Source: Candidatus Omnitrophota bacterium
Lineage (GTDB): Bacteria; Omnitrophota; Omnitrophia; Omnitrophales; JACQLI01
Assembly (NCBI GenBank): GCA_016179745.1
Contig: JACPCP010000023.1
Location: 1 to 51,847 of the forward strand
Length of the DNA: 51,847 bases
Direction: 5' to 3'
The translations under genes were made by a program, and so were the position numbers. Within the stretch, counting starts at the first letter, position 1, and every line of letters begins with the position of its first letter. Under the pieces are notes generated by a model. The model worked only from the letters and a program-made list of their open reading frames with translations, made no database searches and had not been told where the DNA came from. This document shows positions 1 through 51,847 of this stretch, in pieces.

Positions 1-2
1 TG

Positions 3-1202
3 GATAAGAGCGACATTCGCCAGTTTTTGATGATGATTAACAAGCTAAATGAGCGTGGGTTCTTGACCCTCGAGGATTTATCCCGCGCCGAGGTGCGGAG
101 CGGCTTAAGGCACGGAGAAGACCCGAACCTTACAGAGCCTCTCCGGAAAGCCGAAAGGCCTTGGTTGCAGGATAATGAGTTATTAAAGTGGAATCTTAGA
201 ACTACGACGACCCGTACTTTAAAGTTTCTTATGGAGAGGATAGATGAAAGAGGAATCTTCAAGCCGGAAGAGCTGGAGGGGATTGTGCTGATTGGCGGGC
301 CGGGGTTCAACGACACACAAATTCTCGAAATCGCTCGTCGATTCACACGCGCTCAATTTGTTGCAGTGGACATTGACGGTCGTTCAATCAAATTCCTGAG
401 AAATAATGTTTTAAAGGCAGATCCGACTCTGGCCGGTCGAATAAGATTTTTAGAAGGAGACCTTAGGGACTTACGCCACTTGGTTGACGCAGATGAGTCT
501 GTTATCGAATTGCCGGATCAGTCTGTCGCAGTGGCCATTTACCCGGCGGTTTTCGATATCTATCAGAATGACTATCAGGATGACTATGTGCGCCTCCGGG
601 AGCTGGGGAAAATCATCTCCGAATCACGTCGAGTGCTAAAGGCGGGTGGCATATTGGGAGCAGCACCGTTTTCAGATGCGCCACACAAATTGATGCAGAA
701 TTTAGGCTTTGAGGATTTGGATCCAGACGACCGGAAACACGAATCCTTTTTGCTTTACCGGAAACCGGAGAGTCCAAAATCCATTTCCGGAAGTGAACCG
801 CCCACTGCCCGTTCTGAGATGCGGTCTGCTTCGCCCGCCAGGGGCGAGCTTCGCAGAACCGATGCCTCTGCGGTGGAGGTGGCGGTAGGAGCGCTGTTTG
901 GGGTGATGGCGAAGGAAGTTTGGCAAGGACTGAATAGAAGCGAAACACGTGCGCTTTGGATCACGATTCGGCCGGCGAGCGTTCGGGTCAGAAGGGACGA
1001 AATGACAGGGCAAAAGACCTGGAGACAAGCCCCCGGGTCCGAGAGCTCTCAGATTGCTTTTCCGCCACAAGGCGTGGCGGCTCGCAATGACAGACGGGCA
1101 GGGCAATCTTCTCGTGCCAGGCAAGTGGTATTTCTCAGCCCCACGGATCAATGGATTACAAGCCAGGCTGAAACCGCCCCGGTCTTTGCCTCCGCCGCCT
1201 GA
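3..1202 (+). CDS. Class I SAM-dependent methyltransferase-like protein, 5' end off the window
   Basis: The frame is already open at the left edge. A TTG/ATG cluster at 27-35 could be a start, but the codons before it read on without a stop, so the gene probably begins outside. The middle shows a Rossmann methyltransferase pattern: IVLIGGPGFND as a divergent glycine-rich SAM loop, FVAVDID with the acidic residue after strand 2, LPDQSVAVAIY near strand 4, and SRRVLKAGGILGA before strand 5. Substrate unknown. After the domain (about nt 770 on) comes a low-complexity tail with the linker motif RSEMR (nt 810-824). Its last third is translated from a dispersed GTCATTGCGAG-type repeat, so the native C terminus was probably shorter. 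An N-terminal RAEVRSGLR resembles the same linker class. Confidence 0.6.
   Translation, partial: DKSDIRQFLMMINKLNERGFLTLEDLSRAEVRSGLRHGEDPNLTEPLRKAERPWLQDNELLKWNLRTTTTRTLKFLMERIDERGIFKPEELEGIVLIGGPGFNDTQILEIARRFTRAQFVAVDIDGRSIKFLRNNVLKADPTLAGRIRFLEGDLRDLRHLVDADESVIELPDQSVAVAIYPAVFDIYQNDYQDDYVRLRELGKIISESRRVLKAGGILGAAPFSDAPHKLMQNLGFEDLDPDDRKHESFLLYRKPESPKSISGSEPPTARSEMRSASPARGELRRTDASAVEVAVGALFGVMAKEVWQGLNRSETRALWITIRPASVRVRRDEMTGQKTWRQAPGSESSQIAFPPQGVAARNDRRAGQSSRARQVVFLSPTDQWITSQAETAPVFASAA
1053..1092 (-). repeat. GTCATTGCGAG...GAAGCAATC-type dispersed repeat, short copy
   Basis: On the minus strand this reads GTCATTGCGAG, a short CCGCCACG/CGTGGCGG hairpin, then AAGCAATC. The same boundary words frame the larger composite element at 29213-29368. 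It lies inside the 3' end of the methyltransferase frame and supplies part of its odd C-terminal tail. Confidence 0.55.
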
Positions 1203-1213
1203 ACCCGAACCTG

Positions 1214-1263
1214 ATATGACAAAAAGGTCATATATTATTCACACCGTGAATGAAAATCATTCA
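1214..1263. promoter_or_regulatory. Three adjacent or overlapping inverted repeats (possible operator cluster)
   Basis: Three perfect inverted repeats lie in 50 bp. ATATGAC/GTCATAT has a 6-bp spacer (1214-1233). ATTCAC/GTGAAT has a 3-bp spacer (1237-1251). TGAATGA/TCATTCA has a 3-bp spacer (1247-1263). No T-run follows, so they do not look like a terminator. Their size fits dimeric repressor sites, but the following reading frame is only a gene remnant, so the controlled gene may have been lost. Confidence 0.4.
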
Positions 1264-1276
1264 GGATCTGAATTAA

Positions 1277-1543
1277 AATACAAGCCCCGCAGATCGGCCG
1301 AGGCTCTATTATTGGCGGACCGTCGGCGGGAAGGAGATTGATTTTGTGATTGAACATGGCAAGAGGCTCCTGGCCGTAGAGGTCAAATCTTCGCCCACAG
1401 TCCGTTTGTCGGATACGGACTCCCTCACTCTATTTTTAAAGGAATATCCAGAAACCCTGGGGGGTGTCTTGGTCTACTCAGGTTCTGAGATCAGGCGCTT
1501 GCACGAGAAAATTGTTGCCGTGCCCTGGCATCTTTTAGGCTAG
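1277..1543 (+). pseudogene. C-terminal remnant of a DUF4143 / AAA-type ATP-binding protein
   Basis: The frame after the stop at 1274-1276 reads RLYYWRTVGGKEIDFVIEHG, then LLAVEVKSS and a closing GGVLVYSG segment. That is the usual nuclease-like end of DUF4143 proteins, where D and E-x-K lie in a PD-(D/E)XK arrangement. Complete members are about 400 residues with a Walker ATPase in front. Nothing of the ATPase is present, and no start codon with a ribosome binding site precedes the fragment. An internal GTG/ATT start at 1346 would give 65 aa. I read it as a decayed 3' end, not a working gene. Confidence 0.6.
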
Positions 1544-1560
1544 AAGACCGCACTGCCCTT

Positions 1561-1588
1561 TTGACAAAACGGGGAATTGTGGAATAAT
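1561..1588 (+). promoter_or_regulatory. Candidate sigma70-type promoter for cysE
   Basis: TTGACA at 1561-1566, a 16-bp spacer and AATAAT at 1583-1588. Transcription would start around 1595, i.e. after the first possible ATG (1587) and at the second (1596). Confidence 0.45.
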
Positions 1589-2273
1589 GCCGGAAATGGC
1601 GAATACCCTCCGCACCCTCAAACGGGATTTTCAGGCTTGTTTTGAGCGGGACCCGGCGGCCCGCACGACACTCGGCTTCCTCGAGGTTCTTTTCACTTAC
1701 TCGGGCTACCACGCCCTTCTGGCGCACCGCTTGATTCACTTCCTTCATGCCACGCTCAGGATCCCGGTCCTTCCGAGGATCCTCGCCCAAATTGTCCGTT
1801 TCCTCACGGGAATAGAAATTCACCCCGGCGCCCGGATCGGCCCCGGCTTTTTTATTGACCACGGAATGGGCGTCGTGATCGGAGAGACTGCGGAGATCGG
1901 AGAAAACGTGACGATTTATCAGGACGTGACGCTCGGCGGGACCGGCACCGAGCGGGGGAAGCGCCACCCCACGATCGGCGGCCATGTGGTGATCGGCGCC
2001 GGGGCCAAGGTGCTCGGGAATATCACGATTGGCAGCCATGTCAAAATCGGCGCCGGCTCGGTCGTGATTCATCCGGTGCCGGATAATTCCACGGTCGTGG
2101 GCGTTCCGGCCGAAGTGGTGCGCCGGGAAGGCGTTCAGAAGGCCTCCGCCGCCCTCGATCACGGCGACCTCCCGGACCCCGTTGAGGAACTTAAGGATCG
2201 GATCCGGGCCCTTCAGAAGGAAATTGAAGCCGTCGAGGAAACGCTTAAGAATCAAGCCCGGAACAAGAATTAA
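1587..2273 (+). CDS. cysE: Serine O-acetyltransferase
   Basis: Makes O-acetyl-L-serine from serine and acetyl-CoA, the first committed step of cysteine synthesis in the cytoplasm. The protein is 228 aa. An N-terminal helical part (about 1-70) is followed by a left-handed beta-helix of hexapeptide repeats from about residue 74. [11 protein letters not shown], then D91-H92 in IDHGMG (catalytic dyad histidine), [15 protein letters not shown] and the final GVPAEVV are family hallmarks. The length and the E-I-H-P variant resemble the shorter EpsC-like serine acetyltransferases more than the 270-aa enteric CysE. The start may be ATG 1596 instead of 1587, because the promoter -10 overlaps the first ATG and no Shine-Dalgarno is visible. 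A charged C-terminal tail (185-228) may bind cysteine synthase; that is inference. Confidence 0.9.
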
Positions 2274-2333
2274 CCCTCCTTCGTAACCCCTTTAAATCCA
2301 ATCTGGTTAAGAAGTAAAAACCCCTCCCAAGTT

Positions 2334-2361
2334 TTGACAACTCCAAGGCAGAAGGTAAGCT
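2334..2361 (+). promoter_or_regulatory. Candidate promoter for the twin small membrane proteins
   Basis: TTGACA at 2334-2339, 16-bp spacer, TAAGCT at 2356-2361. The same layout (TTGACA, 16 bp, TAAGAT) occurs before the nitrite/sulfite reductase at 20673-20700. Confidence 0.4.
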
Positions 2362-2404
2362 TTATCGTGGAGAAAAGAGCGTTAGAGATAGGAGGTGAAC
2401 CGAG

Positions 2405-2551
2405 ATGAAATTTGACCTGAGCCTGATTACGGGGATTTTCCTGGGTGTCACGGTTGGGCTCGTCTACACGGGTCAGCTGGTCGCCTATCTGCCGTTCTTT
2501 GTGATCGGCGCCGTGATCCTGATTCTGCGGTATCTGCACGCTGTCCGCTGA
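2405..2551 (+). CDS. Small membrane protein A of a tandem pair (48 aa)
   Basis: ATG at 2405 is preceded by a near-perfect Shine-Dalgarno GGAGGTGA (from 2392). The peptide starts MKFDLSLITGIFLGVTVGL and ends RYLHAVR, with two hydrophobic stretches (about 7-21 and 26-42) forming a hairpin of two membrane helices with a basic C terminus. It is clearly paralogous to the next gene: shared positions include M-[KR]-F-D-x-S-L-[IL]-T-G, L-G-[VI]-T-[VI]-G-L, P-F-F-V and R-Y-L-H-A. Function unknown. Strong ribosome binding sites and conserved ends argue that both are expressed proteins. Confidence 0.75.
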   Translation: MKFDLSLITGIFLGVTVGLVYTGQLVAYLPFFVIGAVILILRYLHAVR

Positions 2552-2622
2552 TCGGGAAGAGCCTGAAGTGAAGCAAGCAAGATGAAGCGGCTTTGAGGCC
2601 GCAGAAGGGAGGTGTCACTCCA

Positions 2623-2766
2623 ATGCGTTTCGATGACAGCCTTTTGACCGGACTGTGGCTCGGCATCACGATCGGGCTGTGGTATGCGGGGGCCTTGATG
2701 ACCTTCATGCCCTTCTTCGTGCTGCTCACGATCCTGTCCCTCGTCCGGTATCTGCACGCCCGCTAA
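2623..2766 (+). CDS. Small membrane protein B of a tandem pair (47 aa)
   Basis: ATG at 2623 follows GGGAGGTG at about 2607. The sequence begins MRFDDSLLTGLWLGITIGL and ends LSLVRYLHAR. It matches the 48-aa upstream protein along its full length with the same two-helix plan. The genes are 71 bp apart and presumably co-transcribed. The change of D-L to D-D near the N terminus and of YTGQLVAYL to a more hydrophobic segment suggest the two may form a heteromer. No known family comes to mind. Confidence 0.75.
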   Translation: MRFDDSLLTGLWLGITIGLWYAGALMTFMPFFVLLTILSLVRYLHAR

Positions 2767-2819
2767 TCCTCGAGCAAGGGGATGGAGGGGGGTTTCGCGC
2801 AAGGTACCGATACTTTCCA

Positions 2820-2848
2820 TTGACAGGTAAAGACTACCCTTTTACACT
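2820..2848 (+). promoter_or_regulatory. Candidate promoter for the RNase H gene
   Basis: TTGACA at 2820-2825, 17-bp spacer, TACACT at 2843-2848; about 70 bp ahead of the GTG start at 2921. Confidence 0.5.
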
Positions 2849-2920
2849 TTCTCCAATCGAAAAATTTCTCCTTAAAACACACCGTTTCTCTCTCCAACAT
2901 TCGGAGCTGGGGCTTTAGAG

Positions 2921-3337
2921 GTGAAAAAAGGAATTGTATTTTCAGACGGCGGCGCCCGGGGTAATCCCGGCCCGGCGGCCATCGGCGTGCTCGTTTGTAA
3001 CTCCAAAGGCGGGGTGCTCCGGGAGCACAAGGAGCGGATCGGCGAGACGACGAATAATGTGGCCGAATACCGGGCAGTCTTAAAAGGCCTTGAGCTGGCC
3101 CATGAGTTGGGCTTCGAGGAAGTGAGCTACTTTGTCGACAGCGAACTGGTGGCCCGCCAGCTTTCCGGCCGCTACCGGGTCAAATCGGACCACTTGAAGG
3201 AGCTTTTCCTTCAAGCCAAAGAACGGGAGAAACCCTTTCGGAAGGTTGTCTACCAGCAGGTCCCCCGGGAGCACGAGAAAATCAAATGGGCGGACCGGCT
3301 GGTCAATCGGGCGCTGGATTTTTTGGCGCCTAACTAA
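2921..3337 (+). CDS. rnhA: Ribonuclease HI-like protein
   Basis: Predicted to cut the RNA strand of RNA-DNA hybrids. 138 aa, a complete RNase H fold: strand 1 carries D9 in FSDGGARGNPG, E49 sits in NNVAEYRA, D73 in FVDSELV, and D125 in the C-terminal ADRLVNRAL, which together form the DEDD metal site. The first domain motif (S-D-G-G-A-R-G-N-P-G) is typical of the shorter archaeal/bacterial RNase HI branch that lacks the basic protrusion. Starts with GTG at 2921; no strong Shine-Dalgarno. The next gene follows after 12 bp. Confidence 0.88.
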   Translation: MKKGIVFSDGGARGNPGPAAIGVLVCNSKGGVLREHKERIGETTNNVAEYRAVLKGLELAHELGFEEVSYFVDSELVARQLSGRYRVKSDHLKELFLQAKEREKPFRKVVYQQVPREHEKIKWADRLVNRALDFLAPN

Positions 3338-3349
3338 GGAGGACGAACC

Positions 3350-3703
3350 ATGCGGTGGATCGGGATCGGACTCATTGGACTTCTGGGCGGATGGGTGAGC
3401 GGGCTTTTCGGCGTGGGGGGCGGGGTGATTTTTGTTCCGCTCCTGGTGCTTTTCCTCGGTGTGAATCTTCATGTGGCGATCGGGACGTCCCTGGTGACGA
3501 TTATTCCGACCGCTCTCGTTGGCGCTTACCGGCATTTTCTCGGGGAGGGCGTTGACCTTAAACTGGCGCTTCTCCTGGCTGTTTTTGCCATCGTCGGGGC
3601 GTGGCTCGGGGCCGGGCTCTCGCTCAAACTGGATGTGGCTTTGCTCCGGAAATTTTATGCCGTCTTTCTGGTTTTGGTGGCGCTCCGCCTCTTTTTTGAA
3701 TGA
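3350..3703 (+). CDS. Half-length TauE/SafE family membrane protein
   Basis: A 117-aa integral membrane protein with about four helices. GLLGGWVSGLFGVGGGVIFVP is the N-terminal signature of TauE/SafE (DUF81) permeases, implicated in export of sulfur-containing anions, followed by AIGTSLVTIIPTALVG. Normal members carry two such halves in about 250 aa; only one is encoded here, so it would have to dimerise or be a truncated gene. GGAGGA lies just before ATG 3350. Its last codons overlap the start of ccsBA by 4 bp (ATGA), implying translational coupling. Confidence 0.75.
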   Translation: MRWIGIGLIGLLGGWVSGLFGVGGGVIFVPLLVLFLGVNLHVAIGTSLVTIIPTALVGAYRHFLGEGVDLKLALLLAVFAIVGAWLGAGLSLKLDVALLRKFYAVFLVLVALRLFFE

Positions 3704-6700
3704 TCACACCTCTCTTCCGATTTTTTGCCTCTCTCAAGTTGGCGATTTTTCTCCTGCTTGCCCTTGCCCTGGTCTTTGCCGTCGGGACCTTTGTCGAGTC
3801 GGCCTACGGCGCCGGGGCGGCCAAGCTTCTGGTCTATGACACCCCCTGGCTTACCGTCCTCCTCCTTCTCCTGGCTTTGAATGTGGCGGCCTCGGCCCTG
3901 GATCGCTTTCCCTGGCAGAAGCGGCACGTGGGTTTTGTGGTGACCCATTGCGGGATCCTCCTGATGCTGGCCGGCTCGCTCGTGACCCGGGCCTTCGGGA
4001 TCGAAGGACAAATGGCGATTGAGGAAGGCCAAACCCAAAGCCGGATGACCCTCAGTCAGCCGGTCGTGGAATTTTTCTCGAGTCGTCACGGGGAATCAAC
4101 CCCCCTCTTTCTCAAATCCAACGCCTTTGCCTGGCAAGGGCGAAAAAAATTACACAGCGATCCCGACATTTGGCTTCTTCATGATTACCCGAAGGCCCGC
4201 CGTGAGGAAATTCTCCGGGAATCCTCCGAGGGGTCTGCCGCTCTCGAGGTCAGCCTGGAGAGTTCTTTTACGAACGTCCGTCAGACGCTGGTGCTGGACG
4301 ATCCCGAACGGAGCCGGGTGAATCTCGGCCCGGCCGAACTCAGTTTCAGCCGGGAGCCCCTGGTGGTCTCCCGTCCTGGCGGGGCGCCCTCGGAGGACAT
4401 CCTCGAATTCCGGTTTGAGAAGTCCTCGATCCAGGTCCCGCTTCCCAAAAGCTTCCCCAAAAAAGTTTCTCTCAAAGGGACCCCTTACGAAGTGACGATT
4501 CTGCGGGTTTTGAAAGACGCCGTGGTGGATGACCAAAAAAATGAACTCGTGGACCGTTCCGGAGAGTGGAACAATCCGGCGTGTGAATTGATGTTGAAAG
4601 GGAAGGGGATCGAGGAAAGGCACACGGTCTTCTCGAAATACCCGGACTTTCCCACGATGCACGGGATGAAACCGAGCGGGGCAGGGGTCCGGATTTTCTT
4701 CCACCGCCACGGCGGAGAATCTTTGGATTCGAAGAATGAGTTGCGATTTGTCTGGTCAGAACGCAGGGGCGAGGCCGCCCCGCCCCTACGCTATCAGATT
4801 CGTTCGGGCGAGAAGATCACGGAGGGAGAGGCCCCGGTGGGCGAAGAGGTCCCGATGGGCTGGATGGATTTCAAGTTCCGGGTGGAAAATTATTACCCGC
4901 ACGCCGAGATGAGCGAAAATTTTACCCCCCTCCCGGCCGAAACCCGGTCGGAGGAACACCCTTCGGCCCTTGAGCTTGAAATGGAAAACGGGGGGGAAAG
5001 AAAATCCTTCTGGCTCGCTCAGGGCGATCATAAAACGATTAGTTTGGGAGATCAGAGCAGGGGCGGCCCGCCGGGTCGCCCTTACGAATTCGTTTACGGC
5101 CTGAGGACGCTCCCCGTGGGCTTTCGCCTCGAGCTGAAGGATTTCAGAATCGAGAAGTATCCTGGCACGAACCAGCCGGCGAGTTTCGAGAGCGACGTGA
5201 TCTTGAAGGACGATTCCACGGGGTCCCGCCGGGAAGTGAATATCAGTATGAACCGCCCCCTCCAGCACCGGGGTTTTCGGGTGTTTCAATCCGGTTACCA
5301 GCAGCCTGAGGGCAGGCCGGAGATTTCGATTTTCAGCGTGGCGAAGGACCCCGGCATTCCGCTGAAATATGCGGGCTCGATCATTTTGGTCCTGGGCACG
5401 CTCTTGATGTTCTACACCCGGAAATTTTCGAACCGGGGCCAGGCGGAATTTTCTAAATCTCAAGAAAGGGGTTCTGGTGTGATGAAAAATGCATTGAAGA
5501 TCTTGTTGGTTTCCGTCCTCGGTTTCATCGTTTCGGCAGCGGCTTCCCCGGACCCTTCTCAAAGGTCCACGGAGGCCCTTCTCGGGAGGATCCCGGTCCA
5601 GAGCGGCGGCCGGGTCAAGCCCTTTGAAAGTTTTGCCCAGGAGATCCTGGTCTCCGTCACGGGAAAGAAGGCGCTGGCCGGCGAGAAGGCATCGATCGTA
5701 TTGTGGAAATGGATTTCCAATCCGGAAGAGTGGCATACGAAGAGTTTTATTCCCGTGAAGCACAAGGCCCTTCGGGAGGAGTTCGGGCTGATGGTGATCG
5801 CCGGAAAAATTTCACCGGAGCTCGCCCTGTCCCACCAATCCTTTCTCCACAAGGTGGAAGAGGCGTCGGCCCGGAAGGAAAGGAAAGAGCCGATCACCCT
5901 TCTTGAAAAGAAAAGGATCGAGCTTCACGAACAGGCCCATCTTTTTGAGGCCATTACCCGGGGCGTTCTTCCCGGTTTCATCCCCCATCCCGAAGACCCC
6001 CGGGAATCCTGGTTTCCGATTGAGGCCCTCGCCACGCCGGGAGGGCAGGAGGCGCTTGGGAAATATTATTCCCCTGAACTCGTGGCCGAAGTTCATGCCG
6101 CCCTGGGAGCGCTTGTCAGGCTTCTTCATGACGGGAAGGAGGGCGCCTCTTCTGCTCACGAATTTGCCTTTTCCCTCGAGCACCTTCGCTCGTCCCGGGA
6201 AATCGTTCTGGATCAAAACAAAATCAATCTCGAATTGGCTTACAATCACCTCCGCCCCTTTCACTGGGCGTGGATTTTGTATCTGGCAAGCGCCGTCCTC
6301 TGGTTGCTCCTAGGGGACAGTCCCCTTAAAGGGGACAGGCAAAAACGGGTGTCCCCAAAAAGGGGACTGCCCCCTCTTATCTTTGGTTTGTTCCTGAGCG
6401 GATTTATGTTTCACACGTTTGGTTTTGTCCTGCGCTGCCTCGTGGCCGGCCGTCCGCCCGTGAGCAATATGTATGAATCCATTATTTGGGTGGCGTGGGC
6501 CGTGGCCTTCTTTTCGATCCCGCTCCGGTTTTTCTCCAGGAACCCTGTTTTGTCGGTTGCGGCGGCGGCCGTGGCGAGCCTGGCGCTTTTGATCGGCGAA
6601 AGTTTTCCGGCCGTCCTCGACCCCTCGCTTTCTCCGCTGGTCCCGGTTTTGAGGAGCAATTACTGGCTCACGATCCACGTCCTGACCATCACCTTGAGCT

Positions 6701-7194
6701 ACGGGGCCTTTGCCCTGGCCTGGGGCCTGGCGCACGCCAATCTTTTTAACTTCGCTTTTCATCCGGAAAAAAGGGAAGAGCAGGAATCCCTCGGTGCGTT
6801 TCTTTACCGGGCGCTTCAGATCGGCGTTGTCCTCCTGGCGGCCGGGACGATTTTGGGCGGCGTCTGGGCCAATGACTCTTGGGGACGTTTCTGGGGCTGG
6901 GACCCCAAGGAAACCTGGGCCCTCATTGCGCTCCTGGGCTATTTGGCCATCCTCCATTGCCGCCACATGCGCTGGATCGGCACCTTTGGAACGGCCGTCA
7001 GCTCCGTCCTTGCCTTTCTCGGGATCCTGATGGCGTGGTATGGGGTGAATTTTGTCCTGGCGGCCGGGCTCCACAGCTATGGATTCGGCGGCGGCGGGTT
7101 TCCCTGGGTCTCCGTGGGGGTTTTGATCGACCTGGCCCTTGTCTCGTTTTTGGTGTTTCGTTATCACCGGTCCCGATCGGCTCTTAAAGTATAA
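3700..7194 (+). CDS. ccsBA: Fused cytochrome c biogenesis protein ResB-CcsA (system II heme lyase)
   Basis: Exports heme and attaches it to CxxCH motifs of periplasmic c-type cytochromes. At 1164 aa it joins both system II components. Residues 1-590 are ResB-like: helices near 8-30, 45-62 and 70-90, a large periplasmic domain, and a helix near 555-570. From about 595 a signal-like helix begins a second periplasmic stretch. Residues 850-1164 form the CcsA part with RPPVSNMYESIIWVAW and the heme-handling tryptophan-rich motif WGRFWGWDPKETW, with later histidines. Three GC-rich palindromes are read in frame: 4762-4793, 5058-5085 and 6312-6373 (about residues 871-892, immediately before the CcsA region). 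ATGA overlap with the TauE gene. Confidence 0.92.
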   Translation: MITPLFRFFASLKLAIFLLLALALVFAVGTFVESAYGAGAAKLLVYDTPWLTVLLLLLALNVAASALDRFPWQKRHVGFVVTHCGILLMLAGSLVTRAFGIEGQMAIEEGQTQSRMTLSQPVVEFFSSRHGESTPLFLKSNAFAWQGRKKLHSDPDIWLLHDYPKARREEILRESSEGSAALEVSLESSFTNVRQTLVLDDPERSRVNLGPAELSFSREPLVVSRPGGAPSEDILEFRFEKSSIQVPLPKSFPKKVSLKGTPYEVTILRVLKDAVVDDQKNELVDRSGEWNNPACELMLKGKGIEERHTVFSKYPDFPTMHGMKPSGAGVRIFFHRHGGESLDSKNELRFVWSERRGEAAPPLRYQIRSGEKITEGEAPVGEEVPMGWMDFKFRVENYYPHAEMSENFTPLPAETRSEEHPSALELEMENGGERKSFWLAQGDHKTISLGDQSRGGPPGRPYEFVYGLRTLPVGFRLELKDFRIEKYPGTNQPASFESDVILKDDSTGSRREVNISMNRPLQHRGFRVFQSGYQQPEGRPEISIFSVAKDPGIPLKYAGSIILVLGTLLMFYTRKFSNRGQAEFSKSQERGSGVMKNALKILLVSVLGFIVSAAASPDPSQRSTEALLGRIPVQSGGRVKPFESFAQEILVSVTGKKALAGEKASIVLWKWISNPEEWHTKSFIPVKHKALREEFGLMVIAGKISPELALSHQSFLHKVEEASARKERKEPITLLEKKRIELHEQAHLFEAITRGVLPGFIPHPEDPRESWFPIEALATPGGQEALGKYYSPELVAEVHAALGALVRLLHDGKEGASSAHEFAFSLEHLRSSREIVLDQNKINLELAYNHLRPFHWAWILYLASAVLWLLLGDSPLKGDRQKRVSPKRGLPPLIFGLFLSGFMFHTFGFVLRCLVAGRPPVSNMYESIIWVAWAVAFFSIPLRFFSRNPVLSVAAAAVASLALLIGESFPAVLDPSLSPLVPVLRSNYWLTIHVLTITLSYGAFALAWGLAHANLFNFAFHPEKREEQESLGAFLYRALQIGVVLLAAGTILGGVWANDSWGRFWGWDPKETWALIALLGYLAILHCRHMRWIGTFGTAVSSVLAFLGILMAWYGVNFVLAAGLHSYGFGGGGFPWVSVGVLIDLALVSFLVFRYHRSRSALKV
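4762..4793. repeat. CAGGGGCG...GCCCCTACG palindromic repeat, in frame in ccsBA
   Basis: Inverted repeat with arms of the AGGGGCG / CGCCCCT type, translated as RRGEAAPPLRY within the ResB periplasmic domain. Related copies are at 5058-5085 and 26396-26451. Confidence 0.5.
6312..6373. repeat. GGGGACAG palindromic repeat cluster, in frame in ccsBA
   Basis: GGGGACAGTCCCC, then AAAGGGGACAGG, then TGTCCCC-aaaaa-GGGGAC. Multiple inverted copies of one word form a cruciform-capable block. It encodes a hydrophilic insert of about 20 residues between two membrane segments. Related words occur at 19578-19617, 32153-32178 and 45708-45724. Confidence 0.6.
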
Positions 7195-7197
7195 AGC

Positions 7198-8061
7198 ATG
7201 ACGGACGAGAAGGCGGCCCCTCCGGATCCGAAGCGAAAATTATTTTTCGGCCTCTTCGTTTTTCCGCTTCTCGTCGCCGTGGGAATGGCCGCACTCCTTT
7301 GCATGGTGGTCTTTCTCACCCACGAGGAAGAGACTCCGGAGACCCTAATCACGGCCATCAAGACCGGCAGCCCGAGCAAGCGCTGGCAGAAGGCCTTTGA
7401 GCTTTCCAACGAGCTCAACCGCCGGCCGGAGATGATTCGTAGCAAGGGGGTGATGGGGGAGATCCTCCACATCCTGGGCGACTCCGAACGTTATGACTCC
7501 AAGACCCGGTCTTATATGGCGATGGCCCTGAGCCGGTTTCAGGAGCCGGAAGCGGTCGAGGCGGTCCGCAAGCGATTAAAGGAAGAGACCGAAGAGGTTC
7601 AACTCTATCTGATCTGGGCGCTCGGGAACCTGAACGCCCGGGAAGCGGCAGGGGATTTGGAGCCCTTTCTGGCGAGCTCGAATCCGGACTTAAGGCAAAT
7701 GGCCGCTTATGTTTCCGGCGTTTTGGGCGATAAAGAAACGGCTGCCAGGTTGAGGCCGCTCTTGAAGGATCCCGTGACGGACGTTTCGTGGAATGCGGCC
7801 CTGAGTCTGGCGAGGCTCGGCGATGATTCCGGCGCCGGAATTCTAATGAAGATGCTGGATCGAAATGCGCTTACCGAGAACCATCGCCTTTCGAAAACCC
7901 AAGCCGAAAAAATTATGGTGAATGCCGCAAAAGGGCTGGGCAGGATTAAAAATCCGGAGTCGGACTCCCTGCTCCGTTCCCTCGCAGAAAACGACGAAAG
8001 CCTTCAGGTGAGACAAGCCGCCCTGGAAGCCTTAAAAAAAGAAGAGGTCTCCCGTGCCTGA
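7198..8061 (+). CDS. Membrane-anchored HEAT-repeat protein
   Basis: 287 aa with one N-terminal transmembrane helix (about 14-38) and a soluble helical-repeat domain. Successive helix pairs from about residue 60 carry the HEAT/PBS-lyase pattern, e.g. LYLIWALGNLNAREAAGDLEPF, LRQMAAYVSGVLGDKE and VSWNAALSLARLGDDSG. Such domains serve as protein-binding scaffolds. It lies between the heme lyase gene (3 bp upstream) and the Rieske gene (8-bp overlap), so a role in assembly or stability of the quinol:cytochrome c reductase is likely but inferred. Starts ATG 7198. Confidence 0.75.
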   Translation: MTDEKAAPPDPKRKLFFGLFVFPLLVAVGMAALLCMVVFLTHEEETPETLITAIKTGSPSKRWQKAFELSNELNRRPEMIRSKGVMGEILHILGDSERYDSKTRSYMAMALSRFQEPEAVEAVRKRLKEETEEVQLYLIWALGNLNAREAAGDLEPFLASSNPDLRQMAAYVSGVLGDKETAARLRPLLKDPVTDVSWNAALSLARLGDDSGAGILMKMLDRNALTENHRLSKTQAEKIMVNAAKGLGRIKNPESDSLLRSLAENDESLQVRQAALEALKKEEVSRA

Positions 8062-8602
8062 ACCTGAGATTTCAGGACGCCCGACGCCTGCCACGCCCCC
8101 TTTTCCGCCCTACGGGCCGAAGATGACCCGCCGGCAGTTTTTTTCCTGGTTCACGGTGGCGTGGATGAGTTTTGCCGCCGCCACGGTGGGCGCTCTGTCG
8201 CTCGTGGCCCGGTTCATGTTTCCCAATGTCCTCTTCGAGCCCAAACTTTCCTTCAAGGCGGGTTACCCCGACGATTACGAAATCGGGGTAGACGAGCGTT
8301 GGAAGGAAAAATTCGGCGTGTGGATTGTCAGAACCCTTGAAGGGATGTATGCCATTCTTACGGTCTGCACGCACCTGGGCTGCACGCCGAACTGGCTCGC
8401 CAACGAAAATAAATTCAAATGTCCCTGCCACGGCAGCGGTTTTTATTCGAGCGGAATCAATTTTGAGGGCCCGGCCCCGAGGCCGCTTGAGCGGGTGGCG
8501 ATCAGCTTGGCCGAAGACGGCCAAATCTTCATCGACAAAAGCAGACGGTTTCAGCAGGAGAAGGGCCAGTGGAACGACCCCGGCTCTTTTTTACCTCTTT
8601 GA
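8054..8602 (+). CDS. Rieske iron-sulfur protein of a cytochrome bc-type complex
   Basis: Carries electrons from quinol to the c-type cytochrome of the complex. 182 aa; GTG start at 8054 inside the end of the HEAT gene. One transmembrane anchor near residues 26-50, then the Rieske domain with C105-T-H107-L-G-C110 and C123-P-C125-H126-G-S-G. C105, H107, C123 and H126 bind the [2Fe-2S] cluster and C110-C125 form the disulfide. The closing GPAPRPL motif is typical. Cytochrome b would normally follow at once, but a 614-bp structured spacer intervenes. Confidence 0.93.
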   Translation: MPEPEISGRPTPATPPFPPYGPKMTRRQFFSWFTVAWMSFAAATVGALSLVARFMFPNVLFEPKLSFKAGYPDDYEIGVDERWKEKFGVWIVRTLEGMYAILTVCTHLGCTPNWLANENKFKCPCHGSGFYSSGINFEGPAPRPLERVAISLAEDGQIFIDKSRRFQQEKGQWNDPGSFLPL

Positions 8603-8750
8603 ATAAAATTTATTCCCTCCTCATCCGGCAGGCAAAATCCTCCCCGCCTCCCGGGGCCTCATATCAGAGCAGCCAGACACAGCAAGCCGGGACCTCCGGC
8701 CTCCGGCGGACGCTCGTCTGTCCGACAACAGTGGTTTGTAAGGAGAAATT

Positions 8751-8925
8751 CTCCGGCGCTCTCGGCGCTCAATCGCTTTGGATTCGGAAAGGTCTAAGGG
8801 CGATCTCGCTGGGGCCCCTCGCCGTTCCCCGTCCAGTCTCTGCCCGGGGCCGGCGCTTCCCCCAGCGATCTCGCCCAAGACTTTCTCGAATCCTCCGCGA
8901 TTCGCGCCTCGCACGGTGCCGGATA
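8751..8925. repeat. Large imperfect inverted repeat (stem-loop) in spacer R1
   Basis: Arms 8751-8814 and 8860-8925 around a 45-nt loop. The core of the arms (ggattcg...tcgctgggg against ccccagcga...cgaatcc) pairs at about 28 of 34 positions, several differences being G-U compatible on one strand. Pairing continues outward through GGCGC and AATCGC blocks. Confidence 0.65.
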
Positions 8926-9114
8926 ACCGAGCGGCCGATCGCCGCTTGTTCAACCGGCGCCGGACGGGGCATAAGGGCCGTCGGGGCGAAATCGCAACAT
9001 TTCGCCCCAGGCCTGCATGAGCGAGGCGGACTCAAAGCGTCCATCGATCTTGCTCCCAATACTCGTCCGCCGAGTGTCCCCGGGAGGCGTGGGAGATTCT
9101 GCTGCGAAGAGAAC

Positions 9115-9186
9115 CGGGCGGAGGGGAAGGGAGAAATTCTCCTTACAAACCACCGTTATGGAACAGCCGGGCGTTCCCGGGAGGCG
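9115..9186 (+). repeat. GGAGAAATTCTCC dispersed module, copy in spacer R1
   Basis: About 60 of 70 positions match the copy at 16646-16716. Both copies run from GGCGGAGGGGAAGGGAGAA through ACAGCC and CGTTCCCGGGAG. An inverted partial copy (GTGGTTTGTAAGGAGAA...) lies at 8731-8754. Confidence 0.65.
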
Positions 9187-9216
9187 GGGGGATGCTGAGA
9201 AGGAGGTTGATGGAAA

Positions 9217-10068
9217 ATGGTTGATCCGACACCTGGAACTCCGGAGCCGGGGAAGAAATTGAAGCTGCCGTTTGCGCTGCCCAAAATCAATTGGGACGAG
9301 ATGGGGAAATCCTTCCAGCGGAGCCAGATTTACAAGTCGATGTTCCGCCACGGCTATTCGACGGACGAGCGGGACCGGGCGCTTACCGTTCTCACCAACG
9401 TCTTCTTTCACCTCCATCCGATCAAAGTCCGGAAATCGGGCGCCCGGTTCGGCTTTACGTGGTGCGCCGGCGGGCTTTCATTTTTTGTCTTCCTGACGCT
9501 CGTCGTGAGCGGGATCCTTTTGATGTTCTACTACCGGCCGACCGTGGAATATGCTTACAACGACATCGTGGCGCTTCGGGAACATGTGCCGTTCGGAATT
9601 ATGCGGGAACTTCACCGCTGGGGCGCCCACGCCATGATCATCACCGTCTGGCTTCATATGTTTCGGGTCTTCATGACCGGTTCCTACAAGCCGCCCCGGG
9701 AATTCAACTGGGTGATCGGCGTGGTGCTTCTTGTCCTGACGATGCTCCTCAGTTTCACAGGTTACCTTCTCCCGTGGGACCAGCTTGCCATGTGGGCTAT
9801 TACGGTGGGGAGCAATATGGCCCGGGCCACGCCCTTCCTGGGACACGAAGGGCCGGGGGCTTCGCTCCTCAGCCTCGGTGACATTCAATTGATTCATTCC
9901 GGATCGGACGTCCGCTTTGCGCTCCTGGGCGGCCGGTTTGTCGGGGCGGGCGCCCTGCTTCGGTTTTACATTCTCCATTGCGTGGCCATTCCGACTGTCG
10001 CCGTGATTTTGATGGCCGTCCATTTCTGGCGCATCCGAAAAGACGGGGGGATCAGCGGGCCTTTATGA
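9217..10068 (+). CDS. Cytochrome b, N-terminal (b6-type) subunit
   Basis: Holds the two b hemes and much of the quinol sites of the bc-type complex. 283 aa, longer than PetB because of a soluble N-terminal extension (about 1-75). Four membrane helices follow: [15 protein letters not shown], then [19 protein letters not shown] with two heme histidines, [19 protein letters not shown], and [29 protein letters not shown] with the other heme histidines. AAGGAGG precedes the ATG. The stop overlaps the next start (ATGA), so the two halves of cytochrome b are translationally coupled. Confidence 0.92.
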
Positions 10069-11147
10069 TCGAAACGTTTAAGGCCGCCGTCGATAATTTT
10101 TCCTCACCTGTTACGATCTTTACCTCAGCGGCCGCCCTCTTCGGTCTCGTCCTCGCCTTCCCCCGCCAAGCGACGAACAAATGGGTGGCCGGGACCGGGC
10201 TTCTTCTGATCCTCGGTTTCTTCGGGATCGGGCTCACCGACGCCAATTTCAAAAAAATTGTCACGGCGCCGGACAATGTGCCGATCGTGGCGATGATTTT
10301 TATCTTCGGCTACTTCACGTGGTTTGCGCTCCGGAAAGCGGTCGAAAACGATCGGCGGATTGAAAGAGGGGAGCCCACCGTGGAGCAGACCGAGACGAAC
10401 GAAAAAGTTCTCGTCTTCCCCTACCTCATCTTCATTGAATTTGTGGTGGCGCTTTTTTATGCGATCGGGCTTGTCCTCTGGTCCCTTCTCTTAAAAGCCC
10501 CCCTCGAAGAGCCGGCCAATCCCACCATCTCGCCCAATCCCAGCAAGGCCCCGTGGTATTTCCTGGGGCTCCAGGAGATGCTGGTCTATTTTGACCCCTG
10601 GATTGCGGGCGTCCTGCTGCCCACCCTGATCATTCTCGGGCTTTGCGCCATTCCTTATCTTGACAAGGACCCGAAGGCGTCGGGCTTTTATTCTTTCAAG
10701 GGCCGGCGCTTTGCCGTGACCACGTTTCTTTTCGGGTTCTGGATCCTCTGGATCCTTTTGATCGTGGTCGGCACCTTTCTTCGGGGGCCCAACTGGAATT
10801 TCTTCGGGCCGTTTGAGACCTGGGACGTCCACAAGGTGGTGCCGCTTTTGAATGTGAATCTGTCGGAATATTTCTGGATCAAGGGGCTCGGCTGGGGGCT
10901 TCCGAAATTCTGGCTGGTCCGGGAATTGCCGGGTTTTGCCGTGCTCGCCGCTTACTACACGGGCGTCCCCTGGCTCCTTTCCAAAACCGTTTTCAAGGGT
11001 CTCCCCACAAGGATGGACGCCGTCCGTTACTCGATCCTCATGATCCTCTTTCTCACGATGCTGGCGCTTCCCCTCAAGATGTATCTGAGGTGGGCCTTCA
11101 ATTTAAAATACCTCGTGGCGATCCCGGAATTCTTCTTCAACATTTAG
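10065..11147 (+). CDS. Cytochrome b, C-terminal (subunit IV-like) subunit
   Basis: 360 aa starting at ATG 10065 within the stop of the previous gene. An N-terminal part has three hydrophobic stretches (about 14-34, 42-60, 70-90), then a helix near 120-140. The signature [17 protein letters not shown] follows, with the P-x-W motif of the Qo site region as in PetD and QcrC-type subunits, and then several further helices. Together with the preceding subunit it would make a complete cytochrome b of the split type. The extra helices before and after the PetD core make it larger than usual (PetD is about 160 aa). Stops with TAG, showing that TAG is a normal stop in this genome. Confidence 0.85.
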
Positions 11148-11157
11148 AGCCGACCCC

Positions 11158-13980
11158 GTGGCCAAACCCGCTCCCTTGCTCTACAGCGTCGCCAAGACCT
11201 TCGTGTGGTTTGCCGTGGCGAGTCTCCTCCTCACCGTCTCCCTCCTTTGGGTGGTCGGCCAGGATTACTCCCGGGAGTGGAAGGGCTGGCAGAGGAAATT
11301 CATGCGCCTCAAGTATGAGTCGGCACAGGCGGAATGGAAGGCGGCCCGAGCCAAAGTGGACCCCAAGGAATTCGAGGCGCTCCAGGGCAAACTCAAACAG
11401 GCGGATCAGGATTTCAAAGCGAAGAAGCCGGAATCTAAAAGGCTCGAAAGAGAAATTCACCAGATCGAAATTCATCTGACAAAGGCCCGGGCCCGTTACC
11501 AGGATTTGAAGCAGTATCAGGATTCTTACAAATATTTCCTCGAAGAAAGCCGGGCGCACCACGATCCCCGGGCGGGTGAATTCGAAGAGAAACTGAGGAC
11601 GCTCACGCCTGATTTTGAGTCAGCCCAACGGGAGGTGGACCGCCTCGAAGGAGAAAAGGAGAAAAAAGAGACTGAGGCCGATCTGCTCAAGGCCGGGGAA
11701 AAGAGGATTCAAAAGGAACTGGAGCGGATCACGAAGGAAATCGATCTTTCCAAAAGGAGGATGGAGAGCGTAAGGCCGAGTCTGGTCAAGGAGCTCCTCA
11801 ATCTTCCGATGTTGGACTTCCTTCGGCCCACGCTTCAAATCCAGCAGGTGGTCCTTGAGGACCTTTACGACGATTACCACTTCACCAAGGTCCAAAAGGT
11901 GGACCGCTGCACCACCTGCCACTTGGGGATCGATCAAAAAGGCTTTGAGGAGACCCCCCAGCCCTTCCGGACTCACCCCCAACTTGATCTTTTTGTCGGC
12001 TCGGACTCCAAACACCCGCTTGAAAAATTCGGCTGCACGATCTGTCACGGCGGGAACGGCCACTCGGTGAGTTTCAAAGATTCCGCCCACACCCCGCAGG
12101 ATTCCGCACAAGGGGCGGAGTGGCAGAAGAAACATCGCTGGCACCCGCTTGAAAAATGGGAGGCCAAGATGCTTCCTTTGAATCACGTCGAGGCCTCCTG
12201 CGCCAAATGCCACAAGGGTGTGGTCGAGGTCCCGCAGGCGGAAAAGTTAAACCGGGGCCGGCGCCTCGTTCAAACCTTCGGCTGTTTCGGCTGCCACAAG
12301 ATTGAAGGTTTCGAAGACCGCTGGAAGGTCTGGCCGAGTTTTGAGCATTTGAAAAGCAAGGTCGACCGGGAGTGGATCCTCCGCTGGCTCCAGGACCCCA
12401 AGGCCTTCCGCCCCACGACGCAGATGCCCCGCCTCTTTCATCTGAGCAACACGAATTCCCCCGAGGACCGTGAGAAAAATAATGCGGCCATTCAAGGAAT
12501 AGCCGCTTATCTGATTCAACGGTCCACGCCCATCGACCTCAAAAAACCGTCCCTGTCCGGAGACGCCCAGGCGGGCGAGAAACTTTTCAAGGAAACGGGC
12601 TGCCTTGGCTGCCATTCGGTGGGAGATTACGGCGTCAATAATTTCGGCCCGAACCTTTACGGTATCGGTTCCAAGACCACGGACGACTGGCTTTTCACGT
12701 GGCTCAAAGACCCCAAGCATTACCACCACGAGACCCGGATGCCGAACCTCCGCCTCACGGATGACGAGGCCTCGCACCTCACAGCCTACCTCCTGACGTT
12801 GAGGAATGAAACCTTTGAGGCCCTGCCCCTTCCCGAAGCCAGGCCGGAGGTGAGGGACGAGATGATCCTGAATTTTATGAGGACCCAGATGCGCCTCGAG
12901 GAGGCAAAGAGCAAACTTTCCAGAATGAATGACGAGGCCAAGCTTCTTTACCTCGGTGAGAAGATGATCGCCAACCAGGGCTGTTTCGGCTGCCACTCGA
13001 TCCCGGGGTTTGAAGAGTCCAAGCCGATCGGCACCGAGCTTTCCAACGAAGGGGCGAAAGAAATCGAACGGCTCGATTTCGGTTTCGTCCCGATTGAGAG
13101 AACCCGCCACGCCTGGTTTTTCCAAAAATTGAAACAGCCGAGGAGCTTTGACGAGGGAAGGATCCGGGACTACTTTGAAAAGCTCCGGATGCCCGACTTC
13201 GGCTTCACGGACGAGGAGGCCGGGGCGCTCACCACGTTTCTCTTGAGCTTGGTTGAGGAACCGATTCCCCTGGAGATGCAGCGGCGGCTCAATCTCAAGG
13301 AAATGGAAGTGGAGTCCGGCCGTCTCCTCACGACGAAGTTGAATTGTCAGGGCTGCCACCTTTTGGAAGGGAAGGGGGGGAAGGTGAAAGAGATTTTGGA
13401 AGATCCGGGCCTGGCGCCGCCGCCCCTGGAGGGGGAGGGAGCGAAAGTTCAGGACACCTGGCTTTATCACTTCCTCAAAAGCCCGGCCCCGATCCGTCCC
13501 TGGCTCAAATTCCGGATGCCGACCTTTGGCTTTCATCACGAGGAACTGATCCGCCTCGTCCGCTACTTCACGCTCCTTTCCGACGCTGAAGAACCCTATG
13601 AGGAGGAAAAAGCAGCCGGTGAGGCGGGCCCCTCGCCGGAAGCTATCGCCGCCGGGAAAAAATTATTCGAAATGTTCCAGTGTATAAAGTGTCACGAGCC
13701 CAAAACCGGGGCCGCCCTCGGGGCTTCCTTTCTGGCGCCGGACCTGACGCTGGCCCGTGAGCGCCTCAAACCCCGCTGGATTGCCGACTGGATGAAAGAC
13801 CCGCAGGTTTTGCAGCCCGGGACCATGATGCCCACTTTCTTTCCCGACGGCCAAACCCCGGCGCAAGACGTTTTGGGCGGCGACACGGCCAAACAGATCA
13901 AGGCCCTGCGTGATTACCTCCTTCACTATTCGGCGGAAGCAGCGCCCGTTGCCGCTCCTCCTGGATCCGAGACGAAATAA
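11158..13980 (+). CDS. Octaheme membrane-anchored cytochrome c with coiled coil
   Basis: Likely accepts electrons from the Rieske/cyt b complex and passes them to the oxidase. 940 aa, GTG start at 11158. One N-terminal membrane helix (about 11-33), a strongly charged coiled coil (about 50-215), then eight CxxCH sites: near residues 251, 293 and 348 (a three-heme module) and 376, 482, 609, 730 and 842. Each of the last five is followed 45-80 residues later by an M-P motif (QMP, RMP, RMP, RMP, MMP), the usual distal methionine of class I cytochrome c domains. So it is probably a triheme module plus five monoheme domains. The coiled coil is unusual and may set distance or oligomerisation. Confidence 0.88.
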   Translation: MAKPAPLLYSVAKTFVWFAVASLLLTVSLLWVVGQDYSREWKGWQRKFMRLKYESAQAEWKAARAKVDPKEFEALQGKLKQADQDFKAKKPESKRLEREIHQIEIHLTKARARYQDLKQYQDSYKYFLEESRAHHDPRAGEFEEKLRTLTPDFESAQREVDRLEGEKEKKETEADLLKAGEKRIQKELERITKEIDLSKRRMESVRPSLVKELLNLPMLDFLRPTLQIQQVVLEDLYDDYHFTKVQKVDRCTTCHLGIDQKGFEETPQPFRTHPQLDLFVGSDSKHPLEKFGCTICHGGNGHSVSFKDSAHTPQDSAQGAEWQKKHRWHPLEKWEAKMLPLNHVEASCAKCHKGVVEVPQAEKLNRGRRLVQTFGCFGCHKIEGFEDRWKVWPSFEHLKSKVDREWILRWLQDPKAFRPTTQMPRLFHLSNTNSPEDREKNNAAIQGIAAYLIQRSTPIDLKKPSLSGDAQAGEKLFKETGCLGCHSVGDYGVNNFGPNLYGIGSKTTDDWLFTWLKDPKHYHHETRMPNLRLTDDEASHLTAYLLTLRNETFEALPLPEARPEVRDEMILNFMRTQMRLEEAKSKLSRMNDEAKLLYLGEKMIANQGCFGCHSIPGFEESKPIGTELSNEGAKEIERLDFGFVPIERTRHAWFFQKLKQPRSFDEGRIRDYFEKLRMPDFGFTDEEAGALTTFLLSLVEEPIPLEMQRRLNLKEMEVESGRLLTTKLNCQGCHLLEGKGGKVKEILEDPGLAPPPLEGEGAKVQDTWLYHFLKSPAPIRPWLKFRMPTFGFHHEELIRLVRYFTLLSDAEEPYEEEKAAGEAGPSPEAIAAGKKLFEMFQCIKCHEPKTGAALGASFLAPDLTLARERLKPRWIADWMKDPQVLQPGTMMPTFFPDGQTPAQDVLGGDTAKQIKALRDYLLHYSAEAAPVAAPPGSETK

Positions 13981-13983
13981 TCA

Positions 13984-14778
13984 ATGAGCCAAGCCCCGTT
14001 TTCTCTGGTAAGAAATCCGCTTCAAGCCGTGTGGAATTTTTTTGCCGAATTGGGCCGGATCGCTGAATTCACAAAAACCGGTGTCGCCTCGGCCTTCTCA
14101 CCCCCCTACAAACGTTCCATTACCCGGCTTCAACTGGACTCGATCGGCGTGGGTTCGCTTCCGCTTGTGATTCTCACCGGACTTTTTATGGGGCTTGTCC
14201 TGGCGCTCCAGGCGATCGTGGAGCTCAGGAATATCGGTGCCACTTCTTACATCGGACGGGCGATCGGCACGACCGTGGTCCGGGAGCTGGGGCCGGTCCT
14301 GACTTCGATGATGGTGGCGGCCCGGGCGGGATCGGCGATTGCGGCGGAACTCGCTTCCATGGTGGTCGGGGAACAGATCGACGCCTTCCGGGCCGAGGGG
14401 AGCGACCCCGTGAAAAAACTGGTGGAGCCCCGGCTCGTGGCCTGCACACTGGCCGCCCCGGCCCTGACCTTGGTCTGCTACGGCGTGGCCTTTTTCGGCG
14501 GCTGGCTCGTGGCGACCAGTGTTGTCCAGGTGACCTCCACCTTTTATTGGGATTCGGTTTTCGAGGTCCTGACCCCGGCCTTCGTCTGGGGCGGCCTTCT
14601 CAAATCGCTCACCTTCGGGTTTGTGATCGGGGTCGTCTCCTGTTACTCGGGAATGAAAACGGGGTTCGGTTCGGCGGCCGTCGGGGAGTCCACGACCCGG
14701 GCGGTCGTAATTTCCTCGATTTCCATCCTGGCGATTGATTTCCTTCTGACCAAATTATTCATCGTGACGTGGTGGTGA
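13984..14778 (+). CDS. mlaE: MlaE family phospholipid ABC transporter permease
   Basis: Inner-membrane permease of an MCE lipid transporter moving phospholipid between inner and outer membranes. 264 aa; hallmark segment TTVVRELGPVLTSMMVAARAG and later AIAAELASMVVGEQIDA, with five to six helices. Starts 3 bp after the cytochrome gene and is followed 3 bp later by its ATPase, then the MCE protein. No MlaA, B or C nearby. Confidence 0.93.
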   Translation: MSQAPFSLVRNPLQAVWNFFAELGRIAEFTKTGVASAFSPPYKRSITRLQLDSIGVGSLPLVILTGLFMGLVLALQAIVELRNIGATSYIGRAIGTTVVRELGPVLTSMMVAARAGSAIAAELASMVVGEQIDAFRAEGSDPVKKLVEPRLVACTLAAPALTLVCYGVAFFGGWLVATSVVQVTSTFYWDSVFEVLTPAFVWGGLLKSLTFGFVIGVVSCYSGMKTGFGSAAVGESTTRAVVISSISILAIDFLLTKLFIVTWW

Positions 14779-14781
14779 CCG

Positions 14782-15537
14782 GTGACCCCCTCCAGGGATT
14801 CGATCATTCGACTTCGCAAGGTGACACTCCATTACGGCGGTGATGAAGTGGTGCGGGAGGTTGATCTCGATATCCGGAGGGGCGAGACGAAGGTGATCCT
14901 GGGCCCGAGCGGGGTCGGGAAGACAACGATCCTCAAGGCCATCCTCGGTCTCCTTCGGCCGGCTTCCGGGGAAATCGAGGTGGACGGTGAGGAAATCTCG
15001 AAGCTTCCGGAAAGGGAGCTCGTCAAAATCCGCCTCAAGATGGCCATTGTGTTTCAGGGCGGGGCGCTCTTTGATTCGATGACCGTCGGCGAAAATGTGA
15101 GCTTCCGCCTGAGGGAACACGGCCTCGCCCCGCCCGGGGAAATCGAGGAGCGGGTCCAGTCGGCGCTTCAGTTTGTGGGGCTTGCCGGCGCCGTGAAATT
15201 GAAACCCGCCCAGCTTTCGGGAGGGATGAAGAAGCGGGTGGCGATTGCCCGGGCGCTGGCCGCCAAGCCGGAGGTGATCCTCTTTGACGAGCCCACGACC
15301 GGTCTCGATCCCATCAATGCCTTTAATATGGAGCTCCTCATTCTCAAGCTCAAGGAGAGCCGTCAGGTGACGATTGTTATTGTGACGCACGATGTCGGGA
15401 GTGCGCTCCGGCTTGCGGATTCGGTCGCCATGCTTCACGAGGGAAAATTTATTTTCGAGGGGAGCCCCGGGGAATTGCAGCAGTCCAGCGAGCCGGTCGT
15501 CCGGGCCTTTCGGGAGCCCGGTAGTATCGTCTTATAA
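14782..15537 (+). CDS. mlaF: MlaF family ABC transporter ATP-binding protein
   Basis: Energises the MlaE permease. 251 aa; Walker A GPSGVGKTT (about 45-53), Q-loop VFQGGALFDS, signature LSGGMKKRVAIARAL, Walker B VILFDEPTTGLDP and the H-loop VTHD. The GGMKKR form of the signature is typical of MlaF over other ABC ATPases. GTG start at 14782. Confidence 0.94.
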   Translation: MTPSRDSIIRLRKVTLHYGGDEVVREVDLDIRRGETKVILGPSGVGKTTILKAILGLLRPASGEIEVDGEEISKLPERELVKIRLKMAIVFQGGALFDSMTVGENVSFRLREHGLAPPGEIEERVQSALQFVGLAGAVKLKPAQLSGGMKKRVAIARALAAKPEVILFDEPTTGLDPINAFNMELLILKLKESRQVTIVIVTHDVGSALRLADSVAMLHEGKFIFEGSPGELQQSSEPVVRAFREPGSIVL

Positions 15538-15557
15538 AAGATAAGGAGAGCCCCAAG

Positions 15558-16178
15558 ATGCCAAGCGCCGGTTTAAGGAAGTCCTGGAGCGATGTCCGGG
15601 TCGGACTGTTGACCTTCCTCGTCCTCATTCTTCTTGTTCTGGGAATTACCTTTGCCGGCGGCGACAAGGGCCTTTTCCTCCAGAAGACCTCCTTTCTCAA
15701 GGCCCACCTTGCTGATGTCGGCGGATTAAAAAAAGGCTCCTCCGTCACGATGGGCGGGATGACGATCGGCCGGGTGACTGACATTCACTTTGTCACGAAT
15801 CCTGAGGACCTGATTGAGGTGGCCTTCCAGGTCCGCTCCGACATTCGAGGCCGGATCAAAACCGATTCCATTTGTTCCGTGAGGACCCAGGGGATGCTGG
15901 GCGACCGCTACCTCGATATTTCTCTGGGCACCAAAGAAGCGCTGACGTTGGCCGAGGGTTCCGTCCTGGGAGGAAATCCCGCCACCGATTTCGATGCCAC
16001 GCTCCGGCAGGCCTCGGACGTGCTGGGGGAGACCGAGAAGGTTTTGACGGCGGTCAATGAAAAGCAGGGGACGGTGGGGCAATTTTTCTACGACGGGGAA
16101 TTCTACCGGGAACTGACCGACCTCATCAAGGATTTCAAGAAGCACCCCCGCAAATACATCAAATTCTCCCTCTTCTAA
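15558..16178 (+). CDS. mlaD: MCE/MlaD family substrate-binding protein
   Basis: Membrane-anchored MCE protein that forms the hexameric lipid channel on the permease. 206 aa: one N-terminal helix (about 14-30), then the MCE domain with LKKGSSVTMGGMTIGRVTDI and the loop QGMLGDRYLDI, and a C-terminal helix ending KHPRKYIKFSLF. Ribosome binding site AAGGAG. A 623-bp structured spacer follows before coxB. Confidence 0.92.
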   Translation: MPSAGLRKSWSDVRVGLLTFLVLILLVLGITFAGGDKGLFLQKTSFLKAHLADVGGLKKGSSVTMGGMTIGRVTDIHFVTNPEDLIEVAFQVRSDIRGRIKTDSICSVRTQGMLGDRYLDISLGTKEALTLAEGSVLGGNPATDFDATLRQASDVLGETEKVLTAVNEKQGTVGQFFYDGEFYRELTDLIKDFKKHPRKYIKFSLF

Positions 16179-16534
16179 AAATCCAACCGCCAAATCTCCT
16201 TCGCTTCCCTGAGATATTCTTAGTAGAGTCGCAATCCGGTCCCTCCGGCCTCCGGCGGACGCTCGGCCGACGAGTGTTTCCGTGGTCCAAGGAAACAAAT
16301 CCGGCCTTTTTCCAAATCTCAAGGGAAGGGATGAGAAAACAGAAGGGACTTCGGCAACTGCCGTATAAGATTGATAACGGTTTGAGTCGGCCTCGCTCGT
16401 CTGGGCCGGCAGGGCCGATTTTTCCGATCGGCCCTGACACGGCCCAATGCCGCCTCCGGCCTGGGAGGGACCGGATTGTAACGTTACGAAGGAGAAATTC
16501 TCCTTCCCCGACGCCAATCAGGGGCCGATTGAGT

Positions 16535-16637
16535 CCTACAACTCTTGCGATTTCGGGGATGGGAAAACCCGGCCGAAGTGCTGAAGCGTAGGACCGGGTG
16601 GGCCCCGTCCCCGGAATCGCTTAGAGTTGTTGTAAGG
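16535..16637. repeat. Long imperfect hairpin in spacer R2
   Basis: Left arm from CCTACAACTCT through GCGATTTCGGGGATGGG to ACCCGG. The right arm 16593-16637 is its reverse complement with a few differences and a small insertion. Confidence 0.6.
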
Positions 16638-16645
16638 AGGCCCCG

Positions 16646-16716
16646 GCGGAGGGGAAGGGAGAATTTCTCCTTGCAAGCTACTATGATGAAACAGCCGAGC
16701 GTTCCCGGGAGACGAA
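16646..16716 (+). repeat. GGAGAAATTCTCC dispersed module, copy in spacer R2
   Basis: Second copy of the module at 9115-9186, about 86% identical by eye over 70 positions, including GGCGGAGGGGAAGGGAGAA and CGTTCCCGGGAG. An inverted partial copy lies at 16479-16502. Confidence 0.65.
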
Positions 16717-16801
16717 GAGATTTACCGGTGGGAGATTCGGATGGCTTTTTGCCTGAGAGGCTTGACAGAGGGGGACAATTTCGACAAACTCTCGTTTTCC
16801 G

Positions 16802-17587
16802 ATGAAATACTACGGCTGGGGACTTCCCTTTGATGCGTCGGCCCACGGCGCCGCCATCGACCGCCTGATCTATGTCATCCATATTTTTATGGCCGTGCTC
16901 TTTCTGGGGTGGGCCATTTTTTTAATCCTCTCCCTCGTTAAATTCCGGGCCCGGCCGGGCCACAAAGCCAACTACAAGCTGAACCACTTCAAGGCGCCGA
17001 CCTATGCCGAGGTCGGGGTGGCGCTTTTTGAGGTCCTTCTGCTCGTGGGTTTTTCGTTCCCCATCGTGAGCCAGGTCCGGGATCAATTTCCATCGACGGC
17101 TGAAGCCCTCGAAGTGCGGGTCGTGGCCGAGCAGTTTGCCTGGAATTTTCATTATCCGGGCCCGGACGGTGTTTTCGGAAGTTCCGACATTCATTTGATC
17201 AGCCCGGCCAACCCGGTGGGGCTCAATCCGGAGGACCCGGCCGGTCAGGATGACGTGACCACGATCAATCAGTTTCGCATTCCGGTGGGCCGGCCCGTGA
17301 TCGCCCACCTTTCCTCCAAGGACGTGATCCACAGCTTTGCCATTCCCGTGATGCGGGTGAAGCGGGACATGATCCCGGGACAGGTGGCGCCCATCTGGTT
17401 TGAGGCGAAACACACCGGCAATTTCGAAATTGCCTGCGCCCAGCTCTGCGGCCTCGGCCATTACCGGATGCGGGGATTCTTTACCGTCCAGACCCAGGAT
17501 GAATTTGAAAAGTGGATGAATGGCGAGGTGCAATCCAAACTCGGAGCGGCCGTTCCTCCGGCCTCTGCACCGGTGCCCGCAGCATGA
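16802..17587 (+). CDS. coxB: Cytochrome c oxidase subunit II
   Basis: Receives electrons from cytochrome c at the CuA centre. 261 aa with two N-terminal helices (about 22-47 and 69-92) and a periplasmic cupredoxin domain. CuA ligands are visible: H177 in KDVIHSF, C212 and C216 in CAQLCGLGH, H220 and M223. No fused cytochrome c domain, so it is aa3- rather than caa3-type. No lipobox signal. Its stop overlaps the start of coxA by 4 bp. Confidence 0.94.
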   Translation: MKYYGWGLPFDASAHGAAIDRLIYVIHIFMAVLFLGWAIFLILSLVKFRARPGHKANYKLNHFKAPTYAEVGVALFEVLLLVGFSFPIVSQVRDQFPSTAEALEVRVVAEQFAWNFHYPGPDGVFGSSDIHLISPANPVGLNPEDPAGQDDVTTINQFRIPVGRPVIAHLSSKDVIHSFAIPVMRVKRDMIPGQVAPIWFEAKHTGNFEIACAQLCGLGHYRMRGFFTVQTQDEFEKWMNGEVQSKLGAAVPPASAPVPAA

Positions 17588-19311
17588 AACACGACTCTCA
17601 CCCGCTTCCCTTCTGGCGGAAATACATTTTCTCGACCGACCACAAGGTGATCGGTGTTCAGTATGCCGTGACGGGTCTTGTTTTCCTTCTCTTCGGTTTC
17701 GCCCTGATGATGCTGATGCGCTGGCAATTGGCTTACCCGGGCAAACCCTTTCCGGAGTGGATTGCCAAAATGTTTTCCGACCAGCAGATGATCTCGGGGA
17801 TCATGCTCCCCGAATTTTACAACCAGCTTGGGGCGATGCACGGCACGATCATGATCTTCCTCGGGGTGGTGCCGCTGGCGGTGGGCGGCTTCGGAAATTA
17901 CATCCTTCCGCTTCAAATCGGGGCGCCCGACATGGCCTTCCCGAAACTCAACATGATGAGCTACTGGTCTTACTTTCTGGGCGGCGTGACGATGTTTGCC
18001 AGTTTCTTTGTCCCGGGGGGAGCGGCCCAGTCCGGCTGGACTTCGTATCCGCCTTTGGCCGACATTGCGACCGTCGGGCAGACTGTCTGGCTCTTCGGAA
18101 TGGTTTTCCTGATTACCTCCTCGCTTCTGGGCTCGGTGAACTTTATTGTCACCACGGTTCAGCTCCGGGCCGACGGCATGAGTTTCTTCCGGCTGCCCTT
18201 TTTTGTCTGGGCCCAGTTTGTGACGAGCTTCCTCCTTTTACTCGCCTTCCCGCCGCTTGAGGCGGCCGCTGTCCTTCAATTAATGGACCGGCTGGCCGGG
18301 ACGAGTTTCTTTCTGCCTTCGGGTTTGGTCGTCGCTGGAAAAGTCCTGGAGCGGAGCGGGGGAGGGAGCCCGCTTCTCTGGCAGCATCTTTTCTGGTTTT
18401 TGGCGCACCCCGAGGTTTATGTCTTGATTCTTCCGGCGATGGGGATCGTGGCGGAGGTCCTCGCCTGCAACACCCGGAAGCCCATCTACGGCTACAAGGG
18501 AATGGTCTACTCGGTGGTCTTTCTGGGGTTTATGTCCTTCATTGTCTGGGCCCACCATATGTTTTTGACCAGCATGGGGACCGTGATGAGTTCATTTTTC
18601 CAGATCACGACGATGATCATTTCCATTCCCTCGGTGATCATCCTGACGGCCCTGGTCTTGAGCCTCTGGGGCGGCTCCATCCGGTTCAATACGCCGATGC
18701 TTTTTGCGATTGCCTTCCTTCCGATGTTTGGGATGGGCGGGCTCACGGGTCTGCCCTTGGGTCTCGCCGCCGCTGACATTCACCTTCACGACACCTACTA
18801 TGTGATCGGGCACTTTCATTATGTGGTGGCGCCCGGGACGATCTTCGCCCTCTTTGCCGGGATCTACCATTGGTTTCCGAAGGTGACGGGCCGGAAGATG
18901 TCGGAATTTCTCGGCAAGCTCCATTTCTGGCCGAGTTTCATTTTGATGAACGGGATCTTTTTCCCGATGCTTTTGATGGGCCTGGCCGGCGTTTCGAGGC
19001 GCCTCTGGGACCCCACACAGTATGCGCACGCCCTGCCGACCCAGCCCCTGAATGTGTTGATGTCGTTCTGTGCCTGGGGAATGGCGCTGGCGCAAGTTCC
19101 CTTCATCCTGAATTTTTTCGGGAGTATTTTCTTCGGAAAAAAGGTGAATGAAAATCCGTGGGAGGCCACGACCCTGGAATGGTCGGCACCTTCCCCGCCT
19201 CCTCACGGGAATTTTGAAAATCCGCCCGTGGTTTACCGGGAACCCTACGAATACAGCGTCCCCGGTCAAAAGCACGATTTCTGGCCGCAGGGGATGAAAG
19301 AGGAGAATTAA
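17584..19311 (+). CDS. coxA: Cytochrome c oxidase subunit I
   Basis: Catalytic, proton-pumping subunit with low-spin heme, heme a3 and CuB. 575 aa from ATG 17584; an in-frame upstream ATG (17512) lies inside coxB and is rejected. Twelve helices. Visible motifs: NQLGAMHGTIMIF (heme a histidine), FLAHPEVYVLILP (CuB histidine, channel glutamate and the cross-linked tyrosine), WAHHMF (CuB histidines) and DTYYVIGHFHYVV (heme a3 and heme a histidines). The HPEVY motif places it with A-type oxidases. Confidence 0.96.
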   Translation: MKHDSHPLPFWRKYIFSTDHKVIGVQYAVTGLVFLLFGFALMMLMRWQLAYPGKPFPEWIAKMFSDQQMISGIMLPEFYNQLGAMHGTIMIFLGVVPLAVGGFGNYILPLQIGAPDMAFPKLNMMSYWSYFLGGVTMFASFFVPGGAAQSGWTSYPPLADIATVGQTVWLFGMVFLITSSLLGSVNFIVTTVQLRADGMSFFRLPFFVWAQFVTSFLLLLAFPPLEAAAVLQLMDRLAGTSFFLPSGLVVAGKVLERSGGGSPLLWQHLFWFLAHPEVYVLILPAMGIVAEVLACNTRKPIYGYKGMVYSVVFLGFMSFIVWAHHMFLTSMGTVMSSFFQITTMIISIPSVIILTALVLSLWGGSIRFNTPMLFAIAFLPMFGMGGLTGLPLGLAAADIHLHDTYYVIGHFHYVVAPGTIFALFAGIYHWFPKVTGRKMSEFLGKLHFWPSFILMNGIFFPMLLMGLAGVSRRLWDPTQYAHALPTQPLNVLMSFCAWGMALAQVPFILNFFGSIFFGKKVNENPWEATTLEWSAPSPPPHGNFENPPVVYREPYEYSVPGQKHDFWPQGMKEEN

Positions 19312-19935
19312 GTGTCGGCACTGATCCGTTACATCTCAAAACCCCATCCCCTCACGGGCGTCACAAATGCCAAGCTCGGCACGTGGTGTTTCCTGGCCTC
19401 GGAGATGATGCTCTTCGGCGGCCTCTTTTCCGCTTATGTCCTGCTCCGTGCCGGTTCCACGGCGTGGCCCCGGGGTTCCGAGCTCTTGAATGTCCCGCTG
19501 GCGACGCTCAATACCCTGATCCTCATCACCTCGAGTGTCACTATGGTGATGTCGTGGGCCTCTTTGATAATGAAGCAGGAAAAGGGGACAGGCACCTCAA
19601 AGGTGCCTGGCACCTTTTCTTTCTACATGGGTTCGACGATTCTCCTCGGCCTGGCATTCCTCGTCGTCAAGGCCTTTGAATACGGTTCCAAATTTTCCCA
19701 CCATCATTTTCCGGGCACGGACATTTTTTACGGGATTTATTTCACGCTGACCGGCCTCCACGGCCTCCACGTGATCGGCGGCATTCTCTTAAATACCTAT
19801 TTTTTATTTCCGGGGAGCCGGCTTTGGCAGACCGAGCCCGAACAATTTACGGGGCGGATCGAATGTGCCGGCCTTTACTGGCACTTCGTGGATTTGGTCT
19901 GGATTTTTCTCTTTCCGGTTTTGTATCTGCTGTGA
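19312..19935 (+). CDS. coxC: Cytochrome c oxidase subunit III
   Basis: 207 aa, GTG start directly after the coxA stop. Five helices; LGTWCFLASEMMLFGGLFSAY and the later TGLHGLHVIGG and YWHFVDLVWIFLFPVLYL are characteristic. About residues 87-104 (KQEKGTGTSKVPGTF) are hydrophilic, absent from what I expect of the family, and encoded by a GGGGACAGGCACCT/AGGTGCCTGGCACC palindrome (19578-19617) inserted in frame in an interhelical loop. Confidence 0.94.
   Translation: MSALIRYISKPHPLTGVTNAKLGTWCFLASEMMLFGGLFSAYVLLRAGSTAWPRGSELLNVPLATLNTLILITSSVTMVMSWASLIMKQEKGTGTSKVPGTFSFYMGSTILLGLAFLVVKAFEYGSKFSHHHFPGTDIFYGIYFTLTGLHGLHVIGGILLNTYFLFPGSRLWQTEPEQFTGRIECAGLYWHFVDLVWIFLFPVLYLL
19578..19617. repeat. 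GGGGACAGGCACCT palindromic repeat, in frame in coxC
   Basis: GGGGACAGGCACCT, CAA, AGGTGCCTGGCACCTT: an inverted repeat of the AGGTGCCTG word. The same word pairing occurs as AAGGTGCCTGTCCCC upstream of pepA (45708-45724). Confidence 0.6.
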
Positions 19936-19951
19936 TTGAGGGGTAGAAAAA

Positions 19952-20227
19952 ATGGAACACGCAGAAGTTCAAAAGCACGTTAAAATTTACATTTCGGTTT
20001 TCGTGGCGCTCGCCGCCCTGACGGTGATTACGGTGGCCGTTTCTTATCTCCATCTTCCGTTCAAGCAGGCGGTTTTGGCGGCGCTTGCGATCGCCGGCCT
20101 CAAAGGTTCGCTGGTCGCCGGATTTTTTATGCACCTCCTTTCGGAGAAACAAATTATCTTTTCAGTCCTCGCCCTGACTTTCATTTTTCTGCTGGCCGTT
20201 CTTCTGCTTCCCGTTATCTCAGTCTAA
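19952..20227 (+). CDS. coxD: Cytochrome c oxidase subunit IV (prokaryotic type)
   Basis: 91 aa with three membrane helices; the start MEHAEVQKHVKIYISVFVAL and the mid motif KGSLVAGFFMHL are typical of the small COX4_pro subunit. It follows coxC by 16 bp. Role is structural/stabilising in the oxidase. Confidence 0.85.
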   Translation: MEHAEVQKHVKIYISVFVALAALTVITVAVSYLHLPFKQAVLAALAIAGLKGSLVAGFFMHLLSEKQIIFSVLALTFIFLLAVLLLPVISV

Positions 20228-20237
20228 GGAGGGGAAA

Positions 20238-20444
20238 ATGTCTCTCAAGATCGTCCACATTTGTTTCATTCTTTTGGCGACGGCTTTGGCGGTGGGATTC
20301 GGCTTTTGGGGAATCCGGGAACCCGGGGCTGCCGGCCGCACGGTTAATTTTTATCTGGGCCTCGGCTCCCTGGGTTTGGGGGCAGGGCTCGTGGTTTATC
20401 TTTTCTGGTTCCTGTCAAAGATGAAACTCTTGTCAAAGTCGTAG
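20238..20444 (+). CDS. Small two-helix membrane protein in the cox operon
   Basis: 68 aa, AAGGAGG 11 bp before ATG 20238. Two hydrophobic segments (about 5-24 and 38-60) joined by a G/A-rich loop, with a basic C terminus. I do not recognise the family. Its position right after subunit IV suggests an oxidase accessory protein. Confidence 0.6.
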   Translation: MSLKIVHICFILLATALAVGFGFWGIREPGAAGRTVNFYLGLGSLGLGAGLVVYLFWFLSKMKLLSKS

Positions 20445-20445
20445 G

Positions 20446-20471
20446 TCACACTTAAGTGTGACCTACTTATG
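20446..20471. repeat. Perfect 26-bp palindrome
   Basis: Half-site GTAGGTCACACTT is followed immediately by its exact reverse complement. It lies between the two small cox-linked genes and ends 20 bp before the next start. No T-run, so not a classical terminator. It belongs in style with the other short palindromes of this window. Confidence 0.75.
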
Positions 20472-20491
20472 ATGTGGTATCTGGCGGGCGC

Positions 20492-20659
20492 ATGAAAAAT
20501 TGGATCCTGGCCTGTTCCGTCTGCTTCGGCGACCCCTCCTCCAACCTGAGCCGGGGGGCTTTCTGGGGCGCCTCCTTCCTGGCCGGCGTTGTTTTTCTGG
20601 TCCTTGCCTCGATCGCCTGGACGATCCTTGTCTGGAGCCGCCGCTCGCACAAGGTCTGA
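20492..20659 (+). CDS. Small cysteine-containing membrane protein (55 aa)
   Basis: From ATG 20492 (an upstream GTG at 20474 is possible but lies against the palindrome). N-terminal motif WILACSVCFGDPSS with a C-x2-C pair, then a single strong helix (about 27-48) and a basic tail SRRSHKV. The CxVCFGDP motif recurs in small proteins that I associate with oxidase and respiratory loci in several phyla; function unknown. The paired cysteines could bind metal, inferred from context only. Confidence 0.6.
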   Translation: MKNWILACSVCFGDPSSNLSRGAFWGASFLAGVVFLVLASIAWTILVWSRRSHKV

Positions 20660-20672
20660 CGGATCCCTCGGC

Positions 20673-20700
20673 TTGACAACCCCGACAAAAAAAGTAAGAT
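20673..20700 (+). promoter_or_regulatory. Candidate promoter for the nitrite/sulfite reductase gene
   Basis: TTGACA at 20673-20678, 16-bp spacer, TAAGAT at 20695-20700, 22 bp before ATG 20722. Confidence 0.5.
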
Positions 20701-20721
20701 TAAGCAGGAAAAACATCTCCC

Positions 20722-22860
20722 ATGAATAACGAAACCCAAGCCCACAAAAGGAGTTGCGCTCTCTCTCCCTCTGTCGAAAAGGAGCTTGAAGACTACCGGG
20801 ATTGGATCAAAAAATTCCGATCCGGCGAGATCGGGGAGATCAAGATGCAAAAGCTCCGGCTCCAGCTCGGGACCTACGCCCAGCGTCAGGAAGGGGTCCA
20901 AATGGAGCGGATCAAATTTCCGGGAGGGACCCTTTCCTCGGATCAGCTTTTGTGTCTTGCCGATGTCGCAGACAAATACGCCAGCGGATTCATCCATTTC
21001 ACGACCCGGGAGGACGCCCAGCTTTATTACCTCAAGCTTGAAGAATGCCCGGACATGATGAAGGACCTCGCCTCGGCCGGGATCACGACCCGGGAGGCCT
21101 GCGGCAACACCGTGAGGAACGTCACGGCCTGCTACCGGACGGGCGTCTCGGCCACGGAAATTTTTGACGTTGGACCTTACAACAAGGCGCTCTTCCGGTT
21201 TATGGTCCGAAACAAATTCAACCAGGTGATGCCCCGCAAATTCAAGATTGCCTTCGAGGGATGCAGCGAGGACCATTCAGGACTTCTCTTCCACGACATG
21301 GGTTTCAAGGCAGAGATCAGGAAAGACGGCAGTGCCGAGCGGCGGGGGTTCCGGACCACCCTCGGCGGGGGACTCGGGGGCGTCCCGTCACTCGGTTTTC
21401 TTTACAGCGAATTCCTTCCGGAGGAAGAACTGCTTAATTTGGCCGCCGCCACCGTGCGTCTCTTTGACCGTTACGGGGAACGGAAGAACCGGATGGCGGC
21501 CCGGATGAAATTCCTGATCAAGAAATGGGGCTGGGAAAAATTCAAGGCGGCCCTCGACGAAGAACGCAGGCAGGTCGCATTGCCTTCTTCCGTGAACGAT
21601 TATTTGAAATCGGCCCATCTTAAAAGTTCCGCTCCGCCGATTCCCGGATCGCTCGCTGAAAATCCAAAAGGCTTGGAACGGGACTCCCGCTATCAGGCCT
21701 GGGTCCGGGATTCGGTCATCGATCACAAATTTCCCGGTTACAAGGGCGTGAATGTCCGCCTGAAATTAGGCGACCTCATCACCGGTCCCGCCCGCAAACT
21801 GGCCGAGCTGGCGAGGGTTTTTTCCCGGGGAGAGCTCCGGATTTCGATTGAACAGAATTTGTTCCTCCCGTGGGTGCCCGAGAAATCAGTTCCCGCCCTC
21901 TATCAGGCGCTTTCTGAAATCCACCTGGCCGATTCCGGAGCCGAGACCCTGGAGGACACGACGACCTGCCCCGGCGCCGACACCTGCCGGCTCGGGATTA
22001 CCTCCGCAAAGGGGTTGGGCGCCACGATTTCAGGGACGATGACAAACGGTCTGGGGCGGTTTAAAGAACTGGGCCGGAACCTCCGTGTAAAAATTTCAGG
22101 CTGCCCCAACGGCTGCGCCCAGCACGGGACCGCCAACATTGGATTTCAGGGGGCGGCCTTGAGTCAGGACGGGAAGACCGTCCCGGCCCACGAACTTTTT
22201 GTGGGCGGCGGGGTCGGTTTTGATCAAACGACGCTGGGCGAACGGATCGGAAAGTATCCGGCCCGTAATTGCACCAAAGTCGTTGAATCCCTTCTTGAAC
22301 TCTATTCGAAGGAAAAACAAGGGAATGAATCCTTCAACGTCTGCCTGAAGCGGGTCGGGAAGGACCGGATCCGGGAACTTTTGGCGCCCCTGGCCGTGAT
22401 TCCCTCCTTTGAGGAGGACCCGGAGTTTTACAAGGACTGGGGCCACGAAAATGAAAAGTTTGCGATCCGGACCGGGATCAAAGGCGAGTGCGCCGGCGCC
22501 ACGGTCCAGGAGAAGGCGCCTCAAATGGAAAGCGCCAGGGAACACTTGGCGCAGGCAGAAGCTTTTCTTCTGCACAAGGAATTTGCCAATGCCCAGATTG
22601 AAGCTTACGAGGCCATGGCTTCCGCCGCCCGGGTTCCGCTCTACGCCGTTTTGGTGGATCCCTTTACTTCCGAGCAGGCCGTGTGGGAATTCGAAAATGT
22701 GTTTGCCCGTTCCGGGAAGTCCGGAGCCGAATGGGTTAATTTTTCCGAGAAGGTAGAAGCGGAAAAGACGGCGCCCCCCACAGAAGCCGGGGCCAAGGCC
22801 CTGATCGATCTCGCCCGACAGCACCTCGCCGAGTGCGAGCGCCTCTCCTCCCTGCCTTGA
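20722..22860 (+). CDS. Ferredoxin-type nitrite/sulfite reductase with C-terminal helical extension
   Basis: Six-electron reduction of nitrite to ammonia or sulfite to sulfide at a siroheme-[4Fe-4S] centre. 712 aa. Residues 1-580 hold the duplicated ferredoxin-like and heme domains, including GIHFTT-like FIHFTTREDAQLYY and GNTVRNVTAC. The cluster/siroheme cysteines appear as TCPGADTCRLG (C-x5-C) and SGCPNGCAQHG (C-x3-C). The protein does not reveal which anion is the substrate. Nearby cysE would favour sulfur assimilation, but no adjacent sulfate-activation genes are present. The last 100-odd residues (about 600-712) are an extra alpha-helical domain, HEPN-like in look (AREHLAQAEAFL...AQIEAYEAM), not part of the catalytic core. 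Confidence 0.88.
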   Translation: MNNETQAHKRSCALSPSVEKELEDYRDWIKKFRSGEIGEIKMQKLRLQLGTYAQRQEGVQMERIKFPGGTLSSDQLLCLADVADKYASGFIHFTTREDAQLYYLKLEECPDMMKDLASAGITTREACGNTVRNVTACYRTGVSATEIFDVGPYNKALFRFMVRNKFNQVMPRKFKIAFEGCSEDHSGLLFHDMGFKAEIRKDGSAERRGFRTTLGGGLGGVPSLGFLYSEFLPEEELLNLAAATVRLFDRYGERKNRMAARMKFLIKKWGWEKFKAALDEERRQVALPSSVNDYLKSAHLKSSAPPIPGSLAENPKGLERDSRYQAWVRDSVIDHKFPGYKGVNVRLKLGDLITGPARKLAELARVFSRGELRISIEQNLFLPWVPEKSVPALYQALSEIHLADSGAETLEDTTTCPGADTCRLGITSAKGLGATISGTMTNGLGRFKELGRNLRVKISGCPNGCAQHGTANIGFQGAALSQDGKTVPAHELFVGGGVGFDQTTLGERIGKYPARNCTKVVESLLELYSKEKQGNESFNVCLKRVGKDRIRELLAPLAVIPSFEEDPEFYKDWGHENEKFAIRTGIKGECAGATVQEKAPQMESAREHLAQAEAFLLHKEFANAQIEAYEAMASAARVPLYAVLVDPFTSEQAVWEFENVFARSGKSGAEWVNFSEKVEAEKTAPPTEAGAKALIDLARQHLAECERLSSLP

Positions 22861-22915
22861 CCCTCGTAGAGAGTTTGATTACACTACCCGCCTCAACCAA
22901 AGGAGGATTTTTAAG

Positions 22916-23644
22916 ATGAAACGTTTCAAGGTGCCAAGTCTTGGATTTTTTGCAATCCTCGGACTTTTTCTTTCACCCTGGATTTTTACCCACAACGCCG
23001 GAGCCGTTGCAGGCGGCCCCCTCACCGGAAAAGTGATTTTTGAAGGGACGGCCCCGCCCCCGCAAATCCTAAAGGTGGAAGCCGACCCCGTTTGTCTTCT
23101 CCAGCATCAGGACGGGATGACGAGCGAAGAGGTGGTAGTGAACCCCAACGGGACGCTCAAAAATGTCTTCGTTTACGTGAAACAGGGGCTGGAAGGACAG
23201 ACCTTCCCGGCGCCGGCCACTCCGGTGGTTTTTGACCAGAAGGGCTGCCACTACGAACCGCATGTCTTTGGAATTCAAGTGGGCCAGCCCCTTGAGATTC
23301 TGAATAGCGACGACACGCTCCACAATGTCCACGCCCTCCCGAAGGCGAGCCAGGAATTCAATCTCGGGATGCCGATCAAGGGAATGAAATTGACCAAGGC
23401 CTTTACGGCGCCCGAGGTGGCGGTGAAGATCAAGTGCGAAGTGCATCCCTGGATGGCGGCCTATGCCGGTGTCCTGGACCACCCCTTCTATGCGGTGACC
23501 GGGGAGGACGGCAGTTTCTCCTTAAAGGATCTCCCGCCCGGCGAATACGTCGTCGAGGCCTGGCACGAGAAATACGGAACTCAAACTCAAACCGTGAAGG
23601 TGCCGGAGACGTCTGAGATTTCGTTTACCTTCAAGGCATCGTAA
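22916..23644 (+). CDS. Secreted cupredoxin / carboxypeptidase-regulatory-like protein
   Basis: 242 aa with a Sec signal (about 1-32). A plastocyanin-like domain has copper ligands in DDTLHNVHAL (His) and IKCEVHPWM (C-x2-H-x2-M), a type 1 copper site. The last 50 residues (EDGSFSLKDLPPGEYVVEAWHEKYG) are a carboxypeptidase regulatory-like beta sandwich. Ribosome binding site AAGGAGG at about 22901. Likely a periplasmic electron carrier or copper chaperone for the oxidase. A close paralog, broken by a stop codon, is on the other strand at 27337-28050. Confidence 0.8.
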   Translation: MKRFKVPSLGFFAILGLFLSPWIFTHNAGAVAGGPLTGKVIFEGTAPPPQILKVEADPVCLLQHQDGMTSEEVVVNPNGTLKNVFVYVKQGLEGQTFPAPATPVVFDQKGCHYEPHVFGIQVGQPLEILNSDDTLHNVHALPKASQEFNLGMPIKGMKLTKAFTAPEVAVKIKCEVHPWMAAYAGVLDHPFYAVTGEDGSFSLKDLPPGEYVVEAWHEKYGTQTQTVKVPETSEISFTFKAS

Positions 23645-23703
23645 CTCAAACGGTTCGTAGTGGCGGCCCCGGTGGGTTGCTCCTGCGATGCCCTCACAAT
23701 TCC

Positions 23704-24564
23704 ATGACCCACCGGCTGTCACAAATTCTGGCGCTCCTGACCTTCTGCCTCCTTTTCCTCGGCGGTCTTGTGACGAGCACGGGTTCCGGGCTGGCCGTCC
23801 CCGACTGGCCGCTTTCCTACGGCACCCTTTTCCCTCCGATGGTGGGCGGAGTCCGCTTTGAGCACACCCACCGGGTCGTGGCGTCTTTGGTTGGGCTTCT
23901 CAGTTTGATTCTGGTGGCAACGGTGGGATTCGAGAAGCGGGGGAAACCAGTGCGTTGGCTCGTCATCAGCTCCTTCGGCCTCGTGGTGCTTCAGGGAATT
24001 TTGGGCGGCCTCACGGTTCTCCACAAACTGCCGGCCCCAATTTCGATTTTTCACGCCTGCCTGGGCCCAATTTTCTTTTGCTCCGTCGTGGCGCTGGCCG
24101 AGGTGACGTCCCCGGAATTCGGGAGGGTCGCAGAAAAAGGGGGTGTGGGGGCGGACCTCATGTCCCACCGTCAACCGCTGATTGCGATTCTCGCCACGTG
24201 TTTTGTTTTTGTCCAAATCCTCCTGGGCGCTCTGGTCCGCCACACCGGGGAAAGGATTTGGTTTCACGTGGGCGGGGCGGTTATCGCTTTCATCCTGATC
24301 ACGGTCTGGGTGAGCCGGACCTTGGGCGCCTCGGAATCAAAATCCGTCGCCCGCCCGGCGCTTTTCCTGGGGCTCCTCGTGGTCGTGGAATTTTTCCTCG
24401 GGATCGGCGCCTTTGCCTTCAAACGGTTGGAAGGGGCGCCCGAGACAGGCCTTGCCCGCATTCTTTTTCCCACTTTTCATCAGACCGTGGGCGCCCTTCT
24501 TCTGGCGCTTTGCGTGCTCGTGATTCTGCGCTCAAAAAATTTTGTCGGGCCCCGCCTCCGATGA
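23704..24564 (+). CDS. ctaA: Heme A synthase
   Basis: Oxidises the C8 methyl of heme O to give heme A for the aa3 oxidase. 287 aa from ATG 23704, eight helices. TGSGLAVPDWPLSYG and EHTHRVVASLVGL (first histidine motif), FHACLGPIFF, RHTGERIWFHVGG and TFHQTVGALLLAL (histidines of the second half) fit the COX15/CtaA family. The stop overlaps ctaB's ATG by 4 bp. Confidence 0.92.
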   Translation: MTHRLSQILALLTFCLLFLGGLVTSTGSGLAVPDWPLSYGTLFPPMVGGVRFEHTHRVVASLVGLLSLILVATVGFEKRGKPVRWLVISSFGLVVLQGILGGLTVLHKLPAPISIFHACLGPIFFCSVVALAEVTSPEFGRVAEKGGVGADLMSHRQPLIAILATCFVFVQILLGALVRHTGERIWFHVGGAVIAFILITVWVSRTLGASESKSVARPALFLGLLVVVEFFLGIGAFAFKRLEGAPETGLARILFPTFHQTVGALLLALCVLVILRSKNFVGPRLR

Positions 24565-25362
24565 AGACCCTTCAAACTTTGCTCGAGATCACAAAATTCC
24601 GGCTCGTGTCGCTCGTCCTTTGGAGTGTGGCCGTCGGATTTTTCATGGCCGCCGGGGGGCCGCTTGATTTTCCGCTGCTGGCCCGGACCCTTGCGGGGAC
24701 GGCCTTGATCGGAGGCGGGGCGATGGCCTTGAACCAGTATCAGGAGCGGGAGGCGGACGCCCGGATGAAACGGACGGAGGACCGGCCTCTGCCGAGCGGG
24801 CGGATCCGTCCCGGCACGGCCCTCGGGTTGGGGGTTTTAATTTCCGCCGCCGGATTCTCGGTCCTTTTTTCCGGTGTGAATCGGCTCACCGGAATCCTTT
24901 CGGCCCTGACGCTCCTCGGCTACCTTTTTGTCTACACGCCGCTTAAAAGCAGAACTTCGCTTTGCACGTGGGTGGGGGCGGTGCCCGGTGCGGCCCCTCC
25001 CTTGCTCGGCTGGACGGCGGCGAGGGGAGAGGCCGGCTTGGAGGCCGGCGTGCTTTTTTTGATTCTCTTTCTCTGGCAGCTTCCGCACGTCCTGGCCATC
25101 GGCTGGGTGAACCGGGAGGATTTCCAAAGGGCGGGTTTCAAGATGCTGGCCGCTGGCCCTGATCCCCCTGAGCCTCGTCCCGGCGTTTTTGGGAATGACG
25201 GGTGAAATTTATCGGTGGGGCGCCCTCTTCCTTGGGATTTGGTTTGCGGCAAGCGGCTGGCGGACCCGCCGGGAACTGGACGGCCGGGCCAAATCATTTT
25301 TCAGGCATTCCATTATTTATCTGGGTCTTCTTTTTCTTTTGATGGTCTTGAACAAACTTTAA
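24561..25362 (+). pseudogene. ctaB: Protoheme IX farnesyltransferase (heme O synthase), frameshifted
   Basis: Would farnesylate heme B to heme O. The frame from ATG 24561 is a clean CtaB through NQYQEREADARMKRTEDRP (the prenyl-diphosphate aspartate motif), YTPLKSRT and EDFQRAGFKMLAA (about residue 198). It then runs out of register and stops at 25205. From about 25156 the +1 frame continues with a perfect CtaB end (ALIPLSLVPAFLGMTGEIYR... to LNKL, stop 25360-25362). The conserved DPSG-type loop expected between the two pieces is missing, so a deletion of about 20-25 codons with net frameshift occurred at a CTGGCC repeat (25146-25158). It may be real decay or an assembly error. The rest of the oxidase pathway is intact. 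Confidence 0.85.
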
Positions 25363-25375
25363 GGGGGGAACGGAA

Positions 25376-26287
25376 ATGAGGCTGGTGCTTGCGGGCGGGA
25401 CGGGGTTTATCGGCCGAGCGCTCCGGGAGAGTTTGACCGCCCGAGGGCATGAGGTCGTGGTCCTTACCCGCCAATCAGCGAGGGAAAATCAGCCGGGCGT
25501 CCGCACCCGTTACGCCGGGTGGAATCCGCCGAACGGGGGACCGTGGGAGCGGGAGTTGGACGGCGTTGAAGGCGTCATCAACCTGGCCGGCGAGCCGATC
25601 GTTGGAAAACGATGGACCGAGCACCGGAAACAGAAAATTGTGGAAAGCCGGACCGGCGCCGCCCGGGCGATTGTGACGGCCCTCCGGAAGGCCCGGAAAA
25701 AACCCTCTTTTCTTTTGAATGCCTCCGCCATCGGTTATTACGGGTCCCACGGGGATGAGACGCTCGTGGAAGAATCACCCGCCGGCCGGGATTTCTTGGC
25801 CGCCTCCTGCCGGGCGTGGGAGGCCGAGGCCTTAAAAGCCGAAGAGGCCGTGGTCCGTGTGATTCGTCTTCGGATCGGAATTGTCCTGGAACAGGGAGGC
25901 GGGGCCCTTGGGAAAATGCTGCCGCCCTTTCGGCTCGGACTCGGCGGCCCGCTCGGGTCGGGGAGGCAGTGGATGAGCTGGATTCACCGGGACGACCTGA
26001 TCGGACTCATCCATTTTGCAATTGAAAAAAAAGAGGTGCGTGGGGTCTTGAACGCCACAGCCCCGAATCCGGTGACGATGAAGGAGTTTACCACCACCCT
26101 CGGCCGGACGCTCGGCCGGCCCGCCCTTTTTCCCGTGCCGGCCTTTGTCCTGAGAATCCTTCTCGGTGAAATGGCGGACGTGCTTCTCACGGGCCAGCGG
26201 GTCCTTCCGAAGCGGGCCCTGGATCACGGTTATTCTTTTAAATTTCCGGAGCTTGGCAAGGCCTTGAAGGAGATTCTGACCCGATGA
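25376..26287 (+). CDS. TIGR01777 family NAD-dependent epimerase
   Basis: 303 aa, a short-chain-dehydrogenase-like NAD(P) protein (YfcH/SDR39U1 group). Rossmann motif LAGGTGFIGRAL at the N terminus, VINLAGEPI, NASAIGYYGSHGDE (with the Y-x-x-x-like catalytic region) and WIHRDDLIGLI, and a C-terminal DUF1731 segment ending FPELGKALKEIL. Physiological substrate unknown for the family. It is embedded between heme/copper genes and overlaps sco by 4 bp. Confidence 0.85.
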   Translation: MRLVLAGGTGFIGRALRESLTARGHEVVVLTRQSARENQPGVRTRYAGWNPPNGGPWERELDGVEGVINLAGEPIVGKRWTEHRKQKIVESRTGAARAIVTALRKARKKPSFLLNASAIGYYGSHGDETLVEESPAGRDFLAASCRAWEAEALKAEEAVVRVIRLRIGIVLEQGGGALGKMLPPFRLGLGGPLGSGRQWMSWIHRDDLIGLIHFAIEKKEVRGVLNATAPNPVTMKEFTTTLGRTLGRPALFPVPAFVLRILLGEMADVLLTGQRVLPKRALDHGYSFKFPELGKALKEILTR

Positions 26288-26958
26288 AACCCGTGACGTC
26301 CTCCGATCGAGAAAAGAAAATTTTTAAAGTTACGATCCTTATTTTTCTGGCCGTTTTTGCGGCGCTCATGGGTTACGCCATCGGCCGGCAGGTTGTAGGG
26401 GCGGGGTCACCCCGCCCGCTCACCGGGCGCGGTCACCGTGCCCCTACGGATGCCCTCCTTCCGCTTCCCTCTCGTCTCGCCGTCTACGGTCCGTCACCGG
26501 AATTTTCGCTCACGGAGCGGAGCGGTCAAACTTTCTCCAAGGGTCAACTTCTCGGAAAGCCGTGGATCGCCAACTTTATTTTTACAAGCTGCTCCGGCCA
26601 ATGCCCCCTGATGAGCTCCCAAATGGCGAAATTGCAGAGTCAGTTTTCTGCTGAGACGGGAATGCAGTTTGTTTCTTTCACGGTCGACCCGAAACGGGAC
26701 ACGCCCGAAATTCTCTCGGAATATGCGGCGCGCTACGGGGCCGAGCCGGGGCGCTGGTTTTTTCTGACGGGGCCGAATGAAGAAATCAATCGAATCCTGA
26801 ATGAATTTTATTTGAGCCCCGTTGACCAACCGGCGATGCACAGCATCCGATTTATCCTGGTGGACCCGAAGGGCGGGATTCGGGGTTATTATGATTCCAG
26901 TGACGCTCGGGCGATGGAACAGTTGGAAGATAATGCCAAAACCCTTGTTGTAAGATGA
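26284..26958 (+). CDS. SCO1/SenC family copper chaperone
   Basis: Thioredoxin-fold, membrane-anchored protein that delivers copper to CuA of subunit II. 224 aa; N-terminal helix (about 14-36), TSCSGQCPLM (C-x3-C) and H in AMHSIRFILVD form the copper site. Residues about 38-56 (GAGSPRPLTGRGHRAPT) are a foreign-looking linker encoded by a GTAGGGGCGGGGTCACC palindrome family (26396-26451). Confidence 0.9.
   Translation: MKPVTSSDREKKIFKVTILIFLAVFAALMGYAIGRQVVGAGSPRPLTGRGHRAPTDALLPLPSRLAVYGPSPEFSLTERSGQTFSKGQLLGKPWIANFIFTSCSGQCPLMSSQMAKLQSQFSAETGMQFVSFTVDPKRDTPEILSEYAARYGAEPGRWFFLTGPNEEINRILNEFYLSPVDQPAMHSIRFILVDPKGGIRGYYDSSDARAMEQLEDNAKTLVVR
26396..26451. repeat. GTAGGGGCGGGGT...GTGCCCCTAC palindromic repeat, in frame in sco
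   Basis: Outer arms GTAGGGGC/GCCCCTAC with an inner GCGGGGTCACCCCGC palindrome and a second GGGCG...GTCACC unit. Read through in frame in the linker after the membrane anchor. Confidence 0.65.
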
Positions 26959-27389
26959 ATCCTGCCGTCCTTTCGTGGCTGCCGTCTCTCAACGCCGGGC
27001 TCAATCTGGCGAGCGCGCTTCTCCTTATTCTCGGTTTTATTTTCATCAAACAGGGCGCCTGGACGGGCCACGCCCTCTGCATGGTTTCGGCGCTCGGGAC
27101 GTCGACCCTCTTTTTGATTTCCTACCTCACTTACCATTATTTCCACGGGGCGACGCCCTTTCCGGGCCAAGGCTGGATCCGTCCCGTTTATTTCACGGTT
27201 CTCATTTCTCACACGGTCCTGGCCGCTCTGGTCCCGCCGCTTGCGATCGTGACTCTGACTCGGGCGCTCCGAAGTCAGTTTGACCGCCACGCCCGAATTG
27301 CCTGCTGGACTTTTCCAATCTGGCTTTACGTTTCCGTCACGGGCGTTTTGGTTTACTGGTTCCTTTACCATCTTTTCCCGGGAAGGTGA
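26955..27389 (+). CDS. DUF420 family membrane protein
   Basis: 144 aa with four helices and scattered histidines (TYHYFHGATPF, ISHTVLA, WFLYHLFPG). DUF420/CtaM-like proteins accompany heme-copper oxidases and are thought to help their maturation. ATGA overlap with sco. Ends the respiratory block; its 3' end overlaps the convergent cupredoxin remnant by about 50 bp. Confidence 0.8.
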   Translation: MNPAVLSWLPSLNAGLNLASALLLILGFIFIKQGAWTGHALCMVSALGTSTLFLISYLTYHYFHGATPFPGQGWIRPVYFTVLISHTVLAALVPPLAIVTLTRALRSQFDRHARIACWTFPIWLYVSVTGVLVYWFLYHLFPGR

Positions 27390-28050
27390 GGGTCAGAAAT
27401 TTTTTGTCAGGCCCGGCCTCGGCTTTTATTTCGCCGAGGGACTCGTGCCAGACGGAGAGGGTATGTCTTCCTTCCGGGATGCCAGTGAGTTTGAAGCGTC
27501 CCTCGGGGCCTGTCACGGCATAAAAAGGATGTTCTTGCACCACCAGGATCGCGTGCATCTAGTGGTGAATCCCGCAGCGGAGGATGACCCGGCCCGGTTC
27601 GTCAAAACGTTTTTTTAACACCTGTCCCTTCTTTGGCATCGCGTCGTTGAAAAGCATTTCAGTCTGCTCGTTAAACGCCCGCACGTTGTGAAGCATGGCC
27701 TCCGAATTGAGGATCGTGACCTCTCCGCCTTGGGGGACGAGGAGGACGTGGGGGGAGAATTCGCAGCCGATTTGATTGAGGGTAAATTCCCGCAAAGGAA
27801 ATTTTTCCGGCTCCGGAAAAACGCCTTCCAGCTTCACAACGGCATTGGCGACAAATCCCTCGGGAGAAATCTGGAGTCTCGGAGAAAGTTTCCGCTCGCC
27901 GCAGTCTTCCCGGTGGTTTTCGGGGATTTCGAGCCAGGCCGGTTCAGGAAAGGGCGGGTCGAGGCGGACCTGGCCCTCGAGGTCAAAGGCGAAAGCGGGG
28001 GGAACCCATGACAAGGAAATGAGAAGGGCTAGAAAGACAGCCTTCCGCAT
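27337..28050 (-). pseudogene. Cupredoxin-like secreted protein interrupted by in-frame TAG
   Basis: From ATG 28048-28050 (signal peptide MRKAVFLALLISLSW...) the frame encodes a protein parallel to the 22916 cupredoxin: SEAMLHNVRAF (His ligand) and RCGIHH. At 27559-27561 it meets TAG, then continues in the same frame as MHAILVVQEHPFYAVTGPEG to TGA at 27337. In the paralog the matching stretch is KCEVHPWMAAY, so TAG stands where the conserved tryptophan of C-x2-H-x-W-M lies, a single TGG to TAG change. Read-through would give 237 aa. TAG is used as an ordinary stop elsewhere, so this is most simply a recent nonsense mutation or sequencing error. A GGGCGGGTT/AACCCGCCC hairpin lies just upstream (28058-28080). 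Confidence 0.8.
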
Positions 28051-28057
28051 TGCCCGA

Positions 28058-28080
28058 ACGGGCGGGTTAAAACCCGCCCC
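28058..28080. repeat. GGGCGGGTT/AACCCGCCC inverted repeat
   Basis: Arms CGGGCGGGTT and AACCCGCCCC around AA, just 5' of the minus-strand cupredoxin-like gene, in its leader. Confidence 0.6.
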
Positions 28081-28093
28081 GACTGCTTGTCTT

Positions 28094-28516
28094 CTACTGG
28101 AGGTCCTCAAAATATTCCCACTCCATCCGGTCGCCTGCTTTGAGACGAGATTTGTGAGGGCTGGCATTTTTCGTCGTGCCGTTGATTTTAAGGCGCCACC
28201 AGCGGTTTGCCATCGGATCCACCGTGACGCCGTCAATCCCCTTCACCTCGGCCGGGTCGCAGCAAGCGGCCCCTTCGGTGACCGGAAAGATTTCCTTCAA
28301 GGCCTGTTTCGGGGTCGCCCTTTCCGGAATTTGAATTTCCCTATCAATCGTTGGCTTCCCGGCCGGGCCGAAGTCGATTCGGACCGTGATCGGGACCTGC
28401 CGGGGCGGGACCAAGGCCGTGGACAGGTAATGGGACGCCGTGACTTGAGGGCTTGCGAGAAAAAGGAGCAGAAGGAAGTAAGTCATGGCGGGCGGTATTT
28501 TACCAGCCTCTTTCAT
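28094..28516 (-). CDS. DUF4430 domain protein, secreted
   Basis: 140 aa from ATG 28516; the internal ATG 28486 gives a neater signal peptide (MTYFLLLLFLASPQVTA). The mature part shows ITVRIDFG, PERATPKQALKEIF and the closing RWWRLKINGTTKNASPHKSRLKAGDRMEWEYFED. This matches DUF4430, a beta-grasp-like domain also seen at the end of transcobalamin-type proteins (W-x-x-x-x-N-G, then L-x-x-G-D-x-[IM]-x-W). Upstream of, and on the same strand as, the broken cupredoxin. Function unknown. Confidence 0.65.
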   Translation of the reverse strand: MKEAGKIPPAMTYFLLLLFLASPQVTASHYLSTALVPPRQVPITVRIDFGPAGKPTIDREIQIPERATPKQALKEIFPVTEGAACCDPAEVKGIDGVTVDPMANRWWRLKINGTTKNASPHKSRLKAGDRMEWEYFEDLQ

Positions 28517-28573
28517 CCGTGCAAGCTGAAAAGCCTGCCGGTATAATCTGAGAGCTTAAAGGCGCCGGCTTCC

Positions 28574-28753
28574 ATGAGACAATTCCTTTATTGGACGGGA
28601 CGGTTTTTCCAGCTCGTGGGGCTCCTTTTGCTGCCGTCGGCGGTCTGGATGACGGAAGTGGTGAAAAGTGAAGCGGGGGCGCTTCTGGTCTTTTTCGGCG
28701 CGATCGTGATTTTCTTTTTCGAATTGGATTGGAGCCATGTCAGCGTTATTTGA
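28574..28753 (+). CDS. Small two-helix membrane protein (59 aa)
   Basis: ATG 28574, preceded by a TATAAT at 28542-28547 with no clear -35. MRQFLYWTGRFFQLVGLLLL, a polar turn WMTEVVKSEAG, then LLVFFGAIVIFFFELDW. Not recognised. Hydrophobic hairpin topology and a plausible -10 argue for a real gene, but the ribosome binding site is weak. Confidence 0.45.
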   Translation: MRQFLYWTGRFFQLVGLLLLPSAVWMTEVVKSEAGALLVFFGAIVIFFFELDWSHVSVI

Positions 28754-28782
28754 TATAATGTCTTAAACAATTTGACCGGATT

Positions 28783-29097
28783 ATGACCCCCCTCGCTTTA
28801 GAACTTAAAAAAAATGCCGAACGGAAAAATCTTGAAGACCATTTTCGGGATGTCATCGAAATCAATCCTGAACTTGAACGGCGCCTGGTCAGCTTCCAAG
28901 CCAATAAAAAAGAGCCGCTCTACCGATGGTTTAAATATAAAGAAGGCTTTTCTTCCGCTCTCATCAAATATGTCGTCGAATCGTTGCCAATCGCCCGCCA
29001 CGGAAACGTGATGGAAATCGCCTCTCTATTCAGCGGCCCCGATAAACTTCGCGAAGCCCTTCTAAAGCTCCAAAATCTTCTCTATTCAAGCAACTAA
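28783..29097 (+). CDS. Unknown protein, possibly a truncated DNA methyltransferase N terminus (104 aa)
   Basis: ATG 28783 behind TATAAT (28754-28759). The central EPLYRWFKYKEGFSSALIKYV recalls the segment ahead of the SAM-binding motif in some DNA modification methylases, where a D-P-F-x-G-x-G-T motif would come next. Here the matching place reads EIASLFSGPDKL and the protein ends 30 residues later. This could be a decayed methylase or an unrelated short protein. Base composition is more AT-rich than the respiratory block. Confidence 0.4.
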   Translation: MTPLALELKKNAERKNLEDHFRDVIEINPELERRLVSFQANKKEPLYRWFKYKEGFSSALIKYVVESLPIARHGNVMEIASLFSGPDKLREALLKLQNLLYSSN

Positions 29098-29110
29098 TTC
29101 TATACCGTAA

Positions 29111-29184
29111 TTGTTACATTTTTTGTAATAAATATGTTGACTAAATGATGCTTTAATGCATAATTATTACGTAATTTGTAATAA
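29111..29184 (+). promoter_or_regulatory. Promoter with twin operators for the AbiE toxin-antitoxin genes
   Basis: TTGACT at 29137-29142, 16-bp spacer, CATAAT at 29159-29164. Two inverted repeats bracket it: TTGTTAC-N7-GTAATAA at 29111-29131 and TTATTAC-N7-GTAATAA at 29164-29184, the second perfect and overlapping the end of the -10. They are 53 bp apart (five helical turns), so a dimeric repressor could bind both on one face of the DNA. AbiEi antitoxins are known autorepressors, making AbiEi the obvious candidate. Confidence 0.7.
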
Positions 29185-29190
29185 GACCGC

Positions 29191-29380
29191 CCAACAAAAC
29201 CCCGTTGGGGTCGTCATTGCGAGGAGGCGGAGCCGACGAAGCCCTGACGCCAACGGCGTCAGGGCTAATAAGGATTCCTTTAACCGTCCCTTCCTTCGGA
29301 AGGGACGAAGCAATCTCAAAATCTGAGATTGCCGCGCCCGCCGGAAATGCCGGCGGGCTCGCAATGACGGTTTTGTTAGG
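29191..29380. repeat. Composite MITE/REP-like element, 190 bp
   Basis: Outer arms CCAACAAAACC and GGTTTTGTTAGG, inner arms GTCATTGCGAG (29213) and CTCGCAATGAC (29358-29368). Inside are four hairpins: CCCTGACGCC/GGCGTCAGGG, TCCCTTCC/GGAAGGGA, CTCAaaatCTGAG-type, and GCCCGCCGG/CCGGCGGGC. No coding capacity. It sits between the abiE promoter and abiEi, so it would be transcribed as 5' leader. Confidence 0.7.
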
Positions 29381-29406
29381 TGTGCTAAATATTCGATTCT
29401 AAATCT

Positions 29407-30015
29407 ATGCGAAACAGAGACAAGGAAGACAAACTTCTAGAATACGCCAATGAACAAGGCGGCTACTTTACGGCCAAGCAAGCCGTTGAGGCTGGATATT
29501 CCTATCGACTCCATTCTTACCATGTGCAAACGGGTCACTGGGTCAAGATTGAAAGAGGTGTTTTTAGGTTGAAATCTTATCCCTCTGCCGATAGGGAGGA
29601 CTTGGTCCGCTGGACTCTCTGGAGCCGCAATCAGAAGGATGTGCCGCAAATGGTAGCGTCTCATGAAACCGCTTTGTCTATTCACGATTTGAGTGATGTA
29701 AACCCTGCGAAATTCCATTTCACCGTTCCACCCGGATTCAGGAAAAAAGTGCCGTCGAGCGTCATTCTGTATCGTGCAATACTTAAACCGGAGGAGGTTC
29801 AAAAAAGAGAAGGATTCTTTGTGACGACTCCAGTGCGGACCCTGAAAGATGCCGCTGAGAGTCATCTCTCGGAGGATGAACTCCGCAAAGCACTTCAGGA
29901 TGCCCTGGACAACGGGCTTATCCAGCAAAAAAAAATTGATATTTCCGGCTTGTCGGATCATGGAAAAGAAAGAATGCTCATGGTTTTCAAAATGCTTGAT
30001 GACCGTACGAGATAA
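29407..30015 (+). CDS. AbiEi-family antitoxin / transcriptional regulator
   Basis: 202 aa. N-terminal winged-helix (about 1-60: EYANEQGGYFTAKQAVEAGYSY... HWVKIERGVFRLKSYP), then the AbiEi domain with ASHETALSIHDLSDVNP and FHFTVPPGF, and the C-terminal VRTLKDAAESHLSEDELRKAL. Known members are antitoxins of type IV systems that repress their own promoter. The stop is 5 bp before the toxin start. Lower GC than the neighbouring respiratory genes suggests acquisition. Confidence 0.85.
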   Translation: MRNRDKEDKLLEYANEQGGYFTAKQAVEAGYSYRLHSYHVQTGHWVKIERGVFRLKSYPSADREDLVRWTLWSRNQKDVPQMVASHETALSIHDLSDVNPAKFHFTVPPGFRKKVPSSVILYRAILKPEEVQKREGFFVTTPVRTLKDAAESHLSEDELRKALQDALDNGLIQQKKIDISGLSDHGKERMLMVFKMLDDRTR

Positions 30016-30020
30016 CAGGC

Positions 30021-30890
30021 GTGAAATATAAAACCGCCTCCAGCTTCAGACAGGCACTTGAAGAACGACTTTCAAGCATGTCAAAAGAAAAGGGCATTGA
30101 CCTGCAATGGCTCAGGAAACAAGCTGCCTTCGACCGTTTCCTGGCAAGAATTTTCTTTAACGTGAAACAACCGCGTTGGTTCCTTAAGGGCGGGTACGCT
30201 ATGGAGCTTCGCTTCTCAAACGTTTCTAGAACCACAAAAGATATGGATTTGTCGTTGCCATTCGCAGCTTCTGACATAGAAAAAGGAAGACAGGTTCTCG
30301 AACAAGTTCGGGACGACTTGCAGGAATTGGCGGGCCGGGATTTGGAGGATTGGTTTTCCTATGTCGTCGGAGCACCCATCATGGAACTTGAAGCCGCTCC
30401 TTACGGCGGCGGTCGATTTCCGGTCAGCGTCACACTCGCTGGAAGGAAATTTACAAATTTCAATCTCGATGTAGGGATAGGCGATGCCGTGATTTTTGAA
30501 CCGGAATGGACGGAAGATCATAACCTGCTCAAATTCGCGAACATCGCCCCAACAAAAGTCCCGCTTCTCCCAAAAGAACAGCAATTTGCAGAAAAAATTC
30601 ATACCTACACACTGCCGCGTGAAGGCAATCCAAATTCTAGAACAAGGGACCTGGTCGACATGGTTTTGTTGATGGAACGAGGGAGTCTTGACACTGAAAA
30701 AGTCAAAAAATCGGTAAACGCTACCTTTGAAAGACGACATACGCACTCTGTTCCGCTCCTCTTGTCTCCGCCGCCGGAAGGTTGGACAGGGGCCTATGCA
30801 GTTCTCGCTCGGGATTGCGGAGTAGGGAGAAAGACTGTAGAGGAAGCCTTCGAACTTTTGGACCAATACTGGAGAAAACTTTTTGAATAA
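30021..30890 (+). CDS. AbiEii-family nucleotidyltransferase toxin
   Basis: 289 aa, GTG start 5 bp after the antitoxin. FLKGGYAMELRFSNVSRTTKDMDLSLPF is the nucleotidyltransferase core (G-G and D-x-D metal residues). QQFAEKIHTYT and SRTRDLVDMVLLM are the following AbiEii motifs. Related toxins transfer nucleotides to tRNA or other targets and block growth, giving phage abortive infection. Both motif sets look intact. Confidence 0.88.
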   Translation: MKYKTASSFRQALEERLSSMSKEKGIDLQWLRKQAAFDRFLARIFFNVKQPRWFLKGGYAMELRFSNVSRTTKDMDLSLPFAASDIEKGRQVLEQVRDDLQELAGRDLEDWFSYVVGAPIMELEAAPYGGGRFPVSVTLAGRKFTNFNLDVGIGDAVIFEPEWTEDHNLLKFANIAPTKVPLLPKEQQFAEKIHTYTLPREGNPNSRTRDLVDMVLLMERGSLDTEKVKKSVNATFERRHTHSVPLLLSPPPEGWTGAYAVLARDCGVGRKTVEEAFELLDQYWRKLFE

Positions 30891-30904
30891 GAAAGAGGAA
30901 CGAT

Positions 30905-31056
30905 ATGACTAAAACAGCGGCGAAACAGACTCCAAAGACAACGGCAATGACATCAAAAAAATCACGATCCGCCTGAAGCGCCTCAAATCCCAATGCATGG
31001 AAAAGGCAGGAAAAACTCCGTTGGATTGGGAACACCACGGCGGCCCGGACCTGTGA
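30905..31056 (+). other. Short region with remnants, no supported gene
   Basis: ATG 30905 opens a 24-codon frame rich in K/T that stops early. A shifted frame then reads DIKKITIRLKRLKSQCMEKAG... to TGA at 31056. This may be a frameshifted small gene or debris between the AbiE pair and the nuclease fusion. Confidence 0.35.
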
Positions 31057-31062
31057 CTTCCG

Positions 31063-32136
31063 ATGACGGCACGGCTTCTGAAAAGTACGCCTAAAAGTTC
31101 CGGCGCTTTCCCGCTGGCTCGTGCGCTTCGTGACTACGCGGCGCTTAAAGCACGCGTGGGCGAAGTGCTGATTGCCGGGCGCCGGCGCGTCGAAAAAGAG
31201 ATGATGCGCATGCGGTATCACACCGGGCTTCTCATCAATGAGCATGTCCGGCTCAATCACGACCGCGCCGCCTACGGGGCCGAGGCGGTTTTAAAGCTCG
31301 AAAAAGACTTTGACATTGATCACACGGAGCTGAATCGCTACGCCCAGTTCGCGAAATCCTACCCAATTGGCGGCGGCCGCCGTCAATTGGCATTCAGCCT
31401 CCCCTGGATCCACTACCGCAAGCTGATGATCATCAAGGATGACGAGCGGCGCTGGGAACTGACCCTCCGGGCCGAGAAGGACGAATGGAGTTTCGAGGAA
31501 ATCGAGGCCAGGGTCCGGCATGCCGTCGGGAAGGACCCTGATGGAAAGCAGCCTGACCGCCTGCCCCTGGTCTGCCTGGGCCCATTTTTTACTTACAAAA
31601 TCATACGGGCGGCCAAGGGCGTATTGAAATACGCCCCCGCCTCTTCCCCTCAAGAACTCCTGCTGGACCTCGGCTTTAAACACCGGCTCGAGATGAGCCT
31701 CTTTTTCCCGGGCGCGCGGTTTACGGAAGGAACGATTGTGACGGCCGCCGAAGGGTCTTTCTCGCTTGAGAAAGCGGAAGGCGCAGCGGACGACAGCCTC
31801 TACACCTACAAAGCCCGGGTCGAAGAAGTGCTGGACGGGGACACCTTGAAGGTTGATTTCCATCTCGGCCTCGGCAGCCGCAAAGGCGAAACCATCCGCT
31901 TGAACCACATCGACTGCCCGGAACTGGATACGCCCGAAGGCCGGGCCGCCAAGCGGTTTGTCGAATCCGAACTCGCCGGCTCGGAATTCATCACCCTCAA
32001 ATCCGTCCGTACCCGCAAGGAGAAATGGGGACGCTACCTGGGAGATATTTTTTACAGCAAAAATGGAAGCAGCGCACCGATGTATTTGAATCAAATACTG
32101 CTTGATAAGGGCTATGCCGTTAGGGTGCGAATGTAA
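31063..32136 (+). CDS. DUF1016-like N-terminal domain fused to staphylococcal-nuclease domain
   Basis: 357 aa. Residues about 25-165 resemble the helical N-terminal part of DUF1016/YhcG proteins (RYHTGLLINEHVRLN..., LPWIHYRKLMIIKDDERRWEL, EWSFEEIEARVR). Residues about 245-355 are a thermonuclease (SNase) domain: VEEVLDGDTLKVDF, ETIRLNHIDCPELDTPEG with the R, D and E catalytic positions, and RTRKEKWGRYLGDIFY with the second arginine region. DUF1016 proteins usually end in a PD-(D/E)XK nuclease, so here one nuclease type replaces another. No signal peptide, hence probably cytoplasmic. Next to an AbiE pair, which hints at a defence role. Confidence 0.7.
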   Translation: MTARLLKSTPKSSGAFPLARALRDYAALKARVGEVLIAGRRRVEKEMMRMRYHTGLLINEHVRLNHDRAAYGAEAVLKLEKDFDIDHTELNRYAQFAKSYPIGGGRRQLAFSLPWIHYRKLMIIKDDERRWELTLRAEKDEWSFEEIEARVRHAVGKDPDGKQPDRLPLVCLGPFFTYKIIRAAKGVLKYAPASSPQELLLDLGFKHRLEMSLFFPGARFTEGTIVTAAEGSFSLEKAEGAADDSLYTYKARVEEVLDGDTLKVDFHLGLGSRKGETIRLNHIDCPELDTPEGRAAKRFVESELAGSEFITLKSVRTRKEKWGRYLGDIFYSKNGSSAPMYLNQILLDKGYAVRVRM

Positions 32137-32152
32137 GGGTTAAAAGTTAAGG

Positions 32153-32178
32153 GGACTGTCCCCGTTTGGGGGACAGGT
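32153..32178. repeat. GGGGACTGTCCCC / GGGGGACAGG repeat
   Basis: Same word family as in ccsBA (6312-6373) and coxC, here between the nuclease fusion and the alternative-oxidase-like gene, just 5' of the latter's start. Confidence 0.55.
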
Positions 32179-32192
32179 GTAAAATCAAATCG

Positions 32193-32858
32193 ATGGAATC
32201 AGAGCCCCGATTGACGAGTTCAGAGCTTCAGCAGGCTGGCGAGGCCACGCTCGCCGGCCCCCGGCGGAGTTATGGAATTTTGAGCCGGGCGCTTTTCTTT
32301 TTCATGGACGTTGTCTACGGAAAGAAACGGACCCTGAGCAAGTTCAAGGTTCTGGAAGTGATCGCCCGGGTGCCTTACCAATCGTGGGAAAATGTGGCTT
32401 ATGTCGCCATCACCCACATGTACGGCAAACCCGATTTCGCCCGGCGGATTTTTGAATTCGTCCGGGAGAGCCGACGCCAGCAGGACAACGAACAGTGGCA
32501 CCTCCTGATCCTGGAGGAGCTGGTCCACCGGAAGGGGATTCGTGAAAATTTATTTCTCCACCGGATCCTTCCTCAAATCGTCGCCTTTTTTTATTACCAC
32601 ACGAGCTGGTTTCTTTACGTGATCAAACCGGCCTGGAGCTACGCCTTGAATGCGGATTTTGAGGACCATGCCGAACACGAATACATGGAATACGTCCGGG
32701 AAAACCCGGCCCTTGAAGCCCTGCCCTTTGTGAGCGATTTTGCGAAAGACTACGGCGACTTTTCTTCCATGGCGGACCTTTTCCGGCAAATTGCCGTGGA
32801 CGAAAGGACCCACAAGGAAGAGAGTCTTGAGCGGATCCACCACGCCCGATTTTCGTGA
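32193..32858 (+). CDS. Alternative oxidase (AOX/PTOX) family di-iron protein
   Basis: 221 aa from ATG 32193. AOX oxidises quinol and reduces oxygen to water without proton pumping; it is an interfacial membrane protein. Ligand motifs fit in order: E55 in LEVIARVP (L-E-T-x-A-x-V-P of AOX), E100 and H103 in DNEQWH (N-E-R-M-H), E157 in FEDHAEHEY (F-E-E-E-A-x-H-x-Y) and E204-H207 in VDERTH (A-D-E-x-x-H). The hydrophobic stretch 120-150 would be the membrane-facing helices. No Shine-Dalgarno seen. A second terminal oxidase beside aa3 would give a branched chain. Alternative: another quinone-linked di-iron enzyme such as a hydroxylase. Confidence 0.72.
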   Translation: MESEPRLTSSELQQAGEATLAGPRRSYGILSRALFFFMDVVYGKKRTLSKFKVLEVIARVPYQSWENVAYVAITHMYGKPDFARRIFEFVRESRRQQDNEQWHLLILEELVHRKGIRENLFLHRILPQIVAFFYYHTSWFLYVIKPAWSYALNADFEDHAEHEYMEYVRENPALEALPFVSDFAKDYGDFSSMADLFRQIAVDERTHKEESLERIHHARFS

Positions 32859-32925
32859 TTCTCCTCAAGTTTCAGGCAGACAGGAGCGAAACCCCGGCTA
32901 CACTTTTAGGAGCGAGTGCCGTATC

Positions 32926-33315
32926 ATGGAGTCGAAACAGCCCATGGCAGAAAATACCGCTCGAAAAGGTCCGAGACCGTCTCTGATTCAGTCGAAGCCT
33001 CCCCGCAAAAGAGATCCCCGACTCCTGGCGGTGATCGACCAGCACGGCTGCACGGGCTGTGAGGCGTGCATCGTTTTCTGCCCTGTTGATTGCATTGAGA
33101 TCGTTCCCAACGTCCCGCACGCCCAGTTCCAGCAGGTGGTGGAAGTCGACATTGAACGTTGTATCGGCTGCGCCCTTTGCTCGAAATACTGCCCGTGGGA
33201 GACGATCCCGATGTTTTCTTATGAGGAAGGAATCAAGCAGGCGCCTTCCTTAACGATGAAAAGCGTCTGCAATCAGAAGACGAAAGAAGACACAGCGCCT
33301 AACCCACGTTTCTAA
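32926..33315 (+). CDS. Two-cluster [4Fe-4S] ferredoxin-like protein
   Basis: 129 aa from ATG 32926 (a second ATG at 32944 is possible). Two C-x2-C-x2-C-x3-C-P motifs, HGCTGCEACIVFCPVDC and ERCIGCALCSKYCPW, would bind two [4Fe-4S] clusters. A basic, proline-rich N terminus of about 35 residues precedes them. Co-directional with, and 67 bp after, the AOX-like gene, so it may be an electron partner; this is inferred from position. Confidence 0.82.
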   Translation: MESKQPMAENTARKGPRPSLIQSKPPRKRDPRLLAVIDQHGCTGCEACIVFCPVDCIEIVPNVPHAQFQQVVEVDIERCIGCALCSKYCPWETIPMFSYEEGIKQAPSLTMKSVCNQKTKEDTAPNPRF

Positions 33316-33399
33316 AATTTTGTTTTAGCATTCTCCAGCGCATTCTCTAGCAACTTCGACCACTTCCAATCAATGCTGTCCAGCCTCTTGGAAAAAAAT

Positions 33400-33428
33400 T
33401 TGTCGTTCTTGGAAAGAACAGGTAAAAT
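33400..33428 (+). promoter_or_regulatory. Candidate promoter for the giant gene
   Basis: TTGTCG at 33400-33405, 17-bp spacer, TAAAAT at 33423-33428; the giant start ATG is at 33463. Confidence 0.55.
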
Positions 33429-33462
33429 TAATCCAACTTGTAATTTCCCAGACAGTTAACTC

Positions 33463-36400
33463 ATGAAACCAGACTCCAAAAAGCTTTGTCGAAGGGGGAC
33501 CGCTTTTTTTGTCTCCCTTTGCTTCATCCTTTTAGAAACTGTTGGCAATTTTTCTCCGCTCTTTGCCTCGGAAGGAATGCGGGACCCAGCCATTTCCATT
33601 CCGAGGCGGTTCGGTGAGATCGACGAATTCCGCCCCGGCCGGTCCGGCAAAACCCTCATTTTTATTCAGGATGCCCACGATTCTCTCGAGGCCCAGGAGA
33701 ACATCGGAAAGCTTGTGACGCACCTCGTTGAGAGAGAGGGCGTGAAAACAGTCTATGAAGAAGGTTACGAAGGCCCGGTCCCCACCGACCCGTATTTTGG
33801 ATTTATCCGGAACCCCGGACTGAAACGGAAAGTCTCCTTCTTCCTCATGGACAAGCTCCGGATCGGAGGCGCTGAATATGCCCACATCAACCGGAAGAAA
33901 GATTTTCGTCTGATCGGGGCCGACAGCCTGGCCTGGCATAAAGAGAACCTCCGATGGTTTCGACGCATGTCGGCCCGGAGAAAAGAGACCGAGCGTGACC
34001 TCGAAACGCTCGGAAGCGGGATCCGGAGGCTGGAGGACCGATTTTTCCCAAGGCCGCTCAAGGAATGGATCAAGCTCAAAGAAAGATTCACTAAAAACGA
34101 GCTCTCGTTTGCCGAGTACCTCAAAAGGCTCGGCGCCTTCACCCCCTCCTCAGGGGACTACCCGGCGATCGAACGGGTGCTTAGGGCGAGCGAAGGTCCG
34201 GCATTCGTCGAAAAGTTGAAGGCGCTTCGCCCCAAACAACTCCTCGAGGAAATGGAAGCAATGGAAAACGATTTCGCCGCAAGAGTTCTTTCGGGGGAGA
34301 GAGAAAAAGAGCTCTTTCAATACCATCAAAGCCTTTCCCTCTTGAAGAGACTCGCAGAGCTCAAGATCACGCGAGAGGAATACGGGGCCGTGCGTGGGAC
34401 CCTGAAAGATTTCAGGACGGAGGCGTTGGCCCGCTTCCTTGCCAAAAACCTCAAGGAGCCGGTAGTCCTTTCCAAAGGGTGGGAGAGGAATCTCAAAAAT
34501 GCCCTCCGATTCTACGAAACGGCATTAGAGAGAGATGATGCGGTCAGCGTCCGACTCGAAGAATTTCTGAAAGATCCTCTCGAGAAAAGGGCGGCGCTGG
34601 TCTTCGGCGGATTTCACAAGGAGAAGATCCTTGAAATCGCGAGACAAAAGGAAATCTCTTGTTTTGTTGTCACGCCCCGGATGACGGAACCGAGCCTGAA
34701 GCATCAGCGTTACTACGAGCAGCTGATGTCAGGCTTCCGCTATCCTTTTGAGAGACCGGGGAATCTACACCTGGCGGCCCGGCCCCAGACCTTTTTTGCG
34801 AGAGCCCTTGTAACGGGGAGGGCCGAGGCCCGCCGCCAGATTCGTGAACTCGCCCGGACGCTGGAGGGAAAAGGAAAGAAAGCGCCTCGATCGGAACTTC
34901 GAGGCGGCGGGAAAAGGGCGGTAACCCGTGAAGAGATAAAAGCTCTGATCGCGCCGCTTGCTCAAGGAGTCTCTCCGAAACTCAACTTTCTCACGAGCCT
35001 CGAAAAGGTGATGGAACTCAGAAAGATTACCCAGCAGGAAATGGCGGATTACGTCACTCCTCACATCAAAAAGAGACGAGGCCGGGCCCACGCCGGGATG
35101 GTCTCGCACTGGTTCCGTCACAAAAGGATCTCGGGCGAATATGCCTTGAGGGCCGCCCGCAAGACCCTCGGCGATTTTTATCCCGGCGAACCGGACGAAA
35201 AACTTCTCGCCCGGATGGCCGGAAATCCGAATTGGACGAAGGAAGAATTGACGCAGGCCTTTCCTGCTTGGAAAGGGAAGAGGCAGATGCGGCAGAGGGC
35301 GAAGAAAACCGGCGTTCCTTCCGTCGTTCTTCCCCTGACTGAGATTCATGAAATCCTGAATGCCGTCAGAGGAATTGAGCTTTCGCCCGTCGAGTGCTTC
35401 TTTGTGAGCTTTGGTTTGTTCCAGTGGAAATTGGAGGAGCGGGGTGTCCCCGTGACGACTGAAGTTGCAAGGTTTGTCGGGAGCCCCCACCCCGGAATGG
35501 TGACTCACTGGCTTCGTCGGGAATCCCTTTCCCGCCAGAACGCCCGCCTTGTCGCCGAGTATTTCCTGGGGACGGCCTTCCCGGATGATACGAGAGACGA
35601 ACTGGTCCTCAGGATGATCGCTCAGCCGGACCTAACCTCCCGGGACCTTAAAGAAATTTTTCCTGTCTGGGCGGGGAAGAAAACCCGTTCAGAACTGAGG
35701 AAGGCCCCGACACCTGCCGCCGCTCGCTGGCTGACGAACCCTGACGAGACTGACTGGGACCAAGTCTCCCAGTCCCGGAAGCGGTTTCTCGTTAACGCCC
35801 TGCTTCGGGCCACCCGGAAACTTCCGACCGATCTCCTTCGCCTTCCCGGACCCCACGCTTACTGGGAGACCCCCCTCCCGGCCCTCGCCGGAATCAACCT
35901 CGGCCGGCTTTTTCAACACTACGACGAAGAAAGAAAGGCCCTGGGCTACGAGCGGATTTCAACGACTCAATACCTTTTGCATGATCTGGGATTCCTTTAT
36001 GAAGGGCGGGCCGAGACCGAACAGAGGCTCCTCCTGGCCGGAGAAATTGAGAAAGATGAACGGATCCGTTTTCGGGAGATTTCAAAAAAGATCGGCCTTG
36101 CCCACTGGCTTCTCCTTTTTGAAACGAACCAGGCCGCCCTTTTCTATCTCCTGGCGAAGCAATACCCGGAGTTCAGCCGGGCCCAGGAGGGGCTTTTGGC
36201 GCTGATCAGTGAAGAGTTCCTGGAGCTTAAGAATGAAGAAACCCGTCCCTTCTTCTTTGAGGACCTTGAAAAGATGGAACAGAGCTTCCAAGAGTTTCAG
36301 GATCCGGAGCTTCAAGAGATCATTGCCGGGCAGATTCGAAACCGGATTTATCGCACGATTGTTGAGAGGGCCCGGAAGCAGGGGAGAGAAGGGGTGGCGA

Positions 36401-39400
36401 AACGGGCGATCGAGTCGGCGATTGGGTATTTTGAGAAACAGGCCGAAGGCCCCAACTTCCCCGAGTCTGCCCGGCCGGTTTACCACTCGGTTGCTGACGC
36501 CTACCGGCAGCTTGAAAAGGCCGATTATCAGGGTCTTCTTGAGAAAAAGGATGATAAAGGGAGCCTCCTTGAACTTGAGCTCTTCCAACTCGAAGGGATC
36601 GATTTTGCCCTGAAAAACGGAAACATTATCCTGGGGCACGAAATGGGGCTTGGAAAGACCCCCCTGGCGCTGGCCATTGTGCAGGCCCAAAAGGCGGGGC
36701 GGGTGGTGATCATTGCCCCCAACACCTTAAAAGAGGAATGGGAGAGACAAATCCGCATTTGGATCGGAAAAGATGAAAGGGTCCGGGTCATCGATGGAAA
36801 TAACCGAAAGGCCCTTCACCAGATCGAGGAGGCAAAAGCGAACGCCCGGTTCATTGTGATTAACTACGACAAAATAAGAGACCCGGAGATCGTGAAGGCG
36901 CTGAACGATTGGGGCCCGGACGTGAAGATCGGGGACGAGGTCCACCACATCAAAGAGCCCAACGCCCTCCAGTCGGGAGGGACCCAGGCGCTTAAAAAAA
37001 AGGGGGTGGGCTATCTCCAGGTCCGGGCGAAACGAAGCCTCAACCTTTCCGGCACTTCCATCATTAACGAAGTCGAAGACCTCTGGACGGTCCTTCACGA
37101 CATCGATCCTGCCGCCTTTCCAAGCCTGGAACATTTCCGTGAAAACTTTTCAAAGGACCCTCTTTCTTTGGCCCGCTTAACCCTTCTCCTTGGCAAGCGG
37201 TATTTCATCCGGCGGACGGCGGAGGAGGTCTTAGACGATGTCCCCAAAAAGAACGGCGTCGAGTTTATTCCCGTCCGGCTCGATCCGGAACAGCAGAAAG
37301 AGTATGAAAAGGAACTTGCAGGCTATTTGGCGAAGGCGAGAAAAAACATCCTGGCCGCCCAGGAAAAATTAAGGCAGATCGTTCTCGACCTGGGTTATGC
37401 CCTGAAGGGCGAGCGGGAATTCCTGCACCGACGGCCGCCCAAGCTGGCGGAGGCCGTCCGGATTGCCAAATTGAAAATTGACCGGGGAGAGAAAGTCACG
37501 ATCTTCAGCCGTTACAACCACGTAATTGAAAGGCTCAAAGAGATGCTTGCCCAAGAGCTGGGAGAAGAGGCGGTTTCATTTATCTCTTCAGGTCATACTA
37601 CGGATGAAAGGGCCGAGCGGGTCAAGGAGTTTCAGGAAAACGCCGGCAAAAAAGTCTTTCTCTCCACTTACGACCTGGGAGGAGAAGGGCTCACCCTCAC
37701 CAGTGCCAATCACGTGATTTTTACAGACCTTCCCTACACCAAGGCCAAACTCGAGCAGGCGATCGGAAGGGTGCGGCGAAAGGGGCAGGAAAAAGAAGTT
37801 TTCGTCTATGCCCTGGTGGCCCCCGGGACGATCGATGATCAAGTGGTGGAGATCTTAAGGAGGAAAGAGACCGTCTTTGACCAGGTGATCAATGCGATGC
37901 TTGCGGCCCAGGGGCTTGAGGAGCACCTGGGGGCCCGGAGGGTTGACCGGGCCCTGAGACAAGCCTCTCTGGCCGAAAGGGTGCGTGAAGCCCTTTCTTT
38001 CGCCTACGGACGTTCCCTGAAGGGGGACATTCCAGGGGCCAGGAAGTATTGGGAAGAGCTTGCGGCCGCCTATTCCGAGTCCATCGACCGGCTGGCTGCC
38101 TTCCCGATTGCCCAGGCGCTCTTTCTTTATCTGTTGAGGCTCCACGATGAAAAGATGCTCAACCTTTCAGAATCAAAGCGCTGGCTCTTCGCCCCCTCAG
38201 GGCCTTCTACGGATATCCGGGCCCTCGCCGACCTTTGGATGAAAAATGACAAGATCCGGGAGCGTTTTAGAGACGCCGGGTTTGACCTTCGGGAGCTTCT
38301 TTTTACGGAAGTCGACTTTTCCCCGTCGATGCTCGAACTCGGAAAATCTTTTCTCACGGGCAAGCTCGGCCTTTCCAGCCGGCAGAGGGTGCTCGATTTG
38401 ACCGAAGGGGAATTGCCCCGGGAGGCATATGACTTTGTGGACTCTTCGGAACTTTGGGGGTTTTCCGAAGAGGAGTCGGCGGTGAACAAAAAGGGCGTCA
38501 ATCACCGCACCTGGGTGACCGGGAAACTGGTGGAGGCGGCGAAGGTGGGGGGTTATGTTCTCTTCTGGGCCCACAACAAGGGGATCCCCGCCGAGACAAA
38601 ACAATTTCTTGAAAATTATTTTGGTTTGCAACTGATAAATCCCGAAGTGGATGGGATTGACAGCGAAGAGCTCCCTGAGGAAATCCGTAGACGGCTCGAG
38701 AAATTCTCATTCATCCTGGCGAAGAAAACGAAGCATCTCGAGATGACACCCGAATACCTTCGCTCCCTCCCGAAAGGAAGGCTTAAATTTATTTCGGGGA
38801 GGACGGCGGCCAGTCATCTTGCGGAAAGGGGCCTCTTCGAAAAGGGCGAAGGAGGAGCCCATTCAACCAGTTTAACCCAGTTTCTCTTGCATGGAGACGT
38901 AAGGCCGGTTCGGGGCTGGCGGGGGATAATGACAAGGGAGACGGAAAGAGACGCAGTTCTTTTAAAACTCACGCAGAAATTGCAGCTCTTTCTTGGGAAA
39001 GGGCCGGACTCTGAGGGGATCCAGGAAATCAACCGTATCGTTTTCGAAATTCTCAAACAGGTCCCGACCCCGGCCCTTATTGTCAGCCTGACCCGAATGA
39101 TCGAATATTTTACCAAACAAGATCCGGCGTGGGACCATTACCATTCATTCCTCGAGGGGATTGTCCAGAAACTGGCTGGAGGGAATGGAAAAGAAAAGAA
39201 GAGGAAGGCGGGGAAGAAAAGGGAGAAAAATTGGGAAGGTCCTCGAAAGCCAAAAGGGGATGGCCTGGAGGGAGAAAAAGAAAAGAAGCGGGGACCGAGA
39301 GAGGAGACGGAGGAGGGTCTTTCCGGAGGCCTTACGGATGATCAGCACCTGCTTCAGCTTTTTAAGGAAAACGGCTTTCAATTTAGAGTGAGCCCGGACT

Positions 39401-42400
39401 ACATCCCCGGAGGGCTCCAGTTGGATGGGGAAGAGAAGATCTTCTGGGTTGATCCTTATCTCGTTACCGATGGCGGTCTTTCACCCAAAGAACTTTTGCA
39501 GGTTCTGAATCTATTGACTCACCGTTATCTTCTCGCCGTGCTGAAGCAGAAGCCCGGCTCACCCGCTCAGGAGGACCCCGATGTGGTAGACCGGGCCTCA
39601 CTGAGTCTTGTCTGGCAGCGCTTTAAGCTGCTTCGCAAGGCCAACCGGGACCTCAAAATACTTGAGTCGCTCGACCCCATGAATTCAGAGGACATCTTCT
39701 GGTTTTTCATCAACCTCCGTTCCCTGACGGAAGAGGACATCCAGGGAGTGGTCGAGGGAACCCAGCCGGTCCCGGAGTGGTTTCGCCAGCGTTCCGAAGT
39801 GCGGCAGGGCCATGGAACAGGCGGCGAGAGCGCCAACGTGCGTCTGAGAGTCAATCGGGTCGTGGACCAAATCCGGGATGCTCTTGCGGCCTTAAGAGAA
39901 AAAGATCCGGTCGACCTGGCCCCTCTCTCAGACCCTGCCTTGATTGGCGATTTTTTCAAGCGGCACGGTAAGAAATTCCCCGGCTTGGATCAAGGGCGCC
40001 TGATTGTCCAGTCATCAGGGTATCCGGTCGTGGTCGAGCCGTGGGATCCGGAAGAGAAGACCGAACGTAGAGAGCTTGCGTGGCTTGTGAATAAAGAGGG
40101 AGAAGACGGCCGGTCCCGTAAGGATTGGGTCATCAACTGGTCCGAGGTGGAATTGCCGGGGCCGCCCGGCCGATACGAAAATGGAGGAAGAGTCTCTAAA
40201 GCGCATGTTCCGTATGAGAGTAATCGGGGATGGACAGACGTCCCTTATTCAAGGTTTTACAAAGAAGGGGCTCTGCTCCAGAGAACCCAAGGGCCGGAGA
40301 AGAGATTCCTCATAGTTCCTGAGTCGGATCAAGGTAGAAAGGTCGTGCGCTTCCTTGTTTTTACGCTGGACCCGGAGGGGCGGAGGAGTGTCCGGCCTGT
40401 TGCTTTTTGGGAGGAGCTTCAAGGCCAAAGGATTGATGGGAAGGGCTTTTATTTTTCACACCGGATCCTGACTTTCTCCGGCATGACCATCGGCTTGGGC
40501 AATCCGGATTGGAAGCATGACGCAGTCTTCTTCAGCACAGATCTCGATGGAAGACCGGAGAAGCTGGAAATTTTCGTCCCCAAGTTTGTCCCCGAAGAAA
40601 CGGACAACCCCCGTTCTGAAGTGCGTGACGCCGCACTCCCGATGACCGAGCGGGTAAGTCAGGTGCTCGAGAGGGTGAGAACGGCCATTCATCAACTTCA
40701 GGCAAAGCCGGCTCAACCGGCAGCTGCCGGTCAGCCAAGCGGCGATCGGCCCGGCACCCCAGAAGGGCATCTTATTAGAAAGGCGAGAAAAGAGCTTCTT
40801 GCTGTGATTGAAGATTCTTTTGGCAGCCTTGAGGAAAAAAAGTATTGGAAGACAAAATTAAGGCAAAAGAACTACGGCGCTCTCATTCAATCTCCGTTTT
40901 TCCCCAGCTTTGTCAGGAATGTCAGTTCAAACTACCTGGATTCTACCCATGAGGAACTGGTCAAACTGCTTGAAGAACTCCAGAAGAATCAAGAGTCAGA
41001 GGAATCGATGGCGTTGAGGCAGCTCATTCAGATTGTCCTCTTTGCCTGGTATCCCGATTTGGAGGAGGAGATGGATGCGCCAAAGATTAATGCGGGCCGG
41101 CTTTCAAGAGGGATTGAAAAGGAAAGGCATAAAGAATCTACGTATCGTGGAGAAGAGCTTCATTTTAGCGACGAAAAACCTGGAGAGTTTGGATTGTTTC
41201 ACCCGGAGGATTTTGGGAGACGAGTCAGAATCGAAAATGCCGACCCGCTCCGGTTTGCCTCCATGCTTGCCGCCACGGGCCACGCCCTGGGTGACGAAAG
41301 CGCCCGGAGCGGTTTGGCTCCGGGGAGCGTTCAATGGCTTAAGGATAATTTCTGGACACAATACGGGAATCGGTTGGAGGGGATTCGTCCCGAAGATCTT
41401 GAAGTAAGGCTGAGGAGGTTTCGGGTGCGTAAGGAGTTGGGCAGGAAAGAGGAGTTTGTGACAAGAGACGAGATCCAGGTGATTTGGCTCAAGCCCGAGG
41501 AATCAGGGCCCCAAACTCCGCCGGCCGGACGTCTTGAGGTCGAGATCGCAAGACTGGGGACCGGCTTCCGGCGGGGAGATCTCCAGGGCCGCTGGCATTT
41601 GGATTGGTCCCACGCCACGTTTCCGGTCCCGAAGGGAAAATATGCGGCCGGTAAATCCCTGGGGGAAGGCGACAGAGTAACCTTGAGTTGGGACGATCTT
41701 CAGAAAGACGGGATCCTCGTCAAAGACCCAAACTACCCGCAGCAGGGTTTACACATTTTGCCGCTTAAAATAGGGGGAGAAGAAAAACAGATCGCCATCT
41801 TCAACGTAGATGGAGAAGGCCGGAGAATAGAAGCGAAGCCGGCCGCCGTTTTAAAACAAGGAGAGAGCGTGCTGACACAAGGCGGTGTTTTTGGTTCCCG
41901 CTGGGGAGTGAATGTCTTTGACCGCACAGTGATTCAGCACCTCGGCCCTGATGGGATCAAGGTTGAGCATCACTCTTGGGATTACAACGACACTCGGTGG
42001 ATGGATTTTAAATTTTTCTTTCGGGCGCACTTTTCAAAGGCGGTTCCTGGAAAAAAGGATTTATTGAAGAAGTTCGACGCCTTGGAGGGTCTGCTGAAAG
42101 AGGCGCAAGGCCTGGAACACCTTCAGAGAATTGGACGGTCTCAGACCCTTCGGGGCAGAATAGAACGGATTTTGAAAGACGCCAGAAGTCATTTGGAAGC
42201 AGGAGATCCTTTTCGGGCCGCCCGGACCTTATGGCAGATCGGGGACGATGCGGCCTCCCTTAAAGAAGTGGAAGAAAGAGGCGGAAAAGAGATCTTGGTT
42301 GGGATACGCAGTCTCGTAAAAAATCTTAAAGAGGCGTCCATAAAACCCGAATGGCAGCAAGCGGCCGGCAGGATGGGGAGAAAAGCAGTCAGGGAGGAGG

Positions 42401-44832
42401 AGGTCGAAAAAGTGCTGCGGTCGGCTTACGGGGTTGGGATTAAAGAGGTTGCAAAGGAGATCGAAAATTCAGTTGTTGAGAGAATGGAATTGCCCAGAGG
42501 CAGTCTTTGGCGTTACGGGACCCCTTCCTATGCGGGTTGGTGGAATGAAACCCTCTCCCTTCCCGGGTTTACAATTCCTCTTCTTGACCACAGTATTTAC
42601 TACCATATGCCAGAGATGGTTCGCTGGCTTCGGGGACTCTACACAGAAATCAGAAAAGGACGGTCCAGGGACCTCCTCTTGAATCCACGGTTTGGTCATC
42701 TCAGCAAAGCCGACAGTCCGAGATGGCATCGGAAGTTCGGCCTCGAGCGATGGACTGCCTTCGTCCACAACTTTGCGATGCTTGCCCAAATGAAAAAAGC
42801 CGAGAGGAAATCCGAGCCCTCCAAAGCTCGCTCCGAGCTTAGGAGTCAGGAGATTCAAGCGAGTGTTCGTCAGGTAGAAGAGAAATTTCACGCCATGATT
42901 GCGGGATTAAAGGATGGGTCAAAGAGACCCCCCGCGCGAAGCGCTGACTCAGGCGAATCGCCTCGCAAAGCAGGGGAAACCGCCCAAGAAGAAACTCCTC
43001 CCGAGGCAGAACCTTTGGAGGTAGGGCGTTTGAAGGAAAAAGGGTGGAGCCTCATTCAAACGGCGATTCCTCAGGCCAAGTTTGTGGGAGACGTTAGTGC
43101 CCCGTATTCGTATTGGTTAGAGCTCGCGAAAAAACGAGATTCTTTCAGACTCGATACCCCTCTCTTCTATCGGTTTATTCGCGGAGTCGGCTTCGGAGAG
43201 AAGAGGATCCCGTTCGAGTTTCTGGCTTTTCTTAAGGAGCTAGGGGCTTACCCGACGGATCCTCATCTATCTGCCTTGAGAGAATTGATCCGGGGAATGA
43301 TCTTTGCCTGGTATCCGAATTTAGAAGAGGAGATTTTCGCGCTGACCCTCAATACTGCAAGAATAGAAGAGAGGATTCACCAGCAAGAATTTCAGTTGGA
43401 AGAGCATTACCATAAATTTGGTCTTCATGACCCGCCGTACGATCCAGAGGACGGTCCGGTTAAGTTCGATCTTCTGGAGATATTAGAATTTTTCGCTGAC
43501 GGCTTCCTAAGCAAGATCGACTGGTTAAGGGTCGCGTCGATTCTTGCGGCAAAACCGTTTGCGATTGAGTTTAGTAACGAAACCAAGGATTTTCTGAAAG
43601 GAAATTTTGTGAGTCAGTATGGAGATAGACTTGGCGCGATCAATCCCGAAAAGCTCGAGGTCAGGGTCTACAATAATCAGCGAATCACCTACCCGGCTCC
43701 CGGTGTCGAGTTTTCTGAAGAGATTACTAATAACCAAGTGTGGATTGTGCTTCCTGGCCTCCTGGGCGAGATTCATCTGGCCCGTCTCGGGACCGGTTTC
43801 ATCCGGGGGGATCGGCAAGGGGTTTGGCACGTCGACTGGAGTCGAATGGAATTTCCGATTCAGTCCGAAAGAAGATATTCCCCGGGCATGGCCCTTGCGA
43901 ATAAACCTTATGCCACACTCTCTTGGAAAGAGGTCGGCAACGAAGGGATTTTTGTGAGAAACCCTTCGGACGAAAAAGAATCCCTTGTTGGTTTCCCCTT
44001 CAAGGTCCCAGGAGAAGAAGTCCAGCTTGCGATCTTCTCCCTGGGCCCCGAAGGGAAAAGGAATAATCCCAGGCCGATTGCGAGTCTGAGAACAGGAAAT
44101 CATTTTGTCCACGGTTCTCGTGGGGCATCGTGGAATCGGGAACCACGTGTCTCTATTTCTTTCCAAAATCGGGGCCCTTCCGGAATCCATATAGAGCACT
44201 CACGCGTCCCGGATGAAAAACAGGTTTTCTTCCAGGCGCTTTTTTCAGAAGGGCCCAAATCTATTCGTGCAGAAACTCGAGAAGCGAAGATGCGCAAGCC
44301 CATTCGGGTTTCCAAATTGATTGAGAGGTTCTCGGCGCCCGCTCGGGCGATCCTGGATGCTCGGGAGCTTGAGTTCCTGGATCCGGAACAGCTTGACGAG
44401 CTTCTTGTTTTACTCAAGCGTCATCGTGATTTCGATCTTTACCTCTACAATGTTCAAAAGGCGAGTCTGGCTTCGGGCCGGGCGGGGGAGCTCGTCCGCT
44501 TGAAACAGGTCCATCAAAGGGGGGAGGTCACCCTAGAAGAGGCGCTCCGAAATTTGGACCTTGGACGAAAGAAAGTCGTCTTCCATCTTTCGAGGCAGTT
44601 TGTTCCTCGTTTGGCAGAAATCGAGAAATGGCGGGCTCGGGCCCTCTTCGTCAATTATGAGCAGGCAGGGGTCTTGAGCTGGTTCCTTTACCGAACGGAA
44701 CTTGGGAGGAGAGGGAACGATCTTGATGAGTTCTTTGTCGGGATCGACGGCCGGTGGGCCGTCTCTCACGGGCTTCTGGAGACTTTTGTTGCCGATCTCA
44801 GAGAGGATTTGGCCATTGCCTGGTCCGCTTAA
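33463..44832 (+). CDS. Giant multidomain protein (3789 aa) with signal peptide, SNF2 helicase, MTase-like and triplicated modules
   Basis: Residues 1-36: Sec-type signal (KKLCRR, then FFVSLCFILLETVG, ending FAS). 50-440: domain with LIFIQDAHDSLEAQENIGKL and VYEEGYEGP, a family I recall from Omnitrophota, superficially like TraB/ChaN hydrolase folds. 505-610 and 632-740: two similar HTH-like modules (HAGMVSHWF at 543, HPGMVTHWL at 676). 1030-1480: SNF2 ATPase with GHEMGLGKT (1058), GDEVHH (about 1159) and AIGRVRRKGQ (about 1434). 1560-1750: methyltransferase-like (VDFSPSMLELGK, VGGYVLFW). 1906-1956: very charged linker. 2222-2376, 2440-2860 and 3190-3597: three related modules. RSExR linkers start at residues 476, 742, 2110, 2384 and 3123. 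No stop or frameshift in 11.4 kb. An exported protein should not need an ATP-driven DNA translocase; that contradiction is unexplained. Confidence 0.85.
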   Translation: MKPDSKKLCRRGTAFFVSLCFILLETVGNFSPLFASEGMRDPAISIPRRFGEIDEFRPGRSGKTLIFIQDAHDSLEAQENIGKLVTHLVEREGVKTVYEEGYEGPVPTDPYFGFIRNPGLKRKVSFFLMDKLRIGGAEYAHINRKKDFRLIGADSLAWHKENLRWFRRMSARRKETERDLETLGSGIRRLEDRFFPRPLKEWIKLKERFTKNELSFAEYLKRLGAFTPSSGDYPAIERVLRASEGPAFVEKLKALRPKQLLEEMEAMENDFAARVLSGEREKELFQYHQSLSLLKRLAELKITREEYGAVRGTLKDFRTEALARFLAKNLKEPVVLSKGWERNLKNALRFYETALERDDAVSVRLEEFLKDPLEKRAALVFGGFHKEKILEIARQKEISCFVVTPRMTEPSLKHQRYYEQLMSGFRYPFERPGNLHLAARPQTFFARALVTGRAEARRQIRELARTLEGKGKKAPRSELRGGGKRAVTREEIKALIAPLAQGVSPKLNFLTSLEKVMELRKITQQEMADYVTPHIKKRRGRAHAGMVSHWFRHKRISGEYALRAARKTLGDFYPGEPDEKLLARMAGNPNWTKEELTQAFPAWKGKRQMRQRAKKTGVPSVVLPLTEIHEILNAVRGIELSPVECFFVSFGLFQWKLEERGVPVTTEVARFVGSPHPGMVTHWLRRESLSRQNARLVAEYFLGTAFPDDTRDELVLRMIAQPDLTSRDLKEIFPVWAGKKTRSELRKAPTPAAARWLTNPDETDWDQVSQSRKRFLVNALLRATRKLPTDLLRLPGPHAYWETPLPALAGINLGRLFQHYDEERKALGYERISTTQYLLHDLGFLYEGRAETEQRLLLAGEIEKDERIRFREISKKIGLAHWLLLFETNQAALFYLLAKQYPEFSRAQEGLLALISEEFLELKNEETRPFFFEDLEKMEQSFQEFQDPELQEIIAGQIRNRIYRTIVERARKQGREGVAKRAIESAIGYFEKQAEGPNFPESARPVYHSVADAYRQLEKADYQGLLEKKDDKGSLLELELFQLEGIDFALKNGNIILGHEMGLGKTPLALAIVQAQKAGRVVIIAPNTLKEEWERQIRIWIGKDERVRVIDGNNRKALHQIEEAKANARFIVINYDKIRDPEIVKALNDWGPDVKIGDEVHHIKEPNALQSGGTQALKKKGVGYLQVRAKRSLNLSGTSIINEVEDLWTVLHDIDPAAFPSLEHFRENFSKDPLSLARLTLLLGKRYFIRRTAEEVLDDVPKKNGVEFIPVRLDPEQQKEYEKELAGYLAKARKNILAAQEKLRQIVLDLGYALKGEREFLHRRPPKLAEAVRIAKLKIDRGEKVTIFSRYNHVIERLKEMLAQELGEEAVSFISSGHTTDERAERVKEFQENAGKKVFLSTYDLGGEGLTLTSANHVIFTDLPYTKAKLEQAIGRVRRKGQEKEVFVYALVAPGTIDDQVVEILRRKETVFDQVINAMLAAQGLEEHLGARRVDRALRQASLAERVREALSFAYGRSLKGDIPGARKYWEELAAAYSESIDRLAAFPIAQALFLYLLRLHDEKMLNLSESKRWLFAPSGPSTDIRALADLWMKNDKIRERFRDAGFDLRELLFTEVDFSPSMLELGKSFLTGKLGLSSRQRVLDLTEGELPREAYDFVDSSELWGFSEEESAVNKKGVNHRTWVTGKLVEAAKVGGYVLFWAHNKGIPAETKQFLENYFGLQLINPEVDGIDSEELPEEIRRRLEKFSFILAKKTKHLEMTPEYLRSLPKGRLKFISGRTAASHLAERGLFEKGEGGAHSTSLTQFLLHGDVRPVRGWRGIMTRETERDAVLLKLTQKLQLFLGKGPDSEGIQEINRIVFEILKQVPTPALIVSLTRMIEYFTKQDPAWDHYHSFLEGIVQKLAGGNGKEKKRKAGKKREKNWEGPRKPKGDGLEGEKEKKRGPREETEEGLSGGLTDDQHLLQLFKENGFQFRVSPDYIPGGLQLDGEEKIFWVDPYLVTDGGLSPKELLQVLNLLTHRYLLAVLKQKPGSPAQEDPDVVDRASLSLVWQRFKLLRKANRDLKILESLDPMNSEDIFWFFINLRSLTEEDIQGVVEGTQPVPEWFRQRSEVRQGHGTGGESANVRLRVNRVVDQIRDALAALREKDPVDLAPLSDPALIGDFFKRHGKKFPGLDQGRLIVQSSGYPVVVEPWDPEEKTERRELAWLVNKEGEDGRSRKDWVINWSEVELPGPPGRYENGGRVSKAHVPYESNRGWTDVPYSRFYKEGALLQRTQGPEKRFLIVPESDQGRKVVRFLVFTLDPEGRRSVRPVAFWEELQGQRIDGKGFYFSHRILTFSGMTIGLGNPDWKHDAVFFSTDLDGRPEKLEIFVPKFVPEETDNPRSEVRDAALPMTERVSQVLERVRTAIHQLQAKPAQPAAAGQPSGDRPGTPEGHLIRKARKELLAVIEDSFGSLEEKKYWKTKLRQKNYGALIQSPFFPSFVRNVSSNYLDSTHEELVKLLEELQKNQESEESMALRQLIQIVLFAWYPDLEEEMDAPKINAGRLSRGIEKERHKESTYRGEELHFSDEKPGEFGLFHPEDFGRRVRIENADPLRFASMLAATGHALGDESARSGLAPGSVQWLKDNFWTQYGNRLEGIRPEDLEVRLRRFRVRKELGRKEEFVTRDEIQVIWLKPEESGPQTPPAGRLEVEIARLGTGFRRGDLQGRWHLDWSHATFPVPKGKYAAGKSLGEGDRVTLSWDDLQKDGILVKDPNYPQQGLHILPLKIGGEEKQIAIFNVDGEGRRIEAKPAAVLKQGESVLTQGGVFGSRWGVNVFDRTVIQHLGPDGIKVEHHSWDYNDTRWMDFKFFFRAHFSKAVPGKKDLLKKFDALEGLLKEAQGLEHLQRIGRSQTLRGRIERILKDARSHLEAGDPFRAARTLWQIGDDAASLKEVEERGGKEILVGIRSLVKNLKEASIKPEWQQAAGRMGRKAVREEEVEKVLRSAYGVGIKEVAKEIENSVVERMELPRGSLWRYGTPSYAGWWNETLSLPGFTIPLLDHSIYYHMPEMVRWLRGLYTEIRKGRSRDLLLNPRFGHLSKADSPRWHRKFGLERWTAFVHNFAMLAQMKKAERKSEPSKARSELRSQEIQASVRQVEEKFHAMIAGLKDGSKRPPARSADSGESPRKAGETAQEETPPEAEPLEVGRLKEKGWSLIQTAIPQAKFVGDVSAPYSYWLELAKKRDSFRLDTPLFYRFIRGVGFGEKRIPFEFLAFLKELGAYPTDPHLSALRELIRGMIFAWYPNLEEEIFALTLNTARIEERIHQQEFQLEEHYHKFGLHDPPYDPEDGPVKFDLLEILEFFADGFLSKIDWLRVASILAAKPFAIEFSNETKDFLKGNFVSQYGDRLGAINPEKLEVRVYNNQRITYPAPGVEFSEEITNNQVWIVLPGLLGEIHLARLGTGFIRGDRQGVWHVDWSRMEFPIQSERRYSPGMALANKPYATLSWKEVGNEGIFVRNPSDEKESLVGFPFKVPGEEVQLAIFSLGPEGKRNNPRPIASLRTGNHFVHGSRGASWNREPRVSISFQNRGPSGIHIEHSRVPDEKQVFFQALFSEGPKSIRAETREAKMRKPIRVSKLIERFSAPARAILDARELEFLDPEQLDELLVLLKRHRDFDLYLYNVQKASLASGRAGELVRLKQVHQRGEVTLEEALRNLDLGRKKVVFHLSRQFVPRLAEIEKWRARALFVNYEQAGVLSWFLYRTELGRRGNDLDEFFVGIDGRWAVSHGLLETFVADLREDLAIAWSA

Positions 44833-45659
44833 TTTCTTCCGTCGAGGCGGAGCCAGCTTTCTTCCTTAAACTCAGGCAGGCGGTCGAGATCCGCCGGCTC
44901 AAGGTTCAGCACGTCTTTCGCCTCGAAGGGAAACTCCACGCAGCCGTAGATTCCGAGAATTTCACGCCCCCCTGCTACAAACACGTTGGGAAACCGACGG
45001 CCGTCTCTCAAAGTCACTGTTACAAGGTGCCCCGCAAGCGGACCTTTCTTAATGGTCGGCGGGATTTTTTTCAGGACCCGGACCAGAGGGTCTGCTAAAA
45101 CTCTTTTTGCGGGATCGACATAAACGGTTCTGGATCTCGGCGTCTGATTTTCATTTTCCTCCCGACGCCTCCGGGCATTTTCGTAGGCCCGGTCCACCTT
45201 TTGATACATCACGACAATCAGGGGGACGAGGGCAATCATCCACGTCCCGAAGACGGAGAAGATCCAGAATCTGGCGTTGGCCGTCTCGTGGATCGTTTTT
45301 CCCTCCCGGGCGAGAAACCACGTCCAGAACCCGGCCGAGGCAAAAAAAGCGGCGATCGTCAGGGCGATCCAGCCGATCCACCAGGTCACATGGGTTTCAT
45401 CCTGGCGGCTCATCCGGTTCCAGTAGCGTTCCTTGGCCCGGATAATGGGGATCATGGTCACGAGCCAGCTTCCAAAGACGGCGCCGGCCCAGAGAATCGT
45501 TTGCGGGGTCCCCTCAATCTCGCCGAAAAAATTGCCGAGGAACCACGTCCAGAAAGCGGCCGAGAGGATAAAAGAGCCGATCGCAATCACGATCCAGAGG
45601 AGCCACCAGAAAAACCCGCCCTTGGGCTTCGGGGGCGGGAATGTCGTTTGGTTTTTCAT
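44829..45659 (-). CDS. Internally duplicated four-helix membrane protein
   Basis: 276 aa. Two homologous halves: WWLLWIVIAIGSFILSAAFW, then TWFLGNFF and FGSWLVTMIPI; and WWIGWIALTIAAFFASAGFW, then TWFLAREG and FGTWMIALVPL. Each half contributes two membrane helices. A cytoplasmic coiled stretch (YENARRRREENENQ) and a C-terminal domain of about 100 residues follow (VTVTLRDGRRFPNVFVAGGREILG). Family not recognised. Convergent with the giant gene; the two stops overlap as TTAA. A GGGGACAGGCACC-type repeat lies upstream (45708-45724). Confidence 0.7.
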   Translation of the reverse strand: MKNQTTFPPPKPKGGFFWWLLWIVIAIGSFILSAAFWTWFLGNFFGEIEGTPQTILWAGAVFGSWLVTMIPIIRAKERYWNRMSRQDETHVTWWIGWIALTIAAFFASAGFWTWFLAREGKTIHETANARFWIFSVFGTWMIALVPLIVVMYQKVDRAYENARRRREENENQTPRSRTVYVDPAKRVLADPLVRVLKKIPPTIKKGPLAGHLVTVTLRDGRRFPNVFVAGGREILGIYGCVEFPFEAKDVLNLEPADLDRLPEFKEESWLRLDGRN

Positions 45660-45707
45660 GGCGAGGGTGCTATTCTATCGGCCAATCCTATCGATTGCAA
45701 CGAAGGG

Positions 45708-45724
45708 AAAAGGTGCCTGTCCCC
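45708..45724. repeat. AAGGTGCCTGTCCCC dispersed repeat word
   Basis: Reverse complement of the start of the coxC repeat at 19578; located in the divergent region between the membrane protein and pepA. Confidence 0.55.
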
Positions 45725-45800
45725 TTTACTTCCTTGCGGGAAACGTTTACCCTAGTGAAGTTTTGAACCCCCGCTCTCGAATCATGGAGGAAAAGAAATA

Positions 45801-47309
45801 ATGAAAATCAATCTGGTTTCCCTCTCAGAAAAACGCCGCCCCGCCGACCTGCTCCTTGCCGGAGCCTTTGAGGGCGTCAAATCCTTGAATCTTCTCCGCT
45901 CCCTCGAGCCGGAATTTGCCCGGACGGCGGAGCAGGCTCTCAAGACGAAGCGCTTCAGCGGAAAAAAAGGGGAAAGCCTGAGTTCTTTGAGTCAAGGAGT
46001 CCGGGAGGCGGCTGAAATTTATTTGACCGGGCTCGGAGCCGTGGACAAATTCAACCGGGCCTCGCTTGCGAAGACGATTGCCAGCCTCATCCGATTGGCC
46101 CGGTGCCGGAAGGCGAAGCGGGTGCGGCTCCTTTTTGAGAGTTTCCTCGGAGGGAAAATTCAAGCCGCCCCGGCCGCAGGGATTTTTGCCGAGGCCGGTG
46201 TCCTGGCCAGTTACACCTTTGACAAATACAAAACGAAGAAGGAGAAGGACGACGGAAAATTTTCGGGGCCGGAAGTTTTGGAAATTCTCGTCACGAAAAA
46301 AGGGGCGGAGAAAAATCTTGGGCAAAATATTCAAGAAGCCCAAATCATTGCTGAAGGCACGCTCCGGGCTCGAAACCTTGTCAATGAGCCGGGCAATGTG
46401 ATCAATCCCCAGACCCTCGTGGCGGAGGCCCGAAAGCTTGCCCGTGAGAAAGGACTTCGCCTGACTGTCCTCGGCCCCGCTGACCTGAAGCGCCTTCAAA
46501 TGGGCGGCATCCTCGGCGTGAATCAGGGTTCCAAAATTCCGCCCGCTTTGATCATTCTGGAATACGGCGCCTCCCACAAATCCAAAGGAACGGTTTGTCT
46601 GGTCGGGAAAGGCGTCACCTTCGACACGGGCGGAATTTCAATCAAGCCCTCAAACGATATGGAGAAGATGAAATACGACAAGGCCGGCGCCTGCACTGTA
46701 ATTGCCACAATGGGGGTTGTGAGAGATCTCAAGCTTCCCCTTCACGTGGTGGGGTTGGCGCCTGCGGTCGAGAACATGCCGAGCGAAAATCCCCAGCGGC
46801 CGGGCGATATCATCCGGATGTCCAACGGAAAGACCGTGGAGGTCATCAATACGGATGCCGAAGGCCGGCTCATCCTGGGCGACGCCCTGGCCTACGCCGC
46901 CAAATACAAGCCGAAGGCCGTGATTGACCTGGCGACCTTGACCGGAATGTGCGTCTACACCTTCAGTGATCAGGCGATTGGTCTCATGGGAAATAATGAT
47001 TCCCTCCTCGCCCAAATCAAAAAAGCGGGGGAAGAGACCGGAGAACGGTGCTGGGAGCTTCCGCTTTGGGACGAATACGGCGAAATGATCAAGGGACACC
47101 ATTCGGACCTTCTCAATACCGGCGGAAAATATGCCGGCACAATCACCGCAGCGATGTTCCTGAAGGAATTTATCCCTCCGAAAACCGCCTGGGCCCATCT
47201 CGACATTGCAGGAACGGCGTGGTGCGATAAACCCCGGGCCGATTGTCCACAGGGGGCCACGGGCGTGGGCGTCAGGCTTCTGGCGCATCTTCTCAAAAAT
47301 TGGAAATAA
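45801..47309 (+). CDS. pepA: Leucyl aminopeptidase (M17 family)
   Basis: 502 aa cytosolic hexameric metallopeptidase releasing N-terminal residues. ATG 45801 behind GGAGG (about 45785). The N-terminal macro-like domain (1-170) is followed by the catalytic domain: LVGKGVTFDTGGISIKPS (Lys and first Asp), MKYDKAGA, the signature NTDAEGRLILGDAL and the end GATGVGVRLLAHLL. Both zinc-ligand sets look intact. Some M17 proteins double as DNA-binding regulators; nothing here tests that. Confidence 0.95.
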   Translation: MKINLVSLSEKRRPADLLLAGAFEGVKSLNLLRSLEPEFARTAEQALKTKRFSGKKGESLSSLSQGVREAAEIYLTGLGAVDKFNRASLAKTIASLIRLARCRKAKRVRLLFESFLGGKIQAAPAAGIFAEAGVLASYTFDKYKTKKEKDDGKFSGPEVLEILVTKKGAEKNLGQNIQEAQIIAEGTLRARNLVNEPGNVINPQTLVAEARKLAREKGLRLTVLGPADLKRLQMGGILGVNQGSKIPPALIILEYGASHKSKGTVCLVGKGVTFDTGGISIKPSNDMEKMKYDKAGACTVIATMGVVRDLKLPLHVVGLAPAVENMPSENPQRPGDIIRMSNGKTVEVINTDAEGRLILGDALAYAAKYKPKAVIDLATLTGMCVYTFSDQAIGLMGNNDSLLAQIKKAGEETGERCWELPLWDEYGEMIKGHHSDLLNTGGKYAGTITAAMFLKEFIPPKTAWAHLDIAGTAWCDKPRADCPQGATGVGVRLLAHLLKNWK

Positions 47310-47347
47310 GATTCGAAGCCGCCGGGCCTTCTTCCCGCCCCTGACCG

Positions 47348-48004
47348 ATGCCTTCAAAGCGAAAACCAGCAGCCAAAAAATTCAAGCTGCCCCGGGAAGT
47401 GGCCGTCTTTCCGCTCCCCAACGTGATTCTCTTTCCCCGGGTGGAGCTGCCGCTCTATATCTTTGAGGCCCGATACCGGCAAATGCTGGCCCAGGCCCTG
47501 GCCGGAAATAAGTTCATCGCCGTCTCGCTGCTCCAAAAAGGCTGGGAGGCCGAAAAGGAACCTTATCCCATTCATCCGATCGTCGGCGTGGGTCTCCTCA
47601 AGGCGGTGGTCCAGAATGCGGACGGGACCTCGCACGTTCTTTTGAAGGGGATGGAGCGGGCGAGGATCGTGAACTATCTTCAGATGGAACCCTTCCGGGT
47701 TGCCCGGATCCGCCCCGTTCCGGACAAAGTGGAGGACCGCCGGGAGCTCCGTGAGATGGGCCGGACCCTTCGGGAGCTTTTCATTCAAAAACTCAAACTG
47801 GCCAGCGAGAAGCCGGCCGAAGAATTTACCCTGCCGAAGGAACTCGAGGACCCCATTGCCCTTTCGCATTTTGTCAGTTTCACGGCCCACACCGACCCCT
47901 ACCTCAAGCAGGATATCCTGGAGACGACGAATGCCAATTGCCGGGTCAAGCATTTGATCTCCCTCCTCGAGGAGGAAATTTTTCCGACGGGGACGCAAAA
48001 CTAA
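47348..48004 (+). CDS. Stand-alone LON substrate-binding domain protein
   Basis: 218 aa matching only the N-terminal (LAN) domain of Lon protease: FPLPNVILFPRVELPLYIFEARYRQM, then VGVGLLKAVVQNADGTSHVLLKGMERARI, and a helical end (DILETTNANCRVKHLISLLEEE). No ATPase or protease domain follows. Short proteins of this type are thought to bind substrates or regulate Lon. A basic KRKPAAKKFK N terminus precedes the domain. Its stop overlaps the next start (TAATG). Confidence 0.88.
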   Translation: MPSKRKPAAKKFKLPREVAVFPLPNVILFPRVELPLYIFEARYRQMLAQALAGNKFIAVSLLQKGWEAEKEPYPIHPIVGVGLLKAVVQNADGTSHVLLKGMERARIVNYLQMEPFRVARIRPVPDKVEDRRELREMGRTLRELFIQKLKLASEKPAEEFTLPKELEDPIALSHFVSFTAHTDPYLKQDILETTNANCRVKHLISLLEEEIFPTGTQN

Positions 48005-48579
48005 TGGGCGGCAGCCGGGCCGGGCTCATTTCAAAAATTCAGACGGTTTGCCGGGACCTTTTCCTGTCGGGCCTCATTGATTCCCATTCGGGGAATGTCA
48101 GTGTGCGCCGGGGGAAAAACATTTTGATTAAAAAAACGGGCGCCCAGCTTCGCCATTTTTCAAAAAGCGACTTCGTGGAATTCCCGCTCAAGGCCCTTTC
48201 TCATCCCGGCGTCTCCTCCGACTACCTGACTCACCGGAAGATTTATCTCGAGGTCCCCCAGGCCCAGGCGGTCCTTCACGCCCATCCGCCCACGGCCGTG
48301 GCGCTGTCTCTATTTCTGAACGAAATAAAGACCGTTGACCTCGAGGGGCATTATTATCTGCCCTGCATTCCGGTCGTTTCAGTGAATTACAAGACTTACG
48401 CCGAGGAAACCCGCAGGAAGCTTCCCGAGGTCCTCCGAAAATACCCGGTGGCCATTGTCCGGGGCCACGGCACCTTCGCCCACGGGAAAGACCTCGACGA
48501 GGCCCTCCAATGGACCACCCTGGTTGAGCAAGTCTCCAAGATCTATTTCCTCTCCCGCCTTTACAAAAAAATCTCCTGA
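48004..48579 (+). CDS. Class II aldolase/adducin family protein
   Basis: 191 aa from ATG 48004. SGLIDSHSGNVSVRRG is the phosphate/substrate loop, AVLHAHPPTAVAL holds the H-x-H zinc pair and VRGHGTFAHG the third histidine. Family members cleave sugar-phosphates (fuculose, ribulose) or dehydrate methylthioribulose phosphate; substrate not decidable. Translationally coupled to the LON-domain gene, an unusual partner. Confidence 0.85.
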   Translation: MGGSRAGLISKIQTVCRDLFLSGLIDSHSGNVSVRRGKNILIKKTGAQLRHFSKSDFVEFPLKALSHPGVSSDYLTHRKIYLEVPQAQAVLHAHPPTAVALSLFLNEIKTVDLEGHYYLPCIPVVSVNYKTYAEETRRKLPEVLRKYPVAIVRGHGTFAHGKDLDEALQWTTLVEQVSKIYFLSRLYKKIS

Positions 48580-48587
48580 GTTTTCTG

Positions 48588-48615
48588 TTGCGGTGGAATT
48601 GATTCGCAGTATAAT
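48588..48615 (+). promoter_or_regulatory. Promoter for the riboswitch-TonB receptor transcript
   Basis: TTGCGG at 48588-48593, 16-bp spacer, TATAAT at 48610-48615. The start would be near 48622, about 22 nt before the aptamer. Confidence 0.7.
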
Positions 48616-48644
48616 CCTGCTCACGCATTTTGATCTTTGTCACT

Positions 48645-48879
48645 GAACAGGCGCCCACAAGGGCTTAATAGGGAAGAGAGAGGGAAGGCAATTCTTAATT
48701 GCCTTTCCCGGCTCCACGGTCCCGCCGCTGTCGGCAAGAAGAAGAGCGAAAAGCCACTTTCTTCTTCGCCCGCTTTGCGGGCTTCGAAGGAATTGAATTC
48801 CTGCGAAGCTCAGCTTCGGAGCGAAGCAGAAGGGAAGGCGATCGCAATGAGGCTTGCCAGTCAGAAGACCTGCCTGTTC
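48645..48879 (+). ncRNA. Cobalamin riboswitch (B12 box aptamer)
   Basis: P1 is perfect: GAACAGGC (48645-48652) with GCCTGTTC (48872-48879). In order: AGGGCTTAATAGGGAAG, a GGCAATT/AATTGCC hairpin, CGCCGCTGT, AGCCACT, a peripheral region with several GC hairpins, then GGGAAGGCGATCGCAATGA and GCCAGTCAGAAGACCTGCC, the B12 box. These are the conserved landmarks of adenosylcobalamin-type aptamers. A GTCCGC/GCGGAC hairpin (48888-48907) between aptamer and start may be the expression platform; there is no U-run, so translational control is likelier. Confidence 0.9.
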
Positions 48880-48932
48880 TGAACTTCGTCCGCTAAGGTT
48901 CTTGGCGGACCTTCTCCGAGAGAGGGAAGAAA

Positions 48933-50831
48933 ATGAAACCTTCCAAAATTCTGCTTTTGCTTTTCAGCTCCAATTTTCTTTTAGCGGGCGCCGTTTTTTC
49001 CGGCAACGGTTCATTCCCCAACGATTCCGAATTAAAAGACCTGGACGAAAACCCCCCCCTTCGGGCCGTGGTGACGGCGACCCGGAGAGAAATTCCCGTC
49101 GAGGAAACAACACGTTTCGTCACCGTCCTCACGCGAGAAGACATTGAAAAAAGCGGCGCGGTTTTTGTCGTGGACCTTCTCCGTGCCCTTCCCGGCGTCA
49201 CCGTGACCCAATCCGGCCCTCTCGGTCGGACCGTCGGCCTTTTCGTCCGGGGGATGAATGCGAATCAGACCCTTATGATGGTCGACGGCGTCCAGATCAA
49301 CAGCCTCACGACCGGCCAGGCCGAACTCGCCGATTTGACGACGGAGAATGTGGTCTCTGTCGAAAATATCGAGCGGATTGAAATCCTGCGTGGTCCCCAG
49401 AGCACGCTCTACGGCGCCGATGCGATGGCCGGCGTGATTAATATTGTGACCAAGGCGGGGAAGCGGCCGCTGGGGGGTGAGTCGCGCTTCGAATATGGAA
49501 CGAACGAATCGTTTTATGAAGCGGCCGTGATCGAGGGCCAGTGGAAAAATTTTTCTTACTCAGGGTCCGGTTCCCGCCTCGATACCGAGGGCCCCGGCGA
49601 CAATGACGGGTTCCAGAACACCCGGGCGACCGGCCACGCCAAAATCGACGTCACCGACATCTCCCATTTCGATGTCGCCTTTCACTATTACAATGCCCTG
49701 GTGGGAATCGACGACGGCCCCTTTCGCCTGGACCCCAACCGGAACCAAAAATCGCGCGAGCAGATTCTCAGCACGATTTACACCCTGGCCCCCTCTGACG
49801 CGTGGGAGCAGTCGCTCAAATACTCCTTCTTTCACGACAACCTTTTCTCGATTGACCCCCGGAATCCCGGCGCGACGGGGAGGGACCCGGAGGCGACGCC
49901 TTTTAAACTGGACAGCGACCGCCACACCTTCGAGTGGCAGCACCTCTTCTTTTTGGGAGAGATCGATGTGATTACGGCCGGCTACGAATTTGAGCACGGC
50001 CGGAGCAACAACAAAAGCTTCGACCGGATTATTCGTAATCACGGCTGGTACCTTCAGAATGAGCTGACGCTCTGGGACCGATGGACCACGGTGCTCGGAG
50101 TCCGGATCGATGAGAACCAATTTTTCGGCACCGAACCGAGCCCCTCGATTTCCATGAGCTACTGGGTGGAGCCGATTGAGACCAAACTCAAGGGAAGTTT
50201 CGGCCGGGGCATCCGGGCGCCTACCCTCAACGAACTTTTCTTTCCGGGTTTCGGGAATCCGAATCTCCTGGTGGAAAAAAGCTGGGGCGGGGACGTGGGC
50301 TTTGAGCGCTCTTTTTGGGAGAAGAAGGCGAGCCTCGGGGCGGCCTACTTTCAAAATGAAGTCGAAAATTTGATTCAGTTTACAGGCATCCCGCTCCTGG
50401 CGCAAAATATCGACCAGGCCCGGACGCAGGGGGTGGAGCTTGAAGGAAAATATAACCCGCTTGGCGATTTAGAGTTTCGCTGGAACTACACCTACCTCAA
50501 TGCGATTGACTCAAAGACGGGAAAGCGTTTGATCCGCCGGCCGTGGCATTCGGGCCGCCTGGGAATGAGTTACCGCTTTTGGAAATGCCAGCTGAATGTC
50601 GATTGGGTGCTCCTCGGCCCCCGGGAAGACCGCACCGCCATTTCGGGCCGCCCGCCCCGGGAAAAAAACCCGGGTTACACAAGGCTTGACGCCCTTCTCA
50701 CTTTCGACTTAAATAAGTGGCTGCAGGTCTATTTTCGGGGAGAAAATTTAACGAACGACCACTACGACGAGGTCCTGGGATTCGACAATCCTTCAACACG
50801 CCTGTTTATCGGCACCAAAGCGAGGTTTTGA
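48933..50831 (+). CDS. btuB: TonB-dependent outer-membrane receptor, probable cobalamin transporter
   Basis: 632 aa. Signal peptide (about 1-22), TonB-box-like LRAVVTATR, then the plug domain: VFVVDLLRALPGVTVTQSG, TLMMVDGVQINS, IERIEILRGPQSTLYGADAMAGVINIVTK. The rest is a 22-strand barrel ending RLFIGTKARF with the terminal phenylalanine used for outer-membrane insertion. The B12 riboswitch directly upstream makes cobalamin (or a corrinoid) the likely ligand. A TonB-like gene follows 3 bp later. Confidence 0.9.
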   Translation: MKPSKILLLLFSSNFLLAGAVFSGNGSFPNDSELKDLDENPPLRAVVTATRREIPVEETTRFVTVLTREDIEKSGAVFVVDLLRALPGVTVTQSGPLGRTVGLFVRGMNANQTLMMVDGVQINSLTTGQAELADLTTENVVSVENIERIEILRGPQSTLYGADAMAGVINIVTKAGKRPLGGESRFEYGTNESFYEAAVIEGQWKNFSYSGSGSRLDTEGPGDNDGFQNTRATGHAKIDVTDISHFDVAFHYYNALVGIDDGPFRLDPNRNQKSREQILSTIYTLAPSDAWEQSLKYSFFHDNLFSIDPRNPGATGRDPEATPFKLDSDRHTFEWQHLFFLGEIDVITAGYEFEHGRSNNKSFDRIIRNHGWYLQNELTLWDRWTTVLGVRIDENQFFGTEPSPSISMSYWVEPIETKLKGSFGRGIRAPTLNELFFPGFGNPNLLVEKSWGGDVGFERSFWEKKASLGAAYFQNEVENLIQFTGIPLLAQNIDQARTQGVELEGKYNPLGDLEFRWNYTYLNAIDSKTGKRLIRRPWHSGRLGMSYRFWKCQLNVDWVLLGPREDRTAISGRPPREKNPGYTRLDALLTFDLNKWLQVYFRGENLTNDHYDEVLGFDNPSTRLFIGTKARF

Positions 50832-50834
50832 CCC

Positions 50835-51329
50835 ATGAAAAAAATCACGTTCTCGTTCCTCCTGACACTTTTTGTCCTTTCTTCCGCAGTGTTTCTCTTT
50901 GCGAAAGAGGAGGCGCCGTTGCCGCAGGCAGCTTTTGTTCCGGCGGGCGCCGAAACGCCCGTGAGCCTTCCTTTTGAGTTTTCCTTGTCGCAGGGCAAAT
51001 GGACCCAGGGACGGCCCGGACAAATTTTCAGCACCGGCACTCATGCGCCTGACTTTACGCTCCCGTCCCTCAAGGAGGACCCGGCGCCGATCCGCTACCC
51101 CCGCTGGGCCGTTCAGGAGGGTTGGGAGGGAACCCTTTCGATTGCGATCGAGGTCAAGACCGACGGAACGGTTGGGCGCTGGATGATCATGAAGTCGACA
51201 GGCTATCCCCTGCTGGATGAGGCGGCCGCGGCGGCCGTAAGGCAATGGCAATTTCACCCAGCGACGGAGCAGGGGAAGGCAATCCTCATGTGTGTCCAAA
51301 TCCCCATCCTGTTTGAACTTAAGGATTAA
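50835..51329 (+). CDS. TonB C-terminal domain protein
   Basis: 164 aa. N-terminal hydrophobic stretch (about 4-22) that could be a signal or an uncleaved anchor. A short linker without the proline-rich spacer of classical TonB follows, then the TonB C-terminal fold (IRYPRWAVQEGWEGTLSIAIEVKTDGTVGRWMIMKSTGYPLLDEAAAAAVRQWQF split across about 82-140). Presumably energises the receptor encoded just before it. No ExbB or ExbD gene in the window. Confidence 0.82.
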   Translation: MKKITFSFLLTLFVLSSAVFLFAKEEAPLPQAAFVPAGAETPVSLPFEFSLSQGKWTQGRPGQIFSTGTHAPDFTLPSLKEDPAPIRYPRWAVQEGWEGTLSIAIEVKTDGTVGRWMIMKSTGYPLLDEAAAAAVRQWQFHPATEQGKAILMCVQIPILFELKD

Positions 51330-51355
51330 TCGCAGGGATCCCACCCCTTTTTTCG

Positions 51356-51384
51356 TTGACACTCCCCGGCAAAGCTGATAGAGT
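51356..51384 (+). promoter_or_regulatory. Promoter for the RNA-binding protein gene
   Basis: TTGACA at 51356-51361, exact 17-bp spacer, TAGAGT at 51379-51384. The start near 51391 leaves a leader of about 140 nt. Confidence 0.7.
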
Positions 51385-51440
51385 CCCGCCCCGTTAGTGC
51401 AGTCGAATCAGACCGCCAAGTTAGTCCGTTCGCGCTCGGT

Positions 51441-51523
51441 CCTTAATTGACTAAGAAGCCGCTTCAGCGACGAGACAAGCAGAAGCGGCTTTTTCTGTGT
51501 TCAGAGTCAGTTAATTAAGGAGG
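51441..51523 (+). promoter_or_regulatory. Structured 5' leader that can mask the ribosome binding site
   Basis: CCTTAATTGACT (51441-51452) can pair with AGTCA (51505-51509) plus ATTAAGG (51514-51520), leaving a GTTA bulge. The 3' arm overlaps the Shine-Dalgarno AAGGAGG (51517-51523). The terminator-like hairpin lies inside the closed loop. Confidence 0.55.
51456..51496 (+). terminator. Terminator-like hairpin within the leader (attenuator candidate)
   Basis: AAGCCGCTTC (51456-51465) pairs perfectly with GAAGCGGCTT (51482-51491) around a 16-nt loop, followed by TTTTCT. It lies between promoter and coding region, so it would act as an attenuator and not as a gene-end terminator. Confidence 0.65.
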
Positions 51524-51532
51524 AACATCAAA

Positions 51533-51847
51533 ATGGCCAAGAAACTTTACGTCGGAAACCTGAGTTTTCAGGCGACCGCCGATCAAGTGAGAGAGCTTTT
51601 CGCCTCTTTCGGAGAAGTCGAGAATGTGAACCTGGTGACCGACCGGTATTCCGGCCGTTCACGGGGTTTTGCGTTCGTTGAGATGGTCTCCGAGGAAGCT
51701 GCCACCAAGGCCCGTGAGGCCTTGAGCGGCAAGCCCTTCCAGGAGAGAAATCTCACCATCGATTGGGCCCGTCCCGAATCCAGTTCGGGAGGCGGGGCTC
51801 GCCGGGGTGGAGAGGGAAGAGACTTTTCAAGCGGACCGAGAAAAACT
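51533..51847 (+). CDS. RRM-type RNA-binding protein, 3' end off the window
   Basis: At least 105 residues from ATG 51533 behind AAGGAGG (9 bp spacing). A single RNA recognition motif: RNP2 is KLYVGNLSF (4-12) and RNP1 is RGFAFVEM (about 46-53). A glycine/arginine/serine-rich tail starts near residue 84 (SSSGGGARRGGEGR), as in bacterial Rbp-like glycine-rich RNA-binding proteins. Such genes are often cold-responsive and controlled through long leaders, which fits the structure upstream. Confidence 0.93.
   Translation, partial: MAKKLYVGNLSFQATADQVRELFASFGEVENVNLVTDRYSGRSRGFAFVEMVSEEAATKAREALSGKPFQERNLTIDWARPESSSGGGARRGGEGRDFSSGPRKT

What the first reader, a model, noticed from the sequence alone, without database searches (positions are those of the whole stretch)
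33463..44832. RSE[LVM]R linker motif punctuating a giant protein and another protein
Five copies of R-S-E-[LV]-R begin at residues 476, 742, 2110, 2384 and 3123 of the 3789-aa protein, each in a low-complexity stretch between modules. RSEMR appears in an unrelated methyltransferase at nt 810-824, again just after the folded domain. The DNA encoding the copies differs at synonymous positions, which points to conservation of the peptide and not to a recent DNA repeat. A motif confined to interdomain linkers could be a processing site for a dedicated protease (polyprotein maturation), a sorting tag or a docking site. I recall similar motifs in Omnitrophota proteins but know of no description.
Basis: partly seen in the sequence, partly recalled or inferred. 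Interest (0 to 1): 0.78.

Follow-up and report, generated by a model that had tools for sequence, protein, structure and literature searches.

The report
Conserved linker motif dividing giant proteins
A whole order of uncultured Omnitrophota bacteria makes enormous exported proteins that string ordinary-looking enzymes together like beads, and between the beads sits the same five-residue sequence, which looks like a site where a protease cuts the chain into separate proteins.

Summary
The motif is real and much larger than reported. An unbiased 5-mer ranking of the giant ORFs in this genome puts RSEVR, RAEVR and RSEAR first (39, 37 and 28 copies; 0.14-0.19 expected). The true motif is R-[SA]-E-[VLAMIT]-R, with about 480 copies in 57 giants, enriched in most genomes of one Omnitrophota order and nowhere else in the phylum. 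No copy touches a Pfam domain (0 of 161; 20 expected). It marks breakpoints between homologous modules. It is almost never followed by Pro (2 of 482; 22 expected) or bulky residues, but by S/T/N/A/G/M: a protease P1' profile.

The giants share three parts: (1) a signal-peptide-like N-terminus plus a header with the His-Glu, Arg, His set of TIKI-superfamily hydrolases (82/82 conserved); (2) cargo modules (glycolytic enzymes, SNF2 helicase, kinase, sigma factor) separated by the motif; (3) a C-terminal -[SA]A tag (28/32). The 'unrelated methyltransferase' is the tail of another such giant.

Best reading: exported polyproteins matured by cleavage after the last Arg. The protease is unidentified: C11, C14, S8 and S41 do not track the motif, C25 was inconclusive, and the TIKI-like header leads. 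Cleavage is inferred, not shown.

The parts
33463..44832 (+). 3789-aa giant modular protein (header, SNF2 module, repeated modules, C-terminal tag)
   Evidence: one open frame; Pfam SNF2/Helicase_C
33463..33576 (+). N-terminal signal-peptide-like hydrophobic segment (read by eye; no predictor run)
   Evidence: sequence MKPDSKKLCRRGTAFFVSLCFILLETVGNFSPLFASEG; equivalents in other giants
33577..34809 (+). header domain, TIKI/ChaN-like, family found in 47/47 genomes of the order
33676..33678 (+). header His72 (invariant 82/82), first half of the TIKI-type His-Glu pair
   Evidence: spacing compared with PMC6254334
33760..33762 (+). header Glu100 (invariant 83/83), 28 residues after His72
34531..34533 (+). 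header Arg357 (invariant 82/82)
34606..34617 (+). header GGFH motif, second His (His385, 82/82)
34819..34833 (+). motif RAEAR
34888..34902 (+). motif RSELR (residue 476)
35686..35700 (+). motif RSELR (residue 742)
36613..37785 (+). SNF2/Helicase_C module core (residues 1051-1441), no motif inside
39790..39804 (+). motif RSEVR (residue 2110)
39805..40611 (+). inter-motif module, partial copy of the following repeated module
   Evidence: E 8e-7
40612..40626 (+). motif RSEVR (residue 2384)
40627..42828 (+). inter-motif module, homologous to the next one (33% identity, E 8e-52)
42829..42843 (+). motif RSELR (residue 3123)
42844..44265 (+). inter-motif module; homology to the previous module stops 4 residues before the next motif
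44266..44280 (+). motif RAETR (residue 3602)
44815..44829 (+). C-terminal tag IAWSA ([LVI]-A-x-[SA]-A class)
3..1202 (+). 3' part of a second giant cut by the contig start (methyltransferase module, three motifs, C-terminal ASAA tag)
1..99 (+). 99 bp identical to the end of contig C8; identity ends one base after the RAEVR motif, then the modules differ
84..98 (+). motif RAEVR
810..824 (+). motif RSEMR
936..950 (+). motif RSETR

Best explanation
R-[SA]-E-[VLAMIT]-R is a proteolytic maturation site in a family of exported modular polyproteins of one Omnitrophota order. Each precursor has a signal-peptide-like N-terminus, a TIKI-superfamily-like header, a chain of independently folded modules joined by linkers carrying the motif, and a C-terminal -[SA]A tag. 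After export, an endoprotease cuts after the last Arg (RSEVR | S/T/N/A/G/M) and frees the modules. New modules are gained and swapped with breakpoints at the motif, so each arrives in frame with its own site. Shown: the motif, its strictness, its linker confinement, its place at module borders, the P1'-like flank, the shared header and tag. Inferred: export, cleavage, the protease. The header is the leading protease candidate (about 0.3).
For: Over-representation about 200-fold, with R1, E3 and R5 nearly invariant: K only 8 times at position 1 and once at position 5, D twice at position 3, against 482 motifs. No motif in any Pfam domain (0/161; 19.9 +- 4.2 expected); some domains are bracketed within a few residues (triosephosphate isomerase 8 and 5 aa; phosphoglucomutase 15 and 24 aa). 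Pro at +1 2/482 against 45/1165 after other R...R; bulky residues 0.33 of expectation; S/A/T/N/G/M 1.94-fold. In pairs of homologous giants 20 of 62 internal alignment ends have a motif within 20 aa on both sides (0.59 expected, maximum 4 in 500 trials). All five contig ends that carry a motif have it 84-119 nt from the end, at the k=99 branch point; C22 and C8 share 99 bp ending at the motif and then diverge. In the five aligned cases where both homologues have the motif it is kept while flanks diverge (3 to 14 identities in 30). The same peptide is written with different codons in other genera, and position 4 is lineage-specific: RSELR only in G020, mostly RSEMR in L135. Header H72/E100/R357/H385 conserved 82/82 with TIKI-like spacing (PMC6254334).
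Against: No cleavage product has been seen. No known Arg-specific protease family tracks the motif. Header and C-terminal tag also occur in same-order genomes without the motif, and the header occurs outside the order, so the header is not specific to the motif. Some spacings are only 8-40 aa, which would release short peptides. In 11 of 16 aligned cases the motif is present in only one homologue. The header fold model is weak (pLDDT 66) with no PDB match.
Confidence: 0.65

Rival explanations
1. The motif is a docking or sorting ligand: each linker binds a receptor (surface layer, export channel or scaffold) and the chain stays intact.
For: Short, strict, repeated linear motif in linkers; no protease found.
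Against: The sharp exclusion of Pro and bulky residues at +1 only, with Pro enriched at -1 to -3, is a cleavage-type signature; a docking peptide would not need it.
Confidence: 0.17
2. The motif is chiefly a DNA-level junction: a 15-bp sequence CGC[TG]CCGAGG[TC]GCGG that helps modules recombine in frame; the peptide is a by-product.
For: Codons at the motif are strongly biased in several giants of this genome (GTG 87% against 33%); identity ends at the motif at a contig branch.
Against: 82 of 82 copies with up to 2 mismatches inside giant ORFs lie in sense frame 0. In other genomes nearly every 15-mer is different (23/25, 68/75, 49/50) while the peptide stays fixed. The +1 residue bias lies outside the 15 bp.
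Confidence: 0.1
3. Structural spacer: a short charged segment favoured as a linker cap, without a partner protein.
For: Linker position.
Against: Almost no K for R or D for E beside 482 copies; equally charged alternatives and permutations are absent or rare.
Confidence: 0.04
4. Sub-hypothesis of the best explanation: the header domain itself is the processing protease and cuts in cis or in trans.
For: Invariant His72, Glu100, Arg357 and His385, with H-E spacing 28 as in Bcr135 and RRSP and R-H spacing 28 against 29 (PMC6254334); each His/Glu follows a predicted strand; present at the head of giants whose N-terminus is visible.
Against: Also present where the motif is absent; the ExH Glu is D/T/N; only weak Pfam ChaN matches.
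Confidence: 0.3

Closest known systems
Omnitrophota giant ORFs (Seymour et al. 2023, PMC10066038)
   Same: Same phylum, giant modular proteins, few annotated domains, thought to act outside the cell
   Different: That paper does not contain the string RSE; a common header, processing site or C-terminal tag is not in the passages read. The window giant (11.4 kb) is below its 20-kb cut; others here (43.9 kb in this genome) are above it
Porphyromonas gingivalis RgpA/Kgp/HagA polyproteins (cut by gingipains at Arg/Lys)
   Same: Bacterial exported multi-module precursors cut after basic residues (own knowledge; see PMC10319874)
   Different: C25 peptidase not detected in the order (control also silent); cargo here is enzymes and regulators, not adhesins
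MARTX toxins (PMC6315884)
   Same: Giant exported protein, conserved ends, variable modular cargo that is swapped by recombination and released at inter-module linkers
   Different: No MARTX cysteine protease domain or RTX repeats among the Pfam matches of the giants scanned; site is RSEVR; cargo differs
TIKI superfamily hydrolases (Tiki, TraB, Ere/Bcr135, RRSP, ChaN)
   Same: His-Glu pair 28 apart, Arg and second His 28 apart, each near a strand end
   Different: First Glu of 2His/2Glu not kept; used as the header of giant modular proteins; fold not confirmed
Polymorphic toxin systems (PMC3482391)
   Same: Constant N-terminal part, variable cargo
   Different: Many modules per chain, a fixed inter-module motif, no C-terminal toxin domain recognised

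Membership tests
TIKI superfamily (header domain) | His-Glu pair near strand ends, about 28 residues apart | tested here: met
   H72 82/82 and E100 83/83; follow predicted strands 64-70 and 96-99
TIKI superfamily (header domain) | Second His and a conserved Arg near the active site | tested here: met
   R357 and H385 82/82, 28 apart (RRSP 29) (PMC6254334)
TIKI superfamily (header domain) | Second Glu of the 2His/2Glu set (ExH) | tested here: not met
   position 70 is D48/T15/N13/E6
TIKI superfamily (header domain) | Parallel beta-sheet fold | tested here: inconclusive
   model pLDDT 66, no PDB match; Pfam ChaN best E 1.6e-5 in 1 of 10 and 0.019 in 2 of 9 members
Gingipain-type polyproteins | C25 peptidase in the genome | tested here: inconclusive
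   0/47 genomes, but the control rang in no genome either
MARTX | RTX repeats and cysteine protease domain | tested here: not met
   none among Pfam matches of the giants scanned
Polyprotein with sequence-specific processing | Recurrent site between folded domains, none inside | tested here: met
   0/161 inside domains
Polyprotein with sequence-specific processing | Cleavage at the site | not testable with these tools
   needs N-terminomics or an assay
Polyprotein with sequence-specific processing | Identified cognate protease | tested here: inconclusive
   C11, C14, S8 and S41 do not track the motif; other families and the header's activity untested

The most novel reading that the evidence does not exclude
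A self-maturing polyprotein platform: a TIKI-type protease header leads and cuts an exported chain of up to more than 14,000 residues of captured, paralogous metabolic and regulatory enzymes at RSEVR sites. The motif serves both as cleavage site and as in-frame module-exchange junction, so the bacteria assemble new exported enzyme sets (for example a chain with homologues of most glycolytic enzymes) for use outside the cytoplasm, possibly on prey or host cells.
Probability: 0.2. Interest if true: 0.95.

Novelty: categorically new. Interest (0 to 1): 0.87.

Why it matters
Giant proteins of Omnitrophota are among the largest known, and their fate is an open question. A survey of huge proteins states that some could be cleaved into smaller functional proteins and that the difficulty is predicting the proteases and the motifs they recognise (PMC11573180). 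Here is such a motif with a predicted scissile bond, a module map and a protease candidate, so the question becomes directly testable. It would also mean that counting these ORFs as single proteins is wrong, and that a bacterial order uses virus-like polyprotein economy on a genome scale. The principle of cleaving polyproteins is known; this combination of motif, header and tag matches no family described in the sources searched.

Tried and rejected
Chance or composition: rejected. Purely DNA repeat: rejected as the main cause (sense frame only; different codons elsewhere), though recent copying is evident in this genome. Internal Shine-Dalgarno signal (GAGGTG): dropped, since RSEAR, RSELR and RSEMR copies lack it. 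Known Arg-specific proteases: C11 0/47, C14 3/47, S8 11/47 with none in G000, G009, G050 or G032, which have the motif; S41 tail protease 18/47 with no relation; C25 0/47 but the control was silent. Header by profile against PDB sequences: nothing credible. Header by fold search: nothing. The search for related loci with the diverse header alignment A1: no conserved stretch; the window header alone gave 10 named Omnitrophota loci. Literature: no paper in the held library describes RSELR, RSEMR or RSEVR as a motif; Omnitrophota plus polyprotein gives none. The Velamenicoccus paper (PMC9004380) is not held.

Full report
What was checked. Two more copies of a wider motif lie in the same ORF (RAEAR 34819, RAETR 44266), and two more lie in the ORF at 3-1202 (RAEVR 84, RSETR 936). 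The window is contig C22 of a 1.50-Mb, 79%-complete genome; its header relatives are all Candidatus Omnitrophota.

The motif is not chance. A degenerate DNA scan showed clusters of in-frame copies on other contigs, and fetching those stretches revealed further giant ORFs, the largest 14,650 aa and still cut by the contig end, with 21 copies. Ranking all 5-mers in 61,014 aa of giant ORFs without any prior puts RSEVR (39 against 0.14), RAEVR (37 against 0.19) and RSEAR (28 against 0.18) on top. Over 57 giants of many genera there are 482 copies of R[SA]E[VALTMI]R. At the R and E positions conservative replacements are nearly absent: K 8 times at position 1 and once at position 5, D twice at position 3. 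Permuted motifs occur 0-3 times.

Distribution. A pattern for R[SA]E[VA]R over 285 genomes of the phylum clearly exceeds its reversed control only inside the window's order (this genome 93 against 10; G050 148 against 10; G012 98 against 7); other orders and classes stay near their control. A second pattern for RSE[LVMI]R extends this to most genomes of the order and shows no clear excess in G044, G042, G026, G088 and G097. The fourth position is lineage-specific (only RSELR in 21,833 aa of G020, mostly RSEMR in L135, RSEAR/RSETR in L140), whereas R, E and R stay. Codons differ almost from copy to copy in other genomes (23 of 25, 68 of 75 and 49 of 50 distinct 15-mers). In several giants of this genome, by contrast, the 15-mer is nearly uniform (CGC[TG]CCGAGG[TC]GCGG), always in the sense frame (82/82 inside giant ORFs). 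The simplest reading is recent copying of the junction plus selection on the peptide.

Where it sits. Pfam scans found complete or partial domains of ordinary enzymes and regulators in the giants: triosephosphate isomerase, phosphoglycerate kinase, GAPDH C-domain, glucose-6-phosphate isomerase, class II aldolase, phosphoglucomutase, phosphoglycerate mutase and phosphofructokinase (the last in G009), together with SNF2 helicase, protein kinase, sigma-70, HD, response regulator, epimerases, PLP enzyme, HAD and methyltransferase. None of 161 motifs overlaps a domain; 19.9 +- 4.2 were expected and the lowest of 5000 shifts was 7. The isomerase in contig C1 is bracketed by RSEAR 8 residues before and 5 after, and keeps its catalytic Lys, His and Glu by eye. 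In the window protein, two neighbouring inter-motif segments are copies of one module (33% identity, E 8e-52), and their similarity stops four residues before the next motif.

Module borders. Comparing giants of different genera, homologous segments begin and end at motifs: 20 of 62 internal alignment ends have a motif within 20 residues on both sides (0.59 expected). For example G018 2920-4226 matches G056 1684-2985, with motifs at 2925/4218 and 1689/2977. In the five aligned cases where both homologues carry the motif, it is kept while flanks are much less alike (3, 6, 6, 6 and 14 identities in 30). In 11 further cases only one homologue has it, so sites come and go. The assembly adds an independent hint: the genome was assembled with k=99 (several contig ends overlap by exactly 99 bp), and every contig end that carries a motif within 260 bp has it 84-119 nt from the end. 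The window start and the end of contig C8 are identical for 99 bp, through RAEVR, and then continue with different modules. This cannot tell strain variation from duplication.

Cleavage signature. Directly after the motif, Pro occurs 2 times in 482 (22 expected), against 45 in 1165 after other R...R; bulky residues are at a third of expectation; S, A, T, N, G and M are nearly doubled. Pro is enriched just before the motif, and positions further away are near background. This is the shape of a protease P1' preference and predicts cleavage after the last Arg. It is an inference from sequence.

Header and tail. The giants of this genome with a visible N-terminus start with a signal-peptide-like segment (by eye) and one common domain. 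Its family is found in 47 of 47 genomes of the order, 1 to 40 copies each, at the head of ORFs up to about 13,000 aa, and more sparsely elsewhere in the phylum, where some copies are short ORFs of 430-550 aa. In 82 aligned headers His72, Glu100, Arg357 and His385 are invariant. The His-Glu spacing of 28 equals that of Bcr135 and RRSP, and the Arg-His spacing is 28 against 29 (PMC6254334). The Glu of the ExH motif is not kept, the Pfam ChaN/Tiki matches are weak, and the fold model is poor. TIKI membership is therefore likely but not proven. At the other end, 28 of 32 complete header proteins end in -[SA]A, against 17 of 291 other ORFs, most of the 17 being pieces of giants without the header. 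The tag occurs on unrelated tail modules and also in genomes without the motif, so it is an independent signal of unknown role.

The protease. C11 peptidases are absent from the order, caspase-like C14 occur in 3 genomes, S8 in 11 and not in this genome, G009, G050 or G032, S41 in 18 without pattern. C25 was not found, but the control rang nowhere, so that test is inconclusive. The header is the best remaining candidate, since each giant brings it along, but it also occurs without the motif.

Verdict. The motif is a genuine, order-wide, strictly conserved linker element that marks module borders in probably exported giant proteins. Proteolytic maturation is the best-supported function (0.65). 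The system resembles gingipain-processed polyproteins and MARTX toxins in logic, but no defining part of either was found here. The label 'categorically new' refers to the combination of motif, header and tag; the principle of polyprotein cleavage is known.

Noticed in passing
44815-44829 and 1185-1199: Giants of this class end in a C-terminal -[SA]A tag (consensus [LVI]-A-x-[SA]-A), 28 of 32 complete members, also in genomes without the linker motif.
   Followed up: partly
L040:6811-7593; C8:60618-61361: The only triosephosphate isomerases found in this genome lie inside giant ORFs; most other genomes of the order have a separate, better-scoring standalone copy. The genome is 79% complete.
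   Followed up: partly
C8 contig, 20934-64883 (-): A 14,650-aa ORF (still open at the contig end) carries diverged homologues of most glycolytic enzymes in one chain.
   Followed up: partly
C8:2045-5349 (-): Two adjacent overlapping ORFs (864 and 290 aa) with motifs and a tag look like a giant broken by a frameshift, or an assembly error.
   Followed up: no
G044 giants (L111-L114): Giants with the same header and tag but no linker motif; instead many copies of a repeat around FERIAEASG / LGEGV.
   Followed up: no
L050, L043, L039 linkers: Some linkers hold short recurrent sequences such as PRGLRRTGARAEVR and HPERGPFGPS, which look like small palindromic DNA repeats read in frame.
   Followed up: no
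3700-22860: The window also encodes a ResB-CcsA fusion (1164 aa), a multi-domain cytochrome c, cytochrome oxidase subunit I, a nitrite/sulfite reductase-like protein and MlaE: signs of a respiratory Omnitrophota.
   Followed up: no
45801-50831: Next to the giant: a leucyl aminopeptidase (M17), a LON substrate-binding domain protein and a TonB-dependent receptor.
   Followed up: no

What the first reader, a model, noticed from the sequence alone, without database searches (positions are those of the whole stretch)
33463..37920. Sec signal peptide on a protein with a complete SNF2 helicase and HTH modules
The N terminus has a textbook signal (basic, hydrophobic, FAS cut site), yet residues 1030-1480 carry intact SNF2 motifs (GHEMGLGKT, GDEVHH, AIGRVRRKGQ) and two HTH-like units precede them. 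ATP-driven DNA translocation outside the cytoplasm makes no obvious sense. Options are that the chain is cleaved before export, that it is exported as an effector acting on DNA of another cell, or that the signal is an anchor.
Basis: partly seen in the sequence, partly recalled or inferred. Interest (0 to 1): 0.72.

Follow-up and report, generated by a model that had tools for sequence, protein, structure and literature searches.

The report
Exported giant protein with built-in SNF2
A group of uncultured bacteria makes enormous proteins that carry an export signal and strings of enzymes normally found inside cells, here a DNA motor and elsewhere much of sugar breakdown, almost emptied of cysteine and joined by a short repeated peptide, which suggests that complete intracellular machinery is being sent outside the cell.

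Summary
The signal and the SNF2 core are real. It belongs to a large family of giant Omnitrophota proteins. Each has an N-terminal signal plus a conserved ~400-aa header (predicted TIKI/ChaN/Ere fold with the 2His/2acid residues of TIKI hydrolases). Then come very different modules separated by the pentapeptide R[SA]E[VLMAI]R (A[AS]SLG or GFGAA in three genomes). Most ends read -SA or -AA. The SNF2 unit starts at this motif in all six copies found and keeps its helicase motifs. Five of the six sit in ORFs with signal and header; the sixth is cut by a contig end. The giants are almost free of cysteine (0.022% against 0.82% in ordinary ORFs). All SNF2 and TIM modules tested have none, while other homologues have 3-7. 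A 14,650-aa frame carrying much of glycolysis has three cysteines, all at GAPDH active sites; an 8448-aa frame in another genus shows the same. I conclude that the chain is really exported and its enzymes are kept functional. Cleavage at the joints, a protease role for the header and action in another cell are inferences.

The parts
33463..44832 (+). complete ORF, 3789 aa, stop included
33463..33567 (+). signal peptide-like segment, residues 1-35
   Evidence: sequence; Ala35 nearly invariant in A1; AF2 helix 6-28 followed by a low-confidence stretch 30-39
33595..34782 (+). header domain, residues about 45-440, predicted TIKI/ChaN/Ere fold
   Evidence: A2 alignment of 60, AF2 pLDDT 89.8, Foldseek and VIA
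33670..33678 (+). D70-A-H72, candidate catalytic acid and first His
   Evidence: invariant in 60 sequences
33760..33762 (+). E100, candidate catalytic Glu, 28 residues after H72 as in BcR135 and RRSP
   Evidence: residue numbers of RRSP and BcR135 from PMC6254334
34615..34617 (+). H385 of GGFH, candidate second catalytic His
34819..34833 (+). motif-like RAEAR, residue 453
   Evidence: may be chance
34888..34902 (+). joint RSELR, residue 476, first joint after the header
35053..35283 (+). HTH-like repeat 1, residues 531-607
35452..35682 (+). HTH-like repeat 2, residues 664-740
35686..35700 (+). joint RSELR, residue 742, left edge of the SNF2 unit, conserved in six copies
35686..39789 (+). SNF2 unit, residues 742-2109, recurs as a cassette only in giant ORFs
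36613..37347 (+). SNF2 N-terminal ATPase lobe, residues 1051-1295
37474..37785 (+). helicase C-terminal lobe, residues 1338-1441
39790..39804 (+). joint RSEVR, residue 2110
40612..40626 (+). joint RSEVR, residue 2384; first residue of a duplicated unit
40612..42039 (+). duplicated unit copy 1, residues 2384-2859
   Evidence: 31% over 476 aa, 5.5e-51, alignment starts at the joint
42829..42843 (+). joint RSELR, residue 3123; first residue of the second copy
42829..44250 (+). duplicated unit copy 2, residues 3123-3596
44215..44829 (+). C-terminal domain shared with other giants, residues about 3585-3789
   Evidence: six other frames match it and end at exactly the same point
44824..44829 (+). 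C-terminal tail -SA
   Evidence: 34 of 41 giant ends are -SA or -AA against 8 of 328 ordinary ends

Best explanation
The gene encodes an exported giant multi-enzyme protein. Supported by sequence evidence: a signal peptide sends the chain out by Sec; a TIKI-like header follows; independent modules are joined at a short peptide that marks module edges; the chain ends in a -[SA]A tail; the modules have lost their cysteines but kept their catalytic residues, so they are selected to work after passing through, or living in, an oxidising space. Inferred: the joints are processing sites where a protease (possibly the header itself, possibly a tail-recognising protease) frees the modules. The freed SNF2/HTH unit then acts on DNA in a place that has ATP, most likely the contents of a host or prey cell, because the periplasm has none.
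For: Header at the N-terminus with QDAH 54-238 aa (median 94) after the upstream stop in 80 ORFs; 0 joint motifs inside the header (34,553 aa) against 336 in 160,120 aa downstream; the first joint lies 69-129 aa after GGFH in 49 of the 63 ORFs that have one. 132 motif hits against 3.2 in shuffles. 0 of 87 motifs fall inside Pfam domains, 10.3 expected. Module homology begins at the joint: SNF2 unit in 6 of 6 and the internal duplication. Cysteine 0.022% in own-genome giants (46,094 aa) against 0.824% in 72 ordinary ORFs; SNF2 modules 0 in 6 of 6 against 4-7 in 11 others; TIM modules 0 in 3 of 3 against 3-6 in 30 free-standing. C8 frame of 14,650 aa: 3 Cys, all at GAPDH SCTSN; G025 8448 aa: 2 Cys after the signal, both at GAPDH SCTTNC. 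Catalytic residues kept: SNF2 motifs in six modules, TIM Lys/His/Glu, GAPDH Cys and His. TIKI fold and residues. Tail 34 of 41 against 8 of 328. Joint flanks are less hydrophobic than random positions (z -7).
Against: No cleavage, secretion or activity has been observed; all is sequence inference. The joint motif is confined to part of the phylum: six giants from other orders have the header but no comparable enriched motif, and their Cys is only partly reduced (0.07-0.40%). Foldseek hits to TIKI structures are not significant alone (E 0.015-0.037) and VIA Z is 6.5-8.1, within the range common for unrelated models. Cys is not rare in the crude 'signal-like' ordinary ORFs of this genome (0.764%, n = 15, the class includes false positives; 0.331% in others). 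One SNF2 core in a 10,197-aa frame of another order (L192) has 4 Cys. No Shine-Dalgarno-like sequence precedes the ATG. ATP outside the cell is unexplained.
Confidence: 0.66

Rival explanations
1. The giants are exported but stay whole as surface or periplasmic scaffolds; the joints are flexible linkers and the enzyme domains serve binding, not catalysis.
For: Published readings of Omnitrophota giants are adhesion and surface coats (PMC10066038, passages). Joint flanks are linker-like. No protease is shown.
Against: The motif is five residues long, sequence-specific and replaced by other exact motifs in other lineages, more than a flexible linker needs. Catalytic residues are kept, including the only cysteines of two giants.
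Confidence: 0.22
2. The N-terminal segment is an anchor or targeting signal to an internal membrane-bounded compartment of the bacterium, where the modules act.
For: It would give the enzymes access to cofactors; glycolytic enzymes in one frame resemble a compartment's set.
Against: No evidence of such a compartment was sought or found; Ala35 conservation suggests cleavage; cysteine loss points to an oxidising space.
Confidence: 0.08
3. Cytoplasmic protein with a chance hydrophobic N-terminus; the SNF2 unit is an ordinary chromatin or defence helicase.
For: The helicase core resembles ZorD, DpdE and DrmD models and SsoRad54.
Against: Signal plus header in all five SNF2-bearing ORFs with intact N-terminus; zero cysteine in six modules against 4-7 elsewhere; defence matches cover only the helicase core.
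Confidence: 0.04

Closest known systems
Giant ORFs of Omnitrophota (Seymour 2023, PMC10066038; passages read)
   Same: Same phylum, very long ORFs, proposed role in host or prey interaction
   Different: The passages read describe few annotated domains, transmembrane helices and adhesion domains; no common header, joint peptide, tail, cysteine loss or housekeeping enzymes were mentioned in them
TIKI superfamily (Tiki, TraB, ChaN, Ere esterases, RRSP; PMC6254334 passages)
   Same: Predicted fold; two His and two acidic residues; 28 residues from first His to Glu
   Different: First acidic residue is Asp, not Glu; about 400 aa with a long helical insertion; used as the N-terminal header of giants; activity unknown
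MARTX and other autoprocessing multi-effector toxins (recalled; MARTX is described in PMC6254334)
   Same: One exported chain with several enzyme modules, presumed release by cleavage
   Different: No known autoprocessing domain identified here; modules are housekeeping-type enzymes; the joint peptide is repeated
SNF2 family, SsoRad54 and bacterial defence helicases
   Same: Complete helicase motif set
   Different: Exported context, cysteine-free, fixed in a ~1370-aa unit that starts at the joint peptide
Viral polyproteins (recalled)
   Same: Modules with short repeated junction peptides
   Different: Bacterial chromosome, signal peptide, modules recur in varying order

Membership tests
TIKI superfamily | alpha/beta fold of ChaN, Ere and HopBA1 | tested here: inconclusive
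   AF2 pLDDT 89.8; the four best Foldseek rows are Ere-like (E 0.015-0.037); ChaN Z 8.1, EreC 7.5, HopBA1 7.3, BcR135 6.7, none above chance levels alone
TIKI superfamily | 2His/2Glu catalytic set | tested here: met
   D70, H72, E100, H385 invariant in 60 rows; His-Glu spacing 28 as in RRSP and BcR135. Asp replaces the first Glu
TIKI superfamily | sequence profile match | tested here: inconclusive
   Pfam ChaN/Tiki in 3 of 24 members, best E 0.014
TIKI superfamily | hydrolase activity | not testable with these tools
   needs biochemistry
SNF2 ATPase | helicase motifs I to VI | tested here: met
Zorya/DISARM/Dpd defence helicases | family-specific regions outside the helicase core, and partner genes | tested here: not met
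   PADLOC matches listed cover about residues 289-768 of the 1369-aa unit and the flanking segments have none; NCBIfam cut-offs missed by a wide margin; partner genes were not searched for
MARTX-like autoprocessing toxins | known autoprocessing domain and repeat arrays | tested here: inconclusive
   no curated family above its cut-off besides helicases; profiles could miss divergent domains
Sec-exported proteins | n-region charge, hydrophobic core, small -1 residue | tested here: met
   sequence, crude rule; no dedicated predictor available

The most novel reading that the evidence does not exclude
A whole order of bacteria exports polyproteins that are cut at lineage-specific pentapeptides by their own TIKI-type header (or a coevolving protease), releasing cysteine-free but catalytically intact copies of core cytoplasmic machines, including a SNF2 DNA translocase and most of glycolysis, which run inside or on the contents of another cell.
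Probability: 0.33. Interest if true: 0.97.

Novelty: categorically new. Interest (0 to 1): 0.9.

Why it matters
If the chain is exported and its modules work, bacteria send complete intracellular machinery, including ATP- and NAD-dependent enzymes, across their membrane, which is not expected of Sec cargo. Giant genes of this phylum have been known without a shared logic; header, joint, tail and cysteine loss give one that can be searched for in any genome, and they make the question 'what are these giants for' testable with small constructs. Lineage-specific joints also offer a natural set of matched site and enzyme pairs, if they are protease sites.

Tried and rejected
A mobile DNA element as the cause of the repeated peptide: in the own genome the motif codons are more uniform than background and the DNA pattern is found 65 times against 1 for the reversed control. 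But synonymous codons vary freely in G021, G027 and G037, so selection on the peptide is the simpler reading; a DNA-level contribution in the own genome stays possible.

The SNF2 unit as a known anti-phage helicase: only the core matches. Searching the PDB by header profile found nothing significant. The first genome-contig scan with the first 1486 aa found nothing; the header profile then found 121 (best 80 kept). Pfam and NCBIfam on residues 1487-3789 gave no family. The HTH model was poor. In lineages without R[SA]ExR a de novo count gave A[AS]SLG and GFGAA, but nothing convincing in six giants of other orders. Foldseek and VIA rows outside the TIKI group were taken as noise, mostly helical bundles. 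Paper searches found no description of the joint peptide or of exported glycolytic giants; bioRxiv is not held, so a preprint on giant genes known to me by recall could not be checked.
Full report
WHAT IS THERE. The true ORF is 33463-44832, 3789 aa. It opens with a basic and hydrophobic segment. The SNF2 lobes are at 1051-1295 and 1338-1441, and their motifs align without loss to SsoRad54. Residues 1487-3789 match no Pfam or NCBIfam family. The window is contig C22 of a 1.50-Mb, 79% complete genome. The header family hits in named genomes are nearly all Omnitrophota; one of the 80 loci kept is titled Elusimicrobia.

A FAMILY OF GIANTS. The N-terminal ~430 residues have paralogues at the start of other giant ORFs of the same genome. 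The first 1486 aa match in 39 of 39 genomes, own included, in frames up to 14,273 aa, and the header profile is found in all of those 39 again. Across the phylum the header is in 123 of 237 genomes at E <= 1e-12; in other classes it also occurs as a short ORF of about 440-590 aa (for example G150, G161, G141, G044), which suggests that a free-standing exported protein was the ancestor. Twelve positions are invariant in 60 headers, among them D70, H72, E100, R357 and H385. The model is good (pLDDT 89.8). The best structural neighbours are Ere-like and ChaN proteins, members of the TIKI superfamily. Single scores are weak, but the H72-E100 spacing of 28 equals that in RRSP and BcR135 as numbered in PMC6254334 (passages).

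JOINTS. R[SA]E[VLMAI]R is far above chance: 132 hits against 3.2 in shuffles of the sampled ORFs that hold it (that pattern also allowed T at position 2 and H at position 5). In own-genome stretches, ORFs of 1000 aa or more have 113 motifs in 69,374 aa (one of the 21 ORFs is a masked run of N); ORFs of 400-999 aa have 1 in 28,040; those of 100-399 aa have 4 in 33,647, two of them in the fragment at the window edge. In 80 header ORFs from named genomes there is none inside the header and 336 downstream; 17 of the 80 have no motif. In genomes without it, a de novo count gave A.SLG (10 against 0.19 and 11 against 0.18 expected) and GFG.A (6 against 0.05), placed in a similar way after the header. 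None of 87 motifs lies within a Pfam domain where 10.3 would be expected. Module homology starts at the joint: the SNF2 unit of the window (742), G021 (6057), G027 (2547), G087 (479), and by alignment offset G027:C115 (1186) and G021:C18 (2162). In the window protein itself a duplicated 476-aa unit begins at the joint in both copies. The triosephosphate isomerase of contig C1 sits between joints at 1160 and 1437.

THE SNF2 UNIT. Of 237 genomes of the phylum, 43 match the 1369-aa unit at E <= 1e-10, but near full length it appears only in the giant frames of G000, G087, G021 and G027 (two frames), with a partial copy in G021:C18; all other hits cover mainly the helicase core. The five with an intact N-terminus have signal and header; G087 is cut by a contig end. 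The HTH-like repeat precedes the unit in G027:C35 and G087 too. Walker A, DExH, motif III, GEG and the final Q-R-R-GQ motif are kept in all six, with conservative changes in some.

CYSTEINE. This is the strongest evidence for export. After residue 60 the own-genome giants hold 10 cysteines in 46,094 aa (0.022%); 72 ordinary ORFs have 0.824%. Of the ten, six lie in the header, one at residue 645 of the window protein, and three in GAPDH active sites. Comparison within families removes composition as a cause: free-standing TIM 3-6 per domain in 30 of 30, modules 0 in 3 of 3; SNF2 cores 4-7 in 11 of 11 others, modules 0 in 6 of 6. In other Omnitrophota the downstream parts have 0.122% against 1.006% in 247 ordinary ORFs. 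Giants of six other orders have 0.07-0.40%. That cysteine is avoided in exported proteins of many bacteria is recalled; one search was a listing only.

MODULES ARE WORKING ENZYMES BY SEQUENCE. The C8 frame (14,650 aa, N-terminus cut by the contig end) holds TIM, aldose epimerase, PGK, at least two GAPDH copies (three profile matches), cupin GPI, class II aldolase and PGM/PMM; other own giants hold TIM, PEPCK, a protein kinase, a GDP-mannose dehydratase-like domain, a PALP enzyme and an iPGM part. TIM of C1 keeps Lys, His and Glu. GAPDH keeps its Cys and His, and active-site cysteines are the only ones in that frame. G025, another genus, repeats this: TIM and two GAPDH in an 8448-aa frame whose two cysteines after the signal are both at the GAPDH active site. 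The second TIM copy, in C8, has lost the usual loop 6 sequence, so not every module need be active. No free-standing TIM and no clear free-standing GAPDH was found in this 79% complete genome; most relatives have both.

ENDS. Of 41 closed ORFs with two or more joints, 34 end in -SA or -AA and 36 in -A, against 8 of 328 ordinary ORFs in -SA or -AA.

HOW IT MOST LIKELY WORKS. Shown at sequence level: header, joints, tail, cysteine loss, intact catalytic sites. Inferred: Sec export; cutting at the joints, because an exact peptide that differs by lineage is easier to explain as a recognised site than as a linker; a protease role for the header, because of its superfamily; action in another cell or its contents, because SNF2, PGK, PEPCK and GAPDH need ATP, ADP or NAD. 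Omnitrophota have been proposed as predators or parasites (PMC10066038, passages). The helicase could strip or remodel proteins on foreign DNA; this is a guess.

NOVELTY. The passages read in PMC10066038, PMC12057145 and PMC11573180 describe giants as adhesive, coat-like or carbohydrate-degrading, or survey them, and do not mention header, joint, tail or exported housekeeping enzymes; the searches found none either.

Noticed in passing
window 3-1202 (+): C-terminal fragment of a second giant at the contig edge: joints RAEVR and RSEMR, a methyltransferase-like stretch by eye, no cysteine in 399 aa, tail -SAA.
   Followed up: partly
L166, L182, L167 and L046 (G000:C8:20931-64885, minus): A 14,650-aa frame, open at its N-terminal side, with most of glycolysis and only three cysteines, all at GAPDH active sites.
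   Followed up: yes
L168 and L216 (G025:C49): An 8448-aa header ORF with TIM and two GAPDH modules and two cysteines after the signal, both at a GAPDH active site.
   Followed up: yes
window 1-98 and the end of G000:C8: Contig ends share an identical stretch before RAEVR (DKSDIRQFLMMINKLNERGFLTLEDLSRAEVR), so the assembly breaks at repeats inside giants.
   Followed up: partly
L111, L113, L076, L133, L065: Giants of other genomes use A[AS]SLG at the joints instead of RSExR; L065 uses GFGAA.
   Followed up: partly
own-genome joints (for example G000:C1, C8, C14): Codons at the joint are unusually uniform (CGC-[T/G]CC-GAG-GTG-CGG) in this genome but not in relatives.
   Followed up: partly
L047 (G021:C48), residue about 583 of the frame: A second QDAH-like header motif inside a giant, QDAHGYLEIQ, perhaps a tandem header.
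   Followed up: no
window 38305-38355 (residues 1615-1631): A stretch reading TEVDFSPSMLELGKSFL looks like a methyltransferase SAM-binding region by eye; no profile match.
   Followed up: no
L192 and L198 (G119:C56): A SNF2 core in a 10,197-aa frame of another order that keeps 4 cysteines; no joint motif in the part read.
   Followed up: partly
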